Positions 1-64,000 of a stretch of DNA of 64,000 nucleotides are shown in pieces. The stretch covers positions 868,001-932,000 of the forward strand of contig NZ_JAVKGN010000001.1 in NCBI RefSeq assembly GCF_031432215.1, read 5' to 3'. The stretch's first letter is position 1; the number at the start of each line of letters is the position of its first letter. The stretch is from Halodesulfurarchaeum sp. HSR-GB. GTDB lineage: Archaea; Halobacteriota; Halobacteria; Halobacteriales; Halobacteriaceae. The notes beneath the pieces were generated by a model. That model was not told the origin of the DNA, searched no databases, and saw only the letters and a list, made by a program, of their open reading frames with translations. The position numbers and the translations under genes are program-made.

Positions 1-125
1 TGAAACGCGGCCTCGATTCCGGGCGGCGTCTCCGGGTTCACGTTGGCGCTGAAATCGATGCCCGCTGCCTCAGGTTCGCTGCCGTGGGGCACACGCTCCA
101 CGCTCGGGACACTATCGCGGTCCAT
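1..125 (-). CDS. cobD: CobD-like threonine-phosphate decarboxylase/aminotransferase, N-terminal part
   Basis: Only the first 41 codons lie in the window; the gene runs off the left edge. The peptide starts MDRDSVPSVERVPHG and contains IDFSANVNPETPPG, the N-terminal block typical of PLP-dependent HisC/CobD aminotransferase-fold proteins. In cobamide synthesis CobD decarboxylates L-threonine-phosphate to aminopropanol-phosphate, the linker that CbiB attaches to the corrin ring. The ATG at 125 overlaps the 3' end of cobY by 14 bp, so it is the next gene of the same minus-strand operon. A histidinol-phosphate aminotransferase is the alternative from family similarity alone; the position after cbiB, cobS and cobY favours CobD. 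Confidence 0.75.
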   Translation of the reverse strand, partial: MDRDSVPSVERVPHGSEPEAAGIDFSANVNPETPPGIEAAF

Positions 126-687
126 CGTCCCTCCGGTCGTCGAGGACCGTCGCGACCCAGGCGTCTCGCAGTCGGTTCACGTTCACGGCGAATCGGGTGT
201 CTGTCGTCATGAGTGTCTGTTCGGGTTCCGGTGGGCCAACCACGTTGACCCCGGTCGGGGCCACTTTTTGGCCCGCGGCCTCGATCGTGGCGTCGATCGA
301 CACGCCGAGGGAGCGTTTCAACTCGACCGGGACCGCGACCATGGCCGAGCCGGCGTCGTACCCGTCGAGGACCCAGTCGATCGCGTCGCCGGCGAGCAGC
401 GGGAGGTCCGCGCCCACGGTCAGCACTGGCGTGTCGACCCGGTCGAGGGCCCGTTCCAGGTCGGCGACGTAGCCCTCGCCAGGCCCCTCGATCACGGGGA
501 CGTCGACGTGGGCGGCCGTCCGGGGCGTGTCCGGCGAGACCACGGCGAACACCTGCTCGATTCGGCTGGCTGCAAGCGCCTCGATGACCCGATCGATCAT
601 GGGCACGCCCCCGATCTCGAAACACGCCTTCTCCCCGTCGAAGTCGAGCCGTGTTCCCAGGCCGCCACACATCACCAGAGCGTCCAC
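112..687 (-). CDS. cobY: Adenosylcobinamide-phosphate guanylyltransferase (archaeal CobY)
   Basis: A 191-aa nucleotidyltransferase that activates adenosylcobinamide phosphate with GTP in the nucleotide-loop assembly of cobamides. The N-terminus VDALVMCGGLGTRLD is the nucleotide-binding loop of the MobA/CobY family; the PLLAGDA and GVNVVGP blocks follow. The chosen start is a GTG at 687 that gives the family-typical N-terminus and overlaps the end of cobS by 16 bp; an ATG at 672 would cut into the GTP loop. Archaea use CobY in place of bacterial CobU. It lies between cobS and cobD in a tightly overlapping operon. MobA is excluded mainly by context. Confidence 0.88.
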   Translation of the reverse strand: MDALVMCGGLGTRLDFDGEKACFEIGGVPMIDRVIEALAASRIEQVFAVVSPDTPRTAAHVDVPVIEGPGEGYVADLERALDRVDTPVLTVGADLPLLAGDAIDWVLDGYDAGSAMVAVPVELKRSLGVSIDATIEAAGQKVAPTGVNVVGPPEPEQTLMTTDTRFAVNVNRLRDAWVATVLDDRRDDGPR

Positions 688-1409
688 ACGATCACCCCCG
701 CGAGCAGCGCGGCCAGCCGTCCGACTTCGTTCGTCGCGCCGAGCACGTCGCCGTTGATTCCACCTAGCCGGGACCGAGCCCACCGCTCGCCCAGGATGCC
801 GGTCGTGCCCCCGACAATTACTGCGACTGCAGCGGCGGGGTGGCCCACTGTCAACAGGATCGCGGGCAGCGCCCCGGCCATGGCGAGGGGACCGGTCCAT
901 CGGTCGACGTTCCCAGCGAGTGCCGAGCCGAGGCCTTCGTGTGAGGGGGTGCCACGAATCAGGACTTCGACCATGCCGAGTTTCGCGCCGACCTCGGCCG
1001 CGATCACCAGGCCAACGAGGCCGGTGCCAGCGAGGGTCTGGCCGACGGCGAACAGGCCCAGGAGTAGCAAGCCCAGCGCCAGGACGGCCCCGACGCCGAT
1101 CGCGCTGTCCTTCATCGCGGCCCTGGCCTCGGCCGGGTCGCCGTGGGTTGCCACGCCATCGGCCACGTCGAGCAGGCCGTCGGCGTGGTTGATGCCGCCG
1201 AAGACCCCGTAGCCAAGGACAAAGGCAAAGCCCACGATCGTCTCGGGCAGCGGGAGGAACAGTAGCAGCGCCACGAGCGCGCCCAGAATATAGCCCACGC
1301 CGATCATCGCGGCTGGGCGGTCGGCGAAGGCCTCCCAGTTAGCGGCGGTCTGGCCGACCGGGAGGGTCGTCAGGAAGCCGACTGCGCCCCGGAGTGCGCT
1401 CAGAACCAT
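672..1409 (-). CDS. cobS: Adenosylcobinamide-GDP ribazoletransferase (cobalamin-5'-phosphate synthase)
   Basis: A 245-aa integral membrane enzyme joining adenosylcobinamide-GDP to alpha-ribazole (phosphate), the last step of cobamide assembly. Family hallmarks are visible: the acidic motif GINHADGLLDVADG near residue 75, an HG pair followed by a second segment with DSAIG, and a C-terminal GGINGDVLGATNEVGR block. Several hydrophobic, Ala/Leu/Gly-rich membrane segments lie between them. The gene overlaps cbiB by 10 bp upstream and cobY by 16 bp downstream, so translation is probably coupled across the operon. Length and motifs are normal for the family. Confidence 0.93.
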   Translation of the reverse strand: MVLSALRGAVGFLTTLPVGQTAANWEAFADRPAAMIGVGYILGALVALLLFLPLPETIVGFAFVLGYGVFGGINHADGLLDVADGVATHGDPAEARAAMKDSAIGVGAVLALGLLLLGLFAVGQTLAGTGLVGLVIAAEVGAKLGMVEVLIRGTPSHEGLGSALAGNVDRWTGPLAMAGALPAILLTVGHPAAAVAVIVGGTTGILGERWARSRLGGINGDVLGATNEVGRLAALLAGVIVWTLW

Positions 1410-2296
1410 GCGATCACCCCCGCCAGCGCGAAGGCGAGCAGGCCGGCCCGCCGGACGATTCGAACGCTTTGTCTGGCCCGACCGAGCGACGGCAGCTCGG
1501 CCGCGGGGTTGAGATCGTAGGTCTCGGGCTTACAGAGCCGGACGTCGAGGACGGCCGCCAGGGTCGCCATCGGCCAGCCCGAGTTCGGGGAGGGAGGATC
1601 ACGCGCCCAGGCCCTGGCTGTTTGGAGCGCTCCCGGCTGCCCGGCCGCGAGCGCGATGAGCACGGCGCTCAGTCGGGCCGGTACCCACTCGACGAGGTCG
1701 TCCAGGCGAGCGCTCGCGGTACCGACCCGTCGATCACGGTAGCCCACCATCGAGTCGAGGGTGTTCACCGCCTTGACCCAGGCGGCCGCGCCCACGGCCA
1801 CCGGCAGCGAGACGAGACTCCCCAGCGCGAAGGCCAGGAGTGGGGCAAGTAGCCCGTCAGCGAGGTTCTCCGCGAGGCTCTCGACCGCGCCGCTGCGCAA
1901 CGCCTTTGGGCCGAGCGTCTCGGTGTCCCGGCCCACGAGCCCGATGATACTCTCCCGGGCGTGGTCGAGGTCGGTCTCGGTCGCTTCGATCACGGTCGTC
2001 GTGAGGTCACAGAGCATATCGAGGCTGACGGTGGTAAACAGAAGGACGCCCGCGAGAATCCCCGCGAGCCAGTGGCCGTCGAGCAGCCAAATCGGGAGGG
2101 CTGTGGCGAGTGCCGCGACGAGCGGGAGCCAGAGCGCGAACAGCAATCCGACGAGGCGTGGGTGCTCGGTCGGTCGGTCGAGCCAGCCGATCGCCCGGCC
2201 CAGCCACGCGACTGGGTGCATCGACTCGGGTGGCTCGCCCACGACGGCGTCGAGGAGAAGTGCCACGCCGACCGCCAGGGTCGCTATCGGGGGCAT
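1400..2296 (-). CDS. cbiB: Adenosylcobinamide-phosphate synthase CbiB
   Basis: A 298-aa membrane protein that condenses adenosylcobyric acid with the aminopropanol-phosphate made by CobD. The N-terminus has the family motif DAVVGEPPESMHPVAWLG, followed by membrane segments and the conserved ESLAENLADGLLAPLL and VNTLDSMVGYRD blocks in the middle. A positively charged loop and a C-terminal hydrophobic segment end the protein. It starts with ATG at 2296, 63 bp downstream of the binding-protein gene, and its end overlaps the cobS start. Placement beside cobS, cobY and cobD gives a complete nucleotide-loop assembly set apart from alpha-ribazole synthesis. Confidence 0.93.
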   Translation of the reverse strand: MPPIATLAVGVALLLDAVVGEPPESMHPVAWLGRAIGWLDRPTEHPRLVGLLFALWLPLVAALATALPIWLLDGHWLAGILAGVLLFTTVSLDMLCDLTTTVIEATETDLDHARESIIGLVGRDTETLGPKALRSGAVESLAENLADGLLAPLLAFALGSLVSLPVAVGAAAWVKAVNTLDSMVGYRDRRVGTASARLDDLVEWVPARLSAVLIALAAGQPGALQTARAWARDPPSPNSGWPMATLAAVLDVRLCKPETYDLNPAAELPSLGRARQSVRIVRRAGLLAFALAGVIAWF

Positions 2297-2359
2297 CGAC
2301 GGTGGCTTGCCCCGCAGGGGATATCAGTCGGGCGATCCGTCAGTCGCGTTCGGGCCACG

Positions 2360-3412
2360 TCACTCCCGGCGCAGGAACGCGGCCCCGCCGAGTGCGAGCA
2401 GCGCGACGATCGGGCCGAACCCGGGCGCTTCGGTCTCGGTGGTCACGGCCGTGGTATCCTCGTTCTGTGTGTCTTCAGTCGTGGTCGCCTGGGCGGACTC
2501 GTAGGCTTCGGGGTGGAGTTCACTCGCGATGTGTTCGACCACGTCGACGGTCCGCGGCGCGGCCTGACTGATGGAGTGGGCGTTCACGGTGACGATCTGG
2601 TCGTTCTGCACGGCCGGGGTCTCGTTGTAGGCTTCCTTGTCCGGGATGCCCGGGGCCTCGTCGTTGACGACGATCCACTCGGGGCTCTGGTTGGCGACGA
2701 CCTCGTCGCTCACCATCTGGAAGCCCGAAATCCCGGCCTCGCTGGCCACGTTCGTGGCCCCGGCGGTGGTGAGGATCTCGTCGATGAACGTGCCCTCGCC
2801 GGAGGTGTAGCCGGCGAACGCGTAGAGCACGCGGGGCGAGTCCTCGCCGTCGACGGCCTCGGCGACGGTATCGAGGGTCTGTTCCATCTCCGTGGCCTTC
2901 GCGTCCGCACCCTCACACTCGCCGGTCAACTGACCGATCAGGCGGGTCTTCTCGACCACGTCGTCCATGGTCTCGGAAGCGCCGAAGTGATAGACCGTGA
3001 GGTCCTCATCCTGCCGCAGTTGTTCGACTTTCTCCTCGCTGATGATGTCCGGTGCAAGTACGATGTCGGGGTCCTGGGCGATGACCCGCTCGGTGTTCAC
3101 GAAGCCCTCCTCACCGGAGACGATCTCCTTTTCCTCGTCCCAGTCGAGGTAGGTGGCCCGGTCGGAGATGCCGATGACCTTCTCCTGAGCGCCGATCTCG
3201 TACATCGTCTGGGCGGCGCTCGGCGCGAGGGTCACGACCGTCTCGGGTTCCTCCTCGATCGTGATCTCGGTGTCGGTCGAGTCGGTCACGGTGAGCGGGT
3301 ACGAACAGTCACTGCCACTCTGGGCGGCCACACCCCCCAGTCCGCCGGCGACGCCGGCGGTCAGGAGCAGGGCCGTCAGTCCGACGGCGAACAATCCACG
3401 TGGAACGTGCAT
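2360..3412 (-). CDS. btuF: BtuF-like corrinoid/cobalamin-binding protein with PGF-CTERM anchor
   Basis: A 350-aa secreted protein of the periplasmic-binding-protein class (BtuF/FepB helical-backbone type). An N-terminal hydrophobic signal segment (about residues 9-30) ends near GGVAAQSG. The mature part has ETVVTLAPSAAQTMYEIGA and DPDIVLAPD, blocks common in cobalamin and iron-chelate binding proteins. A Thr/Glu-rich linker then leads to PGFGPIVALLALGGAAFLRRE, a clear PGF-CTERM signal processed by archaeosortase and anchored by lipid. It leads the cobamide operon, so a role in corrinoid or cobinamide salvage is the best reading; a siderophore-binding protein is the alternative. No permease or ATPase gene (btuC/btuD) lies beside it. 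Confidence 0.8.
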   Translation of the reverse strand: MHVPRGLFAVGLTALLLTAGVAGGLGGVAAQSGSDCSYPLTVTDSTDTEITIEEEPETVVTLAPSAAQTMYEIGAQEKVIGISDRATYLDWDEEKEIVSGEEGFVNTERVIAQDPDIVLAPDIISEEKVEQLRQDEDLTVYHFGASETMDDVVEKTRLIGQLTGECEGADAKATEMEQTLDTVAEAVDGEDSPRVLYAFAGYTSGEGTFIDEILTTAGATNVASEAGISGFQMVSDEVVANQSPEWIVVNDEAPGIPDKEAYNETPAVQNDQIVTVNAHSISQAAPRTVDVVEHIASELHPEAYESAQATTTEDTQNEDTTAVTTETEAPGFGPIVALLALGGAAFLRRE

Positions 3413-3522
3413 AGTAGTGAATGGTGACTGTGAATGTTAAATTTGTCTACCTCAAATTCGGTTGTGTAACTGGGAATCTCATCAGGGTTGAGTACACATA
3501 ACGAATTTGTTAATATTGGGGA

Positions 3523-3530
3523 TTTAATAT
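3523..3530 (+). promoter_or_regulatory. TATA box of the first 97-aa gene
   Basis: An AT-rich box, TTTAATAT, preceded by purines (GGGGA), is centred about 30 nt before the ATG at 3557. That is the normal haloarchaeal promoter spacing for a leaderless or almost leaderless transcript, and it supports the internal ATG over the in-frame start at 3488. Confidence 0.55.
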
Positions 3531-3556
3531 TGGTGCACCGGAAGGTACGGACGGAT

Positions 3557-3850
3557 ATGGTCGTACAAAACGAATTGCGAACGGCGATGGAAGCCAGCCG
3601 GGAGGACCTCATCGAGGTTCTCGCGCAGTACCAGGCCGTCCCCGTGGTCGACGACGGACAGGAGGTTTCGAGTCTGCTCGGTGGTCGGACGAACACCGAG
3701 TTCAAACTGGAAGAACCGGGGGGTGTGGAGACGACCGACCGGCAGACCCGACAGGAAGTCCTCGAACACCTCGGGGTCGAAGACGAACAAGACCTCGAAC
3801 CGGTCCAGGAGGAGATCAAGAACCACCAGGCGTGGGGCGAGAAGGTCTGA
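3557..3850 (+). CDS. Hypothetical 97-aa acidic protein, paralogue A
   Basis: Function not recognised. The protein begins MVVQNELRTAME and carries the blocks VPVVDDGQEVSSLLGGR, DRQTRQEVL and a C-terminal LEPVQEEIKNH. It has no cysteine, signal peptide or membrane segment and is strongly acidic, as expected for a soluble halophilic protein. The gene at 4082 encodes a clear paralogue of exactly the same length. An in-frame start at 3488 would add 23 residues, but the TATA box at 3523-3530 and the match with the paralogue favour 3557. It is divergent from the cobamide operon and transcribed alone. Confidence 0.75.
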   Translation: MVVQNELRTAMEASREDLIEVLAQYQAVPVVDDGQEVSSLLGGRTNTEFKLEEPGGVETTDRQTRQEVLEHLGVEDEQDLEPVQEEIKNHQAWGEKV

Positions 3851-4044
3851 GTGGCCGGGCACCCACCGAGGACGTGTCCCGGCTAGCTGTCACCGCCCAC
3901 CCACGGTCGTTCTTCGATCGACTCTCGCCCCAGTGTCAACTATCTGTCAGGGCAATCACACAGAAAATACCGACTACGCCACCGGTTTTCTCCACCCCTG
4001 GGGTTTGGTCCCACGTCACTGGTCATATATCAGAAAGGAGGTGA

Positions 4045-4054
4045 AAATTAATAT
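4045..4054 (+). promoter_or_regulatory. TATA box of the second 97-aa gene
   Basis: AAATTAATAT preceded by a purine-rich stretch lies about 30 nt before the ATG at 4082, the same layout as for the upstream paralogue. The AGGAGGTGA just upstream (4036-4044) is too far from the start codon to be its ribosome-binding site and more likely forms part of the BRE-like promoter element. Confidence 0.5.
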
Positions 4055-4081
4055 CGATGAGCCGGTAGGTTAGGATGGACT

Positions 4082-4375
4082 ATGGTCGTTCAAAGCGAAC
4101 TCCGTGAAGCGATGGAGTCGGGCCGCGATGAGACGATCGAACTGCTGGCCCGCAACGAGACCGTGCCGGTCATCGACGAGGAGGCCGAGGTTTCGGACCT
4201 GCTGGGTGGCCGCAAACAACCATCCTTCAAGCTGGAGGAGGAAGACGGCGTCGAGACCGTCGACCGCCAGACCCGACAGGACGTGCTGAACTTCCTCGAC
4301 ATCGAGGACGAGGCGGACCTCGAACCGGTTCAGGAGGAGATCAGAAACCACGAGGACTGGGGAGCTGACGTCTGA
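4082..4375 (+). CDS. Hypothetical 97-aa acidic protein, paralogue B
   Basis: Function not recognised. It is the same length as the gene at 3557 and aligns with it without gaps: MVVQSELREAME, VPVIDEEAEVSDLLGGR, DGVETVDRQTRQDVL and LEPVQEEIRNHEDWG. The two most conserved parts are the LLGGR segment and the DRQTRQ segment, which probably mark the functional surface. It has its own promoter, so the pair look like a tandem duplication whose members are expressed separately. A small regulatory or adaptor protein is possible, but nothing in the sequence proves it. Confidence 0.75.
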   Translation: MVVQSELREAMESGRDETIELLARNETVPVIDEEAEVSDLLGGRKQPSFKLEEEDGVETVDRQTRQDVLNFLDIEDEADLEPVQEEIRNHEDWGADV

Positions 4376-4402
4376 GCGGCCCAGTCGGGATCCGACTTCC
4401 GG

Positions 4403-5152
4403 TCACTCGACGGCGTCGGGAGTGCTGGCGAGGGTGACCCGTTCTGCGAGCCAGTCCAGGGCCGTCTGGACCTCGTGTTCGCTCTCGCCGGTCACGCGCA
4501 CCCGGTTTCGGTCGGCTAACTCGCCGGGGTAGCTCCCGGCCCGGACGGCAAATTGGGCTTCGAGCTCCTGAAGATGCTCCGCGAGGACCCCCTCGGGAGC
4601 GTCCGTATAGCGGGTTTCCATCACCACGTCGCCGCCGAAGTCCGCGGCGATCTGCTCGAAGGTGGCTTTGAGCTCGCTCGGTACGCCGGGCAGGACATAG
4701 ACGTTTTCCACTGTACACCCCCTGGCGAGCCCTTTGGGGTTCTCGATCGGTTGGCCACCCGCGACGGTCTCGGCCACCCGGTCGACGTCCAGTCCCAGGT
4801 CGTACTTCGCTGCGAGGTCGGGGTGGGCCGCGACGAAGGCTTCGGAGGACTCCCTGGCTGCCGCCCGTGCCTCGGGATCGACCACCAGGTCCCGATCCAG
4901 CGCATCCGCAACCGCCGCCATGGTCAGATCGTCCGGGGTCCCGCCCAGGCCGCCGGTGACGATGACCCGGTCGTGGCGGGCGGCCCGGGTGGCGACCCGC
5001 TCGGCGATGAGTTCGCGGTCGTCACCGATCGTGAGGATCTCGACGACGCGGCCGCCCCGCTCGGTGAGCTTCCGGGCGAGCCAACTCGCGTTCGTGTTCT
5101 CGGTCTCGCCGGCCAGGAGTTCGTCCCCGACCGTGATGATCGCCACGTCCAT
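4403..5152 (-). CDS. CinA-like protein, molybdopterin-binding-domain family
   Basis: A 249-aa protein that begins MDVAIITVGDELLAGETENTN, the classic start of the MoCF_biosynth domain of CinA (competence/damage-inducible protein A) and related proteins. The TGGLGGTPDDLT motif near residue 70 and VYVLPGVPSELK further on are also typical. It lacks the C-terminal nicotinamide-nucleotide amidase domain of bacterial CinA, as usual in archaea. The start at 5152 is preferred because the 28 extra residues upstream have no family counterpart. Its exact substrate is unknown; nucleotide-sugar or NAD-related pyrophosphatase roles are known for relatives. It is divergent from folCP, with 82 bp between the starts. 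Confidence 0.82.
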   Translation of the reverse strand: MDVAIITVGDELLAGETENTNASWLARKLTERGGRVVEILTIGDDRELIAERVATRAARHDRVIVTGGLGGTPDDLTMAAVADALDRDLVVDPEARAAARESSEAFVAAHPDLAAKYDLGLDVDRVAETVAGGQPIENPKGLARGCTVENVYVLPGVPSELKATFEQIAADFGGDVVMETRYTDAPEGVLAEHLQELEAQFAVRAGSYPGELADRNRVRVTGESEHEVQTALDWLAERVTLASTPDAVE

Positions 5153-5234
5153 AGTCGGGATACGTGCGGCCGTCAGGAAAGTGTCCGGTTCCTGGTTCGG
5201 TACCTTGAAGCGAGCCGTTCTCGAACGCCCGACC

Positions 5235-7646
5235 ATGGATTACAGCGAGGCGGCGAACTACCTCCTCGGTCTTCGCCGGTTTCGGACCCAACTCGGTACC
5301 GAAGACATCGCCCGGTTTCTGGAGACGGCCGGTAACCCACAGGCTGGCACGGACTTCGTCCAGATCGCCGGCTCGAACGGCAAGGGCAGCACGGCCCGGA
5401 TGCTCGCCTCGGTTCTCCGAGAGGCGGGCCTTGACGTGGGACTCTACACCTCGCCGGACCTGGGGGACGTTCGCGAGCGGGTGCAGGTCAACGGCCGGAA
5501 GATCCCCAAGTCGGCGATCACCGAATTCGTCTCGACGTTCCGCGAGCGCCTGGACAGCGGGGCCGCCCGCTCGGAACCGCTGACTCACTTCGAGGCCCTC
5601 ACTGCCCTGGCGATCTGGTACTTCGGGGAGCGTGACGTGGACGTCGCCATCCTCGAGGTCGGGATCGGCGGGCAGTACGACGCGACGAGCGTCGTCTCGC
5701 CGATCGCGAGTGCGGTGACCAACGTCTCGCTCGAACACACCGACGTGCTCGGTTCGACTCGCGAGGAAATCGCCCGGGACAAAGTTCACGTCGCCCCCGA
5801 GGACGGCCCGCTGGTCACGGCCGCGGATTCGGTCTTCGACACCCTCCGGGAGCATACCGATCTCACCACGGTCGGCTGGGCGGACACGGACGTCGTCGTG
5901 GAGTCCCTCGGTCGGGACGGCTACGAGGCCCAGGAGATCACCGTCCGCGGCGAGGGCCTCGATCTCACGGCTCGAATTCCACACCTCGGTCGCCACCAGG
6001 CCGAGAACGCTGGCGTGGCGGTCGCGCTGGCGAGACAGGTCACCGACGTCGATCCCGACACGATCGCCAGAGGGCTCAGAAAGGCGGCGTGGCCGGGCCG
6101 ATTCGAGGTGATGGAGCAGGACCCGCTCGTCCTCCTGGACGGCGCGCACAACCCTGGCGCGAGCGAGCAACTCGGGTCGGTGCTCACGGACCTGGCCTAC
6201 GAGGACCTCTATCTGGTCTTCGGGGCGATGCACGACAAGGACCTCGGGGCCATGATCGAGGCCCTGCCCCGCCCCACACAGGTCTTTACCTGTCGCCCGG
6301 ATAAGAAGCGAGCCGAGGACGAGCGCGTGCTGGCGAAGGCCTGGGAGGCAGCCGGCGTTGATGCCGTCGAGGCGGTCGGCTCCGTTCTGGGGGGTGTCAA
6401 TCGGGCCATCAACCAGGCCGGTCCCGAGGACGCCGTGGTGATCGCGGGCTCGCTCTACACCGTCGCCGAGGCCCGGCAGCGCTGGGCCCGGACCGTGATC
6501 CCGGTCGACGCCAAATTCGCGAGTGAGGCCGACGGGACCGAACCGCTCGCGGCACTCGACCGCGCGGAACGACCGATCGAGGCGGCCGATCGCCGCTTCG
6601 GGACGGTTCGAACACGGCTCCCACGGGATGGGGCCCGAACGGTCCAGGCAGAGATGTTGCGGGCGGGCGGGGAGTGTGAGATCTCGGCGCTCATCGAGGA
6701 GGCCCGCTTCGTCGATGTCATCCTCTCGGGCACTCGAACCCAGTTCCGGACGCTCTTCGATGCCCTCGAAGACCGGGACTGTTGTCCCACCCTCCCTGCG
6801 GACATCGAAGCCGCACTCGGTCCCACGCCGACCGATTTCCCGGGGCTCGACCCAGCCCACCAGCCCGCCCTGATGGGCATCCTGAACATCACGCCGGACT
6901 CCTTCCACGACGGCGGGGAGTACAACGCCGTCCCGCAGGCCATCGAGCGGGCCGAGAAGCTAATCGAGGACGGTGCCGACATCATCGACGTCGGCGGGGA
7001 GAGTACCCGGCCCGGCGCGGATCCCGTCGAGATTCAGGCGGAGATCGATCGGATCGTCCCGGTCATCGAAGCCTTGCAGGACCTGGACGCGATGATTTCG
7101 GTGGACACACGGAAGGCCGAGGTCGCGACGGCGGCCATCGAGGCCGGTGCGGACATCATCAACGACCAGGACGGCCTGGAAGACCCGGCGCTGCGGGCCG
7201 TCGTCGCCGAACACGACGTGCCGGTGATCCTGATGCACAGCATCAACACGCCGGTCCAGCCCGACGCCGACGTGCCCTACGACGACGTGGTCACGGACGT
7301 CATCGCCGAACTCAAAGAGCGGGTGCTCCTGGCTCGCCGGGCGGGTATCGATCGGGATCAGATCGTCCTCGACCCCGGCATCGGCTTCGGCAAGACCGCA
7401 GCCGAGAACTTCGAACTGCTGGATCGGCTCCACGAGCTGACGGGGTTGGGACTGCCCGTGCTCTTTGCCCACTCACACAAGTCCCTCTTCGCGGACATCG
7501 GCTATGCGGACGGGGATCGACTCCTGCCGACGGTCGTCGCCTCGGCGATGGCGGCCGAACGGGGGGCTGCCGCCTTGCGGGTTCACGACGTCGCCGAGAA
7601 CCTGGCGGCGGTCAAGACGGCCGGCGCGACCGACCGGACGGAGTAG
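5235..7646 (+). CDS. folCP: FolC-FolP fusion: folylpolyglutamate/dihydrofolate synthase plus dihydropteroate synthase
   Basis: An 803-aa two-domain folate enzyme. Residues 1 to about 430 are FolC: an ATP-binding loop GSNGKGS at 46-52 and the LDGAHNPGA block around residue 297. The C-terminal part, from about residue 545, is dihydropteroate synthase, with PALMGILNITPDSF, DIIDVGGESTRPGA, a SVDTRKAEV motif and FAHSHKSLF. A linker of about 100 residues separates them. The ATG at 5235 is chosen because MDYSEAANYLLGLRRF is the natural FolC N-terminus. This fusion is known in haloarchaea. It supplies the (polyglutamylated) folate that the downstream one-carbon genes need. Confidence 0.93.
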   Translation: MDYSEAANYLLGLRRFRTQLGTEDIARFLETAGNPQAGTDFVQIAGSNGKGSTARMLASVLREAGLDVGLYTSPDLGDVRERVQVNGRKIPKSAITEFVSTFRERLDSGAARSEPLTHFEALTALAIWYFGERDVDVAILEVGIGGQYDATSVVSPIASAVTNVSLEHTDVLGSTREEIARDKVHVAPEDGPLVTAADSVFDTLREHTDLTTVGWADTDVVVESLGRDGYEAQEITVRGEGLDLTARIPHLGRHQAENAGVAVALARQVTDVDPDTIARGLRKAAWPGRFEVMEQDPLVLLDGAHNPGASEQLGSVLTDLAYEDLYLVFGAMHDKDLGAMIEALPRPTQVFTCRPDKKRAEDERVLAKAWEAAGVDAVEAVGSVLGGVNRAINQAGPEDAVVIAGSLYTVAEARQRWARTVIPVDAKFASEADGTEPLAALDRAERPIEAADRRFGTVRTRLPRDGARTVQAEMLRAGGECEISALIEEARFVDVILSGTRTQFRTLFDALEDRDCCPTLPADIEAALGPTPTDFPGLDPAHQPALMGILNITPDSFHDGGEYNAVPQAIERAEKLIEDGADIIDVGGESTRPGADPVEIQAEIDRIVPVIEALQDLDAMISVDTRKAEVATAAIEAGADIINDQDGLEDPALRAVVAEHDVPVILMHSINTPVQPDADVPYDDVVTDVIAELKERVLLARRAGIDRDQIVLDPGIGFGKTAAENFELLDRLHELTGLGLPVLFAHSHKSLFADIGYADGDRLLPTVVASAMAAERGAAALRVHDVAENLAAVKTAGATDRTE

Positions 7647-7657
7647 TCACTGGTCGG

Positions 7658-7676
7658 CTTTTTCGACGCGAAAAAG
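7658..7676. terminator. Bidirectional terminator between folCP and the BCCT gene
   Basis: A perfect 8-bp inverted repeat, CTTTTTCG-ACG-CGAAAAAG, lies between the convergent 3' ends. It provides a T-rich tract on both strands, as expected for archaeal termination in both directions. Confidence 0.6.
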
Positions 7677-7695
7677 AAAACCGCCAGCCGCGGGG

Positions 7696-9336
7696 TTAGT
7701 CGTCGTCCGTGCCGATGCCGTCACTCGGGTCGATCTGGGACCCGCGCTGGTCGATTTCCTTTTGCGTGAGGAAGACCGGCTTGACGTGACGGAAGGTCCG
7801 GATCGTCGCCCAGACCGCAAGCAGGAGGACGATCGCGAACGGCCCGCCGGTGAGCACGGAGGCGGTCTGCAACGCGTTCCCCCCACCGAAGACCAGGAGC
7901 AGCGCGGCGAGCAGTCCCATCGTCACACCCCAGATGGTGCGGTTGATGGTCGACGGCTTCTCCTTCCCGCCCGTGGTGAGCATGCCCAGCGCGAGCGTGG
8001 AGGAGTCAGCCGAGGTGACGAAGAACGTCGTCACGAGCAGCAGGAACGCGAGCATGAGGAACACGCCCAGCGCCCCTGGAAGCATCGCTTCGAACAGCGG
8101 GTATCCCAGTCCGTCGTACCCGATGTTGTTGTAGGTCTCGACGATCGGGGCCACGCCGTTGTTCTCCATCCAGATGGAGGAGCCGCCGAGCGCGGCGAAC
8201 CACGGGATCGTCACGCCCGTGGAGGCGATCACGCCAGTACCGACCATCTGTCGGACCGTCCGACCACGCGAAATGCGGGCGATGAACAGGCCGACGAACG
8301 GGGCCCACGCGAACCACCAGGCCCAGTAGAACACGGTCCAGGCAGCCGGGAACCCGGCCGGACTGAGGCCCGCGGAGTTCGTGAACGTACTAACTGCGAT
8401 GAAGTTGTTGACGTACTGACCGACTGCGTCGGCACCCAGATCGAGGATGTACGCGGTCGGGCCGAAGATGAAGGCCACCGCCATCAGGAAGAAGAACACC
8501 ACCATGTTGAAGTTCGAGACCCGCTTGATGCCCTTTTCGACCCCTAACGCAGCGGAGAGGGTGAAGGCCACGGTCAGGCCCGTAACCATCAGTATGGTGA
8601 GCATGTCCGTCGTCTGGATGCCGAAGATGTAGTTCAGGCCACCCAGGAACTGGCCACCGACGAACCCGAGCGAGGTCGCGATGCCACCGATGGTGGCGAA
8701 CACGCCCGTGATGTCGATGACTTTCGGCAGCCAGCCGTCGAGGTTGTCAGTGCCGAGGAACGGCGCGAGCACCGTCGAAACGCGGAGCGGTGCGCCGTAT
8801 CGGTAGGCGAAGAAGGCGATCGGCAGCGCCAGCAGCACGTAGAAGGACCACGCGGAGATCCCCCAGTGGAAGAACGTGTACGACACCGCGTCTACGGCGG
8901 CTGCAGGCGTGCCGGCTTCTGCAGTACCAGCGAGCGGGCTGTTCGCCGGCGGCGCGTAGAGCGTGTAGTGGGAGACGGCCTCCGCGGGCCCCCAGAACAC
9001 GATCCCCGCCGCGATGCCCGCCGAGTAGAGCATCGCGAAGTAGGACTTGAAGGAGTGTTCCGGGTCCTCGTCGGGCTTGCCGATCCGAATATTGCCCCAC
9101 GGGCCCAAGAGCAAGAAGAGCCCGAAGACCACCAGGAAGAAGCCAACCAGCAGGTAGGCCCATCCTAGGGACGAGGTCATCCAGCTAAACGCGTTGTTGA
9201 TGAAGTTTCTCGAAGCATCCGGCGAAAGCACTAACGCGACAATCGCCAGGAGGGATACTCCGAGGCCGATGCTGTACACCACCGGGTCGAGTTCGTCGAA
9301 GAACGTACCGATTGCACCCTTGTTTCCTGTACTCAT
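7696..9336 (-). CDS. BCCT-family transporter (glycine betaine/choline/carnitine type)
   Basis: A 546-aa carrier with about 12 hydrophobic segments. The BCCT signature is clear: the aromatic motif WAWWFAW at 338-344 followed by APFVGLFIARISRGRT, which in relatives forms the box that binds the trimethylammonium group. In the third membrane segment the glycine motif reads GIAAG (107-111) instead of the GMGIG of BetP. The short acidic C-tail has no long basic osmosensor helix. It likely imports a quaternary amine such as glycine betaine. It sits directly downstream of the corrinoid protein on the same strand, which suggests its substrate is catabolised and not only stored. Confidence 0.9.
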   Translation of the reverse strand: MSTGNKGAIGTFFDELDPVVYSIGLGVSLLAIVALVLSPDASRNFINNAFSWMTSSLGWAYLLVGFFLVVFGLFLLLGPWGNIRIGKPDEDPEHSFKSYFAMLYSAGIAAGIVFWGPAEAVSHYTLYAPPANSPLAGTAEAGTPAAAVDAVSYTFFHWGISAWSFYVLLALPIAFFAYRYGAPLRVSTVLAPFLGTDNLDGWLPKVIDITGVFATIGGIATSLGFVGGQFLGGLNYIFGIQTTDMLTILMVTGLTVAFTLSAALGVEKGIKRVSNFNMVVFFFLMAVAFIFGPTAYILDLGADAVGQYVNNFIAVSTFTNSAGLSPAGFPAAWTVFYWAWWFAWAPFVGLFIARISRGRTVRQMVGTGVIASTGVTIPWFAALGGSSIWMENNGVAPIVETYNNIGYDGLGYPLFEAMLPGALGVFLMLAFLLLVTTFFVTSADSSTLALGMLTTGGKEKPSTINRTIWGVTMGLLAALLLVFGGGNALQTASVLTGGPFAIVLLLAVWATIRTFRHVKPVFLTQKEIDQRGSQIDPSDGIGTDDD

Positions 9337-9372
9337 GTGTGTGTGTTATCGTTACCCATCCGTTGGTTGTGG

Positions 9373-9398
9373 GTCCGATACGCACTAACGATACGGAC
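9373..9398. promoter_or_regulatory. Candidate operator in the BCCT leader
   Basis: The arms GTCCG and CGGAC enclose two copies of CGATACG spaced 13 bp apart. The element lies just downstream of the TATA-like box at 9411-9420, near the expected transcription start, a usual place for archaeal repressors to bind. An ACGATACG copy also occurs in front of the mttB homologue (31786-31793). Confidence 0.3.
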
Positions 9399-9410
9399 GA
9401 GGGGTTATGA

Positions 9411-9420
9411 AATTATTTAT
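9411..9420 (-). promoter_or_regulatory. TATA-like box for the BCCT gene
   Basis: Read on the minus strand the box is ATAAATAATT, about 75-84 nt before the start codon. This implies a leader of about 50 nt, longer than most haloarchaeal transcripts, and leaves room for the candidate operator at 9373-9398. Confidence 0.4.
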
Positions 9421-9524
9421 TCCTTTTTCGTCATTATCGAACGCAGAAAGCTACCCCTACCCGTATTCGGGAAGTTTTGCCACTGACACGATATTAAAAG
9501 CTGCCGGTAAAACCAAGAACTGCG

Positions 9525-10199
9525 CTATTCCGCGAGCAGCGCAATCGCTTCCTGAACGGCCGCGTCGGCGTTGTCCGCATAGCCGTCAGCGCCGATCTCG
9601 TCCCGCCACTCCTCGGAGGTCGGCGCCCCGCCGACCATTACCTTCACGTCGTCGCGAAGGCCCTCCTCTTCGAGCAGTTCGACGACCTCTTCCTGGTGGT
9701 CCATGGTCATCGTCATCAGCGCGGACATGCCCAGAATGTCCGGGTCCTCCTCCCGGACGGCCTCGACGAAGTCCTCGTTCGGGATCTCGACGCCCAGGTC
9801 GATGACGTCGAACCCGTTTGCCTTCAGCATCGTGATCAGAATGTTCTTCCCGATGTTGTGGATGTCCTCGTCGACGGTTCCGATGACGACCTTGCCGGCC
9901 GTGTCCTCGTCGCCAAGGTCCATCTCGTCCAGCAGCGGCTCGACGAGTTCGACGCCGGCTTTCATGCAGTCCGCGGACATGGCGAGTTCGGGCAGGAAGA
10001 CTTCCCCGCGGCCGAACTTGTCACCGACGGTCCGAACGCCCTCGGTCAGGCCCTCCTGGAGGATGACGAGTGGATTGAGGTCCTTGTCGATGGCCTCCTG
10101 AGTGAGTTCTGCCGTCTTGTCCTCCTCGAGGTCGATGATCGCCTGCTGGATGTCCTCGATGATGGGGTCGAGATCGTCGGCTGAGTCCTCGTCTGTCAT
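9525..10199 (-). CDS. Corrinoid protein of the methylamine/betaine methyltransferase type (MttC/MtgC-like)
   Basis: A 224-aa two-domain methyl carrier. Residues 10-95 form the helical cap domain (B12-binding-2 type) with the LNPLVILQEGLTEG and FLPELAMSAD blocks. The C-terminal Rossmann domain carries GTVDEDIHNIGKNI, the DxHxxG motif whose His114 is the lower axial ligand of cobalt, followed by GFDVIDLGV and VMVGGAPTS. It would accept a methyl group from an MttB-type methyltransferase (30303) and hand it to the MtrH homologue (18949). A TATA-like box, read CTTTATTCTC on the minus strand, lies at 10231-10240. MtaC/MtbC-type partners are alternatives, but MttB is the only substrate methyltransferase of this class in the window. 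Confidence 0.92.
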   Translation of the reverse strand: MTDEDSADDLDPIIEDIQQAIIDLEEDKTAELTQEAIDKDLNPLVILQEGLTEGVRTVGDKFGRGEVFLPELAMSADCMKAGVELVEPLLDEMDLGDEDTAGKVVIGTVDEDIHNIGKNILITMLKANGFDVIDLGVEIPNEDFVEAVREEDPDILGMSALMTMTMDHQEEVVELLEEEGLRDDVKVMVGGAPTSEEWRDEIGADGYADNADAAVQEAIALLAE

Positions 10200-10404
10200 G
10201 TGAATCCCTAACTGAATAGCTCGCTGTTGTGAGAATAAAGGTTATGGAAATCTCCCCCAACCATTCCGAAACTGATGCTTCGAAAACCGCCAGTACCTCT
10301 ATTTTCAGGCCATTTCCGTGCCGAATCCGAGAAACCAAATCAAGAATTAACTAGTTCAATTCAGGTTGTAAAATGAACTTTCATTAGAAAAAACGGGTTT
10401 TCAA

Positions 10405-12174
10405 TTAGGCCCGGTTCACGGACGGGAGCAGTGCTCCGAGGTCGAGTGCGTCAAGCGTCTCCCGGGTTGGGACGCCGCGTTCGTCCCAGCCCCGCTGCTC
10501 GTAGTAGGCACTTCGCATCGCTTCGAACTCCGGCTGGGAGATCTGCTCTCCGGCCCCCGGGCCGTCGGTGATCGGCTCTTCGAGTACCGGCGGGAGCGTG
10601 TCGTCGTCCCGGTCGAAGCCCTCCCGGACGTTGAACAGGCGAGTCAACGTCCAGATGCGGGTCCCGGCCCGTCTGAGCGCTGTGGGAGTGAGCTCCAGGC
10701 CGACCGCCGCGAGCCACTCCGCCCCGAAATCCGTGGTGTACAGCGTCTCGGTGAAGTCATCGGCGATCAGGCTCCAGAGCAGTGAGCGGTAGTCCTGTTC
10801 GGCGATGACTTCCCGGGCCCGCCGAGTCGGCTCGTCGAGGTCCGGCTCGAAGACGGCCGTCTCGATGGGTCGGGCCCGGCGGTGGCAGGCTCCCCGGTCA
10901 CTGGTTGCGTAGGCCAGCGCCATGCTCGGTGCCCGTCGGGGGTCATAGGACGGCAGTTCCATCCCCTTGACCGTCGGGATCAGATCCTCGCCGCCGTAGG
11001 CCGCGGCGGCGGCGTCGATGCCGTCTGCCAGGGTGGCACCAAGCTCCGTCTCCCGGGCCGCGATCGCCTCGGCGAGTTCGATGGCGGATTCGATATCTCC
11101 GAACTCGCCCGCATAGTCGATCACGCCTTCCTCGCCGGCCCGGATGGCCCAGGCGATGGCGTTTCCCACGCCGATGATGTCCACCCCGAGGCGGTCACAC
11201 GTCAGTCCGAGGGTCGCCACGTCTTCGAAGTCATCAATTCCGAGTCCCGCGCCCAATGTCATCTGCGTGCCCCCGCGTGGGGTACTTTCGCCCTCTTCGA
11301 ACGAGACCGTGAACCCGCCGGGAATCGCTTCCCCCTCGTGTTCGCGCTCGTAGTCCGTCGCCTCCACGGCCTCGATGCCGATTTCGTCTGTGCCCTCGAA
11401 GGTGCTCTCCTGCCAGCCGCGGGTCGAGAGGGCCCCGATCTCGTCGGCGAAGTCCACGGACTCCACCGTCTCGCTGGCCCGGTGCCAGTCGTCGGTCGGC
11501 CCGTCGCCGAACCGTTCCTCGTACTCGGTCCGGAGGTCGTCCAGTCCGGAGACTGGCTCGTCGGCCGCGATCACGGCCTTGAGCCGTTTCGATCCCATGA
11601 CGGCCCCTGCACCGCCCCGGCCGGCGTGGTGATCGCCGCCGTCGGAGGCGATTGTCGCGTAGACCACCTCGTTCTCCCCGGCTGGGCCCGTGCAGGCGAC
11701 CGCCGCGTCGGAGTGGGTGGCACAGGCGGCTTCCACGCCCTCGCCCCATGCCGTGGCCGGTTCGATGGACACGTTCCCGTCGGAGACGACCAGGGAAACC
11801 GGCTCTGGCGCCTGGCCAGTCACGATGATCCCCATCGTCTCGCCGAGGCTGCCGGCCAATCTGGCGGCAAAATCACCGCCGCTGTAGGAGTCCAGAAAGG
11901 TCCCGGTCAGCGGCGACTTGGTGATCGCCGCGTAGCGTGGCTCCCCCGGGATCAGTCCCGAGAGGGGGCCGACCATGAACAGCAGCGCGTTCCCCGGGGC
12001 GAGCGGGTCGACGCCGGGGTCGGTTACTTCGTGGAGGTATCTCGCGCCCAGGCCTTTCCCGCCGATGTACTGCCGGCGCCACTGCTCGGGGATCGGCTCC
12101 CGGCGCACGTTCCCGTCGGTCAGGTCAACTCGAAGGATGGCCGTTCGACGGGGCGGGGCTCTCTCCGTCGTCAC
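10405..12174 (-). CDS. Aldehyde ferredoxin oxidoreductase family protein lacking the [4Fe-4S] cysteines
   Basis: A 589-aa AOR-family protein from a GTG start at 12174 (VTTERAPPRRTAILRVDLTDG). The 88 in-frame residues upstream have no family look. Bis-pterin-binding features are present: GGKGLGARYL, RYAAITKSPLTG, ACTGPAGEN, the GRGGAGAVMGSKRLKAV stretch, CDRLGVDII and DRGACH. Where typical AORs have CxxCxxxC, this protein reads IPGGFTVSFEE, and the distal LC(L/K)F cysteine is replaced in SLIADDF. All four ligands of the [4Fe-4S] cluster are therefore missing. It may use another electron acceptor or have lost redox activity. It sits just upstream of the corrinoid-protein gene on the same strand, with a 205-bp gap. 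Confidence 0.8.
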   Translation of the reverse strand: MTTERAPPRRTAILRVDLTDGNVRREPIPEQWRRQYIGGKGLGARYLHEVTDPGVDPLAPGNALLFMVGPLSGLIPGEPRYAAITKSPLTGTFLDSYSGGDFAARLAGSLGETMGIIVTGQAPEPVSLVVSDGNVSIEPATAWGEGVEAACATHSDAAVACTGPAGENEVVYATIASDGGDHHAGRGGAGAVMGSKRLKAVIAADEPVSGLDDLRTEYEERFGDGPTDDWHRASETVESVDFADEIGALSTRGWQESTFEGTDEIGIEAVEATDYEREHEGEAIPGGFTVSFEEGESTPRGGTQMTLGAGLGIDDFEDVATLGLTCDRLGVDIIGVGNAIAWAIRAGEEGVIDYAGEFGDIESAIELAEAIAARETELGATLADGIDAAAAAYGGEDLIPTVKGMELPSYDPRRAPSMALAYATSDRGACHRRARPIETAVFEPDLDEPTRRAREVIAEQDYRSLLWSLIADDFTETLYTTDFGAEWLAAVGLELTPTALRRAGTRIWTLTRLFNVREGFDRDDDTLPPVLEEPITDGPGAGEQISQPEFEAMRSAYYEQRGWDERGVPTRETLDALDLGALLPSVNRA

Positions 12175-12579
12175 GCCTGTCGATAACAGAGTCGGGTTCA
12201 GAAGTCCACCGGTTTCGGCCAGTCCCGCGGCATCGCCGGTCGCTGGAACCGATAGTTTTTTGCTGATGGCCTTTTCTCGTCTTTTGATATGTTGGGCCGA
12301 TTTCCCGTTCCCATCTCGGTTGGCGGACGGCGGCCGAATCGGCTCGTCGGCACGACTACCGCGGACCTGTAGTACTGGTGACCTATTCGCCCCTCCGCAG
12401 TCATGCGGTTTTCCATAGCGTGAAACGCCGACCGCCATTTGATGGCATCGATATTTTATACATGGTTTTTCATCGACTTCGTTAGTTATATGTGCTAAGT
12501 CTGCTAGAAGAACTGTTGTGGGGCCGGTTCACACCCTCGCGAAGCGCGGATCGAACGTGGACACCCCGAGGTACAATAA
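12175..12579. other. Divergent intergenic region between the AOR homologue and the dehydrogenase gene
   Basis: About 400 bp without a convincing gene. AT-rich boxes at 12449-12460 (GATATTTTATA type) and 12483-12491 (TAGTTATAT type) are possible promoter elements for the plus-strand dehydrogenase gene, implying a leader of 60-100 nt. On the minus strand the reading frame of the AOR homologue stays open to 12438, so a longer AOR start cannot be fully excluded. Confidence 0.4.
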
Positions 12580-15120
12580 ATGAGTTCGAACAACCTACCC
12601 GACAGCGCCGGTACGGTAATTATCGGCGCCGGTATTGTGGGGAACAGTCTCGCATACCATCTCGCAGACCAGGGCGTTGAAGATATCCTCCTCGTCGACA
12701 AGGGACCCCTCCCGGACCCCGGCGGATCGACGGGTCACGCGTCGAACTTCCTGATGCCGGTCGAGCACTCCAAGGAGATGACCGAACTCTCCTATGACTC
12801 GATCGAGCAGTACAAGGAAGCCGGCGTGTTCACCCGCTCCGGTGGGCTCGAAGTCGCTCGCTCCGAGGAGCAGATGGAGGAGAACAAGCGACGAGTGCAG
12901 TCCGCGAAGGCCTACGGCGCCAGTGCCGAGGTCATCGACGCCGAGGAAGTCAAGGAGATGGTGCCCTACATCAACGAGGACATTATCAAGGGCGCCATGT
13001 ACTGTGAGGACGCCGGTGTGTGTGACTCCCTCCAGTTCGGCGAGATCTGCCGCGAGCGCGCCAAGGACATGGGTGCGCTGACGGTCTCCCCGAACACGGA
13101 GGTCACGGACATCTTCACAGAGGGCGACACCGTCACCGGGATCGAGACCGACCGCGGTGACGTCGAAGTCGAGGATACCCTCATCATCGCCGCCGGTCTC
13201 TGGAGCCCGAAGCTGGCCGAGATGGCCGGCACGCGCATCCCGCTGAAGCCGGCCGTCCACCAGATGATCTCCGTCGGCCCCATCAAGCAGTTCGAAGAGC
13301 GGGGCGTCGAGGGCATCGAGGACCCGATCGTTCGGGACATGGACCACCGCGAATACGAGCGCCAGCACGGCAGCGAGATCGAGGTCGGTTCCTACTCCCA
13401 CCGCCCGATGCTGTGGGACATCGAAGACGTGCCCTCCATCGACGAGGCACCGCTCTCCCCGACCCAGCCGCCGCTGACTGACGAAGCCTTCGAGGCGTCC
13501 ATGGAGCACGCCCTCGAGCTTATGCCCGAGATCCTGGACGACCCCGACGCGGGGATCCGTCACTCGATCGACGGCCTGCTCTCGATGACCGCCGACGGTG
13601 GCCCCGTCGTCGGTCCGGTCAAGGACCTCGACAACCTGTGGTCCGTGGCCGCCATCTGGATCAAGGAGGCCCCCGCCATCGCGAAGGAAGTCGCCCGCTG
13701 GATGACCGAAGGCTACGGTGCCATCGACACGGACCTCGAAGGCATCAACATCGCCCGCTACGACGAGTACGGGCGGGCCGAGCGCTACGTCGAAGAGCGC
13801 TCCAAGGAAGGCTTCCGCAAGATCTACGGCACGGTTCACCCCAAAGAGCAGTGGATGTCCTCCCGTCCGCTCCGGACGACGGGCTTCCACGACCGCCTGG
13901 AGGAGCACGAGGCCGAGTTCTGGGAATCCGCCGGCTGGGAACGGCCGCGCTGGTTCCGTGAGAACGCGGACCTCCTGCAGGAGTACCAGGAAACCATCAG
14001 CGAGTTCCAGCGTCCCAACGAGTGGGACCGGCGCTGGTGGTCCCCGATCATCCTGGCCGAGCACCTGCACATGCGTGACAACGTCGGCCTGATCGGCGAC
14101 ATGGGCTTCGGTATCTACGAGTTGCAGGGCCCCGATGCCCTGGAGATGGCCGAGAAGCTCACCGTCGGCCGCATGGATGTCGACGTGGGCAGCCTGGTCT
14201 ACACCCCGGTGCTCGACGAGGACGCCGGCTTCCGTGCTGACCTGACTGTCGTGCGTCTCGGCGAGAACAAGTTCCGCTTTGTCACTGGTGGCGGCGACGC
14301 CGGCCACGACAAGCAGTGGATCCGCCAGCACATGGAGGACGACATGGATGTCGAGCTCGTCAGCAAGAGCTCCGCTCTGGGCACGATGGGTGTCTGGGGT
14401 CCGAACGCCCGGAAGGTCATGCAGGAGGTCACCGAGGAGGACATGTCCGACGAGGCCTTCCCGGCCTACACGGCCCAGGAAGTCCACATCGGTGACGTCG
14501 AGGCCTTCGCGATGCGTATCTCCTATGTCGGCGAACTCGGCTGGGAGATCTACGCCCCGATGGAGCAGACCGGTCGCCTCTGGGACACCATCTACGAGGC
14601 CGGTCAGGAGTACGACCTCCGTCCGGTCGGGACGGGTGTCTACGGCTCCACCGGTCGCATGGAGAAGGGCTACCGCCTGATCGGTGCCGAACTCGAGCAC
14701 GACTACAACCCGGTCGAGGCTGGCCTGGACTTCCACGGTGTCAAGGACGCCGACTTCATCGGCAAGGACGCCTACGTGGAAGCAGTCGAGAGCGAGCCCG
14801 CCGCGAAGCTCTGCACCCTGGCCGTGACCGACCACGCCCCGAACGGTGGCGAGGAGCGCTACCCGCTCGGCGGCGAGCCGGTCAAGGACCTCGACGGCAA
14901 CGTGCTTATCGACGACGAGGGCCGCCGCTCGTACACCACGAGCGCCGCGACGGGCCCCTCGGTCGGCAAGCACATCATGCTGGCATACATCCCGACGGAT
15001 ATCGCAGAGGAAGGCAAGGAGCTGCAGGTCGAGTACTTCGGCGAGGACTACCCGGTCGAGATCGTTCGCGTCGGCAGCAAGCCGCTCTTTGACCCGAGCA
15101 ACGAACGGATCCTGAGCTAA
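12580..15120 (+). CDS. Dimethylglycine/sarcosine dehydrogenase-like flavoprotein with folate-binding GcvT domain
   Basis: An 846-aa fusion. Residues 10 to about 400 are a DAO-type FAD domain: TVIIGAGIVGNSLAYHL (dinucleotide fold) and GSTGHAS, where His53 matches the residue that carries covalent FAD in dimethylglycine oxidase and dehydrogenase. The C-terminal half is a GcvT/aminomethyltransferase-type domain (about residues 430-846) that in relatives binds tetrahydrofolate and captures the released methyl as 5,10-methylene-THF. The genes for ETF beta and alpha follow at 70 bp, so electrons probably go to ETF and not to oxygen. Dimethylglycine or sarcosine, the products of betaine demethylation, are the likely substrates. 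Confidence 0.88.
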   Translation: MSSNNLPDSAGTVIIGAGIVGNSLAYHLADQGVEDILLVDKGPLPDPGGSTGHASNFLMPVEHSKEMTELSYDSIEQYKEAGVFTRSGGLEVARSEEQMEENKRRVQSAKAYGASAEVIDAEEVKEMVPYINEDIIKGAMYCEDAGVCDSLQFGEICRERAKDMGALTVSPNTEVTDIFTEGDTVTGIETDRGDVEVEDTLIIAAGLWSPKLAEMAGTRIPLKPAVHQMISVGPIKQFEERGVEGIEDPIVRDMDHREYERQHGSEIEVGSYSHRPMLWDIEDVPSIDEAPLSPTQPPLTDEAFEASMEHALELMPEILDDPDAGIRHSIDGLLSMTADGGPVVGPVKDLDNLWSVAAIWIKEAPAIAKEVARWMTEGYGAIDTDLEGINIARYDEYGRAERYVEERSKEGFRKIYGTVHPKEQWMSSRPLRTTGFHDRLEEHEAEFWESAGWERPRWFRENADLLQEYQETISEFQRPNEWDRRWWSPIILAEHLHMRDNVGLIGDMGFGIYELQGPDALEMAEKLTVGRMDVDVGSLVYTPVLDEDAGFRADLTVVRLGENKFRFVTGGGDAGHDKQWIRQHMEDDMDVELVSKSSALGTMGVWGPNARKVMQEVTEEDMSDEAFPAYTAQEVHIGDVEAFAMRISYVGELGWEIYAPMEQTGRLWDTIYEAGQEYDLRPVGTGVYGSTGRMEKGYRLIGAELEHDYNPVEAGLDFHGVKDADFIGKDAYVEAVESEPAAKLCTLAVTDHAPNGGEERYPLGGEPVKDLDGNVLIDDEGRRSYTTSAATGPSVGKHIMLAYIPTDIAEEGKELQVEYFGEDYPVEIVRVGSKPLFDPSNERILS

Positions 15121-15190
15121 ACGGACTGGGACCGGTCAGTCCGCTCGGGGTCTGGGACTTCGCCGGTCAAATTAGACACTTATCATAATC

Positions 15191-15946
15191 ATGGAAACAT
15201 TAGCCTGTATCAAACGCGTCGCTGACACCGGGGCGGAGATCGTACTGACGGATGACAAGCAGTCGGTGGACGCCTCCGCCGTGGGGTACACGATGGGTCC
15301 CCACGAGGAGTGTGCCATCGAAGCGGCTGTCCAGGTCGTCGAGGAGGAGGGTGGCGAATCCACCGTCCTGAGTCTCGGCCCCGAGGACACGGAAGACCAG
15401 CTTTACGAAGGAATCGGTCGCGGTGCCGACAACGGCGTCCTCCTGGAGACGGCGGGCGGCGACTGGGGGCCGGAGTCCACGGCGACGGCCATCGCCGACG
15501 CCATCGAGGGTGACCTCGCGGACTTCGACCTCCTCTTCTTCGGCAACGAATCGGGCGACAACGCGAACTACCAGGTCGGTATTCGCGTGGCCCACGAACT
15601 CGATCTGCCGGTCGTCACCGGTGCGAAGGACCTCGAGATCGACGGTGACACGGCGATCGTCAAGCGTGACGTCCCCGGCGGCTCGGAGGTCTTCGAGGTC
15701 GAGACTCCGGCCGTCGTGACCGTCAAGGAGGGCCTGAACACGCCGCGCTACCCGTCGATGCGGAGCCGGATGCAGGCCAAAAAGCAGGAGATCCAGACGA
15801 TCGACCCCACGGAGACCGACGACCGGCTCCAGATGGTCGAACTGGAGACTCCGGAAGCCGAGGACAGCGAGGCAGAAGTCCTCGGCGAGGGCCCGGAAGC
15901 GGTCGACGAAGCGGTCGAAGTCATGGAAGAACTGGAGGTGCTCTAA
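15191..15946 (+). CDS. etfB: Electron transfer flavoprotein, beta subunit
   Basis: A 251-aa EtfB/FixA-family protein. It begins METLACIKRVADTGAEI and contains the ETF-beta blocks VLSLGPEDTEDQLYEGIGRGAD, FFGNESGDNANYQVG and the RYPSMRSRMQAKK segment near residue 195. The C-terminus is a long acidic tail. The stop codon is directly followed by the etfA start codon at 15947, so the two subunits are translationally coupled. Its place behind the dehydrogenase gene makes it the likely first electron acceptor of that enzyme. No ETF:quinone oxidoreductase gene lies in the window, so the onward route to the membrane is not shown here. Confidence 0.93.
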   Translation: METLACIKRVADTGAEIVLTDDKQSVDASAVGYTMGPHEECAIEAAVQVVEEEGGESTVLSLGPEDTEDQLYEGIGRGADNGVLLETAGGDWGPESTATAIADAIEGDLADFDLLFFGNESGDNANYQVGIRVAHELDLPVVTGAKDLEIDGDTAIVKRDVPGGSEVFEVETPAVVTVKEGLNTPRYPSMRSRMQAKKQEIQTIDPTETDDRLQMVELETPEAEDSEAEVLGEGPEAVDEAVEVMEELEVL

Positions 15947-16912
15947 ATGGTACTGACACTCATCGAACACGCCGACGGCGAGATCGACGAGACGTCCCTG
16001 GAGATGCTTACCCTCGCCCGGGACCTGGCCGAGCAGGTCGGCGAGGACGTGACTGCGGCGATGTTCGGCGGCGAGGATCTGGCTGCCGATCTCGGCGAGT
16101 ACGGCGTCGACACCGCCTACGTCTGTACGGGCGATCTCGCGGAGACCTACGCCCCCGAGGCCCGCGCCGAAGCCCTCGGTGCGCTCTGTGACGATCTCGA
16201 ACCCGCCGCCGTCTTCGGCGGCGGCACGGACACCGCAAACGAGGTCCTGGCCCACCTCGGGGCCAAGCGGGACCTCCCGATGTCCGCCAACACGACGGAG
16301 ATCGAGACGGACGGCGAGACCTGCGAGATCGAGCGCCACCGCTGGGGTGGCAGCCTCATCGAGCACGCCACGATGGAAGGCGAGACGAAGCTGTTCACCA
16401 CGCCCGACCACGAACTCCCGATCGAGGCCGTCGGCGACGGCGAGGCCGCCGTCGAGACCCTCGAGCCCGAACTCAGCGAGGGTGCCTGGGAGGTCCAGGT
16501 CGACCGCTTCGAGGAGTCGGACCTGGAGGGTGTTCCGCTCCCCGAGGCCCGCATCGTCGTCGGTGGCGGTCGCGGTGTCGGTGGCGAGGAGGACTTCGAA
16601 CAGCTCGAAGAACTGGCTGACCTGTTCGACAACGCCACGGTCGGCGCGACCCGGATCGCCGTCGACGAAGGGTGGCGGCCGCACAACGACCAGATCGGCC
16701 AGACCGGGCAGAAGATCGCGCCCGAACTGTACATCGCCGCCGGCATCAGTGGGGCCGTCCAGCACTGGGTCGGCGCCAAAGGGTCGGAGAACGTCCTCGC
16801 GATCAACACCGATCCCGAGGCCGCGATCATGTACAAGGGCGATTACGCGATCGTCGGCGACCTCCACGAGGTCGTCCCCGAGCTGATCGACGCCGTCGAA
16901 GCCGCGAAGTAA
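15947..16912 (+). CDS. etfA: Electron transfer flavoprotein, alpha subunit
   Basis: A 321-aa EtfA/FixB-family protein. The C-terminal FAD-binding domain is complete: IVVGGGRGVGG, ATRIAVDEGW, QIGQTGQKIAPELYIAAGISGA and the INTDPEA segment. The N-terminal domain (residues 1-190) matches the structural half shared with EtfB. The gene follows etfB without a gap and ends before a T-rich tract at 16926-16938. It has no extra iron-sulfur domain of the kind seen in some bifurcating ETFs, which argues for simple electron carriage from the flavoprotein dehydrogenase. Confidence 0.94.
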   Translation: MVLTLIEHADGEIDETSLEMLTLARDLAEQVGEDVTAAMFGGEDLAADLGEYGVDTAYVCTGDLAETYAPEARAEALGALCDDLEPAAVFGGGTDTANEVLAHLGAKRDLPMSANTTEIETDGETCEIERHRWGGSLIEHATMEGETKLFTTPDHELPIEAVGDGEAAVETLEPELSEGAWEVQVDRFEESDLEGVPLPEARIVVGGGRGVGGEEDFEQLEELADLFDNATVGATRIAVDEGWRPHNDQIGQTGQKIAPELYIAAGISGAVQHWVGAKGSENVLAINTDPEAAIMYKGDYAIVGDLHEVVPELIDAVEAAK

Positions 16913-16925
16913 CGTCGCCGCTCGA

Positions 16926-16938
16926 TTTTCTTTTTTTT
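16926..16938 (+). terminator. Poly-T terminator after etfA
   Basis: An almost uninterrupted T run (TTTTC followed by eight T) lies 14 nt after the etfA stop. Archaeal transcription usually ends at such tracts. The next gene (folD) is convergent. Confidence 0.6.
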
Positions 16939-16998
16939 GTTCGATAGCGACCGCTGTCGCTCGTTCGGGGCAAAAAATACGGAAAAACTGAACCCGGT

Positions 16999-17874
16999 CT
17001 ACGGCAGTTCGACTTCGACGTCGTTCTGGAGGCCCGCGGCCTTGACCGTGTTGTAGAGCAACATCGTGATCGTCATCGGGCCCACACCGCCCGGCACGGG
17101 GCTGATGGCGTCGACGACGTCTTTGGCGGACTCGAACTCGACGTCACCGACCAGTTCACCGTCCACGCGGTTGGTCCCGACGTCGATGACCGTCTGGCCC
17201 TCCGAGAGCATCGAGCCGTCGATCATCTCCGGGACGCCGGCGGCCGCGATGACGATGTCGGCGTTCTTGGTCTTCTCCTCGAGGTTCTGGGTCCGGGAGT
17301 GACAGACCGTGACGGTGGCGTTGCCGTTCTCGGTCTTCTGCATGAGCAGGTTCGCGACCGGCTTGCCGACGATGTTCGAGCGGCCGACGACGGTGACGTC
17401 CTTGCCCTCGGTGTCCACGCCGGCGTCCTCGATCATCTTGATGACGCCGTGGGGCGTACAGGGCTTGAAGCGGGCGTTGCCCGTGACCATCCGACCGACG
17501 TTCTCCGGGTGGAACCCGTCGACGTCCTTCATCGGGTCGATCTCGTTGAGGACCCGCTCCTCGTCGACGTGATCGGGTACCGGTAGCTGGACGAGGATGC
17601 CGTGCACTTCGGGGTCCTCGTTCAGGTCCTCGATCGTGTCGTAGAGCTCCTCGGCCGGCGCTTCGGGATCGATCTCGACGTGGAAACTCTCCATCCCGAT
17701 CTCTTCACAGGCCTTCTGTTTCATCGAGACGTAGGTCTCACTTGCGGGGTCGTCGCTCATCAGGACCGTCGCGAGGCCGGGTGTGATGTCCTCGTCCGTG
17801 AGTGTTTCGACGCTGTCTTCGAGATCAGCGCGAATCGAGTCCGCGAGTTCGTTACCGTCAATAATGTATGTCAT
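16999..17874 (-). CDS. folD: Bifunctional methylene-THF dehydrogenase/methenyl-THF cyclohydrolase
   Basis: A 291-aa enzyme that interconverts 5,10-methylene-THF, methenyl-THF and 10-formyl-THF. It starts MTYIIDGNELADSIR at the ATG at 17874; 34 further in-frame codons upstream do not fit the family. Hallmarks are present: YVSMKQKACEEIGM with the catalytic Lys, VQLPVPDHV, the DVDGFHPENVGR block, CTPHGVIKMIE, VVGRSNIVGKPVANLL for the cofactor and the C-terminal PVPGGVGPMTITMLL. It is divergent from the metF-like gene with 138 bp between starts, a good position for shared regulation of the folate branch. Confidence 0.95.
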   Translation of the reverse strand: MTYIIDGNELADSIRADLEDSVETLTDEDITPGLATVLMSDDPASETYVSMKQKACEEIGMESFHVEIDPEAPAEELYDTIEDLNEDPEVHGILVQLPVPDHVDEERVLNEIDPMKDVDGFHPENVGRMVTGNARFKPCTPHGVIKMIEDAGVDTEGKDVTVVGRSNIVGKPVANLLMQKTENGNATVTVCHSRTQNLEEKTKNADIVIAAAGVPEMIDGSMLSEGQTVIDVGTNRVDGELVGDVEFESAKDVVDAISPVPGGVGPMTITMLLYNTVKAAGLQNDVEVELP

Positions 17875-18012
17875 GGTTCGACCGTGCGTTCGATAGGTTC
17901 CCTCGAAAGCACCTTGAGGTTTTCTAGAACGACTCGCCAGCCGCACATGAATACCCCCTAAACTTCGGCAGTGCAAAGAGTGAAAGCCGTGTGCCGGCTA
18001 TCATGGGTACAC

Positions 18013-18843
18013 ATGACACAGGATCCAGTTCGCGATCTCCTGGCCGATCCGCACTTCGAGTTGCTACCCTTCGCCGGGCTCTTCGACCAGGCGGCGGCGC
18101 TTCCCGAGGGCTCGACCGTTGCGCTCACTGCCTCGCCGGACAAGGGTGTCGACGAGACGGTGGAACTCTCGACCGAACTGGCGGATCGCGGCTTCGAGGT
18201 CTCGGCCCACATCGCGGCCCGGGCGGTCCGGAGTGACGAGCATCTGGAGACGATCGCCGAGACGCTTCTGGACGCTGGGGTCGAGGACATCTTCGTTCCC
18301 GGCGGTGACAACGAGACGCCTGAGGGCCCTTACGACTCCGCCTATGCCCTGCTCTCGGACCTCGAGGAGATGGAGTACGAGTTCGAGCGGGTGGGCATCA
18401 CCGGCTATCCGGAGGGCCACCAGTTCATCGACGACGACACGCTCCGGGAACACCTCCTGAAAAAGGAGCCGTACGCGGACTACATCGTCACCCAGATGAC
18501 TTTCGACCCGGACGCAGTGGCCGAGTGGGCGCTGGAGATCCGTGAGGACGACGTCGAACTCCCGATCATCGTCGGGGTTCCGGGCGTGATGAAATACCAG
18601 CGCCTCCTGAGCATCTCCCGGGAGATCGGGGTCGGCGATTCACTCTCCTATCTCCGCAAGACCACCGGCGTGTTTGACTTCATCAAGCAGTTCCTGGGAT
18701 CCCGCGGGCAGTACGCGCCCGATGACTTCATCCAGGGGATCGGGGAGTACTACGCGGATGACAGCTACGGCATCGAGGACGTCCACCTGTACACGTTCAA
18801 CCAGGTCGGGGACACCGAAGCCTGGCGTCAACAGTACCTCTAA
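18013..18843 (+). CDS. metF: Methylenetetrahydrofolate reductase-like protein
   Basis: A 276-aa MetF-type beta/alpha-barrel protein. It shows VALTASPDKGVDETVELS, a GFEVSAHIAARAV block, DIFVPGGDNETPEGPYDSA, VGITGYPEGH, YIVTQMTFDPDAV and LPIIVGVPGV, which line up with the substrate and flavin sites of MTHFR-like proteins. It is a little shorter than the bacterial enzyme and has no partner such as MetV beside it. The ATG at 18013 is chosen because MTQDPVRDLL begins the conserved part. It would link methyl-THF and methylene-THF; here oxidation of methyl-THF is likely. It shares an upstream region with folD and precedes the mtrH-like gene. Confidence 0.85.
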   Translation: MTQDPVRDLLADPHFELLPFAGLFDQAAALPEGSTVALTASPDKGVDETVELSTELADRGFEVSAHIAARAVRSDEHLETIAETLLDAGVEDIFVPGGDNETPEGPYDSAYALLSDLEEMEYEFERVGITGYPEGHQFIDDDTLREHLLKKEPYADYIVTQMTFDPDAVAEWALEIREDDVELPIIVGVPGVMKYQRLLSISREIGVGDSLSYLRKTTGVFDFIKQFLGSRGQYAPDDFIQGIGEYYADDSYGIEDVHLYTFNQVGDTEAWRQQYL

Positions 18844-18948
18844 GCCTCGCGACTCAGCGCCGCCAACCGGTAAGATTTGCAGATAGAGCGCCTGAAACCC
18901 GGACGGACATGGGAAGAATTAACTTTCCCGCTCATCCAAATTTAGTTG

Positions 18949-19857
18949 ATGTTCACCTTCGAGGCCGAGCAAGAGGTCTATGACGTCAACGGGACGAAGA
19001 TGGGCGGACAACCCGGCGAGACGCCCACGCTGATGGTCGGCAGCATCTTCTACAAGGGAGACAAGGTCCAGGAGAACCCCGAGACCGGCGAGTTCGACGA
19101 GGAGGCAGCCCGAGAGGCGGTCAAAAACGTCGAGGAACTCTCCGAGAAGACGGGCAACCCGGCCGCCTTCGACACGATCGGTGACTCCCCCGAGGCCCTG
19201 AAAAAGCACATCGAGTTCATGGCCGACGTCACCGACGCGCCGATCTTCATGGACGGTCCGACCCCGTCGATCCGCGCCGAGGCCGCGAAGTTCGCCGGCG
19301 AGATCGGCATCGAGGACCAGATCATCTACAACTCCATCGAGTCCTCCACCAAGCAGGTCGACGAGGAGATCGAGGCCATCCAGGAGTCCGGCATCAACAG
19401 CGCGGTCCTGCTCTCGATCGACACGACGGACATGTCCATCGACGGTCGCCGGAACGCGCTGGACGAGAACCTGGAGGTCGCCGAGGAGGCCGGCATCGAC
19501 CAGCCGATCGTCGACCCCGGCATCATCGACATTCCGGACTCGGGCTACGTCGCGAAGATCATCCACGAGCTCAAAAACGAGTACGGCATCCCGATGGGCT
19601 GTGCGCCCCACAACGAGGTCATCCAGTGGGAGATGAACGACCCGCTCGTGGAGAACTCCCGACAGCTCCGGCAGGCTGTGGCCAACTCGGTCATCGTCCA
19701 CCTCGGTGCTGACTTCAACATCTACGGTCCGGTCCACGGGGCCGCCGAGATGTACGAAGTCATGTCCACCGCCGACGCCTACGTCGCCTACGGCGCGCAG
19801 ATGGGTGAGGGTCGCCGCGCGGACACCGACCACCCGCTGTTCAAGATCTTCCGGTAA
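18949..19857 (+). CDS. MtrH/MtgA-like methyl-corrinoid:tetrahydrofolate methyltransferase
   Basis: A 302-aa protein of the MtrH family, with a pterin-binding TIM barrel. Readable blocks are MFTFEAEQEVYDVNGTKMGG, TPTLMVGSIFY, FMDGPTPSIRAEAAK, NSIESSTKQVDEEIEA, GCAPHNEV, and HLGADFNIYGPV. In methanogens MtrH moves methyl groups to and from methanopterin; in betaine-using bacteria the relative MtgA uses THF. Haloarchaea use folate, so THF is the probable partner. It has no other Mtr subunits near it, so it is not part of the membrane Mtr complex. The ATG at 18949 is preferred over the adjoining TTG at 18946. Confidence 0.9.
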   Translation: MFTFEAEQEVYDVNGTKMGGQPGETPTLMVGSIFYKGDKVQENPETGEFDEEAAREAVKNVEELSEKTGNPAAFDTIGDSPEALKKHIEFMADVTDAPIFMDGPTPSIRAEAAKFAGEIGIEDQIIYNSIESSTKQVDEEIEAIQESGINSAVLLSIDTTDMSIDGRRNALDENLEVAEEAGIDQPIVDPGIIDIPDSGYVAKIIHELKNEYGIPMGCAPHNEVIQWEMNDPLVENSRQLRQAVANSVIVHLGADFNIYGPVHGAAEMYEVMSTADAYVAYGAQMGEGRRADTDHPLFKIFR

Positions 19858-19869
19858 GTTCTCCCGTTC

Positions 19870-19893
19870 GTTCTTTTTCGCGTCGAAAAGAAC
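19870..19893. terminator. Bidirectional terminator between the mtrH-like and RACo-like genes
   Basis: An inverted repeat, GTTCTTTTTCG-CGT-CGAAAAGAAC (one bulged T), separates two convergent genes and gives T-rich tracts on both strands. It is the same design as the hairpin at 7658-7676. Confidence 0.6.
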
Positions 19894-19898
19894 CGCTC

Positions 19899-21851
19899 TC
19901 AGTCCTCGGACTCCGCCGCTTCGAGCCTGGCGGCTTCGAGTTCGCGCCGCCGCATGACCTTCTCCTTGACGTGTGGGTACAGATCGAAGTCCTGGTGAGG
20001 GAGATACATCGACTCCATGAAGTTCTCCTGGAAGACATCTGTCCCGGCGATCTCGAAGTACTCGACCTCGTCGACGATGCGCTCGGCCTCGGCCCGTCGC
20101 TCCTTGTCGAGGAGTGCCAGCTTCGCCCCCACGCCGGCGGCGTTGCCAAGTGAGACCACGTCGTCCGGGTCGATGTCGGGATACATCCCGATGGTCATCG
20201 CGGAGTGTTTGTCGATGTAGTTCCCGAAGGCCCCGGCCATCAGCACTCTGTCGGGGTTCTCGATGTCCAGTTCGTCCATCAGGACCCGCGTTCCGGCCTG
20301 GATCGCGGCCTTTGCCATCTGGATCGAGCGGATGTCGTTCTGGGTCAGCACGATGTCCTCGGCCAGGGCGGCCTCCTTCTCGTAGGCCACGACGTACTCG
20401 AGTTCCCCGTCGTCGTTCTCTCTCACTCGCTGGTGATCGAGTACCTCGTCCCGGAACTTCCCGCGCTGATCCACGAGGCCGACCTCGAAGAGCTGAGCGA
20501 GCGCGTCGATCACGCCCGAACCGGTGATACCGTTTGGCGGCTCGTCGTCGATGGTCTCATAGGTCGGATCGAGCGTTTCGGGGTCGATCCGCAGGGTCTC
20601 GATCGCGCCGGACTGGGCGCGAACCCCATAGCGCAGTTCCGCCCCTTCGAGGGCGGGCCCGGCCGGGGCGGAGGTCACGAGCATCTCCTCGTCGTTGCCG
20701 ACCGAGATCTCCCCGTTGGTCCCGATGTCGATACAGACGGTGGTCGGGGACTCCTTGTAGTGCCCCGAAACGAGGAGGACCGAGACCTTGTCCGGGCCGA
20801 CCCAGCCGCCACTCACGGGCAGCCAGTAGACATAACCCGCGTCGTTGATGTCGATGCCCAGTTCCCGGGCCTTCACGGCGATCGGGGCCTCGCGGGCGGC
20901 GACGTAGGGCGACCCGGCCACGTAGGTCGGGTCGATGCCCAAAAAGAGGTGATGCATCGCCGTGTTGCCCACGAAGACACTCTCGTAGATGTCCTCGCGA
21001 TCGATGCCGGCCTCCTGGATGACCTCCTCGATGGTCTCGTTGATCCCCGTGCGGATCTCCTCCTTGAGTGTCTCCCGCCCGTCGTCGTTCCGGCGGGTGT
21101 ACCGCATCCGGGTCATGATGTCCCCGCCCTGCTTGGTCTGGGGGTTGAGCTGTGAGCTGATCGCCTCGGTCTCCCCGTTTTTCAGGTTCACCAGGTAGGT
21201 CGCGACCGTGGTGGTCCCGATGTCGATCGCCAGCCCGTAGGCGGTCTCGGAAAGCCCCGGCTCGACGTCGATGATCTCCTGATCGTCATAGACCGTCGCG
21301 GTGACCTCCAGCCGGTCTTCGGTCTCTTCGGCCCGCATCTGGTTCGGCAACTCCCGCTGGATCTCGTAGTCGACGTCCTCGATGTCGATCTCGTAGGTGT
21401 CCGCCAGGGCTTCCCCGATCCGCTCGAAGTCCGCGACGTTGTCAGAGAGTGAGGGGACCGGCAGGTCGACGTGGTACTTCTTGACCAGCGGGTCGATGGC
21501 ATATTCCAGTTCTTGGCCCTCCGTGAGGACGATCCCGGCGGTCTTCTGAGAGTCCGGTGGCACCGTCACGGAGACCTCGCCCGGGTCGCTGACCTTGGCC
21601 CGACAGGTGAGTCGATAGCCGTTCCCCAGTTGCTCCGAGGAGAGGGTCTGTTCCTCGGCGGTGGTGATCGGCGTGAGGTGTTCTTCGCCCTCGCCGATAA
21701 TCGCCTTGCAAGTCCCACACCGGCCGTTGCCGGCACAGAGTCCTTCGATGCTCACGCCGGCGTCTTCGGCCGCATTGAGCAAGGTGGTGTCCGGTTCCAC
21801 GTCGATCGTCTTCTTCCAGGGATAGAACGTGACCCGCGCCTCCTCGGACAT
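19899..21851 (-). CDS. RACo-like ATP-dependent reductive activator of corrinoid proteins
   Basis: A 650-aa protein. An N-terminal [2Fe-2S] ferredoxin domain has Cys39, Cys45, Cys48 (CAGNGRCGTC) and Cys83. A linker is followed by an ASKHA-type ATPase domain with GLAIDIGTTTVATYLV, VCIDIGTNGEI and a C-terminal GAFGNYIDKHSA block. RACo proteins reduce accidentally oxidised Co(II) corrinoid back to Co(I) at the cost of ATP, so this protein should serve the corrinoid protein encoded at 9525-10199. The ATG at 21851 gives the natural start MSEEARVTFYPWKK. It is convergent with the mtrH-like gene. Confidence 0.92.
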   Translation of the reverse strand: MSEEARVTFYPWKKTIDVEPDTTLLNAAEDAGVSIEGLCAGNGRCGTCKAIIGEGEEHLTPITTAEEQTLSSEQLGNGYRLTCRAKVSDPGEVSVTVPPDSQKTAGIVLTEGQELEYAIDPLVKKYHVDLPVPSLSDNVADFERIGEALADTYEIDIEDVDYEIQRELPNQMRAEETEDRLEVTATVYDDQEIIDVEPGLSETAYGLAIDIGTTTVATYLVNLKNGETEAISSQLNPQTKQGGDIMTRMRYTRRNDDGRETLKEEIRTGINETIEEVIQEAGIDREDIYESVFVGNTAMHHLFLGIDPTYVAGSPYVAAREAPIAVKARELGIDINDAGYVYWLPVSGGWVGPDKVSVLLVSGHYKESPTTVCIDIGTNGEISVGNDEEMLVTSAPAGPALEGAELRYGVRAQSGAIETLRIDPETLDPTYETIDDEPPNGITGSGVIDALAQLFEVGLVDQRGKFRDEVLDHQRVRENDDGELEYVVAYEKEAALAEDIVLTQNDIRSIQMAKAAIQAGTRVLMDELDIENPDRVLMAGAFGNYIDKHSAMTIGMYPDIDPDDVVSLGNAAGVGAKLALLDKERRAEAERIVDEVEYFEIAGTDVFQENFMESMYLPHQDFDLYPHVKEKVMRRRELEAARLEAAESED

Positions 21852-21988
21852 GTCTTGTCTATGGTACACGATGCCTATACAAAAGGGAATTGAAGGAAGT
21901 CCTTTTGGCCCGTAGTCGTGGGTAGATCGTGGTGTTGGACCGATTCGAAATGTGAACCCTCAAGGCCGCTCCGGGCGGACCCCCCACG

Positions 21989-22942
21989 ATGACCGATCGG
22001 GACGTGACTCACACGGTCGAGACGGTGCCACTGGCCCGCCTTCCGTCCGGACGGACGGTCGAGACGGTGCTTCACCGATACCGGGGGGACCCCGACGGGC
22101 CGACGGTCTACCTCCAGGCCCTCCAGCACGGCGGGGAAGTCAACGGCGCGGCCGTGCTTCGCCGCCTGCATGATCGATTGACCAAAAGCGCCCTCGCGGG
22201 GGAGGTGCTCGCGGTTCCGGTCGCGAACCCCTTTGCCTTCGACCACCGGGTCTACATGGCTCCAACCCGGCTGGACGCGATCAACTCGAACATGAACCGG
22301 CTCTGGCCCGGGAACCCCGACGGGACGCTGATGGAACGGCTCGTGGACAGCCTGTGGCAGCGGGCCGCCGGGGCCGACGCCATCGTGGATCTGCACACGG
22401 GTGGGCCCTACATGCGGTCGCATACGCGTTTCACCCCGGGCGATTCCCGTTCGCGGGACCTCGCCCGGGCCTTTGGCCTCGATCTGATCGTCGCGGACGG
22501 CTCGCCCATCGCGGACCCCGATACTGGTGGCCAGGGCAAACTCCGGGAGATGGCCGCTGCGGCCGGGATCCCGGCCATCACGCCGGAACTCGCTCACAGC
22601 CGCGAGATCGTCGACGCCTCCGTCGATCGTGGCGTCGCGGGGGTCGAGAACGTGCTGGTCGAACTCGGGGCCATCGACGGCCTGCTCCAGACGGCCGAAC
22701 CGACGGTGGGCACCGAGAAGACGCCGCTTTTCACCGAGGAGTCGGGCCTTTTCCGGTCGAATGACCTCTCGGTCGGGGACCGAATCGAGGCCGGAACCGA
22801 GATCGGCGAGGTCTTCGATCCGACCAGCTACGAGTCCCTGCAAACCATCGTCGCCGACCGGGCCGGGATGTTGCTCTCGCTCAATCGTGGCTCCACCGTG
22901 ATGGAGGGGGAGTCGATCGGGAGCCTGATTACCGTCGAGTAA
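21989..22942 (+). CDS. Succinylglutamate desuccinylase/aspartoacylase-family hydrolase
   Basis: A 317-aa metal-dependent deacylase of the AstE/AspA group (M14-like fold). The likely zinc motif is LQALQHGGEVNGAA (H-x2-E type) near residues 44-58; a later IVDLHTGG provides the third ligand, and the basic segment NSNMNRLWPG is a substrate-binding block. The C-terminal barrel-like part includes RAGMLLSL. Its substrate cannot be named. Relatives remove acyl groups from N-acyl amino acids, and DoeB of ectoine breakdown belongs to this family, so degradation of an osmolyte derivative is possible. It precedes yqeC by 56 bp. Confidence 0.82.
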   Translation: MTDRDVTHTVETVPLARLPSGRTVETVLHRYRGDPDGPTVYLQALQHGGEVNGAAVLRRLHDRLTKSALAGEVLAVPVANPFAFDHRVYMAPTRLDAINSNMNRLWPGNPDGTLMERLVDSLWQRAAGADAIVDLHTGGPYMRSHTRFTPGDSRSRDLARAFGLDLIVADGSPIADPDTGGQGKLREMAAAAGIPAITPELAHSREIVDASVDRGVAGVENVLVELGAIDGLLQTAEPTVGTEKTPLFTEESGLFRSNDLSVGDRIEAGTEIGEVFDPTSYESLQTIVADRAGMLLSLNRGSTVMEGESIGSLITVE

Positions 22943-22998
22943 CCGGCGGGACGGCCGGGTGACGGTTGGCTTTTTACCACGGGCCCGATAGGGCGGGC

Positions 22999-23727
22999 AT
23001 GAACTTCGTGACGGACCTCGGCCTGGACGACGGCCTCACGGCCGTGGTCGGGGCCGGCGGGAAGAAGAGCACGATCTACACCGTTGCCGGCGAACTCGAC
23101 CGGGCGGTCGTCACGACCACTGTCAGAATTCCGCCCTTCGACGAGCACGTCGCCACGTTACTGGAGACGGCTCGGCCCCGGGACGCCCTGGAATCGGTCA
23201 CGGACTGGCCGGTCGGGCTGGTGCCGGGCCAGGAGGAGAACCGCTATCTGGGCTATGACCCCGACGTTATCGACACCCTCAACGGAAGCCAGAGGCCCGA
23301 GGCCATTCTCGTGAAGGCCGACGGCGCGCGAAACCGGGACTTCAAAGCCCCCGGCGAGAACGAGCCACGGATTCCGGAGACCGCCGATCGCGTGCTCGGC
23401 ATCGCGAGCGTGGCGGCAGTCGGGAAGCCCCTCGACGAGGAGTGGGTGCACCGGCCGGAGCGAGTGGCTGGGCTGACGGGGCTCGAACCGGGCGATCCGA
23501 TCGGCGTCGAGGACATGGCCACGGTCCTGTCGAGCCCCCAGGGGACCGAGAAAGGGGTTCCCGAATCGGCCACCTTCCTGCCGGTCCTCAACAAGGTCGA
23601 TGACGACGCGGATCTGGAAACCGCCCGCGAGATCGCCGATCGCGTGCTCGAATCGGGGCGGGCCACCCAGGTGGCGCTCACACACCTGTTGGGACCCGGC
23701 GAGCCGCTACTCGAACTCCGGAGGTGA
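22999..23727 (+). CDS. yqeC: YqeC-family protein (putative selenium-dependent molybdenum hydroxylase accessory)
   Basis: A 242-aa protein with an N-terminal P-loop-like motif, TAVVGAGGKKSTI, a TTTVRIPPF segment, KADGARNRDFKAPGENEP and IASVAAVGKPL. These blocks identify the YqeC family, usually found with selenium-dependent molybdenum hydroxylases. The start is the ATG at 22999; eleven upstream codons are not conserved in type. No selenophosphate synthetase or xanthine-dehydrogenase-like gene lies in the window, and both formate dehydrogenases here use Cys, so its partner is unclear. It ends 1 bp before the convergent tnpB stop codon. Confidence 0.78.
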   Translation: MNFVTDLGLDDGLTAVVGAGGKKSTIYTVAGELDRAVVTTTVRIPPFDEHVATLLETARPRDALESVTDWPVGLVPGQEENRYLGYDPDVIDTLNGSQRPEAILVKADGARNRDFKAPGENEPRIPETADRVLGIASVAAVGKPLDEEWVHRPERVAGLTGLEPGDPIGVEDMATVLSSPQGTEKGVPESATFLPVLNKVDDDADLETAREIADRVLESGRATQVALTHLLGPGEPLLELRR

Positions 23728-23728
23728 A

Positions 23729-24997
23729 CTACCCCTGCCTACTCACTCGCGGCTGAGCCGCTCGTTCCTTGAGGCAGGGGCTTCCTGCTTCCAAGACGCG
23801 CTTTGCAGGAACCAGGGTGGTTCCCGCAGGGAGCGCAGTCTCCACAGGCGTTGATTCGGAGTGACCCACTCCTAGGTCGCTGAGTCCGCGAGAAAGAATG
23901 TTCCACGCTGCGTTTGCGTCTCTGTCCGCCTCGAAGCCACAGGCAGGACAGGAGTGCTCACGCACCCACAGCGGTTTGTCGGTTTCGACGCCACACTGCG
24001 CGCACTCTTTGGTGGTGCCGTCAGGGTCAACTTCCACGAAGTGCGTGCCTTCGCGCTCACACTTCGTTTCGAGCAGATCGGTGAAGGTGTTCCACGCCGC
24101 TGAAGCTGTGTTGCGGCTGTTACGCGGCGATTCGAGCATGTCTTTTACGTCGAGGGCTTCGACGGCCACCAGCTCGTACTCCCGAGCGTAGTAGTTCGAG
24201 AGTTTGTGCAGGAAATCACGCCGCTTGCGCTTGATGTCGAGATGGCACTCAGCGACACGCCGACGTTGCTTCTCCCAGTTGTTCGACTCGTACTCTTTGC
24301 GCGAGAGCTTCCGTTGCTCACGTTCGAGCCTGTCGCGTTCTTCCGAGAGGTCGAGTGATCCGATTGCCGTCCCGTCAGTATCGTGGGCATACTTCAGAAT
24401 CCCCACGTCAATCCCGACCACCTCCTCGGCGTCGATCTCCTCCAGCGGTGGCTTGGCTGGCGGTTCTGTGTCCATCTCGATGCCGAAGATGGCGAACCAC
24501 TCGCCAGTTTTCTCTTTTTTGAGCGTGACTTCTTTGACGGTGGAGTCCTCGGGCAGCGGTCGGTGCAATTCGATGGGAATGTCTGCGAGTTTCGACAGCG
24601 ACAACACGGTCTGGCCACCCTTCTTGTCGAGTTCGAAGCCAGACTGGTTGTAGGTGAAACTGCGAAACTCGCGTGGTGATTTCCATCGGAGTTCACCAAC
24701 CTTGTAGCCCTGTTCTTTGAGTTTCCCGAGTGCGTTGATGTTTTTCGCAATCCGCATGACGGTGGGCTGGAGCACCTTCGAGTAGATATCGGTGAGTGCG
24801 TCCCACCAGTCTTTGAGGTCGGGAAGCTCGTCACGAATCTTGCGGACACGCTGTTTGACAGTGCCCTCGTCCTCGGGAATCTGGTTGAAGCGGTACAGGG
24901 CATGGTTGTAGAGTTGGCGACAGGTATCGCGGTGGTAGTCCAGCGTCTCACGCTGGCTGTCGGTCGGCCTGAGGCGATACCTGTAGTTGTAGTTCAT
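23729..24997 (-). CDS. tnpB: TnpB, RNA-guided nuclease of an IS200/IS605 element
   Basis: A 422-aa intact TnpB. It starts MNYNYRYRLRPTDSQRE (ATG 24997); 32 upstream in-frame codons overlap tnpA. The RuvC catalytic residues are visible: D197 in VVGIDVGILKYA, E280 in VAVEALDVKDM and D360 in the DRDANAAWN motif. A zinc ribbon is formed by C332, C335, C350 and C353 (CAQC...CPAC). TnpB proteins use a guide RNA made from the element's right end to cut at transposon-adjacent motifs. The reading frame continues through the right-end hairpin to a stop at 23729, so the last 25 or so residues are encoded by that structure. Confidence 0.93.
   Translation of the reverse strand: MNYNYRYRLRPTDSQRETLDYHRDTCRQLYNHALYRFNQIPEDEGTVKQRVRKIRDELPDLKDWWDALTDIYSKVLQPTVMRIAKNINALGKLKEQGYKVGELRWKSPREFRSFTYNQSGFELDKKGGQTVLSLSKLADIPIELHRPLPEDSTVKEVTLKKEKTGEWFAIFGIEMDTEPPAKPPLEEIDAEEVVGIDVGILKYAHDTDGTAIGSLDLSEERDRLEREQRKLSRKEYESNNWEKQRRRVAECHLDIKRKRRDFLHKLSNYYAREYELVAVEALDVKDMLESPRNSRNTASAAWNTFTDLLETKCEREGTHFVEVDPDGTTKECAQCGVETDKPLWVREHSCPACGFEADRDANAAWNILSRGLSDLGVGHSESTPVETALPAGTTLVPAKRVLEAGSPCLKERAAQPRVSRQG
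23732..23780 (-). repeat. Right-end hairpin of the IS element (possible omega-RNA part)
   Basis: Arms CCCCTGCCT and AGGCAGGGG enclose a loop containing a second small hairpin (GCGGCTGAGCCGC type). The structure overlaps the tnpB 3' end. In IS200/IS605 elements this region forms the subterminal palindrome bound by TnpA and the 3' part of the omega-RNA used by TnpB. Confidence 0.6.
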
Positions 24998-25398
24998 GTT
25001 CGCTGGTTTTCGACGTACTCTTTCAACACATCCAGTGAGACTTGTCCAGTCGAGATGAGACAGTACGAGTCGTTCCAGAATGAATCGCCCCACAGGTCGG
25101 TTTTGAGTTCATCTTCGTACTCGTTGCGGATGCGTCGAGCAGTCGCACCTTTGACGGTGTTGATGAACTTCACGAGGTCTGTGGTTGGTTCAGCCCGGAA
25201 CAGGATGTGAACGTGGTCGTCTTCACCGTCGAGATTGGTCAGTGTGACACCATACTTGTCCGCGAACCCCTCGATGACCCCGCGAATAAATTGGGTTCGC
25301 TCCTCGGTGAGCACACCACGCCGATACTTGGTGGTGAGTATCAGGTGGTAGTGGAGTGAATACACCGAGTGTGCTCCCGTGTCGAGGTCGTACTCCAT
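24994..25398 (-). CDS. tnpA: TnpA, Y1-type transposase of an IS200/IS605 element
   Basis: A 134-aa HUH single-strand transposase. The metal-binding HUH motif reads DHVHIL near residues 61-66, and the catalytic tyrosine is in the C-terminal helix KEYVENQ. The first part, SLHYHLILTTKYRRGVL, is the family-typical start. The length is normal. The end of the gene overlaps the tnpB start by 4 bp, so the two are translated together. The enzyme cuts and rejoins single-stranded ends at subterminal hairpins and makes no target duplication. Confidence 0.95.
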   Translation of the reverse strand: MEYDLDTGAHSVYSLHYHLILTTKYRRGVLTEERTQFIRGVIEGFADKYGVTLTNLDGEDDHVHILFRAEPTTDLVKFINTVKGATARRIRNEYEDELKTDLWGDSFWNDSYCLISTGQVSLDVLKEYVENQRT

Positions 25399-25500
25399 TG
25401 GGTTCGGTCAATAATTATGTACCCTAGTAGAAAGAAATTACGACTGCGTGGGCCTGTGGGTTGGGAATAGAACAGTATATGGAAGACGATGACGGCGTTG

Positions 25501-25552
25501 ACGAATCGCGGAGCGATTCGTTCGCACACCAGAAATCTTCGATTTCTGGGGA
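25501..25552. repeat. Two perfect hairpins beside tnpA
   Basis: Two adjacent stem-loops, ACGAATCGC-GGA-GCGATTCGT (about 25501-25521) and CCAGAAAT-CTTCG-ATTTCTGG (about 25529-25549), lie upstream of tnpA. They may be left-end palindromes of the element or remnants of a neighbouring copy. Confidence 0.45.
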
Positions 25553-25560
25553 CGCTGTAT

Positions 25561-25620
25561 CCCCTCCCTACTGCGCTCCTTGTCCGCTGGCGCGGACTGC
25601 GGTGCTCCTTGAGGGAGGGG
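25561..25620 (-). repeat. Solo right-end-like hairpin of an IS200/IS605 element
   Basis: Arms CCCCTCCCT and AGGGAGGGG enclose a loop with ACT at one side and TCCTTG at the other, as in the right-end hairpin at 23732-23780, and in the same orientation. No second tnpB is attached, so it looks like a remnant of another, deleted element. Confidence 0.5.
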
Positions 25621-25643
25621 GCTTAGCGCCTGTATTCAGCTAA

Positions 25644-25973
25644 CTACTCGTTTTCGGGCGGATCGAGGTCCACTCCCGAGAGGTTGACCGCCCGTCTGTA
25701 GGCATAGAAGAAGTAGCCGAGGAACCCGGCTGCACCCACGAGTATCAGGACCAGATAGCGGGTCCAGCCCCATTCGAGGCCCGCCTCGCGTAGCAGGACC
25801 ATGTCCCTGGTCGCATAATAGGCCGCCACCACGCCGATCAGGCGGAAGACGATGAAGGGCGAGCCCCCGAAGATGATGAGGGCGTCGACGATCGCATACA
25901 GGATGGCGACGACCATCCCGCGCCGGAAGAAGGTGTTGTCTATTTCCTCGGCCGAATCCAGATACTCGCTCAT
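25644..25973 (-). CDS. Small membrane protein, three predicted membrane segments
   Basis: A 109-aa protein of unknown function. After a short acidic N-terminus (MSEYLDSAEEIDNTFFRRG) come hydrophobic segments at about 20-50 (two short spans: MVVAILYAIVDALIIFGG and IVFRLIGVVAAYYAT) and at about 73-92 (YLVLILVGAAGFLGYFFY). The acidic C-tail ends DPPENE. It lies 41 bp after the fdhA stop codon on the same strand and could be co-transcribed with fdhA. A role as membrane partner of formate dehydrogenase is conceivable, but it has no histidine pair for heme binding, so this is not supported by sequence. Confidence 0.7.
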   Translation of the reverse strand: MSEYLDSAEEIDNTFFRRGMVVAILYAIVDALIIFGGSPFIVFRLIGVVAAYYATRDMVLLREAGLEWGWTRYLVLILVGAAGFLGYFFYAYRRAVNLSGVDLDPPENE

Positions 25974-26014
25974 GGTCCCCGATTGGGGAACCCCGGTAGT
26001 AAACCTGTGGGGGC

Positions 26015-28087
26015 TCAGTCGGCGCCGGACTCGGCGACGTCGACGGAGACCGTGGCCGCGGCGACCTTGAACTCGGGGATCTTCGCCACCGGGTCCACGG
26101 CGTCGTTGGTGACCCGATTCGTCTGGGAGTCGGCGAAGTGCGGCGTGGTCCAGACGACACCCTGTTTGGTCTTCTCGGTGACGACGGCCGTTACGTCGAT
26201 CTCGCCACGGCGGGTGCGAAGTTCGACCACATCGCCGTCTTCGATCCCGCGGGCGTCCGCGTCGACGGGGTGGACGTGGATGAAGTTGTGGTCGGTCTTC
26301 CGCATGAGGTTCTCCGAGCGACGACTCATCTCGCCCGTGTTGTAGTGCTCCTCGATGCGGCCGGTGGTCAACACCAGCGGGTACTCCTCGTCCTCGACTT
26401 CGGCCGGCGGCTGGTGGCTCACGCCGCGGATCTTCCCCAGGCCGTCCTCGGTCGGGAACTCCTCCTTGTGGAGGTACTGGGTTCCGTCGTCATCGGTCGT
26501 CTCACAGGGCCACTGGATGCCCTCGTCGCCGATCCGGTCGTAGGTGATACCGCCGTAGATCGAGGCGACCTCCCGGAGCTCCTCGAAGACCGCTTCGGGC
26601 CCGTCATAGTCAAAGCCCTCGCCGAACATCCGGGTCCCGATCTCACTGACGATGTCGAAGTCGTGGCGGGTGTTCCCCGGCACGTCCACCGCGGGCCGCA
26701 TGCGCTGGACACGACGGTCGGTGTTCGTGACCGTCCCGCCGCGCTCGACCCAGGAGGTGGCCGGCAGGACCACGTCCGCGAGTTTGGCGGTCTCGGTCAT
26801 GAAGATGTCCTGGGCGACCATGAACTGCAGTTCCTTCAGGTTGGCCTCGACCTCGTTGGAGTTGGGTTCGCTCAACACCGGGTTCTCGCCCATGACATAG
26901 AGGGCCTGGACCTCCTCACCGGCCGCGTCGGTGACTTCCAGGCTCGTCAGGCCGTTCTCCGGGGGCACCTCGAAGCCCCAGATGTCCTCGACGTGGGCGC
27001 GGTCCTCGGGATCCTCGACCTCCAGATACCCCGGGAGGACGTTCGGGAGCGCCCCGACGTCACTGGTCCCCTGAACGTTGTTCTGGCCCCGAAGCGGATT
27101 GACCCCCGTCCCGGGCTTGCCGAGGTTCCCGGTCACCAGCGCGAGGTTGATGAGGTTCTGGACGTTGTCGGTGCCACAGGTCTTCTGGCTCATCCCCATG
27201 CCAGTGAAGATGGCGCCGTTCTCGGCCTCCGCGAACGCTCGGGCGGCCTCGCGGATCTCTTCCAGGTCCACGCCTGCGGTTTCGGCGGCCTGCTCGGCGT
27301 CGAAGTCAGCCAGTTCGGCCTCGAGGGATTCAAAGCCCTTCGTGCGCTCGGCGATGAACTCCTCGTCGTAGAGTTCCTCCTCGAGGATCGTCTCCAGGAC
27401 GACGTTCAGAATCGGGATGTCCGTCCCCGGTTTCACCTGCAGGTGGATGTCCGCGACCTCCGAGGTCTTGTTCTCGTGTGGGTCGACCTGGACGACGGTC
27501 GTGCCGTCGTTTGCGGCCTGTTTGAAGTACTTCGAGTGGCCGATGACGTGCTGTTCGGCCGGGTTCGCGCCCTGGATCCAGTAGGCGTCCGCCGAATCCC
27601 GCAGGTCGGCCATGCTGTTTGTCATCGCGCCAGCGCCCAGGCTGTCTCGGAGTGCGGCGACGGTCGAGGCGTGACAGAGCCGTGTGCAGTTGTCGACGTT
27701 GTTGGTCCCATAGCGACGGGCCAACTTCTGCATCAGGTAGTTCTCCTCGTTCATCACCTGCGAGGAGGCGAAAAAGCCGGTGGCGTCCGGGCCGTACTCC
27801 TCCCGTACCTCCATGAGGCCCTCGACCACGCGGTCGAGGGCTTCCTCCCAGGTCGCCTCGCGGAACTCCCCGTCCTCTTTGATCAGCGGTTCGGTGAGTC
27901 GGTCCTCGTGGTCGACGTGCTGGACCGCCGAACTCCCCTTGATGCACAGCGCCCCCTCGTTCACCGGCGCATCGAACCACGGCTTGAAGTTGACCGAGCC
28001 GGGTTCCTCGCCCGGTTCGAGTTTGAGGCCACACCCCACGCCACAGTACGGACAGATCGTCTTGACTAGTTCGTCCTCGGAGCTCAT
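26015..28087 (-). CDS. fdhA: Formate dehydrogenase catalytic subunit (Mo/W-bis-MGD, Cys type), copy 1
   Basis: A 690-aa molybdopterin oxidoreductase. The N-terminal [4Fe-4S] cluster is held by C12, C15, C19 and C48 (CPYCGVGC...CIKG). The metal ligand is Cys138, followed by His139 (RLCHAST), the arrangement of Cys-containing formate dehydrogenases. The GENPVLSEPN and C-terminal molydopterin-binding blocks (LTTGRIEEHYNTGEMSRRS, PEFKVAAATV) are present. There is no twin-arginine signal, so it should be cytoplasmic. No FdhB or gamma subunit is adjacent. It is transcribed toward the small membrane protein gene. It would oxidise formate released by the folate pathway, or work in reverse. Confidence 0.9.
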   Translation of the reverse strand: MSSEDELVKTICPYCGVGCGLKLEPGEEPGSVNFKPWFDAPVNEGALCIKGSSAVQHVDHEDRLTEPLIKEDGEFREATWEEALDRVVEGLMEVREEYGPDATGFFASSQVMNEENYLMQKLARRYGTNNVDNCTRLCHASTVAALRDSLGAGAMTNSMADLRDSADAYWIQGANPAEQHVIGHSKYFKQAANDGTTVVQVDPHENKTSEVADIHLQVKPGTDIPILNVVLETILEEELYDEEFIAERTKGFESLEAELADFDAEQAAETAGVDLEEIREAARAFAEAENGAIFTGMGMSQKTCGTDNVQNLINLALVTGNLGKPGTGVNPLRGQNNVQGTSDVGALPNVLPGYLEVEDPEDRAHVEDIWGFEVPPENGLTSLEVTDAAGEEVQALYVMGENPVLSEPNSNEVEANLKELQFMVAQDIFMTETAKLADVVLPATSWVERGGTVTNTDRRVQRMRPAVDVPGNTRHDFDIVSEIGTRMFGEGFDYDGPEAVFEELREVASIYGGITYDRIGDEGIQWPCETTDDDGTQYLHKEEFPTEDGLGKIRGVSHQPPAEVEDEEYPLVLTTGRIEEHYNTGEMSRRSENLMRKTDHNFIHVHPVDADARGIEDGDVVELRTRRGEIDVTAVVTEKTKQGVVWTTPHFADSQTNRVTNDAVDPVAKIPEFKVAAATVSVDVAESGAD

Positions 28088-28205
28088 GATGATCGTGTTC
28101 CCGGGTGTCCGGGTTCGGTGTACGTACTCACGGAACGATTAATAAGCTTCGCCAGCGGGGGCTCCTCGCCGGCTCTCCGTAGACGGACCTGTTCGTCTCG
28201 GAACC

Positions 28206-28219
28206 AAAGAAAAAATTCG
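28206..28219 (-). terminator. T-rich terminator after fhs
   Basis: On the minus strand the sequence AATTTTTTCTTTGG follows the fhs stop by about 22 nt. Such T-rich tracts end transcription in archaea, and it separates fhs from the downstream fdhA promoter. Confidence 0.5.
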
Positions 28220-28241
28220 ACTCAGGCGATGGCGCGACGGC

Positions 28242-29945
28242 CTAGAACAGGCCGGAGATCGTACCGTCCGCGTCGATGTCCATGTCGGCGGCCGCCGGAC
28301 GGGCGGGCAGACCGGGCATGGTCATGACGTCGCCAGTGAGCGCGACCACGAAGCCAGCCCCAGCGGAGGGGTACAGCTCGCGGACGTCGAGGGTCCAGCC
28401 CTCGGGGGCGCCCTTCTTGGACGGGTCGTCACTGAGCGAGTGGAAGGTCTTCGAGAGCACGACCGGGACATCGTCCATGCCCATCTCCTCGAGCTGGGCG
28501 ATGTCGTCCTCGGCGGAGCCGACGTAGTTCACGCCGTCCGCGCCGTAGATCTGGGTCGCGACGGTCTCGATCTTCTCCTTGAGGGAGGCGTCGAGATCGT
28601 AGAGCGGCTCGAAGCCGCCGTCGTAGTTCTCGACGGCGTCGGTGACCTTCTCGGCGAGTTCGACACCGCCCTCGCCACCTTCGCCGAAGACCGTGGACTC
28701 GGCGACCTGCACGCCGTCCATCTCCTCGTAGTGGTCACGGACGGCCTGGATCTCCGCGTCCGTGTCCGAGGGGAACCGGTTGATGGAGATCGTGACCGGC
28801 AGGCCGAACTGCCGGAGGTTCGAGACGTGCTTGTCGAGGTTCTCGAAGCCGGCCTCGACGGCGTCGACGTCCTCCTCCTGCAGGACTTCCTCGCCCTCGA
28901 AGGGCCACATGTCCAGCCCGTGGTACTTCAGGGCGCGGACGGAGGCGACCAGGACGATCGCGCTCGGCTCGATGTCGCCAAGCTGGCTGACGACGTCCAT
29001 GAACTTCTCGCCGCCGAGGGCCGAGCCGAAGCCGGCCTCGGTGACGAGGTAGTCGCCCATCTTCTTGCCGACGTAGTCGGCGAGCAGGGAGTTCGTCCCG
29101 TGTGCGATGTTCGCGAAGGGACCGCCGTGAACCAGGGCGGGGGTCCCCTCGATGGTCTGCACGATGTTCGGCCGGAGGGCGTCCCGCAGCAGGATGGCCG
29201 TGGCGCCGGCAGCCTCGATGTCACCGGCCGTCACGGGTTCGCCGTCCTCGTCGTAGGCGACGATGATGCGGCTGATGCGCTCCTTGAGGTCCTCGATATC
29301 CTCGGCGAGACAGAGGATGGCCATCAGCTCGGAGGCGGCCGTGAGCACGTGTTCGTCCATCCGGGTGACGCCAGCGGAGTCGCCGGCGCCCACGATGGTC
29401 TGACGCAGGGCGCGGTCGTTGTGGTCGACCGCTCGCGGCCACGCGACGCTCCGGGAGTCGATGTTGAGCTCGTTGCCCTTCGAGATGTGGGCGTCGAGCA
29501 TCGCGGAGATCAGGTTGTGTGCGGCCGTGAGTGCGTGAATGTCGCCCGTGAAGTGGAGGTTGATGTCCTCCATCGGCAGGACCTGGGACCAGCCGCCGCC
29601 GGCGGCACCGCCCTTGATCCCGAAGACCGGGCCGAGCGACGGTTCGCGGACCGCGATCATCGCGTCCTCGCCGATCTGGTTCAGCGCCTGACCCAGACCG
29701 ACGGTGGTCACCGTCTTGCCCTCGCCCATCGGGGTGGGGGTCATGCCGGTGACGAGGATGACGTCGCCGTCCTCCTTGTCGCCCTCCAGGAGTTCGTCGA
29801 TGGCGTCCTGGCTGATCTTGGCCTTGTAGTCACCGTACAGCTCGAGGTCGTCCTTGTCGAGCCCGAAGGGCTCTGTGACTTCCCAGATCGGCTGTTCCTC
29901 TACTGATTTTGCAATCTCGTAGTCTGTCTCTGGTTCCGAGGACAT
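28242..29945 (-). CDS. fhs: Formate--tetrahydrofolate ligase
   Basis: A 567-aa FTHFS. The ATP loop TPTPMGEGKTVTTVGLGQAL, the REPSLGPVFGIKGGAAGGG block, NLHFTGDIHALTAAHNL, and C-terminal GFVVALTGDVMTMPGLP are all present, so the enzyme should be active. It reversibly forms 10-formyl-THF from formate, THF and ATP; when methyl groups are being oxidised it would run backwards and make ATP. The ATG at 29945 (MSSEPETDYE) is preferred to the one seven codons upstream. It lies between fdhA and the mttB homologue, which fits direct coupling of formate release and oxidation. Confidence 0.94.
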   Translation of the reverse strand: MSSEPETDYEIAKSVEEQPIWEVTEPFGLDKDDLELYGDYKAKISQDAIDELLEGDKEDGDVILVTGMTPTPMGEGKTVTTVGLGQALNQIGEDAMIAVREPSLGPVFGIKGGAAGGGWSQVLPMEDINLHFTGDIHALTAAHNLISAMLDAHISKGNELNIDSRSVAWPRAVDHNDRALRQTIVGAGDSAGVTRMDEHVLTAASELMAILCLAEDIEDLKERISRIIVAYDEDGEPVTAGDIEAAGATAILLRDALRPNIVQTIEGTPALVHGGPFANIAHGTNSLLADYVGKKMGDYLVTEAGFGSALGGEKFMDVVSQLGDIEPSAIVLVASVRALKYHGLDMWPFEGEEVLQEEDVDAVEAGFENLDKHVSNLRQFGLPVTISINRFPSDTDAEIQAVRDHYEEMDGVQVAESTVFGEGGEGGVELAEKVTDAVENYDGGFEPLYDLDASLKEKIETVATQIYGADGVNYVGSAEDDIAQLEEMGMDDVPVVLSKTFHSLSDDPSKKGAPEGWTLDVRELYPSAGAGFVVALTGDVMTMPGLPARPAAADMDIDADGTISGLF

Positions 29946-30302
29946 ATCACTACGTTTGTTCGGCACATCCCCTCATTAATCTACTCATCTTGCCTGATAG
30001 GACCGCCGGACTGCCCGAACGGCGAACTCGTGCTGGAAAGTCGAACCCGGCGATCACTTGGCACGGGAACGCCTCACGAAATTCACTGCGATCGCTCATC
30101 TCCCGGCGTCTCGAAGGCGTTTTGCCAGCAGGTGGTCCCCACTCAAAACATGTTACAGACACACTTGGCATTTGGTACCATGGCCGATCGAACCCGTGTC
30201 TAATCACTGATAGCTATGGCTCAGCGGGTCGATCGATCTGGGTCATTTTCCAGGTGCAAAAAGAACTGCGCCGACCGAAACTGTTGCAGCGACCGATCGC
30301 CG
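29946..30302. other. Intergenic region between fhs and the mttB homologue
   Basis: About 357 bp without a credible gene. The part near 29972-29985 is AT-rich (read on the minus strand as AGATTAATGAG) and is a likely promoter for fhs. No clear riboswitch or stable hairpin was seen. Confidence 0.4.
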
Positions 30303-31766
30303 TTAGGCGTTCTCCCAGACCTCTTCTTTGGCCGATTCGTAGAGTTCGTCGAGTTCCGCCTGGGTCTCCTCGTCGAGTTCCGGCTTGGAGTAGGAGTCAA
30401 GCAGCTCCTGGACGCGGTCGTGGCCCATCTCGAAGGCGGACTTCTCGCCGTCGCCCTTCCAGTCACCGTGCGAGCGCTTGTCGACGACTTCCGGGATGAG
30501 GAACTCCTTCCCGGCGTACTTGAGCGTGTGGGACTCGCCGAGGAAGTGATCGTCCGGATCGATCGACTCGACGATGTCCAGGGCCAGCATCTCCTCGTTG
30601 ATCTCGTAGCCGTCCTGGAACCGGTCGAGGAAACGCAGTGCCTCGGCGTCGAGGACGAACTTCTCGGGGGAGATGGTGGAGTAGGACTCGATGATACCCG
30701 CGGAGTGCAGGATGAAGTCCACGCCGGAGAGTTCCGCCACGCCGTTGACCAGCATCGACTCGAAGCCAGCCTGGTAGTCCACGGACTTCGAGTCGGTCAG
30801 CCCGCCGCCACCGCGGGACGGGACGCCGTAGAACCGGCCCATCGTCCCGGCGACGTTGGCGAACAGCGCGGACTCGGCGCTGCCAATGGAGAGCGAGCCA
30901 TAGCGCATGTCCAGATTCGAGGCCGGCACCCCGTAGACCACGGGGTTGCCGGGGTTGATGAGCTGGGTCAGCGTGATGCCCATCAGGTTCTCGGCGTTCG
31001 CGAGGGCGACTGCCCCGGCCATGGTGCCCGGGCCGGAGGCGCCGGCCTGAATGAACGACGAGACGACCGGCGCCTGGCCTTCCTTGGCCAGCCCGACCAG
31101 TCCGCCGGTCATGGCACTATCGAGGGTTCGCGGCGGCACGGTGTTGACCAGGCCGGCCGCGTAGGTCTTCGAGAGGTCGCGATCGCCGACGGCGATGCCG
31201 ACCATCTCGAGTGTGGGGTCCGTGCGGTCCTGGCCGTAGGTCGAGACCATCACGGGCAGGTCCGTGTACTCCAGGGACCGCTTGACCATCTCGAGGTGCT
31301 TGACCTCCTGGTCGACGTTGGTGGGCTCGGCCACGTTGTAGCCCGTGGAGTTGATCACGTCCTCCTCCTGGGCCAGCTTCATGAACATCTCGTAGTCTTC
31401 GATGGTCGAACTGCGTCGACCGTCCTCGAAGGTCCGGATGTTCGGCGCGCCATAGCCCGGGGCTCGGAAGGTGTCACCGCCGCCGATCTCCAGGTTGTTC
31501 TCGGGGTTGCGCGCGTGGAGGGTGAAGGACTCCGGCGCCTCCTCGACTTTCTCCTCGATCAGCGAGCGGTCGGCCTTGACCAGATAGTCGTCCTCGATGG
31601 TCGCTCCGGCCTCCTCGAAGTACTCGATGGCCTCGTCGTGCTTGACCTGAATCCCCAGCTCCTCGATGATGTACATCGACGCCTCGTGGATGGCTTCTTT
31701 GCCTTCCTCGTCGAGGCGATCGATGAACGGCGTGTCCTGTGTTTCGAGATCGAAGTCCATACTCAT
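30303..31766 (-). CDS. MttB-family methyltransferase, non-pyrrolysine type (candidate glycine betaine methyltransferase)
   Basis: A 487-aa TIM-barrel methyltransferase of the trimethylamine methyltransferase superfamily. Blocks seen are YGAPNI, GLVNTVPPRTLDSAMTGG, APVVSSFIQAGASGPGTMAGA, and LTDSKSVDYQAGFE (residues 323-336). In true trimethylamine methyltransferases an in-frame amber codon encodes pyrrolysine around this region; here the frame reads straight through with ordinary codons. Such proteins include MtgB, which moves one methyl from glycine betaine to a corrinoid protein. Substrate assignment to betaine is inference, helped by the BCCT carrier and the dimethylglycine dehydrogenase-like gene. 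It has its own promoter with a TATA-like box at 31796-31806. Confidence 0.9.
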   Translation of the reverse strand: MSMDFDLETQDTPFIDRLDEEGKEAIHEASMYIIEELGIQVKHDEAIEYFEEAGATIEDDYLVKADRSLIEEKVEEAPESFTLHARNPENNLEIGGGDTFRAPGYGAPNIRTFEDGRRSSTIEDYEMFMKLAQEEDVINSTGYNVAEPTNVDQEVKHLEMVKRSLEYTDLPVMVSTYGQDRTDPTLEMVGIAVGDRDLSKTYAAGLVNTVPPRTLDSAMTGGLVGLAKEGQAPVVSSFIQAGASGPGTMAGAVALANAENLMGITLTQLINPGNPVVYGVPASNLDMRYGSLSIGSAESALFANVAGTMGRFYGVPSRGGGGLTDSKSVDYQAGFESMLVNGVAELSGVDFILHSAGIIESYSTISPEKFVLDAEALRFLDRFQDGYEINEEMLALDIVESIDPDDHFLGESHTLKYAGKEFLIPEVVDKRSHGDWKGDGEKSAFEMGHDRVQELLDSYSKPELDEETQAELDELYESAKEEVWENA

Positions 31767-31774
31767 AGTCCAAC

Positions 31775-31793
31775 ACGATATTCAACGTATCGT
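31775..31793. promoter_or_regulatory. Candidate operator before the mttB homologue
   Basis: An inverted repeat, ACGATA-TTCAACG-TATCGT, lies between the TATA-like box (31796-31806) and the ATG at 31766. Its right half contains, on the minus strand, ACGATACG, also present in the BCCT leader (9388-9395). A shared regulator is possible. Confidence 0.3.
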
Positions 31794-31846
31794 CAGTTAA
31801 GTATACCTGAAACCGTCTCGGTTTCGCCGGTACCGACAGTCGGCGG

Positions 31847-32248
31847 CTACGCCTCGTCGTAGCCGCCCTCGGCGACCTCGTACTCCCCGAAGTCCTGGAC
31901 GGTGCCGATCGGCGGGGCCCCGAACATGATCCAGACTGTCGGCTCCTCACCAGTATTCAACACCTGCCGGGGGACATCACAACCGATCCGCACGATTCCA
32001 CCCTCCGGCACCTCGTAGTGCTCGCCGTCGATGTAGACCTCGCCCGGCCCCCTGTGACAGACGTAGATCTCCTCCTGGCGGGTGTGGCTGTGATAACCGA
32101 CGACCTCACCTGGGTCGACCGTGACCTGATTGATCCGCATCTCCTGGGCCCGCAACTCGCCGCTGAGTTTGGTGTGAGTCACGCCCGACTCCGGGAACGG
32201 CGTCTCCGGGACCGAATCCGGATCGACGATCTTGAAGTTCTCCGCCAT
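31847..32248 (-). CDS. Cupin-domain protein
   Basis: A 133-aa single cupin. The metal-binding motif 1 reads GYHSHTRQEEIYVCHRG (H-x-H and E), with motif 2 less typical around PRQVLNTGEEPTVWIMFG. The enzymatic or regulatory role is unknown; small cupins near catabolic genes may be isomerases, dioxygenase-like, or sensor proteins. The start is the ATG at 32248; the GTG one codon upstream is less likely. It lies between the mttB homologue (80 bp) and the second fdhA (49 bp), all on the minus strand, and may form a transcript with fdhA copy 2. Confidence 0.8.
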   Translation of the reverse strand: MAENFKIVDPDSVPETPFPESGVTHTKLSGELRAQEMRINQVTVDPGEVVGYHSHTRQEEIYVCHRGPGEVYIDGEHYEVPEGGIVRIGCDVPRQVLNTGEEPTVWIMFGAPPIGTVQDFGEYEVAEGGYDEA

Positions 32249-32297
32249 CACCGGCCGTTCGTCCGCCTCGTATAAAAAGATCGACCGCCGTGGCTGC

Positions 32298-34343
32298 CTA
32301 CTCGGTCTTCGAGACCGAGACGGCGCTGTGCTTGTACTCGGGGATCTTCGCGACCGGATCGAGGTAATCGCCGGTCAGCCGATTGACGAGCGGGTCGGCG
32401 TAGTGGAAGGTCATGAAGACCGTCCCCTCGGCGATGGCGGGGGTGACGGCGACCTCGACCTCGACCTCGCCGCGCTCGTTCTCGACTCGCACCCAGTCAC
32501 CGTCCTCGATGCCACGTTCCTCGGCATCCGTGGGGTGCATCTCCAGGACGTCCTCGCCGCGCATGCGCATCAGGGTCTCGGTGCGACGGGAGAGCGCCCC
32601 GCTGTTGAAGTGCTGCATGACCCGGCCGGTGGTCAGTACGAGTTCACCCTCCTCGACGTCGTCGCCCGGTGAAATGTGCTCGACGAGCGCGAACGGGGCG
32701 GTCTTCTCGCCGCCGTAGAACTCGTCTTCGTGCAGGATGTCCACGCCGGACTCGGCACCCTCGAAGAACGGCCAGCGCTGGTAGCTCTCGCCGATGCCGT
32801 CGTAGGTGATGCCCGCGTAGATCGGACTCACGCTCGCGAGTTCCTCGAAGACCGCCTCGGGACCGTCATAATCGATCTCCAGGTCGGTCATCCGGCGACC
32901 GAACTCGGAGATGATCTCCAGGTCTGACCTGGCATCCTCGGGCGGGGAGCGCATCTGTCGGACCCGCTGCAGGCGGCGGTCCGTGTTGGTGTAGGTCCCG
33001 CTCTTCTCTGCCCAGGCGCTTCCGGGCAGGATGACGTCTGCGTACTCGGCGGTCTCGGTCATGAAGAGGTCCTGGACGACCAGGAAGACCTCCTGGAGGT
33101 CCTCGTGAATCCGGTCGGAGTGGGGCTCGGTGACCGCGGGGTTCTCGGCGAACACGTACAGGCCCTGGATCTCGTCGCCCGCCGCGTGACTGGCCTCGAC
33201 CTCGGTCAGCCCGGGTTCGGCCGGCGGCTCGAAGCCCCAGGCCTCCTCGAAGTCGGCCCGGACCTCGGGGTCCTCGACGGACTGATAGCCCGGCAGGGAG
33301 CTCGGGCTCGCGCCCACGTCGGCCGCGCCCTGCACGTTGTTCTGGCCGCGAAGCGGGTTCACACCCGTCCCGGGCTTGCCGATGTTGCCCGTGAGCAGGA
33401 CGAGGTTGATGAGCGCGTGGACGTTGTCCGTCCCGTACTTGTGCTGGCTCATGCCCATGCCGGTGAAGGAGGCCACGCGGTCGGCCTCGGCGACCTTGTG
33501 TGCGGCCTCCCGGATGTTCTCCTCGGGCACGCCCGCGAGTTCGGCGTTCTCGGCGACGTCGACGTCGGCGAGATGCTCCTCGAAGGCCTCGAAGCCCTCG
33601 GTGCGCTCCGCGACGAACTCCTCGTCGTGGAGTTCCTCCTCGATGATGACCTTCGCCATCGCGTTCAGCACCGGGATGTCATAGCCCGGGGTGACCCCCA
33701 CGTGCAGGTCGGCCTGCTGGGTGGTCTGGTTCTCCCGCGGGTCGATGTGGACCATCTCGGTGCCATCCCGCAGGGCGGCCCCGAGATAGGAGTTGAAGAT
33801 GACCGGGTGCTGCTCGGCGGGGTTGGCCCCGCAGACCAGGAACAGGTCGGCCTCGCCCAGGTCGTCGGTGGTGTTGGTCATCGCGCCGACGTTGAGCTGT
33901 TTGCCCATCGCGGCGACCGTCGAGGCGTGACACATTCGGGCGCAGTTGTCGATGGTGTTCGAGCCGATCTTGCGGGCGATCTTCTGGAAGAGGTAGTTCT
34001 CCTCGTTGGTGCAGTTCGAGGAGGCGAAAAAGCCCAGCGCCTCGGGGCCGTGTTCCTCGACGATCTCCCCGAAGTTCTCGGCTACGCGGTCCATGGCCTC
34101 CTCCCAGGAGGCGGTGACCAGATGGCCGTTCTCCCGGACCATCGGCTGGGTGATGCGGTCGTCCGCATCGAGCATCTCGAAGGCGGCCGCCCCCTTGGGG
34201 CAGAGTTCGCCGCGGGTGTTGACCGGCGCTTCCCAGCCGGTTCCTTTTCCGTTGTCTTCGTTGTAGGTCAGCCCACATCCGACCCCACAGAAGGGACAGA
34301 TGGACTTCTTCGGCTCCAGTTCACCGTCGCTGGATGTTGCCAT
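32298..34343 (-). CDS. fdhA: Formate dehydrogenase catalytic subunit (Cys type), copy 2
   Basis: A 681-aa paralogue of the protein encoded at 26015-28087, alignable from end to end. The [4Fe-4S] cysteines are C16, C19, C23 and C48 (CPFCGVGC...CPKG), and the metal ligand is Cys138 with His139 (RMCHAST). Shared blocks include GKPGTGVNPLRGQNNVQG and LTTGRVMQHFNSGALSRR. There is no Tat signal, so the enzyme is probably cytoplasmic. As in copy 1, no beta subunit lies next to it. The two copies may be used with different electron partners or in different directions. It could also be a related bis-MGD enzyme such as an assimilatory reductase, but the motif pattern best fits FDH. Confidence 0.88.
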   Translation of the reverse strand: MATSSDGELEPKKSICPFCGVGCGLTYNEDNGKGTGWEAPVNTRGELCPKGAAAFEMLDADDRITQPMVRENGHLVTASWEEAMDRVAENFGEIVEEHGPEALGFFASSNCTNEENYLFQKIARKIGSNTIDNCARMCHASTVAAMGKQLNVGAMTNTTDDLGEADLFLVCGANPAEQHPVIFNSYLGAALRDGTEMVHIDPRENQTTQQADLHVGVTPGYDIPVLNAMAKVIIEEELHDEEFVAERTEGFEAFEEHLADVDVAENAELAGVPEENIREAAHKVAEADRVASFTGMGMSQHKYGTDNVHALINLVLLTGNIGKPGTGVNPLRGQNNVQGAADVGASPSSLPGYQSVEDPEVRADFEEAWGFEPPAEPGLTEVEASHAAGDEIQGLYVFAENPAVTEPHSDRIHEDLQEVFLVVQDLFMTETAEYADVILPGSAWAEKSGTYTNTDRRLQRVRQMRSPPEDARSDLEIISEFGRRMTDLEIDYDGPEAVFEELASVSPIYAGITYDGIGESYQRWPFFEGAESGVDILHEDEFYGGEKTAPFALVEHISPGDDVEEGELVLTTGRVMQHFNSGALSRRTETLMRMRGEDVLEMHPTDAEERGIEDGDWVRVENERGEVEVEVAVTPAIAEGTVFMTFHYADPLVNRLTGDYLDPVAKIPEYKHSAVSVSKTE

Positions 34344-34450
34344 TCTACTTTCGTGGTTCGGCGTTCTCCAATATAAGAGAGGCGAAATTCGTCCGGGTTC
34401 TCGCCGCGAGCAAGAAGCTTTAAAAGCCAGGACGGGCTTTCTCCGGTACT

Positions 34451-34523
34451 GGGTTCGTGGTCTAGTGGTTATGACGCGTCCCTTACAAGGACGAGATCGG
34501 CGGTTCGAATCCGCCCGAACCCA
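34451..34523 (+). tRNA. tRNA-Val (anticodon UAC)
   Basis: A 73-nt tRNA with a complete cloverleaf. The acceptor arms GGGTTCG and CGAACCC pair and are followed by A; the anticodon stem CGTCC/GGACG encloses CTTACAA, giving anticodon UAC (34484-34486), valine. The T-arm is GCGG-TTCGAAT-CCGC. CCA is not encoded. It marks the left side of the low-GC defence region, a usual integration point. Confidence 0.95.
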
Positions 34524-35229
34524 TTTGCAGCGACTCTCACCTCGCAGCGACCAGCGTGCTGTGTCGCTGCGATGAGATCGCGGTCGTAAATTGCACCTTT
34601 TGCAGCGCTTCGCTCGCTGGCGCTCGCTTCGCTTGCAAAACCTGCACCAAAAGGCTTCCTCACCCCCTTCGGGGGTTCGTCGCCCCGAGCGCTTCGCGCT
34701 CGGTGGTCTCGCGAACGAAGTGAGCGAGACGCCATCAGAGCTTGCTCTGATGGAAAACCGGCGACCTACCGGGTCCTTCGGACCACTCGGTCGCCGGATG
34801 TTCTCATGCTCTTACTTTAAGCAGAATTTTTGGTGGTCAGGGGGCACCGTGTGAGAATTGGTGAGTGGATTTGAGCCTTGGATAACGACCGAGGAGTCGA
34901 AGAAAAGCCACCGCAAGCAAGTGCAGTCTTGCTCTTCATTCTATACGACTCACTCGGGTATGGGAGTGATTGGTCATCTGTCAATTGACTGCTGATGTGT
35001 CGAAGTAAAACCTCTGTGATTAGTGGATGCGTCTCTCCTAATTCTGGATAAGCACCACGACCACCGGAGAGGAGCGGAAGTCTATTTGACAGCAAGAGGT
35101 ATTGGATGTGTATTTGGATTACTAGGTGATAGATAAGCCTCTCTATCAAAGAAGAAGCCCGCAACTGGGCTGATTGGATTACAAGGTATCAAGTCAAATA
35201 TAATTTTTGCCCTTCTTGTATGAAAGTTT
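34524..35229. other. Hairpin-rich then AT-rich region after tRNA-Val
   Basis: From 34600 to 34800 there is a chain of stem-loops, for example CCCCCTTCGGGGG, CCGAGCGC-TTC-GCGCTCGG, CATCAGAGC-TT-GCTCTGATG and a long arm pair around 34757-34797 (CCGGCGACC...GGTCGCCGG). None looks like a known RNA. From 34800 to 35229 the sequence is AT-rich. A 115-codon frame on the minus strand there has no coding character. Confidence 0.5.
34660..34705 (+). repeat. 46-bp imperfect repeat, left copy
   Basis: This palindromic segment (TCACCCCCTTCGGGGG...CGCTCGGTG) matches 42 of 46 positions of the segment at 38651-38696 in the same orientation. The two copies flank the trlF-type gene. Confidence 0.6.
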
Positions 35230-38064
35230 CTACGAACCAGGATTCAAGTCGTATTTTTCCTCCCTCAACTTAAATGCCTCATCTCCACCTTCCAGAATCC
35301 CTTTCGCCTTGTCTCTAACTTCGGCATTCTCCAATGCGCCTCCTTCAAATGAAATTAGACCTTCATTAAATTCTGCAATAATAACTTGTTCGGAGTCAGT
35401 ATTCACCACTAAATTCGCATCATGTGTGGCTAAGAAAATCTGCCGGTCCTTCTTCGCATCACGGACAGCACCAATCAATTCTTCGAAAACAAATTGATTA
35501 TCGAGGTTTTCCTCTGGTGAGTCTATAATCAATGGATGCTCTCCTTTGGCTAAATATATGCGCAGCAGAACCGTCCCTTTTTGGCCGCGGGAAAGCTGTG
35601 CCATAGGAATTTCTTGATAGTAAATTTCCTCAGACAACCGGAGACAATCACCATACAACAGTGAGTCAAAATCTATTGGATCACGGGAGTCAAGCAAGTT
35701 CTCTCTATGATTCTCCAGGTCGAACAAGTATTCACCAATCTGCTCACGTAGATCATCCGGCCTAGAATTCGATACAATACGATCCAATTCTTTTACAAGC
35801 GGTTTTATATCAGAGCGGTTCACTGATCGATTGTCGAGCATATCTACAAAATCATGAGTCCGATTCTCCTCCAATTCAATCTGAGGTTCAAACTCGATAT
35901 CTTCAAGAACAGCCGTTTCTCCCTCGGAGAAATCTGACGCAATGTTGCCGTATATCTCTTTAAGATCAAAAAACGCATCTACATAAGAGATAAACACGTT
36001 TTCGCGCTTTTCTTTTAATTTCTCTGTCTTGTCGAGCATGTCCGATAGAGATGATAAATTATCTTTCGAATTCTCGAGTCTCTCCTCTATTTGCCGCTTT
36101 TCCTCCAATAAGTTCGAAAGTTCCTCGTCAACCTCATCAAGTTTCTCAAGTTCGCCGCGAATTTCTTCAATATCGTTTGATAAATCTTCCTGTGTGGTTT
36201 TTGCCTCTTCTCTAAGGATGTTCAAACTTTCTCGTTGGTCATCTAACTCTATGCGATCAACCGTTCGATCGGTATCGATCAACTCTTTTCTGTCGTTAAT
36301 ACTTTTTAGCAATTCATTCAGCTGCTCCACCTCTTCTAACGACGAATGGGCTGAATTGATGTCCTCAATGAACTCGCCGACAGCCTCAAACATATCATCA
36401 AGATCATCCAACTCAGATTGGAGTTCCTCCGCTTCCGTTTCCTGCAGTTCCTCTTCATTTGCTTCTTTAAACTGTTCGATTTCTTCTTTCTTATTGTCTA
36501 AGAGTGTCTCAATCTGGATCCGATTCGTCCTCTCCTCAGCAATATCAGCCTCAACCTGTTGGGGATTTATCTCGTGCAATTCAGCGTTAATACTTCTGAG
36601 ATTTTGGGCAAGGTCGCTAATCTCCGATTTCTTTTGTTCAAGATTACTAACTAACAGTGTTGTATCTTGACGTACAGATTCCGTGACTAGCGTTCTAATC
36701 CGATCGTGCAATTCATTACCTTTCTCACAGTATTCGACGATTTTGCCCTGAGGTATGTGAGAAATATCAGGGCCCTCGACGGTTTCAGGCTCCAGTATTT
36801 TCTTGGAAAATGGTTGTATATCGCCTCCCTTGAATGTTAATTCCGTTTCAATAGTTGGGGACGAGTCTTCAATGCGACTAATAAACGAGTTTTCGTCTTC
36901 AGCATGCTCTCGTGTTCTCCGATTGAAGCAATTCGCCACAAAATCTAGAAGTGCGGTTTTTCCAGCACCCTGATTTCCAATTACAGTAACTAAATTTGAA
37001 TTGAAGGGGATATTCTCATCAGCAATCTCTAAGTCTGTGTTGACATTTCCGTCTCGGATTTTCAGTGAATCAAGCGTGTGAATCTGAGTAAATCCTTCTG
37101 GGGAAGTGGGCCCAATATGTAACCTATCAATGGGTTCAAAAACCACTTGTTTTAGGCCTTCAAAGGAATTATTGGCCTTTACCCAACAGTACCGATCTTT
37201 ATCGGGTTGACATAACCTTTTAAAATTGTGTGCATCAGATCCATGCAGCACGGGTTTTAAGGAGCCAAATTCATCTTTGAACTCCTTTGCTGATAAATCA
37301 GCTTGTCCGGTTGCCCAAGCGCGATCGTTTGGATTCCCGGAAAACAGTGCATGGGATTCAACGAGTAATTGCCTACGAATTTCTGCATCTTGACTAAACC
37401 AACTAATCTCACTCCACTCAGCACCGGAAAGAACAATGAGGTGGTTTCCTTCAAAAATCGAGGGTCTATCGTCAATTTCGTCAACAATTTCTCCGAAATC
37501 TACCCATGCGTATTTACAACCTGCTTCAAAGTCGCTCAAAGTGTTACTATCTTCATGAAACCGTTTAGCTTGTTCACCAAGAGCCTTCAAAGACGCAGGT
37601 CTTAGCGAGCGTTCTTCATCTCCATCCAATTTGATTGTCAAATTTGTCAAAAATTCTTGACGAATATTATCCACTGTTACGTCCTCCGAAAAGACAACAT
37701 GTAGATTCACACGATTGTGTTCTCCGGTAAAAGTCCCCAACCGAAATTCAATGTTTGGTAGAATAACGTCAAAATTATCTAAATAGCCGTGGGCCCGTAG
37801 ATGCTGGATTATTTCATAACCCTCAAGAGAAAAGTAGTCTGTAATCGCGATATTATCCACATTATCTACATCTTCAAGTTCGTCAATGAATTTCGTCCAA
37901 ATCAGAGGATCTAATCGCTCAGGTGTATCTAAATCGCTCAATTCAGGTATAGGATCTAGGTCTTCTCGTTCCGATTCAGATATTTCATAGTGGGATTCGA
38001 ATGAAAGTGGAGTATGCACATGGAGGTCCCACTTTCTCCATTCTGAGCCTCGGTTAACTGTCAT
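35230..38064 (-). CDS. TrlF-type protein: PHP domain plus SMC-like ABC ATPase
   Basis: A 944-aa protein. The N-terminus KWDLHVHTPLSF (about 11-22) opens a PHP metal-dependent phosphoesterase domain. A Walker A motif, GNQGAGKT, follows at about 361-368, then a long coiled-coil region (about 450-740) rich in Glu, Leu and Lys, and then the ABC signature LSRGQKG and Walker B IIDSPEENLDN near the C-terminus. This order is that of TrlF-family ATPases, often found in defence islands. By analogy with similar PHP-SMC or OLD-like proteins it may be a nuclease switched by ATP, but its target is unknown. Base composition is low in GC, unlike the flanking chromosome, suggesting transfer. Confidence 0.82.
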   Translation of the reverse strand: MTVNRGSEWRKWDLHVHTPLSFESHYEISESEREDLDPIPELSDLDTPERLDPLIWTKFIDELEDVDNVDNIAITDYFSLEGYEIIQHLRAHGYLDNFDVILPNIEFRLGTFTGEHNRVNLHVVFSEDVTVDNIRQEFLTNLTIKLDGDEERSLRPASLKALGEQAKRFHEDSNTLSDFEAGCKYAWVDFGEIVDEIDDRPSIFEGNHLIVLSGAEWSEISWFSQDAEIRRQLLVESHALFSGNPNDRAWATGQADLSAKEFKDEFGSLKPVLHGSDAHNFKRLCQPDKDRYCWVKANNSFEGLKQVVFEPIDRLHIGPTSPEGFTQIHTLDSLKIRDGNVNTDLEIADENIPFNSNLVTVIGNQGAGKTALLDFVANCFNRRTREHAEDENSFISRIEDSSPTIETELTFKGGDIQPFSKKILEPETVEGPDISHIPQGKIVEYCEKGNELHDRIRTLVTESVRQDTTLLVSNLEQKKSEISDLAQNLRSINAELHEINPQQVEADIAEERTNRIQIETLLDNKKEEIEQFKEANEEELQETEAEELQSELDDLDDMFEAVGEFIEDINSAHSSLEEVEQLNELLKSINDRKELIDTDRTVDRIELDDQRESLNILREEAKTTQEDLSNDIEEIRGELEKLDEVDEELSNLLEEKRQIEERLENSKDNLSSLSDMLDKTEKLKEKRENVFISYVDAFFDLKEIYGNIASDFSEGETAVLEDIEFEPQIELEENRTHDFVDMLDNRSVNRSDIKPLVKELDRIVSNSRPDDLREQIGEYLFDLENHRENLLDSRDPIDFDSLLYGDCLRLSEEIYYQEIPMAQLSRGQKGTVLLRIYLAKGEHPLIIDSPEENLDNQFVFEELIGAVRDAKKDRQIFLATHDANLVVNTDSEQVIIAEFNEGLISFEGGALENAEVRDKAKGILEGGDEAFKLREEKYDLNPGS

Positions 38065-38929
38065 AGGGTGGGTGTGAATTGATAGACTATTAAAGTTTTT
38101 GACAATCTGGATTTAGGGTCTAGTCCCAATGGGGAATTACTGGCGAAGAAAACGCAGAATTCCATCTCTACTAGAGAAAACTATTTAGAAATCTAAAGGA
38201 AATCTATGATGCCTACAGAGTCGTGACTGTGCTCAATTTTTCCTCATGAGACACTCGATGACGCATTCCGCCGTATCTTCAAGAGCTTTCCCCGAGTCAG
38301 CAAATTAACTACCAACGAGCTTGTCGAGGTAGAACTTTTAATTCCCGACAGTCGCTTTCGCGGCTTCCTTTTTTTTAGTGGTCGACGAACAGTCCGCAAG
38401 TTGTGGGCATCCGTAAGGGCTTCTGAAAAATCAAAATGAGGGGAAAAAGACGCACCAAATGAAAACACCCTCAAACCCTCCCCTTTTGCTGCGCTCGGTC
38501 GCGAACCAACCTCACTGGCAAAAACTGTCGCACAGGAGCGATGCTCCTGCTGGGCGTCGTTAGAAGTGTTGCTTCTGACTGCAACCTAGACCGCAGAGCA
38601 GTGTGGCACTGCCACTAAGCGAAGTTTCGTGAGGACACCAAAATCCGTCGTCACCCCCTCCGGGGGTTCCTCGGCCCGAGCGCTTCGCGTTCGGTGCTAA
38701 AACTGGTCCAAACGCACCAGCGAGGGAAGCCAGGAATGAAACTTTTCCAGTCCGAAAGACGATATGAGTTCCGTCCTTCTGATTTGGGCAAATATGTCAA
38801 CCTGGGGAACTGTCCTGGTTCTCATTCTGTATTTCCAACCCGGTTTCGTGCAAGACCAATCTCGGTAGTCCCTGACTGACGTGGAGCAGTAAGCAAAATT
38901 TGAAGGGGCCGACCACCAGTGCTTGGTGT
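38065..38929. other. Intergenic region between trlF and hsdM
   Basis: About 865 bp. The first part is AT-rich and contains the probable trlF promoter. Between 38227 and 38442 the plus strand has an open frame without a proper start (DDAFRRIFKSFPRVSKL and FRGFLFFSGRRTVRKLW are readable), possibly the remnant of a lost gene. From 38530 to 38700 hairpins return, such as CAGGAGC-GAT-GCTCCTG and the repeat at 38651-38696. No intact gene was recognised. Confidence 0.4.
38651..38696 (+). repeat. 46-bp imperfect repeat, right copy
   Basis: The segment TCACCCCCTCCGGGGG...CGTTCGGTG differs from the copy at 34660-34705 at four positions. Together they bracket the trlF-type gene and could mark recombination or simply be a dispersed palindromic element. 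Confidence 0.6.
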
Positions 38930-40498
38930 ATGAGTATTAATGGCGACAACGGGAAATTCGAGAAAAGCCTCTGGCAATCTGCCCAGGGGCTTCGTGGGCC
39001 CGTTGAATCTGCTGAGTACAAGCATATCGTTCTTGGGCTCCTTTTTCAAAAGTTTATGTCGGACGCATTCCAGAAGCGCCGCGAGGAATTGCGGGAGCTG
39101 ACTTACGACGAAGACTCAATGTACTTCTGTGGCGATGACGAAGATGAGCGCCAGTTCATTCTAGAGGACAAGGACGCCTACCATGGTGAGAACGTCTTCT
39201 ACGTCCCAGAGGAAGCTCGGTGGGAGTACCTGCTCGAAAACGCAACCGATCCTGACATCGGCGCAAAGGTCGACGACGCAATGCGGGCCATCGAGGATGA
39301 GAACCCAGATCGTCTCAATGGAATGCTGCCGAAACGATATTCCCGGATTCCACAGGACACCCTAGAAGGTTTACTCAACGAGTTCGCAGAGATTGATCTC
39401 GGCAACGGAAAAGACACGCAGGACGAGGACATTTTCGGCCGCGTCTACGAATACTTCATCAAAGAATTTGCCCGACAAGAAGGGCACCGTGGCGGCGAGT
39501 TCTACACTCCAAAATATGTCGTCGAACTATTAGTTGAGATTTTGGAGCCCTTCGAGGGCCGAATTTTTGACCCTTTTAGTGGCTCTGGTGGGATGTTCGT
39601 TCAAAGCCACAAGTTCTTAAAACGAAAAGGCGGAGACGACAGTCAGCTATCGATCTACGGGCAAGAAGTCAACGACGCCACTTGGCGCATTTGCAAAATG
39701 AATCTTTATCTTCGGGGTATTGATGGGAACATCCAGCTTGGCGACAGCATCCGAAACGATCAGTTCCCCAATCTCCGGGCAGATAAGATCATCACAAATC
39801 CTCCGTTCAACATGAGCGAATGGGGGAAAGACACTGTTTCAGATGATGATTCCCGGTTCGAGTATGGTATGCCACCCTCGAACAACGCGAACTTCGCCTT
39901 CATACAACACATGATCTCCCATCTCGACGACGACGGGATGGCGGGGACAGTCATGGCGAATGGATCGATGTCTGTTCAGGGCCAAGAAGGTGAGATCCGA
40001 AAGGAAATCATTGAAGCCGATCTATTAGATGCCGTAATCACTCTCCCGGGTGAACTATTCTATACTACCTCGATTCCGGTTTGCCTCTGGATCATCAGCA
40101 AAGGGAAAGATTCGGACAGATACCGGAATCGAACGGACGAAACACTGTTCATCAACGCAAAGGATCTCTACGAGTCGATCGACCGCACCCAGAATCGTTT
40201 AACGGAGGATCATATTCAGACTATCGCGGATACAGTGCGGGCGTATCGCGGTGAGGAGGGTGTAGACGATTATGAGGACGAGACTGGGTTCTGTAAGGTG
40301 GCAACGACGGATGAGATAGCCGACAACGATTATATGGTAACTCCCGGACGGTATGTGGGCATCAATCGAGATACCGAAAACGAGGTTCCGTACGAAGTGA
40401 AGATGGAAGAGTTGTCTGCCGAACTCCGTGAGCAATTTCAGCGCTCGAACGACCTTCAGAAGGAAATCGAAGCAAACTTGGAAGAGTTGGGATTCTGA
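38930..40498 (+). CDS. hsdM: Type I restriction-modification system, DNA methyltransferase subunit
   Basis: A 522-aa N6-adenine methyltransferase. An N-terminal helical HsdM domain is followed by the AdoMet motif DPFSGSGG (214-221) and the catalytic NPPF (290-293). The GGEFYTPKYVVELLVEIL segment before motif I is a common type I feature. The start is the ATG at 38930, MSINGDNGKFEKSLW; a TTG ten codons upstream is unlikely. It modifies host DNA together with HsdS, and it forms a restriction complex with HsdR. Its stop overlaps the hsdS start (TGATG), so the two are translated together. GC is below that of the core genes. Confidence 0.95.
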   Translation: MSINGDNGKFEKSLWQSAQGLRGPVESAEYKHIVLGLLFQKFMSDAFQKRREELRELTYDEDSMYFCGDDEDERQFILEDKDAYHGENVFYVPEEARWEYLLENATDPDIGAKVDDAMRAIEDENPDRLNGMLPKRYSRIPQDTLEGLLNEFAEIDLGNGKDTQDEDIFGRVYEYFIKEFARQEGHRGGEFYTPKYVVELLVEILEPFEGRIFDPFSGSGGMFVQSHKFLKRKGGDDSQLSIYGQEVNDATWRICKMNLYLRGIDGNIQLGDSIRNDQFPNLRADKIITNPPFNMSEWGKDTVSDDDSRFEYGMPPSNNANFAFIQHMISHLDDDGMAGTVMANGSMSVQGQEGEIRKEIIEADLLDAVITLPGELFYTTSIPVCLWIISKGKDSDRYRNRTDETLFINAKDLYESIDRTQNRLTEDHIQTIADTVRAYRGEEGVDDYEDETGFCKVATTDEIADNDYMVTPGRYVGINRDTENEVPYEVKMEELSAELREQFQRSNDLQKEIEANLEELGF

Positions 40499-41757
40499 TG
40501 ACACAAGAAGAAATTGAAGCCTTCGTTGAGGAAGCGAAAACGGCGGAGGTGAGCGATGAATACGGCCCGGGAAACGAACGCTGGGAGATGCGTCCTCTCT
40601 CAGAACTTATGGAGCCTGTCCTTGGCAAGACCCCGAAGCGAAGCGAGGACGAATACTGGGGTGGCGACATTCGATGGGCCAGCGCAAAGGATATTTCGCA
40701 GTCAGAAACGCGACACGTCTACGACACCGCCGAAAACATGACTGAAGCGGGGAAAGAGGCTAGCAACGCCAAAATCCTCCCAGAAGGTACTGTGGTCGTT
40801 ATCGCTCGCGGTGCGACTATGGGACGTGTGGCACAGCTTGGCAAGCCGATGGCGTTCAATCAGACTTGCTACGGACTAGACACTGGTGAGGAATTGCTGG
40901 ATGACTATCTCTACTATGCATGGCAGTATGTGTTCGGTCAAGTTCAGGCGGTTTCGTATGGAACGGTATTCGATACAATTACGATGAAGTCATTTGAGGA
41001 TATTGAAATTCCGGTTCCACCGATGCCGACTCAAAAAAAGATCGCTCACGCCTTAACGGCTGTAGACGATAAAATCGAATCCAACATTCAAATTTCTGAT
41101 AAACTAGATCAAGTTCAGGAAACAATATTCCGGAAACAGTTTGTTGAATTTTCAAATCATAATGACTTCAAAATGACTGATATTGGAGAGGTTCCAAATG
41201 AGTATGAAGTTAAATGTCTGAATGAAATTGCGGATATTGAATTAGGGAATTCACCAAAGTCAGAGTATTACAACGAGGAAGGAGATGGACTTCCATTCTT
41301 TCAGGGGAGTAAAAACTTCGGAATGCACTACCCTGACGTTGAAAAGTGGTGCACGTCGCCAAATAAGACTGCTGAGGAGGGTGATATACTCATCAGCATA
41401 CGTGCCCCAGTAGGCGATCTGAACAAGGCACAATTCAAATGCATTATCGGCCGCGGTATAACGGCACTATCTATGAAAAATCACCGAAATGAATTCCTCT
41501 ACTACTTATTGAAAACGAACGGTCATAGATGGGAGCAATACGCCTCAGGTACAACATTCAATTCCATTAATAAAGGGAATATTGAGTCCTTTAAAGTGGT
41601 CTATCCTGGATCGCAAGAAATTGATTGGTTTAATAAGCAAGTTGCCGCCCTATCAGAGAAAATTTATTCATTACACTGGGAGAACGAGTATCTAGAGGAG
41701 CTCAGGGATGAATTGATGCTGCCTCTCATTAGTGGCCGTGTTACTCTTGACACGTAA
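40498..41757 (+). CDS. hsdS: Type I restriction-modification system, specificity subunit
   Basis: A 419-aa HsdS with two target-recognition domains. The first starts at about residue 28 (WEMRPLSELMEPVLGKTPKR) and ends with VPPMPTQKKIAHALTAVDDKI, the conserved helix. The second starts at about 225 (VPNEYEVKCLNEIADIELG) and ends with a shorter helix near SEKIYSLHWENEYLEELRDEL. The two domains read the two halves of a split DNA target; the target cannot be predicted here. The second half is clearly more AT-rich than the first, which suggests the recognition domain was exchanged by recombination. Confidence 0.93.
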   Translation: MTQEEIEAFVEEAKTAEVSDEYGPGNERWEMRPLSELMEPVLGKTPKRSEDEYWGGDIRWASAKDISQSETRHVYDTAENMTEAGKEASNAKILPEGTVVVIARGATMGRVAQLGKPMAFNQTCYGLDTGEELLDDYLYYAWQYVFGQVQAVSYGTVFDTITMKSFEDIEIPVPPMPTQKKIAHALTAVDDKIESNIQISDKLDQVQETIFRKQFVEFSNHNDFKMTDIGEVPNEYEVKCLNEIADIELGNSPKSEYYNEEGDGLPFFQGSKNFGMHYPDVEKWCTSPNKTAEEGDILISIRAPVGDLNKAQFKCIIGRGITALSMKNHRNEFLYYLLKTNGHRWEQYASGTTFNSINKGNIESFKVVYPGSQEIDWFNKQVAALSEKIYSLHWENEYLEELRDELMLPLISGRVTLDT

Positions 41758-41792
41758 AGACCCAAGTTGCTATACTACAATGAGTGATTCAA

Positions 41793-44762
41793 ATGGGTCT
41801 CGATGAACTAAATCTGGCCGAGAAACCGGCCATTGAGATCTTTCGAGATCTTGGCTATGGCTACTTGCCCTCCTCTGATTTAAGAACTTCAAGACTATCA
41901 GTTAGTGATGTTATACTTAAGGATCGTCTTCGAGACCAAGTCAGGACCATCAACCCAGATCTGCCGGAAGATGCCCGGGAAGAAGCAATCCGTCATCTAA
42001 CGAGTACGCAATCTCCAAACCTGCTGGAAGACAACCAACGGCTTCATCAACAGTTAGTTGATGGGGTTCAGGTCGAATATGAGCAAGACGGTGAGCAAGT
42101 TGGCCGCTTCGTGCAGCCAATCGACTTCGAAAACCCGGAAAACAATGATTGGCTCATCACCACGCAATTCACGGTTCAGGTTGGAGACAATCCCCGACGA
42201 AAACCGGATATGGTCGTCTTCATCAATGGACTTCCAATTGGTGTTCTCGAATTCAAGAATCCAACTGACCCGAAAGCGACGCTAGAGAATGCGTATGACC
42301 AAGTCAATAGCCGCTACCGGGACGACATCGCCCCGCTCCTCCGCTATAACGAAGTAATCGGGCTAGCAGACATGAATGAGGCCCGTATCGGATGCCTGGA
42401 TGCCGGGTGGCAGTGGTACCGCCCGTGGCGTTACATCGAAAAGGAAGGTGATGAACGGGACCTGCCAGAAGAAGAGGTCCTTCTTCGGGGGGTGTTCAAA
42501 AAGGAACACCTCTTGGACCTCATTGAGAACTTCATAGTTTTCAGCGAGAAGGATGGGCAGCCAGTAAAGATGCTGGCAGGGTACCATCAGTTCTACGGCG
42601 TCCGAGAAGCCGTAAAAAGTGCGAAGGAAACCCAAGGAGACGAATTAGGCCGAATCGGTGTCTATTGGCATACTCAGGGCTCTGGAAAATCGCTCTCGAT
42701 GGTGTATTTCGTTCGGAAGATTCGTCGAAGCAGTGACTTTGGCAACCCGACGTTTGTCGTTGTGACCGATCGGAACGAGTTGGATGAGCAGATTACGCAC
42801 ACGTTTAGCGATGCTGGATATAACGTGAGTTGGGCTGATAGCATCCCGGACCTGCGCAACAAACTGGACCGCCAGGCTGGCGGGTTGATTTTCACCACGA
42901 TACAAAAATTCCAGACTCACGACGACGAACGCCAACATCCAGTCGTTAACGAGCGTGAGGATGTGATTGTGATGGCAGACGAGGCCCATCGATCGCAGAC
43001 GAAAGAGTTGGGGCAGAATCTTCGAGACGCACTCCCCAATGCCTCCTTCATTGGCTTCACTGCCACCCCGATTCACGATGGCGACAACGCAACTCGGGTG
43101 ACCTTCGGTGATTACGTCAGCCAGTACACCATCGATCGTTCTGAAGAAGACGGCTCAACCGTCCCGATTTATTACGAATCGCGCTTCGCAAAACTCCAAT
43201 TTAATAAAGAGGCTATCAGCGAGTCTGTACGGGAATTACTTGACTCGGGCGACGAGGAACTTGAGAACGAACTGATTGGGAAGTGGACCAACCTTCGTCG
43301 CATCATCGAGAACGCGGACAACCGTCTGAAAAAGATCGCGGGTGACATGGTTGGTCACTACAATGATCGTGAAATCGAGGGGAAGGCAATGGTCGTTTCC
43401 ATTAGCCGGAAGGCAGCAGTAAAATACAAACGCTATATCGAACAGCAACCTAATGCCCCAGAAGTTGGCGTGGTCATCTCAGAGCCAGAAGAGTACATTG
43501 ACCAGCCTACGAGTGAGGACAAGCTCAAACGGCGATTCAAGGATCCGGACGATCCTCTCAAGATCATAGTTGTCTGCGATAAATGGACCACTGGATTCGA
43601 CTGTCCTCCATTGCATACCCTCTACATCGACCGACCGATGAAGAATCACAATCTGCTTCAGACGATAGGAAGAGTAAATCGAGTTTATAAGGACAAACCG
43701 GGAGGCCTTGTCGTGGACTATATCGGCATCGCAGAGGACTTGCGCAAGGCCCTGGACAAATATACATCTGATATCCAGGAGATGGCGATGGTTGATGTCG
43801 GAACTGCCGTCGAAGTGATGAAGCAGAAACACCATAAAGTCACCCGATACCTCACTCGTGTCGATTACGAGGGCTGGCAGGAACTCAGCAATTTAGAACT
43901 TTCCCGACTAATCCATCGTGCTGAAAGTGAGGTTATTGCGACTGAAGAGAAGCAAGAAGAATTTCTGCAAGCGGTGTCGGAGCTCAAACGCGCCTTCGCC
44001 TTAGTGACACCTCATAACGCAGCCAGCGAGATTCGCTCTGACCTCCTATTCTTCGAGGCAGTCAGAGATGGCATTCTATCCTTAGATCCAAAAGGGAAGA
44101 CGGGACCAACTGAAGTCGAGTCAGCGATGAAAGACCTGATTTCAGAAGGTGTTACAGCAGACGATGTGGTAGCAATCGCCGGATTTGACAAATGGAAATC
44201 CGAGGAACCGATCGTCAGCGACGAGTTCCTCTCCGACGTCGAGAGTGTTGAGCAACCGGAGCTACAGGTAAAAATGCTTGAAAAGTTGCTTCGAAACGAG
44301 ATCTCGACGCGGAAACAGCAGAACCTGGCAAAGTACGAATCCTTCCAGGAGGAGTTAGAGGAGACGCTCAACGAGTACAACAATCAATTTCTGACCACCG
44401 AGGAAGTGATTCAAGAACTGCGTAATTACGCAGAAAAGCTCAAACAGGAAGATCGGCGAAAAGAACGATTAGGACTCTCAGCCGAAGAGTTGGCGTTTTA
44501 CGATGCAATAGCAACAAATACTGAAACAGAAATTGACAGTGAATTACTTCAGGAAATCGCCCAAGAGGTGTGTGAAATGCTGAAAGAGAATGTAAATATC
44601 GATTGGACGAACCGCAAGGCGATGCGGTCGAAGTTGAAAACTAGAGTAAAAGGTTTACTCCGAGAAAATGGCCTCTCCCATAGTGATTATCAGCCTCTCG
44701 TCGACCCGATTGTGCATCAAGCTGAGGCCTTATATGGTGATGTCTCCGCTAGCGCCCATTAG
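41793..44762 (+). CDS. hsdR: Type I restriction-modification system, restriction/translocase subunit
   Basis: A 989-aa motor nuclease. A PD-(D/E)XK nuclease domain lies first, with PD at 138-139 and E153-F-K155 in GVLEFKNP. The helicase part follows: Walker A HTQGSGKS (293-300), DEAH (396-399), and later motifs including TIGRVNRVYKDK. A C-terminal helical region likely holds the HsdM/HsdS interface. The ATG at 41793 is preferred to an in-frame GTG at 41784. A small out-of-frame ATG at 41780 opens an eight-codon frame that ends over the start. It lies 35 bp after hsdS, so the operon is hsdM-hsdS-hsdR. Confidence 0.95.
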   Translation: MGLDELNLAEKPAIEIFRDLGYGYLPSSDLRTSRLSVSDVILKDRLRDQVRTINPDLPEDAREEAIRHLTSTQSPNLLEDNQRLHQQLVDGVQVEYEQDGEQVGRFVQPIDFENPENNDWLITTQFTVQVGDNPRRKPDMVVFINGLPIGVLEFKNPTDPKATLENAYDQVNSRYRDDIAPLLRYNEVIGLADMNEARIGCLDAGWQWYRPWRYIEKEGDERDLPEEEVLLRGVFKKEHLLDLIENFIVFSEKDGQPVKMLAGYHQFYGVREAVKSAKETQGDELGRIGVYWHTQGSGKSLSMVYFVRKIRRSSDFGNPTFVVVTDRNELDEQITHTFSDAGYNVSWADSIPDLRNKLDRQAGGLIFTTIQKFQTHDDERQHPVVNEREDVIVMADEAHRSQTKELGQNLRDALPNASFIGFTATPIHDGDNATRVTFGDYVSQYTIDRSEEDGSTVPIYYESRFAKLQFNKEAISESVRELLDSGDEELENELIGKWTNLRRIIENADNRLKKIAGDMVGHYNDREIEGKAMVVSISRKAAVKYKRYIEQQPNAPEVGVVISEPEEYIDQPTSEDKLKRRFKDPDDPLKIIVVCDKWTTGFDCPPLHTLYIDRPMKNHNLLQTIGRVNRVYKDKPGGLVVDYIGIAEDLRKALDKYTSDIQEMAMVDVGTAVEVMKQKHHKVTRYLTRVDYEGWQELSNLELSRLIHRAESEVIATEEKQEEFLQAVSELKRAFALVTPHNAASEIRSDLLFFEAVRDGILSLDPKGKTGPTEVESAMKDLISEGVTADDVVAIAGFDKWKSEEPIVSDEFLSDVESVEQPELQVKMLEKLLRNEISTRKQQNLAKYESFQEELEETLNEYNNQFLTTEEVIQELRNYAEKLKQEDRRKERLGLSAEELAFYDAIATNTETEIDSELLQEIAQEVCEMLKENVNIDWTNRKAMRSKLKTRVKGLLRENGLSHSDYQPLVDPIVHQAEALYGDVSASAH

Positions 44763-45185
44763 TTGTCACAATGACTGATAGGTAGTGGGAATGATTTGAC
44801 TGAGCCCCGCAATTTTCCAATTGCATATTTTTGCCTATGACCGCCGCCACTATTCAGCTCCGCAAAGACCGCCCGTTTCGGCGGAGGGGCCAAGATTTGG
44901 ACGGGAATCCGAAAGGGGCCGACCGCTCGGGGAAGGCGCGGGACGGAAGCACCGCAACGAGCAGCGCGAGTGAGGAGCGCCACGACCGCACCGACCCGAG
45001 CGGGAGGGGGCTTTCGAAGGCGGTGGCGTTACTGCAATCGCTCCCCACCCAAACCCATCCAACCACAAAATTTAGCCAGAGCGGACTTTCAAAAATTCCG
45101 CCCCACTCTCCCACCCCACTCGCAAAACAACCAAATCCCAAGCCTAGCCCCCACCTTTAACCAACAGACCAACCCAGTCCACCAC
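44763..45185. other. Intergenic region between hsdR and the AddB-like gene
   Basis: About 420 bp. GC rises sharply near 44830, marking the right end of the low-GC island. No second copy of the tRNA-Val 3' end was found here, so the border of an integrated element is not proven. A 109-codon open frame at 44831-45160 is Arg/Ser/Pro-rich and unlike the haloarchaeal proteome; it is probably not a gene. Confidence 0.4.
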
Positions 45186-47768
45186 GTGCCCATCCAACGC
45201 CGTCGCCCGCTCCAAGCCATCTACGACGACGTTCGAGACCACGACCTCGTCATCGTCCCCAACAACCCGCTCGCGGACGCCCTCAATCGACGCCTCGACG
45301 AACCACACTTCGGCACCTTCGCCACCGCGCCCCGCCGACTCGCCACCGGCCGCCGCGAATCGGCCGAGGATCGCACCGCGTTCCTCGAACTCGTCGACCG
45401 AACCGACCACCCCTGGAAAGCAATCGCCTACGCGGTGGGGAACGTCCTCCAGTGCTGGGAACACCAGGGGACCCCCACTGCGATCGAGGACTACCCGGCC
45501 TTCGTCGACGAGACGACCGCGGCGGTGCTTGAGGTCCTGGGCGACCTCCAGACCACCTCCGGCCAACTGCAGGCCTACGAAACCCCCACAGACCAGTCGG
45601 TCGCCGTCGTCGGCTTCGACCAGCTCACCACCCTCGAACGGTCGATCCTCTCGCCGGACGTCGACCACGTCGACCTGTTCACCGAGGAAGCGTTCTCGCT
45701 GCCGGAGTTCCACGTCTTCGACGGGTCCAGTGACATCGTCGATGCCCTCCTGGATACCGTGACCCCGGAGAACGCCGCGGACGTGGGAGTCGTCCTCGAC
45801 GGATCGAGTCGCTACTCCGCGCTCGTGGAATCGGCCCTCGAAGCCGCCGATATCCCCTTCTACGGCGGGCCGGGGTTTGCCGACGACCCGTTCCACCGCA
45901 CCTTCCTCCGACTCCTCCGCGTGGCCCACCGGGGCTCGGACACCACGGTCGAGGACGTCACACCGATCTGCACCCAACTGGGGATCGACGTCCCGATCGA
46001 GCACGCCGAAAAGCGGCTCAGCGAAGTCGACCATCCCGGGCTCGACTGGTGTGCCACCGTCACCGACGGCCCGGCCGCGGAGAGCTTCGACGCGGCGCTC
46101 CAGGCTTTCGAACGACAGGCCGACCGGGAGCTCGATGCACTGCGAGCAGAGCTCGAAATCCTCGGGCTCCTCGAGGCACAACCCACCGAAGAGCGCGTGC
46201 AGGATCTCGCGTACTATCTCCAGACCTACGACGTCCCGATCGATCGGGAGAACGAGGGTGTGCTCCTCGCGGATGCGACGTCGGCGGGATACGTCGATCG
46301 ACCCGTCGTGTTCTTCCTCGGAATGGACGAGGGCTGGACCCACTCGGCACCGAACCGGCCGTGGGTCGACGCCGAGGCCCAGTACGAGCGGTACATCCGT
46401 CAGTTCCAACTACTCGTCCAGAGCGGCAGCGAACAGTACTATCTCGTGCAGGATACCGCCGGCGGACAGCCGGTGACCCCACCCCTCTATCTCGACGAAC
46501 TCCTCGCCGAGGAGTTCGAGCGTTTCAGCGACCTCGACTCGGTGACCCACTCCAGAATGGAGCCGACAACTGGGACGGGGTTCGACCGGTCGCCAGTCGA
46601 TGTCGACCCGACGACCATCCAGACGATCAGCCAGTCGAGTTTGAACCGCTACGTGAACAGCCCTCGTGATTATCTCTTCAGCCGCGTGCTCGACACCCCC
46701 GACAAGGACTATTTCCGGGAGGGGAATCTGTTCCACGACTTCGCCGAGTTCTACGTGAATCACCCCGAACGCATCGGAACCGCCGAGATCGAGGAAATCG
46801 TCGACGTGATGATCGACACCGTTCGGCCCTTCTTCAGCGACAGCGAGGAACCGCTGCGGCGCCGGAAGTACCGGATCGGACTCGAAACGATCGTCGAGTA
46901 CCTCGAGGAATACGGCCCCGAGGATCACGACTTTCTCACCCCGGCAACTGGGTGGGGCTCGAATTTCTTCGCGGCGTACTTCGACGCGCCCGTCGACTCG
47001 CCGCTGACCGAACGCTGGTTCGAGTCGACCGATATCGGCGTGAAGGGGAAAATCGACCTGGTCCGCTCTCCGACCCACCTCCTGGATTACAAGAGCGGGT
47101 CGAAGAAGTCGGCCACCCAGGTCCGCAAGGGGGCCGCGATCGATCCGCCGGCCGATATCCCCAACTTCCAGGCCGCGCTGTATCTCGCGTATTTCCGGTC
47201 ACAACAGCCAGACGAACGAATCCAGTTCACCTTCTTCCACTTCCTCGAGACGCTGGATGAGGCCGTCACGGGAACGCCGAATGTGGACGAGACGATGACG
47301 ACTGTGACCTACTACCCACACACCTTCGACGCGTTCGTGGCGTCCCGGGAGGCCTATGACACCCTGCTCGATGGCTACAACGATTGCGTGGAGACCTTCT
47401 CGGACCTGGGGTTCGAGGAGTATCGCGAGATCGTATCGAATCGCTCGTTTCCCGAAACGACGGAGAAAGACGAACTGCGGTCCTCGGCATTCGCCGACGC
47501 GTTCACCACAGCGGTCCAGGCGGGTACGAGTGACGACGTCGACGCCGAGAAGGGGGCAGACCAGGCTATCCGAGCGCTAAACGCCATTCGGCGGCGGGCG
47601 TTTTTCGAGGGGGACCTGGATGCAATCGAGGCGTTTGTCCAGGACCGAATCGAGGAGATCAACTCCTATCGAGCCGGATCGGGGCGATTCCCGATCGACG
47701 GTCCCGGCGGGGAGCCCAACTACCGGCGGATCGATTACCGGGACCTGCTGCTGGAGGGTGAACGATGA
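45186..47768 (+). CDS. AddB/RecB-like PD-(D/E)XK nuclease-helicase-type protein
   Basis: An 860-aa protein. The C-terminal third is a RecB-family nuclease: SQSSLNRYVNSPRDYLF, FREGNLFHDFAEF, GKIDLV (about 619) and LLDYKSG (about 631), the D...D-x-K core. The first 600 residues resemble the inactivated helicase arm of AddB-like partners: VPNNPLADALNRRL at the start and VVFFLGMDEGWTHSAPNRPWVD in the middle, with no good Walker A. The reading frame opens further upstream, but the only sensible start is a GTG at 45186. It overlaps the next gene by 4 bp, so it forms a pair with the UvrD-type protein for double-strand-end processing or DNA defence. Confidence 0.82.
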   Translation: MPIQRRRPLQAIYDDVRDHDLVIVPNNPLADALNRRLDEPHFGTFATAPRRLATGRRESAEDRTAFLELVDRTDHPWKAIAYAVGNVLQCWEHQGTPTAIEDYPAFVDETTAAVLEVLGDLQTTSGQLQAYETPTDQSVAVVGFDQLTTLERSILSPDVDHVDLFTEEAFSLPEFHVFDGSSDIVDALLDTVTPENAADVGVVLDGSSRYSALVESALEAADIPFYGGPGFADDPFHRTFLRLLRVAHRGSDTTVEDVTPICTQLGIDVPIEHAEKRLSEVDHPGLDWCATVTDGPAAESFDAALQAFERQADRELDALRAELEILGLLEAQPTEERVQDLAYYLQTYDVPIDRENEGVLLADATSAGYVDRPVVFFLGMDEGWTHSAPNRPWVDAEAQYERYIRQFQLLVQSGSEQYYLVQDTAGGQPVTPPLYLDELLAEEFERFSDLDSVTHSRMEPTTGTGFDRSPVDVDPTTIQTISQSSLNRYVNSPRDYLFSRVLDTPDKDYFREGNLFHDFAEFYVNHPERIGTAEIEEIVDVMIDTVRPFFSDSEEPLRRRKYRIGLETIVEYLEEYGPEDHDFLTPATGWGSNFFAAYFDAPVDSPLTERWFESTDIGVKGKIDLVRSPTHLLDYKSGSKKSATQVRKGAAIDPPADIPNFQAALYLAYFRSQQPDERIQFTFFHFLETLDEAVTGTPNVDETMTTVTYYPHTFDAFVASREAYDTLLDGYNDCVETFSDLGFEEYREIVSNRSFPETTEKDELRSSAFADAFTTAVQAGTSDDVDAEKGADQAIRALNAIRRRAFFEGDLDAIEAFVQDRIEEINSYRAGSGRFPIDGPGGEPNYRRIDYRDLLLEGER

Positions 47769-50635
47769 CCGCCATCAAACCCAACGCGCAGCAACGCCGG
47801 CTCATCGACGAGACTGAAGGGACCTACCTCGTCGATGCGGGGGCGGGAACCGGAAAAACCCTCGCCGTCACTCGGCGGTACGCGAACATCATCGATCAGC
47901 CCGGTGTCGAACCGGACGATGTCCTTCTCGCGACGTTCACCACCAGTGCGGCCACCGAAATGCGTGAGCGAATCGTCGAGCACTCCGGGTATGGCCTCCA
48001 GCAACTCGCTGACGCACCGATCCGGACCTTCCACTCCCACGCCCATCACGTCCTCGACGAACACGGGTATGCCGCCCCACGCCATCTCGGCATCGACGAC
48101 CGCATCACCGGATCGACCCGGCTCATCGAAGACGAACTCGTCGAGACCGAACTGTTCCGGGAGTTCATCGGGCAGTTCCGGGACCGCCATCCGGAGTACG
48201 CAAACCAGTTTCGCGCGATCGACGACCAACTCGATCTCCTCGATCTCATCACCCAACTCGCTGCGAAAGGTGTTATCCCGACCCAAACGGGCTGGTATCG
48301 CGATTCCGAAGCCCACCTAACGGGTGCATTCGACGAGTTCAAACACCAGTTCGACGCCGTGAACCAGCCCCGAAACGGTGGGCGCAAGCAATCGACACTC
48401 CGCGAAAAACTGGGCCGCTACGGCACAAACAAGACGTATCTTCCGGACGCTCCCGACAAAGGAGAACTCCGGGGCGGGCGGGGGACGAAGCAAATCGACC
48501 CCGCCATCGCGAAGCGAGTGTTTGCCGGGGATCGATCGTCGCTCAAAGCCTTCGTTCACGACGTCTACTTCGAATACCTGGAGTTCGCGCTCGGCCGGAA
48601 TTACCTGAATTTCGGCTTCCTGCAGGTGTTGGCGTACGTGTTGCTGCTGGAGGATCACGACCTTCGAGCGCGACTCGAGTTCGAGTACGTGATGGTCGAT
48701 GAGTTCCAGGACACCAGCGAAATCCAGTTCAAACTCGCGCTGTTGCTCGCCGGCACCGAAAATTTCGCCGTCGTCGGGGACTGGAAGCAGAGCATCTATG
48801 CCTTCCAGTACGCCGATGTCGACAACATCCGTCAGTTCGAGAAGCGTTTACAGCGGTTCAGTGTGGCGTTGAACGACGACAGAACGCGAGTGAAATTCGA
48901 GACCCCCGAGGTCACCGCTATCAGGTTGTCCGAGAACTACCGCTCCACCCAGTCCATTCTCGACTTCTCGAAACACGCGCTTACGGTTCCTGCAACCGAC
49001 AACGAAGCCGTCGAAAACGTGGCGCTCGGTGATGCGGACGCCCTGTCGAGTAACGCGCCGTTCGACCAGAGCCACATCGAAGCGATTCACCACGAAGACG
49101 AGCCCGAGGCGGTCCTCGCGAAGATTCAGCACATGGTCGGCAACGACGCGTATCCGGTCCCTGACGAGGACGGAAACCCCCGGGCACCCGAGTACGGGGA
49201 CATCGCGGTCCTGACCCGAACCCGGGATTACGGCCGGGAATTGCTCCAGGCCGCCGAGGAGTACGACTTCCCGATGGCCTACGACGGGGGCGTGGAACTG
49301 TTTCGCACCGACCCGGCCAAGGTGCTGCTCGCCTGGCTCCGAATCCTCGAATCCAACGCCGACAGAGGCTGGGCGGTCGTCCTCGAAGCAGCCGGGTACA
49401 CCCTGGACGAAATCGATCACGTGCTCTCGACGGGGGACTACCCGGCTGCCATGACGGGGTTCCGGTCGAAGCTGGCGGAGATGGACACGGTGGCGTCGGT
49501 CGCTCGCCGTGTCTTCGATCGCTACGGGTTCCACGGGGAGTACGCGGACGTGATTCTGGACACGATCGAATCCGTCCACCAGGCGACGACGTTGACCCGC
49601 GGGGACCTGATTCGCTTCATCACCCGGGCAATCGACAACGGGGCGACCCACGAGGTGCACACCAGTGCCGGCGATGACTCCGTCACCGTCCAGACCATCC
49701 ACGCGGCGAAGGGGCTCGAATATCCCATCGTCGTCATGGCCAACATGAACGACGGCCGATTCCCGCCCTCGACCCGGGACTCGAATGCCATCAGGTTCGA
49801 GGAGTCCGTGGGGCTCAGGCAGCGAAAAATCTACGCCGAGGTCGGTGAGTACCCCCACGTCTATGACAACTGGCGGGACGACGTGCTCCGGCACTGTCTG
49901 CCGGATGGGTACGACGAGGAGCGACGGCTCCTCTATGTCGCCATCACCCGGGCGAAACAGCATCTCGTCTTCGCCGGCGGCGAGGACCCGAATCCCTTCC
50001 TCGAATCCCTTCCCGTGGAGCTGGACGAGGGGCGCACCGACGTCGCCGAGGTGACCGAGGAAACCACGACACAGGCCCAACTCCCCTTCACCGTCTCGTC
50101 GCCGGACGGCCCCGTCGGTCTGAATGCCCACGACCTGATGGACGAATCGGTGTTCGAAGAATCGGGCGCTGGCGAGACGGCCAGTGGTGGAGGTGGGCTC
50201 GATTTCGGCTCCCGTGTCCACGAGTTCGCCGAGCAATACGCCCTCGACGGATCCGGTGAACCCGAAACGGAAGACGAGCAGCGAATAACCGACCTCATCG
50301 ACTCCCTGGACGGGGAACTATACGTCGAAGCGCCCGTGACGTTACCCCTCACGATCGACGACCAGCGGGTAACGATTTCTGGCATCGTCGACCTCGTTCA
50401 CGTGACTCCGAATCGCGTGGCGATCATCGATCACAAGACCGATCGAAGCCGGCGTGGAGTCCCCGAATACGCGATCCAGCTGAGCGTCTACTATCACGTG
50501 CTCGCGTCTGCGTACCCGGACCGGGAAGTCGATGCGAGTCTGTATTTCACCGCTGACGGAGAGCGGGTCCCAGTCGAGCCGACAGCCATCTCGCAGCTTC
50601 GAAGGCGCGCCCGGGACCTCATTTCGAACTCCTGA
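47765..50635 (+). CDS. AddA-like UvrD-family helicase with C-terminal nuclease domain
   Basis: A 956-aa SF1 helicase. Walker A AGAGTGKT is at 25-32 and motif II DEFQDTSE at about 312; later motifs VVGDWKQSIYAFQ, LSENYRST and VQTIHAAKGLEYPIVVMAN are all present, so the motor should be active. The C-terminus carries a RecB-type nuclease core, ISGIVDLV and IIDHKTDRS (about 873-893), with a QLSVYYHVL block. The protein thus has the AddA plan. Its start overlaps the AddB-like gene (ATGA). It might repair breaks, including those caused by the adjacent restriction system; that link is inference from position. Confidence 0.9.
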   Translation: MTAIKPNAQQRRLIDETEGTYLVDAGAGTGKTLAVTRRYANIIDQPGVEPDDVLLATFTTSAATEMRERIVEHSGYGLQQLADAPIRTFHSHAHHVLDEHGYAAPRHLGIDDRITGSTRLIEDELVETELFREFIGQFRDRHPEYANQFRAIDDQLDLLDLITQLAAKGVIPTQTGWYRDSEAHLTGAFDEFKHQFDAVNQPRNGGRKQSTLREKLGRYGTNKTYLPDAPDKGELRGGRGTKQIDPAIAKRVFAGDRSSLKAFVHDVYFEYLEFALGRNYLNFGFLQVLAYVLLLEDHDLRARLEFEYVMVDEFQDTSEIQFKLALLLAGTENFAVVGDWKQSIYAFQYADVDNIRQFEKRLQRFSVALNDDRTRVKFETPEVTAIRLSENYRSTQSILDFSKHALTVPATDNEAVENVALGDADALSSNAPFDQSHIEAIHHEDEPEAVLAKIQHMVGNDAYPVPDEDGNPRAPEYGDIAVLTRTRDYGRELLQAAEEYDFPMAYDGGVELFRTDPAKVLLAWLRILESNADRGWAVVLEAAGYTLDEIDHVLSTGDYPAAMTGFRSKLAEMDTVASVARRVFDRYGFHGEYADVILDTIESVHQATTLTRGDLIRFITRAIDNGATHEVHTSAGDDSVTVQTIHAAKGLEYPIVVMANMNDGRFPPSTRDSNAIRFEESVGLRQRKIYAEVGEYPHVYDNWRDDVLRHCLPDGYDEERRLLYVAITRAKQHLVFAGGEDPNPFLESLPVELDEGRTDVAEVTEETTTQAQLPFTVSSPDGPVGLNAHDLMDESVFEESGAGETASGGGGLDFGSRVHEFAEQYALDGSGEPETEDEQRITDLIDSLDGELYVEAPVTLPLTIDDQRVTISGIVDLVHVTPNRVAIIDHKTDRSRRGVPEYAIQLSVYYHVLASAYPDREVDASLYFTADGERVPVEPTAISQLRRRARDLISNS

Positions 50636-50652
50636 ACGCCCGTCGTAGTCGT

Positions 50653-51837
50653 TCAGGACAGCCGGCCGTCAATTTCCGTGGTCGTCCCCGAGCGGTCGTA
50701 GGCAACGGCCTGCTCGGGGCGGTCGCCCTCGTAATCGGGTGGGACATACGGGCAGAGCGGGTCGCTCTCGAAGGGATCGCCCGTGTAGGCGTACGCCCGG
50801 GACCGGCTCCCGCCACAGACGTTCCGATACGAACAGGCCCCACACTTCCCGCGAAACCGGTCCTCGTCGCGAAGTGCCTGGAAGAGCTCGCTATTTCGGT
50901 AGACATCGACAAGCGACGACTCCCGCACGGACCCGGCAGCCAGCGGGAGGAACCCGGAGGGATACACCGCGCCGGTGTGGCTGACGAAGGCGAACCCATC
51001 ACCGGCTCTGATGCCGCCGGAACGACCGATCGCATCGTCCGGCCCAGGTGACCCGGCTGCGGACCGCTCCGATTCGATTGCGACCCGGCGGTAGTGTGGT
51101 GCTTCCGTCGTCTTCACTCCAAAGGATCGCTCGCCCGCCTGATCGAGCAGCCACTCCATGACGGACTCCGCCCGTTCAGGTGGAATCGGTTCGAGGAGCC
51201 GTCCGCGACCGATCGGCACGAGGAAGAAGACCGACCACAGGACCGCGCCCAGATCCTCGACCAGGTCGGCGATGGCCGGGAGGTCATCGACGGTGGACTG
51301 CGAGACCGTCGTGTTCACCTGGAGCGGAATCCCCTGTTCGGCGGCGCATTTCGCGGCGGTGACGGTTTGCTCGAAGGTGCCCGGCTCGCCTCTGAAGGTG
51401 TCGTGATTCGCCGGCGAGGAGCCGTCGAGACTCACGGCGAGTCGTTTCAGGCCGGCTGCGTCCAGGTCGTCGATGACGGCTGGATCGAGTGAGGACGTGC
51501 CGCTGGGGGTCAAGGTCATCCGCAGTCCCAGCTCCGTGCCGTACTCGATTAGCTCCGGGACATCCGGCCGTGCCAGCGGATCGCCGCCGGAGAGGACGAC
51601 CAGCTGGTTCTCGTCGAATCGGGCTGCCTCCCTGAGCAGCGCCTTTCCCTCAGCCGTGGTGAGCTCCTGGGGGTGACGCTCCGGCTGGGCGTCGGCCCGG
51701 CAGTGCTCGCATTCGAGATCACAGGCCTGGGTGACCTCCCAGATGAGGACGAAGGGCCGTTCGTTCGTGTCGACGGTGTTCGGTGGACCCATTGGCTCCG
51801 CTTTGGGGCTCTCGCGGAAGTGCCCACACCCGAACAT
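50653..51837 (-). CDS. Radical SAM/SPASM-domain protein
   Basis: A 394-aa radical SAM enzyme. The cluster motif CDLECEHC (C39, C43, C46) follows the RPFVLIWEVTQ segment; VLSGGDPLARPD and LAVSLDGSSPANHD are the next family blocks. The C-terminal SPASM region has CGACSYRNVCGGSRSRAYAYTG with a further Cys in DPLCPYVP. This pattern resembles archaeal proteins related to heme-biosynthesis or peptide-modifying enzymes (AhbC/AhbD and TIGR04053-type). The substrate is unknown. The start at 51837 (MFGCGHFRES) is chosen because GGAG lies seven nt upstream; the ATG at 51792 is the alternative. Confidence 0.82.
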   Translation of the reverse strand: MFGCGHFRESPKAEPMGPPNTVDTNERPFVLIWEVTQACDLECEHCRADAQPERHPQELTTAEGKALLREAARFDENQLVVLSGGDPLARPDVPELIEYGTELGLRMTLTPSGTSSLDPAVIDDLDAAGLKRLAVSLDGSSPANHDTFRGEPGTFEQTVTAAKCAAEQGIPLQVNTTVSQSTVDDLPAIADLVEDLGAVLWSVFFLVPIGRGRLLEPIPPERAESVMEWLLDQAGERSFGVKTTEAPHYRRVAIESERSAAGSPGPDDAIGRSGGIRAGDGFAFVSHTGAVYPSGFLPLAAGSVRESSLVDVYRNSELFQALRDEDRFRGKCGACSYRNVCGGSRSRAYAYTGDPFESDPLCPYVPPDYEGDRPEQAVAYDRSGTTTEIDGRLS

Positions 51838-51897
51838 ATTCAGACTCCTACCGCACGGGGGCAGACCCGTATTCACCGCAATTTGGGGGGCCGTCGC

Positions 51898-52536
51898 TCA
51901 GCCAAGCGTTCGGGCGAACCAATCTGCAGCCACGTCGGCCACCTCCTCGAGCTCGTATTCTGCCTCGAAGAGGTGATTGGCTCCCTCGACGACGTGCAGC
52001 GATTTCTCGCAGGTGAGTTCCGCCAGTGCCTGGCGGTTGTATTCGAGCACCTGCGTGTCGGCCCCGCCCACGATGAATAGCGTGGGAGCGGTGACCTCCC
52101 CGAGCACGTCACTCGCCATATCCACCCGGCCACCACGGGAGACGACCGCGTCGATGTCGTCCCGTCTGGCCGCCCCACGCAGCGCCGCGGCTGCGCCGGT
52201 GCTGGAACCGAAGTACCCCACGTGGAGATCCTGGGTGGTTGGCTGCTCTCGCAGCCACTGGGTCACCGCGACCAGCCGATCGGTCAAAAGTGGGATGTCA
52301 AAGCGGTTCTCCCGGATCCGATCCTCCTCCTCGGTGAGAAGATCGAATAGAAGGGTCCCCAACCCCGCCTCGCGAATGACCTCCGCGACGAAGTTGTTCC
52401 GTGGGCTGAGCCGACTCGATCCACTCCCGTGGGCGAATACCACCAGCCCGGGCGCGTCCGCCGGAATCGATAGCGCTCCCGGTAGTTCGACCGTCCCGGC
52501 CGGGATCTGGACCGAATCGCCCGTCGGTTGAGTCAT
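51898..52536 (-). CDS. Alpha/beta hydrolase, dienelactone-hydrolase type
   Basis: A 212-aa serine hydrolase. The oxyanion region reads VVFAHGSGSSRLSPRNN, the nucleophile elbow is GYFGSSTG (GxSxG), and the remaining acid and base are likely in FIVGGADTQV and VEGANHLF. The ATG at 52536 gives a compact family-length protein; the open frame extends 88 codons further upstream over the neighbouring gene and is not used. Its substrate is unknown. It is divergent from the phosphoribosyltransferase gene, with 103 bp between the starts; such hydrolase/PRTase pairs (also as fusions) are known in archaea and bacteria, and this suggests a joint but undefined role. Confidence 0.82.
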   Translation of the reverse strand: MTQPTGDSVQIPAGTVELPGALSIPADAPGLVVFAHGSGSSRLSPRNNFVAEVIREAGLGTLLFDLLTEEEDRIRENRFDIPLLTDRLVAVTQWLREQPTTQDLHVGYFGSSTGAAAALRGAARRDDIDAVVSRGGRVDMASDVLGEVTAPTLFIVGGADTQVLEYNRQALAELTCEKSLHVVEGANHLFEAEYELEEVADVAADWFARTLG

Positions 52537-52639
52537 AGTGGACTTGACACTTTCTAACTGGTTCAGTCCACCTGCTCGTTCCCGAACTGTGGGAAGTGTC
52601 CCCAACCTACAGGGCCGCCGCGGACGAATCTGCCGCCCG

Positions 52640-53272
52640 ATGCCAACGTCTCGATTCAGGGACCGGGCTGACGCGGGCGAACAGCTGGGCGAGGCCCTCC
52701 GAGAGCGGGGGATCGAGGCGGATCTGGTGCTCGCGATACCACGTGGGGGGTTGCCCCTCGGCCGGGCCGTCGCCGACGCGCTCGACGCGCCACTCGACAT
52801 CGCCGTGGCGTCGAAGATCGGCGCGCCGGGAAACCCCGAGTACGCGATTGGAGCCGTCGCGAGTGATGGGACCGTCTGGCGAAACGAGGGCGCGATCCGC
52901 GGGACCCGTGCCGACGAGGAATACTTCGAGCGCGAACGACAGGCGGAGATGGCAGTCGCTCGCGAGAAGGCCGAGACCTATCGCGCCGGTCGGGCTGAGC
53001 CCGAGCTATCGGGCAAGACTGTCGTTCTGGTCGACGACGGCGTGGCGACCGGCTCGACAGTGCGAGCGTGTCTGGCGATGCTCGACGCGGCAGACACAGA
53101 GCGGATCATCCTGGCGGTCCCAGTCGGGCCGCCGGACACGATCCGCGAACTGCGTTCGGTGGCCGACGAGGTGGTCTGCCTCCAGGAGCCCTCGAGTTTC
53201 ATGGGCGTCGGGCAGTTCTACGAGCGGTTCGATCAGGTCACGGACGAGGAGGCGATGGCGTATCTGTCCTGA
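52640..53272 (+). CDS. Phosphoribosyltransferase-domain protein
   Basis: A 210-aa type I PRTase-fold protein. The PRPP-binding motif VVLVDDGVATGSTVRA is clear near residues 128-143, and the N-terminal LVLAIPRGGLPLGRAVADAL is the family's PPi-loop region. The start at 52640, MPTSRFRDRADAGEQL, matches usual members; the frame is open for 34 codons upstream. The substrate base is unknown and these proteins may not be nucleotide salvage enzymes at all. It is divergent from the alpha/beta hydrolase and ends 1 bp before the convergent ATP-grasp gene. Confidence 0.85.
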   Translation: MPTSRFRDRADAGEQLGEALRERGIEADLVLAIPRGGLPLGRAVADALDAPLDIAVASKIGAPGNPEYAIGAVASDGTVWRNEGAIRGTRADEEYFERERQAEMAVAREKAETYRAGRAEPELSGKTVVLVDDGVATGSTVRACLAMLDAADTERIILAVPVGPPDTIRELRSVADEVVCLQEPSSFMGVGQFYERFDQVTDEEAMAYLS

Positions 53273-54568
53273 TCAGGTGTACCGCTCCGGTTCGGGTGAC
53301 AGTTCGGGCTGTTCGAGCATGTTCGTCCGGATCTCGTCTGCCCGGTCGAGCATCTCCTGGTAGTCCTCCCCGAAGAGGTGGAACCGAGCCAACCAGAACC
53401 CGCTCGATCGGGTCTGTTCGATCTCGTCCTCGGGGTCGACGAAGATCTCCACGTCGGTGTCCGGGACGGATCGAGCGTACTCGAAGTCCAGGAACTCATC
53501 GGCCTGGCCCTCGCCGAAGGTGATCACGTGGAACTGGGTCCCCATCGTCTCGTAGTCGGAACCTGGCTCCCAGTCCGGCGCAACCGCCTGGGTCTGTTCG
53601 GGATTGTCGGCGTGGAGATGCATGATCCCCTCGTACACCGAGGTACCGAAGGCCCCCTCGTAGAGCGGTTCCCACACCGACGCCGTCCGGCCGTTGACCT
53701 CGGTGATGACGTGTCGATCGGCGAGTCTGAAGATCTCCACGTTCCAGAAGCTCTCCTCGAAGCCGTGCTGGACGATGGCCTCCCTCGCGATGTCGATCAA
53801 CTCCTCCTGGGCCTCGGTCGGCAACGTCGAGGGTGTGGAGTAGTTGTCGATGGCGAGTGAGCCGTCGTCGTAGTAGTTGTGATCGGAGATGGCCCAGACG
53901 TGCAGCTCGCCATCGGAATCGACCCATCCCTCGACACAGTGCTGCGTCCAGTCCTCCAGGGGCTCCTCGACCAGCATCATGTCCGTGGTCGCGAGGGGAT
54001 AGCGCTCCGTGTCCACGAAGGTGTCGAAGAAGTCCATGAACGGCTCGGTGTACTTCGGAAGCTCTTCGCGAACCGTCTCCATGGCTCGGTCGTATTCCCC
54101 GCGGTCCTCGACCCGGTACTGCAGCAGGGTCATCGTGAGGAAGGGCGGTTTGATGTAGGCCGGGAACCGGGGCTCGTTCCCCCACTCCCCGGTCTCCAGG
54201 TCGATGTAATCGAACCAGGGAACGTTCGGCTGGTGCATCCGGGAGTAGTACTTGTGATCCGCGAGAAAGACGGGTTCGAGCTCGGGACCCGGGAGGTCAT
54301 GACGGTCGACCAGGACGCCGGCAACCAGGTTCGCCACGTCGTGAGAGAAGAGTACCCCGTCGATGTCCTCCCGTTCGACGTAGTCGGAGGCCCGCTCGGT
54401 GTACTCGACCATGTCGAAGTCCGACCCCGGCTGTGGGTAGTCGAAGTCCTCGTCCTCGAACCAGTGGAGGTCGTAGGGTGCATCGACCTTGCCCATGTTC
54501 TCGTGGTCGCGCTCGGTCGGGAGCAGTACCAGCAGGTCGACACCGTCGCCGTTGTCAGGCATACCCAT
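53273..54568 (-). CDS. ATP-grasp domain protein
   Basis: A 431-aa protein. After MGMPDNGDGVDLLVLLPTERDH comes a pre-ATP-grasp part with DIDGVLFSHDVANLVAGVL. The central segment FPAYIKPPFLTMT and the acidic pair region EIFRLADRHVITEVNGRTASVWEP resemble the ATP- and metal-binding parts of carboxylate-amine ligases. The product is unknown. The start at 54568 is chosen because a TATA-like box (minus-strand CTTTATTCA, 54592-54600) is at the right distance for a leaderless transcript. A perfect palindrome, ATGCTATAGCAT (54567-54578), covers the start and could be a regulatory site. Confidence 0.75.
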   Translation of the reverse strand: MGMPDNGDGVDLLVLLPTERDHENMGKVDAPYDLHWFEDEDFDYPQPGSDFDMVEYTERASDYVEREDIDGVLFSHDVANLVAGVLVDRHDLPGPELEPVFLADHKYYSRMHQPNVPWFDYIDLETGEWGNEPRFPAYIKPPFLTMTLLQYRVEDRGEYDRAMETVREELPKYTEPFMDFFDTFVDTERYPLATTDMMLVEEPLEDWTQHCVEGWVDSDGELHVWAISDHNYYDDGSLAIDNYSTPSTLPTEAQEELIDIAREAIVQHGFEESFWNVEIFRLADRHVITEVNGRTASVWEPLYEGAFGTSVYEGIMHLHADNPEQTQAVAPDWEPGSDYETMGTQFHVITFGEGQADEFLDFEYARSVPDTDVEIFVDPEDEIEQTRSSGFWLARFHLFGEDYQEMLDRADEIRTNMLEQPELSPEPERYT

Positions 54569-54698
54569 GCTATAGCATAGCATCGACCTTGAATAAAGGA
54601 GTTATGGTTGCCGGTTTTCACGCGAGGTGTCCGGGTTCGACGGAAATCGATCGACCCTTCCGAAATGTTCATCCGGCGTTCTCCCCTCAATCTATTAA

Positions 54699-56120
54699 AT
54701 GGGAAAATCTCGGGTTTACGACGCGGTCGAGTCGGAGTACGACCGTCTATTGGCGCTCGCACGGGACATCTGGGAGCAGCCCGAACTCGGACTCGAGGAG
54801 GAACACGCGGCCTACCGCCTCCGCACGACACTCGCGGAGGCCGGTTTCGAGGTCGAGCGAGGGGTCGGCGGGATGCCGACGGCGTTCGTCGGGTCCTACG
54901 GGACGGGCGATCCCACGATCGGCATTCTGGGGGAGTACGACGCGCTGCCGGAGCTCTCACAGACGGTTTCGACCTGTCGTGAACCCGTCGAGGTCGGTGC
55001 ACCTGGCCACGGCTGCGGACACAACCTGTTTGGGGTGGCCGGCGTGGGCGCAGCGCTCGCGCTCAAAGACGCGCTCGATCGGGGCGAAATCGAGGGGACG
55101 ATCCGATTCTACGGGACGCCCGCGGAGGAGACCATCGTCGGGAAGGTCTACATGGCCCGGGCTGGCGTGTTCGACGACCTCGACGCGGCGCTCACCTGGC
55201 ATCCCTGTGACGTGACCGGTCCCCAGCGGACCAGTTCGCTCGCCGTCGATTCAGTGAAGTACTCGTTCGAAGGGACCCCGGCCCACGCCGCACAGTCACC
55301 GACGGCCGGCCGGAGCGCCCTCGACGCTGTCCAACTGATGAATACCGGTGTCGAGTACCTCCGCGAACATATCCCCGACAAGGCCCGGATCCATTACACG
55401 ATCTCCGAGGGGGGTGGTGCACCGAACGTGGTACCGGCGGAGGCCACCGCGTGGTACTTCGTGCGCGCGCCGACCCGCCCACAGGTCGATCGGCTCTCGC
55501 AACGCGTCCAGCAGATCGCCGAGGGAGCGGCGCTGATGACGGACACGACAGTGACGCGCAACTACATCACGGGCGCCTACGAGTTGCTCACGAACGACAC
55601 GCTCGCTGATCTCCTGTGGGAGACCTTCGAGGAACTCGGTCCGATCGACTATTCGGCGGCCGATCGGGAGTTCGCTGCCGAACTGCACGACACGATCGAC
55701 GAGGCGACCCTCGATGCCCGGCTCAAGGACCTCCCCGTGGACGCGGCCCGGGCGGTCGAGGGGGAGTCGCTGTATTCGACGCCGCTGGAACGAACTGATG
55801 ACGCGCCGCTCATGCTCGGCTCGACGGATGTGAGCGACGTCAGCTGGATCACGCCGACGGCCCAGTTTCGCGCCGCGTCATGGCCGGTCGGGACCCGGCC
55901 CCACACCTGGCAGGCCGTCGCCGCGAGTGGTGGATTTGGCCGGAAAAGTGCCCCGTACGCCGCCAAGGTCCTCGCCGGGACGGCGTACGATCTGTTTACC
56001 GATCCCGAGCGGCTGGAGGCGGCCTGGACGGAGTTCGAGAACGCGACGGGGGATCGGTCCTACGAGTCGCCGCTTCCGGATGACGCCGAACCGCCCTTCG
56101 GTGTGGGTTTCAGTCCGTAG
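54699..56120 (+). CDS. M20-family amidohydrolase, AbgB-like
   Basis: A 473-aa metallo-amidohydrolase. The metal ligands are in GEYDALPEL, GHGCGHNLFG, YGTPAEET and TWHPCD; a typical lid domain (about 190-310) starts with YSFEGTPAHAAQSP, and the C-terminal DVSDVSWITPTAQFRAASWPVG block is characteristic of AbgB-type members. AbgB splits p-aminobenzoyl-glutamate, a folate breakdown product, so a role in folate salvage is attractive in this folate-rich setting, but other N-acyl or amide substrates are just as possible. It is transcribed alone, 130 bp from the divergent ATP-grasp gene. Confidence 0.85.
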   Translation: MGKSRVYDAVESEYDRLLALARDIWEQPELGLEEEHAAYRLRTTLAEAGFEVERGVGGMPTAFVGSYGTGDPTIGILGEYDALPELSQTVSTCREPVEVGAPGHGCGHNLFGVAGVGAALALKDALDRGEIEGTIRFYGTPAEETIVGKVYMARAGVFDDLDAALTWHPCDVTGPQRTSSLAVDSVKYSFEGTPAHAAQSPTAGRSALDAVQLMNTGVEYLREHIPDKARIHYTISEGGGAPNVVPAEATAWYFVRAPTRPQVDRLSQRVQQIAEGAALMTDTTVTRNYITGAYELLTNDTLADLLWETFEELGPIDYSAADREFAAELHDTIDEATLDARLKDLPVDAARAVEGESLYSTPLERTDDAPLMLGSTDVSDVSWITPTAQFRAASWPVGTRPHTWQAVAASGGFGRKSAPYAAKVLAGTAYDLFTDPERLEAAWTEFENATGDRSYESPLPDDAEPPFGVGFSP

Positions 56121-56126
56121 TTTCAG

Positions 56127-56309
56127 TCACCCCCAGCCGACGAATTTCTCGTATGCAGCGACGACGACGATGGCGATGATCGCCATCGCAGCGACCCGCT
56201 GTGTCGTCCCGAGATTCGCGATGGAGACGAGATAGATGCTGAGGAGCCCTAGGAGTGAGACGATGAGAAACAGCCCCCAGCCCCCGTCGAACGTGTCACG
56301 AGCAGTCAT
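56127..56309 (-). CDS. Small two-helix membrane protein
   Basis: A 60-aa protein of unknown function: MTARDTFDGGWG, then two hydrophobic helices (about 13-32, LFLIVSLLGLLSIYLVSI, and about 38-55, RVAAMAIIAIVVVAAYEKF). Composition and GC are like the host and not like the AT-rich region that follows, which supports a real gene. It ends 6 bp from the convergent amidohydrolase gene. Nothing indicates its role. Confidence 0.6.
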   Translation of the reverse strand: MTARDTFDGGWGLFLIVSLLGLLSIYLVSIANLGTTQRVAAMAIIAIVVVAAYEKFVGWG

Positions 56310-56855
56310 ACGATAGGCTACCAGGGGAACGGTAATAGGTTCTTGCGTGGCGGGCTGGACTGACCTGATAGCGGGTGAGCAACGGCGGTGTCTCCGAGAA
56401 TATGTATACTAAGAATTTTGGCACGTAGTATATATGATTGTTTATAATGTTGGACGGACGGTTTGGGGCTCGGATCTGGCCCAATTTTCTGTGACTGCTG
56501 ATATTTGGCGAAAGAACGGCTTTACTGCCGGTTGAAGGCTCGATAGACGTTCGATTTGTGGATTGTGGCGAAAACTTACTTTTGGCTGTGTCTTTTCTCG
56601 TGGAAAGCCATAAAATGGCGTATAAGTGGCCTTTCAGTAGCAATTAGCCTCGTTTCCGCTCCAATTTTTCCGCCGCCTGTGGCGTGGTATCGTGAATCTT
56701 TATTTAGTATTAGTAAACGATACAAAAACAATTGGAAATTTGGTAGTTTATGAATTGGGATCGTCGCATCTCCCCCGATTGATGGGTGTGGCTGGCCTGG
56801 CGCCTGAATGGGGTGTCTCCGTTATCCTACCAACTGTACGGCTGTTAGGAAATAC
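56310..56855. other. AT-rich intergenic region
   Basis: About 546 bp, much richer in A and T than the flanks, with several TATA-like runs (for example around 56428-56447 and 56697-56712). Two open frames (115 aa on minus, 65 aa on plus) have no haloarchaeal protein character. No stable RNA or repeat was recognised. Confidence 0.4.
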
Positions 56856-57464
56856 TCAGTCGCAGTTACAGCCGCCCCGGTCGAGCAGTTCTTCGATATC
56901 GAACTGTCGGCCACAGTCCTCACAGTAGACCTGGACCTGGACGAGCACTCGCGAGTCGTCCATCGTGATCTCGTTACTTTCGGCGAGGGAATCGAGTTGG
57001 CTACTGGCCACGGCCCGCAATCGCCCGCGGAGGCCCTGGATTCGGTCTCGGGCGCTCCGGACGGGATCAGCCTCGTCAGGCTTGTATTCGGCCCCACGAA
57101 CCTTCTGCAGGTAGGTCCGAACCGCCTGGTAGGAGACCAGGTCCTTGTCGAGCTGGTCGACGTTCACGCCGAGTTCTTCGAGGCGCGTTCTGACGTCGCG
57201 TTCGGTCGCACTGTCGGTTTCCCCCGCGAGTGCCTCGGACACCGTTTGGATTTCACCGTCCAGGGGCCGGTCGCCCCCTCGTGTCAGCGCCGCTTCGACG
57301 ATTCGGCGGTTGACGTGATCGGCTAGCTCCCGAAGGCTCCGGCGCTCGCTTTCCGGGGCCGTCCAGGCAGCTTCCAGCTCCGCACCCAGCCCCGAGAGCT
57401 CGTACTCCTCGATTACCCGCGCGACCTTGCTCGACCGCCCGCGTGAGGGTTCGTCCTCGCTCAT
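56856..57464 (-). CDS. rdfA: RdfA-like rod-determining factor
   Basis: A 202-aa haloarchaeal protein. It starts MSEDEPSRGRSSKVARVIEEYEL and has a helical middle region, a segment GVNVDQLDKDLVSYQAVRTYL, and a C-terminal metal-binding knuckle, CEDCGRQF...CNC. These match the RdfA family; in Haloferax RdfA is needed for the rod cell shape. It starts 3 bp after the end of the SMC-related gene, which is the usual partner of rdfA in haloarchaea, so both should act together. The function in this organism is inferred from the family. Confidence 0.82.
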   Translation of the reverse strand: MSEDEPSRGRSSKVARVIEEYELSGLGAELEAAWTAPESERRSLRELADHVNRRIVEAALTRGGDRPLDGEIQTVSEALAGETDSATERDVRTRLEELGVNVDQLDKDLVSYQAVRTYLQKVRGAEYKPDEADPVRSARDRIQGLRGRLRAVASSQLDSLAESNEITMDDSRVLVQVQVYCEDCGRQFDIEELLDRGGCNCD

Positions 57465-57467
57465 CGA

Positions 57468-59387
57468 TCAGATCTCCGTGATCCGTGGGTACTGCTCGTC
57501 GACCGCCTGTGCGTCCTCGGGCAGCAGCGCGATCACGAGATACGGGGCGTGTGTCTCGAAGTACGAGACCAGTCGAGCGATTCGTTCGCTGTCGAGTGCC
57601 TCGACGGAATCCAGTAGCATGAACGGGACCGTCTCACCAACGTCGTGAACGAGGTACCCGGCCAGGGCAAAGACCAGTCCAGTCACCTCCCGTTCGCTCT
57701 CGCTCAGGTGGCCCACCGTGTCCTCGTAGGCCCGGCCCTGCTGATCGCTCCGAACGACGTGGAGGTCGAACTCGGCCGTGTCACCGCTTTGGGGTTCCCG
57801 ACGTTCGATCCAGATCCTGGCGATGTTCGAATAGTCCATGAGCTCCAGGATCTCGTCCATCCGCTCGTTGAACTCCTCGACGGCCTCGGTTTCGATCCGT
57901 TCGACACGGGTGCGTAACTCGGTGAGTTCCTCGGCGATGGTCTCTCGCTCGGCCTCGAGCTCTTCTTGCCGTTCCAGTTCCGTTTCGATCTCTGCCAGTT
58001 CCGTCTCGATATCGTCCCGTTTCCCGTGTAGCTGTTCGATCTCCAGCTCGAGTCGGTTCGCGCGCTGGTGCAGATCCAGCAGCTCCTCGTGGTTCTGTGC
58101 GAACTCCAATTCCTCGATCTCGGCTTCGGTGGCCTCGATCTCGGCTTCGAGCTCGTCCCGCCGTGTTTCCAGGTCCTCGATCGAACGGGTCCTCGTCTCG
58201 ATCTCCGAGGTGAGCGAGTCGAGTTCTCGCTCGAGGTTCTGCCGCCGGTCGGCTCGCGATTCGAGTTCCGCGATCTCGGCTGAGAGGGTGTCGATCTCGT
58301 CCTCGAGGTCGGTGACCTGATCGAGCTTTTCGGCCCGGAGCTCCCGGAGCCGCTCGATGGTTCCCGTGATCTGGGCCCGTTCGACCTGTGAGCCACAGGT
58401 CCAGCAGGTAACCGTCCCGTCCTCGACGAGCCGGTCCGTGACGTTGCCCGACTCGGCCTGGAACTCGCCCAGCGTGCCCTCCTCTTCGAGCCGGTCCTCG
58501 TTGAACTGAATCAAGTTCTGGAGTTCGCTCACCTCCGTTTCCAGCGTCGATTTCTGGGCCCGGAGCGAGGAGCGTCGGGACTCGAGCTCCTCGCGCTCGG
58601 CGCGGACCGATTCGGGCACCGACTCCAGTTCGGCCTCGATCTCGGCCTGCTCCTCGCGGGCGGCCGAGCGACTCTCCCGCTCCGCGGCGAGTCGGTCGGT
58701 GACCGTGCTGAGTTCCGACCGAAGCGACTGTACCTCCTCGAAGGCCGATTCCAGGGCCGCTTTCGTCTCCTTTGTCTCCGAGAGGTCGGCTTCGGTCCCG
58801 GCGATCTCGTCTCTGACCCCGGCGAGTTTGTTCCGTTTCTCCTCGATGTCGGCCTCCAGTTGGGTGACCTGCTCGGTGAGTTCGGGCCGACGGTTTCGGA
58901 GCCGGTCAAGTTCCGCGAGTTGCTCGTCGATTTGTGAGCGGCGGGCCGTCTTCCGTGTGATCTCGGCCTGGATGGCGGTCGTGTCGATGGGCTCCATGAT
59001 GACCGGCCGCAGGTCCTCGCCGCTGGCGACGGCCCGCCGGGCCGGATTTGTCTCCAGGAGGAAGGCAAAGTGTTCTGCAACGGTCGGATCGTCCAGATAC
59101 GGGTCCCCGCTCCGGTGAATCCCACGCTTCGTTCGCTCGAACCGGCGGGTGTAGGTCTCCCCGTCGACCGAAAGCTCGACGAAGCCCTCGTCCGCGTCGG
59201 CCTTGAGCGCGTTACGGTCACTCCCCAGTGCGGCCATGATCGACCGCAGGAACGAGGTTCGATTCGTCGCGTTCTCACCTTCCAGAACCGTGACGCCCGG
59301 GTTGAGGGAAACGTCCGTCTCGGTGATTCCGCCGACGTTCTCCACGTGCACTTCCACGTGCTCGGTGCTTGATCGAGAGTGACTCAT
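57468..59387 (-). CDS. Archaea-specific SMC-related protein
   Basis: A 639-aa SMC/Rad50-like protein. The N-terminal head begins with EVHVENVGGITETDVSLNPGVTVLEGENATNRTS, a P-loop in which the usual Lys is Arg. Two coiled-coil arms (about 150-300 and 340-520) flank a zinc-hook-like CWTC (about residue 330). The C-terminal head has HLSESEREVTGLVFALAG in place of the ABC signature and LLDSVEALD in place of a Walker B with Glu. It may thus bind but hardly hydrolyse ATP. The ATG at 59387 (MSHSRSSTEHVEVH) is chosen; 16 extra codons upstream are unlike the family. It is co-transcribed with rdfA. Confidence 0.85.
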   Translation of the reverse strand: MSHSRSSTEHVEVHVENVGGITETDVSLNPGVTVLEGENATNRTSFLRSIMAALGSDRNALKADADEGFVELSVDGETYTRRFERTKRGIHRSGDPYLDDPTVAEHFAFLLETNPARRAVASGEDLRPVIMEPIDTTAIQAEITRKTARRSQIDEQLAELDRLRNRRPELTEQVTQLEADIEEKRNKLAGVRDEIAGTEADLSETKETKAALESAFEEVQSLRSELSTVTDRLAAERESRSAAREEQAEIEAELESVPESVRAEREELESRRSSLRAQKSTLETEVSELQNLIQFNEDRLEEEGTLGEFQAESGNVTDRLVEDGTVTCWTCGSQVERAQITGTIERLRELRAEKLDQVTDLEDEIDTLSAEIAELESRADRRQNLERELDSLTSEIETRTRSIEDLETRRDELEAEIEATEAEIEELEFAQNHEELLDLHQRANRLELEIEQLHGKRDDIETELAEIETELERQEELEAERETIAEELTELRTRVERIETEAVEEFNERMDEILELMDYSNIARIWIERREPQSGDTAEFDLHVVRSDQQGRAYEDTVGHLSESEREVTGLVFALAGYLVHDVGETVPFMLLDSVEALDSERIARLVSYFETHAPYLVIALLPEDAQAVDEQYPRITEI

Positions 59388-59490
59388 TACCTGGATGTCC
59401 GCGCAGAAGCCTAAGTATCTACTGGTCGAAAACACCGTGTCCGGGGCGCGTTTCTATAACAACAGTACAGTTGTGAAGGTAATCGACCGT

Positions 59491-60288
59491 CTACTGATTC
59501 GGGCCGGCCGTCCGGACCTGGTTTTCGGTAACCGGTCGGGTCCCCTCGTAACTCAGATCGATGTTGAGTTTCCCGATCTTGTACCGGAGGGTCTCGGTCA
59601 CGTCGTCGAGGCGCTCGTCGGTGAACCTGAGGGAGGGGCCGGCGACGACGATCGTCCCGTAGAACCGGTCCTCGTTGTCGATTACCGGGGCCGAGATCGT
59701 CGTGACGTTCTTGATGATGGTCTCGTTCCCGTGGGCGAATCCCTGCTCCCTGATCGCCTCGAGTTCGGCGGTGAAGGCGGCCCGACCGACCGAGTTGTCG
59801 ATGGGAAACTCGATCTGGTCGATGATCGCCGCCCGCCGGGGTTCGGGGAGGTGCGCGAGGGTCAACTTGCCTTCCGGGGTGGTGTGCAGGTCCGTCGTGA
59901 ACCCGATATCGACCTCGGTTCGGATGCCGTCTTTGCCCGAGACTGAACCCACAAACACGAGTTTCCCCTGTGACTCGACGACGTAATTCACGCTTTCGCC
60001 GGTCTCTTCGGCGAGTTCAGCGAGTAATGGTTCGACGTGTCCGTAGATCGTTCGCCCCTGGCGAACGGCCCCGCCGAGGGTCAGAAACTGGAGACTGAGG
60101 TGATAGTCGTTGGTCTCGTCCTGTTCCAGATAGCCACGGTCCCTGAGGGTGGCGAGATGGCCATGAATGGTGCTTTTCGGCATGTCGAGTGCGGAGGCCA
60201 GCTCCGAGACACCGGCGCCGTTCCGGACTTGGATGGCTTCGACGATGTCGAACAAGCGGTCGACCGCCCGGATCGGTGCGTGCGCCAT
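59491..60288 (-). CDS. IclR-family transcriptional regulator
   Basis: A 265-aa regulator. Residues 1-65 form a winged helix-turn-helix (AVDRLFDIVEAIQ, VSELASALDMPKSTIHGHLATL), and the rest is an IclR effector domain with GESVNYVVESQGKLVFVG, HTTPEGKLTLAHL and TISAPVIDNEDRFYGTIVVAG. Effectors of IclR proteins are small metabolites. It lies 126 bp from the DUF1638 gene on the same strand and near the MFS/UroD genes, so it likely controls this right-hand locus and possibly the left-hand methyl-transfer genes. Confidence 0.92.
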   Translation of the reverse strand: MAHAPIRAVDRLFDIVEAIQVRNGAGVSELASALDMPKSTIHGHLATLRDRGYLEQDETNDYHLSLQFLTLGGAVRQGRTIYGHVEPLLAELAEETGESVNYVVESQGKLVFVGSVSGKDGIRTEVDIGFTTDLHTTPEGKLTLAHLPEPRRAAIIDQIEFPIDNSVGRAAFTAELEAIREQGFAHGNETIIKNVTTISAPVIDNEDRFYGTIVVAGPSLRFTDERLDDVTETLRYKIGKLNIDLSYEGTRPVTENQVRTAGPNQ

Positions 60289-60414
60289 AGTGGAAGTGGG
60301 GTTCCAGCAGTTGAAAAGGGTTATCGTCCGGGTTCTGTCCCTCGATATTGGCGAATACGGGTTCGAGAAGCCGGGAGCACGGCGATGCTCTGTTCGAACC
60401 TAGCGAACGTGTGC

Positions 60415-61236
60415 TCAGGGATGCTGTGGCCCCGTCCGGAAGCCGGATTCCGGGGGAACCGGCGTTCCCGGCTCGACGGTGAGGACCTCCGGAACCGACG
60501 TTGGCGCCGTGAGAATCGCTTCGAGTGGTTTCGTCGTTCCCGTCTCGACGGTCAGGGAAACCTCACGGGGTTCGTCTGCGGGGATATCATTCGCGAGGAA
60601 GTCACGGAAGTCTTCGGCGTACTCGTGGTGGAACGGGGAGAGCAGTCCCGTATCGACTAACACGACGTGGCGGTAGGTCCCGATCACCTGCCGGAGGAGC
60701 TTTGCCGGGTCGGTGCCCATGTGTTCGCTCCGTGCGGCGGCCTGCTGGATCTTCTCGCTTTTCGGCCAGGAGACTCGCATGTCCGGATCCGCCCGTTCGG
60801 CCTCCTCGAACCGTTCGACGAGATCGTTCAGTTTGCCCGCGTACGCGTTGAAGACTTTGTAGGAGTCGACGGCCACGTCGATCCAGCCCCGCGTGAGGTA
60901 GTAGGTCCCTCCGTTCTTGCGTTCGCCGCCGGGGCCATTGGGCTGCTGGTCGAGATGTAACTCGATGCAGTCCCGACCTCGATAGACGTGCAGTGGCACT
61001 GACTTGGTCTGTAACCCCTCCAGGGCTCCGGGATCGTGGTAGACGACGGTAACCGAGTCGACGCCCTGGGATTCGAGTTCGTCGATCCGCTCCTGAAGCA
61101 GCTCGTGGGCCGTCTCCGATTCGGGAGCGTGGATCGGGAACTCGTGGTACCACTGGGGGACGTAGGCGACCGCCGCGTCCGGCACGAGCCGGGGAATTTC
61201 GGGGTACAGCGTTTCGCAGGCGACGATTCCGTTCAT
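60415..61236 (-). CDS. DUF1638-family protein
   Basis: A 273-aa protein that starts MNGIVACETLYPEIPRLVPD and has VPQWYHEFPIHAP, VTVVYHDPG and GTYYLTRGWIDVAVDSYKVFN. This arrangement matches DUF1638, a family of unknown function often found next to corrinoid-dependent methyltransferase genes of the MttB/UroD type. The Cys near the N-terminus and the histidines in the next 40 residues could bind metal or corrinoid, but that is not shown. It is divergent from the MFS gene, with 129 bp between starts. Its place here, close to a UroD-family methyltransferase, repeats the association. Confidence 0.75.
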   Translation of the reverse strand: MNGIVACETLYPEIPRLVPDAAVAYVPQWYHEFPIHAPESETAHELLQERIDELESQGVDSVTVVYHDPGALEGLQTKSVPLHVYRGRDCIELHLDQQPNGPGGERKNGGTYYLTRGWIDVAVDSYKVFNAYAGKLNDLVERFEEAERADPDMRVSWPKSEKIQQAAARSEHMGTDPAKLLRQVIGTYRHVVLVDTGLLSPFHHEYAEDFRDFLANDIPADEPREVSLTVETGTTKPLEAILTAPTSVPEVLTVEPGTPVPPESGFRTGPQHP

Positions 61237-61329
61237 AGTCCACGTACGACGCTTCGGTGTTTAAACTCTTGTCCTCGGGAGGCTGCCGACCGAAAGCGAG
61301 CCGTTTCTTGGGAATAGGTAACAATCAGT

Positions 61330-61340
61330 AATTATAAGTC
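61330..61340 (+). promoter_or_regulatory. TATA box of the MFS gene
   Basis: An AATTATAAGT-type box is centred about 30 nt before the ATG at 61366. The spacing is typical of leaderless haloarchaeal transcripts. Confidence 0.5.
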
Positions 61341-61365
61341 CAGGTGAGCAGAACCCGAATTCGGA

Positions 61366-62673
61366 ATGTCAGTGACTAGCTTCACGGACAGAGGTATAGG
61401 ACTAGACAAACGTCGATTGTATCCCGGGTCGGCGCTGATCATCGGTCTTCTCGCCTTCTTCTACACGTGGACGATCTTCTTCCCGTACGTACAGAATCAG
61501 TTCGGACTCGAATCGACAGCCGGAATCGCGCTGGGGAGTTCCCTCGCTGGGCTCGGCGCGATGGTGGTCATTCCACCGATTATCGGGACAATCCTCGACC
61601 GAACTAATTCGTCCGTCATTCCCTCGTTCGTTGCCGCCACGTTGATCGCACTCGGCGGGATCTCCTTCGCGCTCATGACTGCGAGTGAGTCCTGGGCCAT
61701 GGGGAAGTGGTACTGGTACGCGTCGAGTTTCCTGCTCGGTGGCGGGGCGACGGCGCTCGCGACGGGGCTGCTGCCGCCGCTCGTCTCTCAGTGGTTCGCC
61801 GACGACGAGCAGGGGAGCGCACAGGGATTGATGATGGGGTCCAGATACCTCGCGCTCGCGGCAGCGTCACCGATCCTTGGTGGCCTGCTGAACTTGCTCG
61901 GATTTTCCTTCGGATTCGCCATGGCCATCACGCTCTTCGCCGTGGCCATTACGATCATCCTGGGTGGGTTCTTCTGGCGGTTCCCGACGGCCGAGGAACA
62001 GCGTGAGATTTTCGACCAAGAGACCACCGAGGAGAGTGAGGGTGGCAATGGCGAGGCGATGTCCTTTGGTATGGCGATCAAAGACGCTCGGTTCTGGATC
62101 CTGCTCGTCGCCATGACCGCGGCGTCCTTTTCCTTTACCGGCTTCCAGCAGAACTTCTCGTTGATTCTGGTTCAGGGACTGGTCGAGAACGCCGGCTACT
62201 CGGAGGGTTTCATCACGGGCACTGTGGTCCCGACCTTCCTCTCGATCAATTACGTGTTCATGGCGGCCGGCGCGATCTTCTGGGGCCGGATCATGGATTA
62301 CCTCGGTGGCCCCTTCCGGACGCTGATCCTCGTCTATGGGATCCCGGCCACCCTCTATGCGGTCTTCTTCCTGAGCTACACCATGTTGATCCCCGTGTTG
62401 ATCGTCGGGGCCCTGATCTTCTTCGGCCTGGGCGGTGAGCCCCCGGTTCACTACGCAGCGGTTCCGACCTTATTCGGTCGGGAGAACGTCGGCAAGCTCC
62501 TCACGTACATGAACGCCGTGTCGGTCGGGATGGGGATGTTCTTCGGTCCGATCGTCTTTGCCTTCATTAACGACGTGACGGGTGTGTATCTGGCGTCCTT
62601 CGGGGTCGCGATCGTCATCCGCTTTGTCGGTGCGGGTGCCGCCGCAGTTGGCACGAGAGTCGCTTCCCAGTAG
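61366..62673 (+). CDS. MFS transporter, oxalate/formate-antiporter-like
   Basis: A 435-aa carrier with about 12 membrane segments. The segment GLLAFFYTWTIFFPYVQNQFG at the start, the loop GTILDRTN after the second or third helix, and FWGRIMDYLGGPFRT in the second half are MFS signatures. The acidic central loop (about 212-235, EETTEESEGGNGEAMSFG type) separates the two halves. The overall look is of the OFA or monocarboxylate branch, so formate or another small acid is a possible substrate, but the branch assignment is weak. It precedes the UroD-family gene by 111 bp. Confidence 0.82.
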   Translation: MSVTSFTDRGIGLDKRRLYPGSALIIGLLAFFYTWTIFFPYVQNQFGLESTAGIALGSSLAGLGAMVVIPPIIGTILDRTNSSVIPSFVAATLIALGGISFALMTASESWAMGKWYWYASSFLLGGGATALATGLLPPLVSQWFADDEQGSAQGLMMGSRYLALAAASPILGGLLNLLGFSFGFAMAITLFAVAITIILGGFFWRFPTAEEQREIFDQETTEESEGGNGEAMSFGMAIKDARFWILLVAMTAASFSFTGFQQNFSLILVQGLVENAGYSEGFITGTVVPTFLSINYVFMAAGAIFWGRIMDYLGGPFRTLILVYGIPATLYAVFFLSYTMLIPVLIVGALIFFGLGGEPPVHYAAVPTLFGRENVGKLLTYMNAVSVGMGMFFGPIVFAFINDVTGVYLASFGVAIVIRFVGAGAAAVGTRVASQ

Positions 62674-62784
62674 GGGACACCGGCCCGTTCTCTCCTCTGG
62701 ATTTCGCTCGTGCCGTAACCGACTGATTTCTTCGATCACTTATTGAAAAAAGCTAAGAGGGTTCCATCGCTCCGAATATGTGGT

Positions 62785-64000
62785 ATGGTCAGCCTTGACT
62801 CCTGGGCGAACGGAGAGCACGTCGAGTTCGAAAGTCCCGAAGCGGCGGAAAAGTACAAACGAAAAGCAAAGCGGCTCAAAGACGCCGTCGTCGGTAATAC
62901 TCCCGATCGAGTGCCGGTGCGGGTGCGGAGTGGGTATCTCGCCGGCCACCAGGCCGACGTGACCTTCGAGGAGATGATGTACGACGCCGAGAAGGCCGCG
63001 GCCGCCTACCGGGAGTTCCTCGAGGAGTTCGACCCGGACAACAACCACGTCACGATCGAGCCCCCGGGAAAACCGGCGGACATCCTCGACTACAACCTTT
63101 ACAACTGGCCCGGAAACGGCGTCGACGAAAATTCCGGCTTCCAGGCACTCGAAGGCGAGTACATGACGGCGGAGGACTACGACGAGTTCATCGCCAATCC
63201 GGAGTCGTGGTTCCTGAAACAGTACATGACCCGGGTCTTCGGAGAACTCGATGGCCTCGGCAAACTGCCGAATTTCTCCCTGAGCCAGGAACTCCCGATG
63301 ATCAAGCCACTGACCCTCCCCTTCGGAGATTCGGAGGTCCAACACGCACTCGAGTCGCTGATGGACGCGGGTGATGCGATGGCCGACTGGCAAGAGAAAG
63401 TCGGCGTCGTTGCCTCCGAGGCCGAGGCGAAGGGGTACCCCTCGTTCTCGGGCGGGTACTCCAAAGCGCCATTCGATACGATCGCCGACATGCTCCGTGG
63501 CACCCGCAACGCGATGATCGACATGCGAAAGCGCCCCGAGAAGATCAAGGCGGCCACCAGGGCAGTCACGCCGATGATGAAAGACCTCGGAACGTCCGGG
63601 CCGGAAGCGACCGGTTCCCCCTTCGTCCTCTTTGTCCTCCACAAGGGAGCGGATAACTTCATGTCCCAGGACGACTTCGAGGAGTTCTACTGGCCGACGC
63701 TGAAGGAGACGATGGAGGCCGTGATCGACGAGGGTTACGTGCCGCTCATGTTCGCCGAAGGGACGTACGACGCCCGACTCGAGTTCCTCGCGGAGAACCT
63801 CCCCGAGGGGCCCACGGTGTGGATTTTCGACCGCACCGACGTCCGTGAGGCCCACGAGATCCTGGGGGACACGGCTACGGTCGCGGGTGGCGTTTCGACC
63901 TCGCTCATGAAGACCGCCGAACCCGAGGCCATCCAGACCCACTGTGAGGAACTCGTCGAGGACATCGGTCGGGAGCGGTTCATCCTGACGACGAGCGCTC
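62785..64000 (+). CDS. Uroporphyrinogen decarboxylase-family protein (corrinoid methyltransferase type), cut by window end
   Basis: 405 codons are visible from the ATG at 62785 (MVSLDSWANGEHVEFESPEAAEKYKRKAKRL as start region); no stop is reached. It is a URO-D-fold barrel: GYVPLMFAEGTYDARLEFLAENLP, WIFDRTDVREAHEILGDTA and VAGGVSTSLMKTAEPEAI are the blocks shared with the MtaA/MtbA and CmuA branches that move methyl groups on corrinoids. True UroD is unlikely given the many insertions at the N-terminus. Together with the DUF1638 gene it suggests a second methyl-transfer system, with substrate unknown. Confidence 0.82.
   Translation, partial: MVSLDSWANGEHVEFESPEAAEKYKRKAKRLKDAVVGNTPDRVPVRVRSGYLAGHQADVTFEEMMYDAEKAAAAYREFLEEFDPDNNHVTIEPPGKPADILDYNLYNWPGNGVDENSGFQALEGEYMTAEDYDEFIANPESWFLKQYMTRVFGELDGLGKLPNFSLSQELPMIKPLTLPFGDSEVQHALESLMDAGDAMADWQEKVGVVASEAEAKGYPSFSGGYSKAPFDTIADMLRGTRNAMIDMRKRPEKIKAATRAVTPMMKDLGTSGPEATGSPFVLFVLHKGADNFMSQDDFEEFYWPTLKETMEAVIDEGYVPLMFAEGTYDARLEFLAENLPEGPTVWIFDRTDVREAHEILGDTATVAGGVSTSLMKTAEPEAIQTHCEELVEDIGRERFILTTSA

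What the first reader, a model, noticed from the sequence alone, without database searches (positions are those of the whole stretch)
10405..12174. AOR-family protein with all four iron-sulfur ligands missing
The pterin-binding blocks are kept, but the CxxCxxxC region reads IPGGFTVSFEE and the distal Cys is also gone. Typical AORs pass electrons through this cluster to ferredoxin, so this protein must use another acceptor or have a new role. It lies next to the corrinoid protein gene, which hints at a link to methyl metabolism.
Basis: partly seen in the sequence, partly recalled or inferred. Interest (0 to 1): 0.58.

Follow-up and report, generated by a model that had tools for sequence, protein, structure and literature searches.

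The report
Cluster-less AOR tied to formate dehydrogenase
About half of the salt-loving archaea examined carry a protein with the fold of a tungsten aldehyde enzyme but without its iron-sulfur wire, and it travels with formate dehydrogenase and cofactor-making genes, so it probably helps build formate dehydrogenase rather than oxidise aldehydes.

Summary
The 589-aa ORF has a confident AOR fold (Z 48, 2.0 A to Pyrococcus AOR) but none of the four [4Fe-4S] cysteines. It also lacks the catalytic Glu313 and the second pterin motif (Asp489, Cys494), so "pterin blocks kept" is only half right. This is not an error or decay. The same losses define one haloarchaeal clade, which I call AORX: 69 of 69 sequences lack all four cysteines, and most replacements are themselves fixed (His182, Gly312, Trp489, Asp494). 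The sister clade keeps the cysteines; the loss happened once. AORX occurs in 205 of 392 genomes of the order. Of these, 203 also encode YqeC and 203 a formate dehydrogenase (FDH). Its neighbours are FdhA (31 of 41 loci), YqeC, MobA and DUF7124; control AOR loci show none (0 of 17). FdhD, the usual FDH maturation factor, was not found in 24 of 24 haloarchaea tested. Best explanation: AORX is an FDH-linked cofactor-handling factor, not an electron-passing oxidoreductase. The link to methyl metabolism is indirect: here FDH ends a methyl-oxidation gene set. Function is inferred, and some FDH-bearing genomes lack AORX.

The parts
10405..12174 (-). AORX: AOR-fold protein without the [4Fe-4S] ligands, 589 aa
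9525..10199 (-). corrinoid protein, MtgC/MtbC type, same strand, 205-nt gap
12580..15120 (+). DAO + GCV_T fusion, dimethylglycine/sarcosine dehydrogenase-like; it corresponds by order to HTSR_1750 of PMC5437934 (my mapping)
22999..23727 (+). YqeC, SIMIBI-like P-loop NTPase model; partner of AORX across the order
26015..28087 (-). formate dehydrogenase alpha (TIGR01591 over cut-off)
32298..34343 (-). second formate dehydrogenase alpha (TIGR01591 over cut-off)
28242..29966 (-). formate-tetrahydrofolate ligase
30303..31766 (-). MttB-family methyltransferase
19899..21869 (-). corrinoid reductive activator (AcsV/RACo type)
18949..19857 (+). MtrH-like methyltransferase
17971..18843 (+). MTHFR-like
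16999..17976 (-). FolD
15191..16912 (+). EtfB and EtfA
7696..9336 (-). BCCT (betaine/choline/carnitine) transporter

Best explanation
AORX is an AOR-fold protein that has left electron transfer and now serves formate dehydrogenase. Most likely it holds the pterin metal cofactor, or an intermediate of it, and passes it on, together with MobA (guanylylation) and YqeC (an NTPase related in fold to cofactor-loading GTPases), so that apo-FDH receives its W/Mo cofactor in lineages without a detectable FdhD. Shown: fold, losses, single origin, purifying selection, and genomic coupling to FDH, YqeC and MobA. Inferred: that it still binds a pterin cofactor, that it hands it over, and that the metal is tungsten.
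For: All four cluster Cys are absent in 69 of 69 AORX. E313 is gone in 69 of 69, while T243 (68 of 69), D343 (69), Y427 (68) and H448 (69) are kept. Several replaced residues are fixed: H182, G312, W489, D494, so the pocket was remodelled, not lost. One clade, SH-aLRT 100, one change on the tree. AORX in 205 of 392 genomes: 203 have YqeC against 51 of 187 without AORX; 203 have an FDH of type A, B or fused C. The four exceptions are genomes rated 70-89% complete. Of 109 genomes with type A FDH, 106 have AORX. Neighbourhoods: FdhA 31 of 41, YqeC 23, MobA 17, DUF7124 16, against 0 of 17 around sister or canonical AORs. DUF7124 overlaps the 3' end of AORX by 4-11 nt in 16 of 41. FdhD not found in 24 of 24 haloarchaea while 8 of 14 control genomes ring (E up to 10 in own genome). 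The YqeC model resembles SIMIBI NTPases, MeaB and HypB among them.
Against: 38 of 187 genomes without AORX have a type A or B FDH, and six of those also lack detectable FdhD, so AORX is not required for every FDH. Of 68 AORX-free genomes searched for type C, 6 have the fused form and 32 a split relative. In the window AORX lies about 14 kb from the nearest FdhA. Six of 41 loci carry none of the partner genes. No binding, expression or activity data were available. Loss of the second pterin motif could mean that no cofactor binds at all. Genome counts are not independent events.
Confidence: 0.48

Rival explanations
1. AORX is a structural or regulatory subunit of the FDH complex (a pseudoenzyme), not a cofactor carrier.
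For: It tracks FDH as in the best explanation and sits in FDH gene clusters.
Against: It goes with three different FDH architectures (type A with FdhB and TorD-like, short type B, fused type C with a NuoF-like gene), with MobA and YqeC nearby, which suits a shared accessory better than a subunit of one complex.
Confidence: 0.22
2. AORX is an active W/Mo-pterin enzyme that works without a cluster, for example a non-redox reaction or electrons passed directly to a flavoprotein.
For: T243, Y427 and H448 near the metal are kept, and so is the first pterin motif residue D343; purifying selection.
Against: E313 and the second pterin motif are lost in all; the E311-Y312 pair is Arg-Gly in nearly all. 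No steady redox-partner gene beside it: in the window ETF lies near, but across the 41 loci the partners are FDH and cofactor genes.
Confidence: 0.15
3. AORX belongs to corrinoid methyl metabolism.
For: It is beside MtgC in the window and in L075.
Against: The corrinoid gene was found beside it in only those 2 of 41 loci, both of one genus.
Confidence: 0.05
4. Decayed or mis-sequenced AOR.
For: Loss of all cluster ligands alone would allow it.
Against: 69 sequences, fixed replacements, dN/dS 0.09-0.34.
Confidence: 0.01

Closest known systems
Pyrococcus furiosus AOR and FOR (1aor, 1b25), tungsten-containing oxidoreductase (WOR) Class I
   Same: Whole fold: Z 48.3, rmsd 2.0 A over 569 residues for 1aor; T243, Y427, H448 and D343
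   Different: No [4Fe-4S] ligands, no E313, second pterin motif replaced
Haloarchaeal sister clade (L117, L119-L124, L150, L152-L154)
   Same: 43-47% identity; 93-Tyr and 182/183 His-His shared by the seven members inspected
   Different: Those seven keep all four Cys and E313; 0 of 7 examined sister neighbourhoods have FDH, YqeC or MobA
FdhD/FdsC, bis-MGD chaperones of FDH (PMC6239281, abstract read)
   Same: Proposed job: hold the cofactor and deliver it to FDH
   Different: A different protein family (PF02634); no FdhD match in 24 of 24 haloarchaea tested
YqeC of selenium-dependent molybdenum hydroxylases (PMC11448449, passages read)
   Same: The window partner exceeds the TIGR03172 cut-off
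   Different: Here it tracks formate dehydrogenase; the published context is purine hydroxylases, and its role there is uncertain

Membership tests
AOR/WOR family (fold and domains) | AFOR_N and AFOR_C domains, AOR fold | tested here: met
AOR/WOR family | One [4Fe-4S] cluster on CxxCxxxC plus a distal Cys (PMC13328260, passages and section 5 read; ligand spacing recalled and seen) | tested here: not met
   0 of 69 AORX; 58 of 59 others
AOR/WOR family | Catalytic T243, E313, Y427, H448 (set named in PMC13328260) | tested here: not met
   E313 absent in 69 of 69; the other three kept in at least 68 of 69
AOR/WOR family | Two pterin-binding motifs DxxGLD and DxxGLC (recalled) | tested here: not met
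   First motif largely kept (D338 57 D + 12 N; D343 69 of 69); second replaced by W and D
AOR/WOR family | Bound W-bis-pterin | not testable with these tools
   needs purified protein
FDH maturation factor (works like FdhD) | Coupling to FDH in genomes and gene clusters | tested here: met
FDH maturation factor (works like FdhD) | Binds bis-MGD and is needed for FDH activity | not testable with these tools
   38 of 187 AORX-free genomes have FDH A/B, so it is not needed everywhere
FdhD family (PF02634) | PF02634 domain | tested here: not met
   Pfam scan of the protein gives only AFOR_N and AFOR_C

The most novel reading that the evidence does not exclude
Haloarchaea lost FdhD and turned a tungsten oxidoreductase into the carrier that loads W/Mo-bis-MGD into formate dehydrogenase, working with YqeC as the NTPase and MobA as the guanylyltransferase: an enzyme fold converted into a cofactor chaperone for another enzyme.
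Probability: 0.33. Interest if true: 0.85.

Novelty: new variant of a known kind. Interest (0 to 1): 0.66.

Why it matters
A 2026 classification (PMC13328260, section 5 read) describes the cofactor and cluster residues of the family as nearly invariant and defines Class I by its [4Fe-4S] cluster. AORX breaks that rule in about half of the haloarchaeal genomes examined. It also raises a concrete question: how do formate-oxidising haloarchaea mature FDH without a detectable FdhD? AORX, YqeC and DUF7124 are testable candidates in genetically tractable haloarchaea. Annotation as "aldehyde ferredoxin oxidoreductase" would mislead metabolic models.

Tried and rejected
Alternative cluster ligands: only three cysteines are conserved (C161, C326, C430). 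Corrinoid link: only in the window genus. Out-of-order relatives: 294 genomes of the phylum, part of them shared with the order set. The three fetched out-of-order copies, including the best-scoring one (G573, 43%), keep CxxCxxxC; the others were not inspected. The single genome-contig scan found one congeneric relative (80% identical) and otherwise AORs that are not AORX; its peptide patterns reach close relatives only. An early alignment suggested that L071-L073 lack the cysteines; a better one shows that they keep them, so I dropped that. Rfam found nothing in 9300-13000. No solved structure matched YqeC by sequence; FtsY/SRP, MeaB, HypB and MinD appear in the fold comparison, Foldseek alone gave no match at E 0.001 or better, and MobB is not in the listed rows, which shows nothing.

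Literature: searches listed no paper on a cluster-less AOR clade or on AOR with FDH maturation in haloarchaea; only PMC open-access text was searched. One search (Halodesulfurarchaeum with glycine betaine) listed one paper, not read. PMC13328260: abstract, section 5 and passages read. PMC12096430, PMC11448449, PMC6176080: passages read. PMC5437934: section 15 and passages read. PMC13197769 and PMC6239281: outline and abstract read.

Limits of counts: AORX presence rests on E <= 1e-80 (211 genomes) minus 6 genomes with only the sister type. Sister-type copies scored no better than 3.1e-138; 32 genomes were re-searched. The handle lists were copied by hand into scripts; totals matched the tool tallies. 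FDH type B used E <= 1e-175 to leave out nitrate reductases; type C was searched in 80 genomes, being all 12 AORX genomes without A/B plus 68 of the 187 others. In 32 of those 68, split type C relatives occur without AORX; whether these are FDHs was not tested. The 40 loci were picked for diversity from listed coordinates, not at random. Three control regions were cut at contig ends (L192, L194, L196).

Full report
Observation. The ORF at 10405-12174 (-), 589 aa, matches both AOR domains and aligns over its length with solved AORs. The AlphaFold2 model has mean pLDDT 92.6 and superposes on 1aor with Z 48.3, rmsd 2.0 A over 569 residues, and on 1b25 with Z 48.8. With PfAOR numbering checked, all four cluster cysteines are absent. 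Among 69 AORX sequences none has Cys at 288, 291, 295 or 494, and none has any Cys in the 280-303 block. Of 59 other family members 58 keep all four. T243, D343, Y427 and H448 stay. So the half of the cofactor site that faced the cluster is rebuilt and the other half is kept (which half faces the cluster is recalled from the PfAOR structure).

Not decay. 145 of 589 positions are the same in at least 34 of 35 clade members, including the replaced ligand positions C295 and C494. dN/dS between the window gene and its 97%-identical relative is 0.089; three other pairs give 0.20-0.34.

Origin. The tree of 76 sequences has AORX (40 rows) as one clade with SH-aLRT 100. Its sister is a haloarchaeal group (11 rows, 100) whose seven inspected members share Tyr93 and His182-His183 but keep the cysteines and E313; one change explains the loss. 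This is a quick-method tree without bootstrap.

Genomic company. In 41 neighbourhoods (40 fetched at about 9 kb either side, plus window 2000-24000) an FdhA lies near AORX in 31, YqeC in 23, MobA in 17, an Hdr-like polyferredoxin protein in 16, DUF7124 in 16 and a TorD-like chaperone in 14 (names). The window stretch counted there ends before its own two FdhA genes at 26015 and 32298. Around 17 sister or canonical AOR genes none of the labelled families was found. DUF7124 follows AORX on the same strand with a 4-11 nt overlap in all 16 cases. In four loci FdhA is the same-strand neighbour within 150 nt.

Co-occurrence. AORX is in 205 of 392 genomes. YqeC is in 203 of these 205 and in 51 of the other 187. 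FDH of type A or B is in 193 of 205 and in 38 of 187; adding fused type C brings AORX genomes with FDH to 203 of 205. Of 109 genomes with type A FDH 106 have AORX; of 122 with type B but not A, 87 do. The Fisher p-values (8e-56 and 5e-59) ignore shared ancestry and should not be read as probabilities. Within genus g2, seven AORX genomes all have YqeC and FDH, and five without AORX (G012, G049, G056, G107, G141) have neither YqeC nor FDH of type A, B or C; G160 is an exception with FDH but no AORX or YqeC.

FdhD. PF02634 was not found in the window's genome (TIGR00129 up to E 10) or in 23 other haloarchaea, though it rings in 8 of 14 control genomes. Formate oxidation by Halodesulfurarchaeum was reported, with two cytoplasmic FdhA genes in close vicinity (PMC5437934, passages read); by gene content and order these appear to be the window's two, which is my mapping. 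So FDH seems to be made without a recognisable FdhD. Six of the 23 have FDH but no AORX, so AORX cannot be the sole substitute. YqeC is present in all six.

Mechanism. FdhD-like proteins bind bis-MGD and serve as chaperones in FDH maturation (PMC6239281, abstract). In Methylorubrum a MoeA1-MobB-MobA-FdhD route loads tungsten (PMC13197769, abstract). The YqeC model looks like SIMIBI NTPases: FtsY 2j7p Z 12.5, rmsd 3.3 A over 175 residues; MeaB 8dpb Z 10.2, 3.4 A over 161; HypB 2hf8 Z 10.1, 3.6 A over 160. These are middling scores and Foldseek gave no match at E 0.001 or better. I infer that AORX holds the cofactor or a precursor, with MobA and YqeC acting before or at hand-over. A structural FDH partner without cofactor remains possible.

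Methyl link. The window also holds a BCCT transporter, MtgC-type corrinoid protein, MttB-family methyltransferase, corrinoid activator, MtrH-like protein, MTHFR-like protein, FolD, formate-THF ligase, a DMGDH-like protein, EtfAB and two FdhA. This reads as betaine-type methyl oxidation to formate and CO2 with FDH last, which would explain why AORX sits there; the pathway is inferred from gene content.

Membership. AORX is an AOR-fold family member by domains and structure, but fails the cluster, E313 and second-pterin tests; it should not be called an aldehyde ferredoxin oxidoreductase.

Noticed in passing
window 7696-34343: Near-complete gene set for methyl oxidation of glycine betaine or a similar compound (BCCT, MtgC, MttB-type, corrinoid activator, MtrH-like, MTHFR, FolD, FTHFS, DMGDH-like, EtfAB, two FdhA); PMC5437934 has no occurrence of 'betaine' or 'corrinoid' in its main text.
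   Followed up: partly
whole order; FdhD (PF02634) was not detected in 24 of 24 haloarchaea although many have formate dehydrogenase.
   Followed up: partly
window 22999-23727 and 254 of 392 genomes: YqeC, named after selenium-dependent hydroxylases, tracks formate dehydrogenase in haloarchaea: 226 of 231 genomes with type A/B FDH have it.
   Followed up: partly
L076, L078, L080, L082, L085, L089, L090, L093, L095, L096, L104, L108, L109, L111, L113, L114: DUF7124 protein overlapping the 3' end of AORX by 4-11 nt; 15 of the 16 loci also carry a type A (or A2) FDH.
   Followed up: partly
L066 5154-6968: Thorarchaeotal AOR with Asp in place of the first cluster Cys.
   Followed up: no
[quoted passage not shown] the mapping is mine.
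   Followed up: no
window 23729-25398: IS200/TnpB-type element beside yqeC.
   Followed up: no
window 38900-44762: Type I restriction-modification genes.
   Followed up: no
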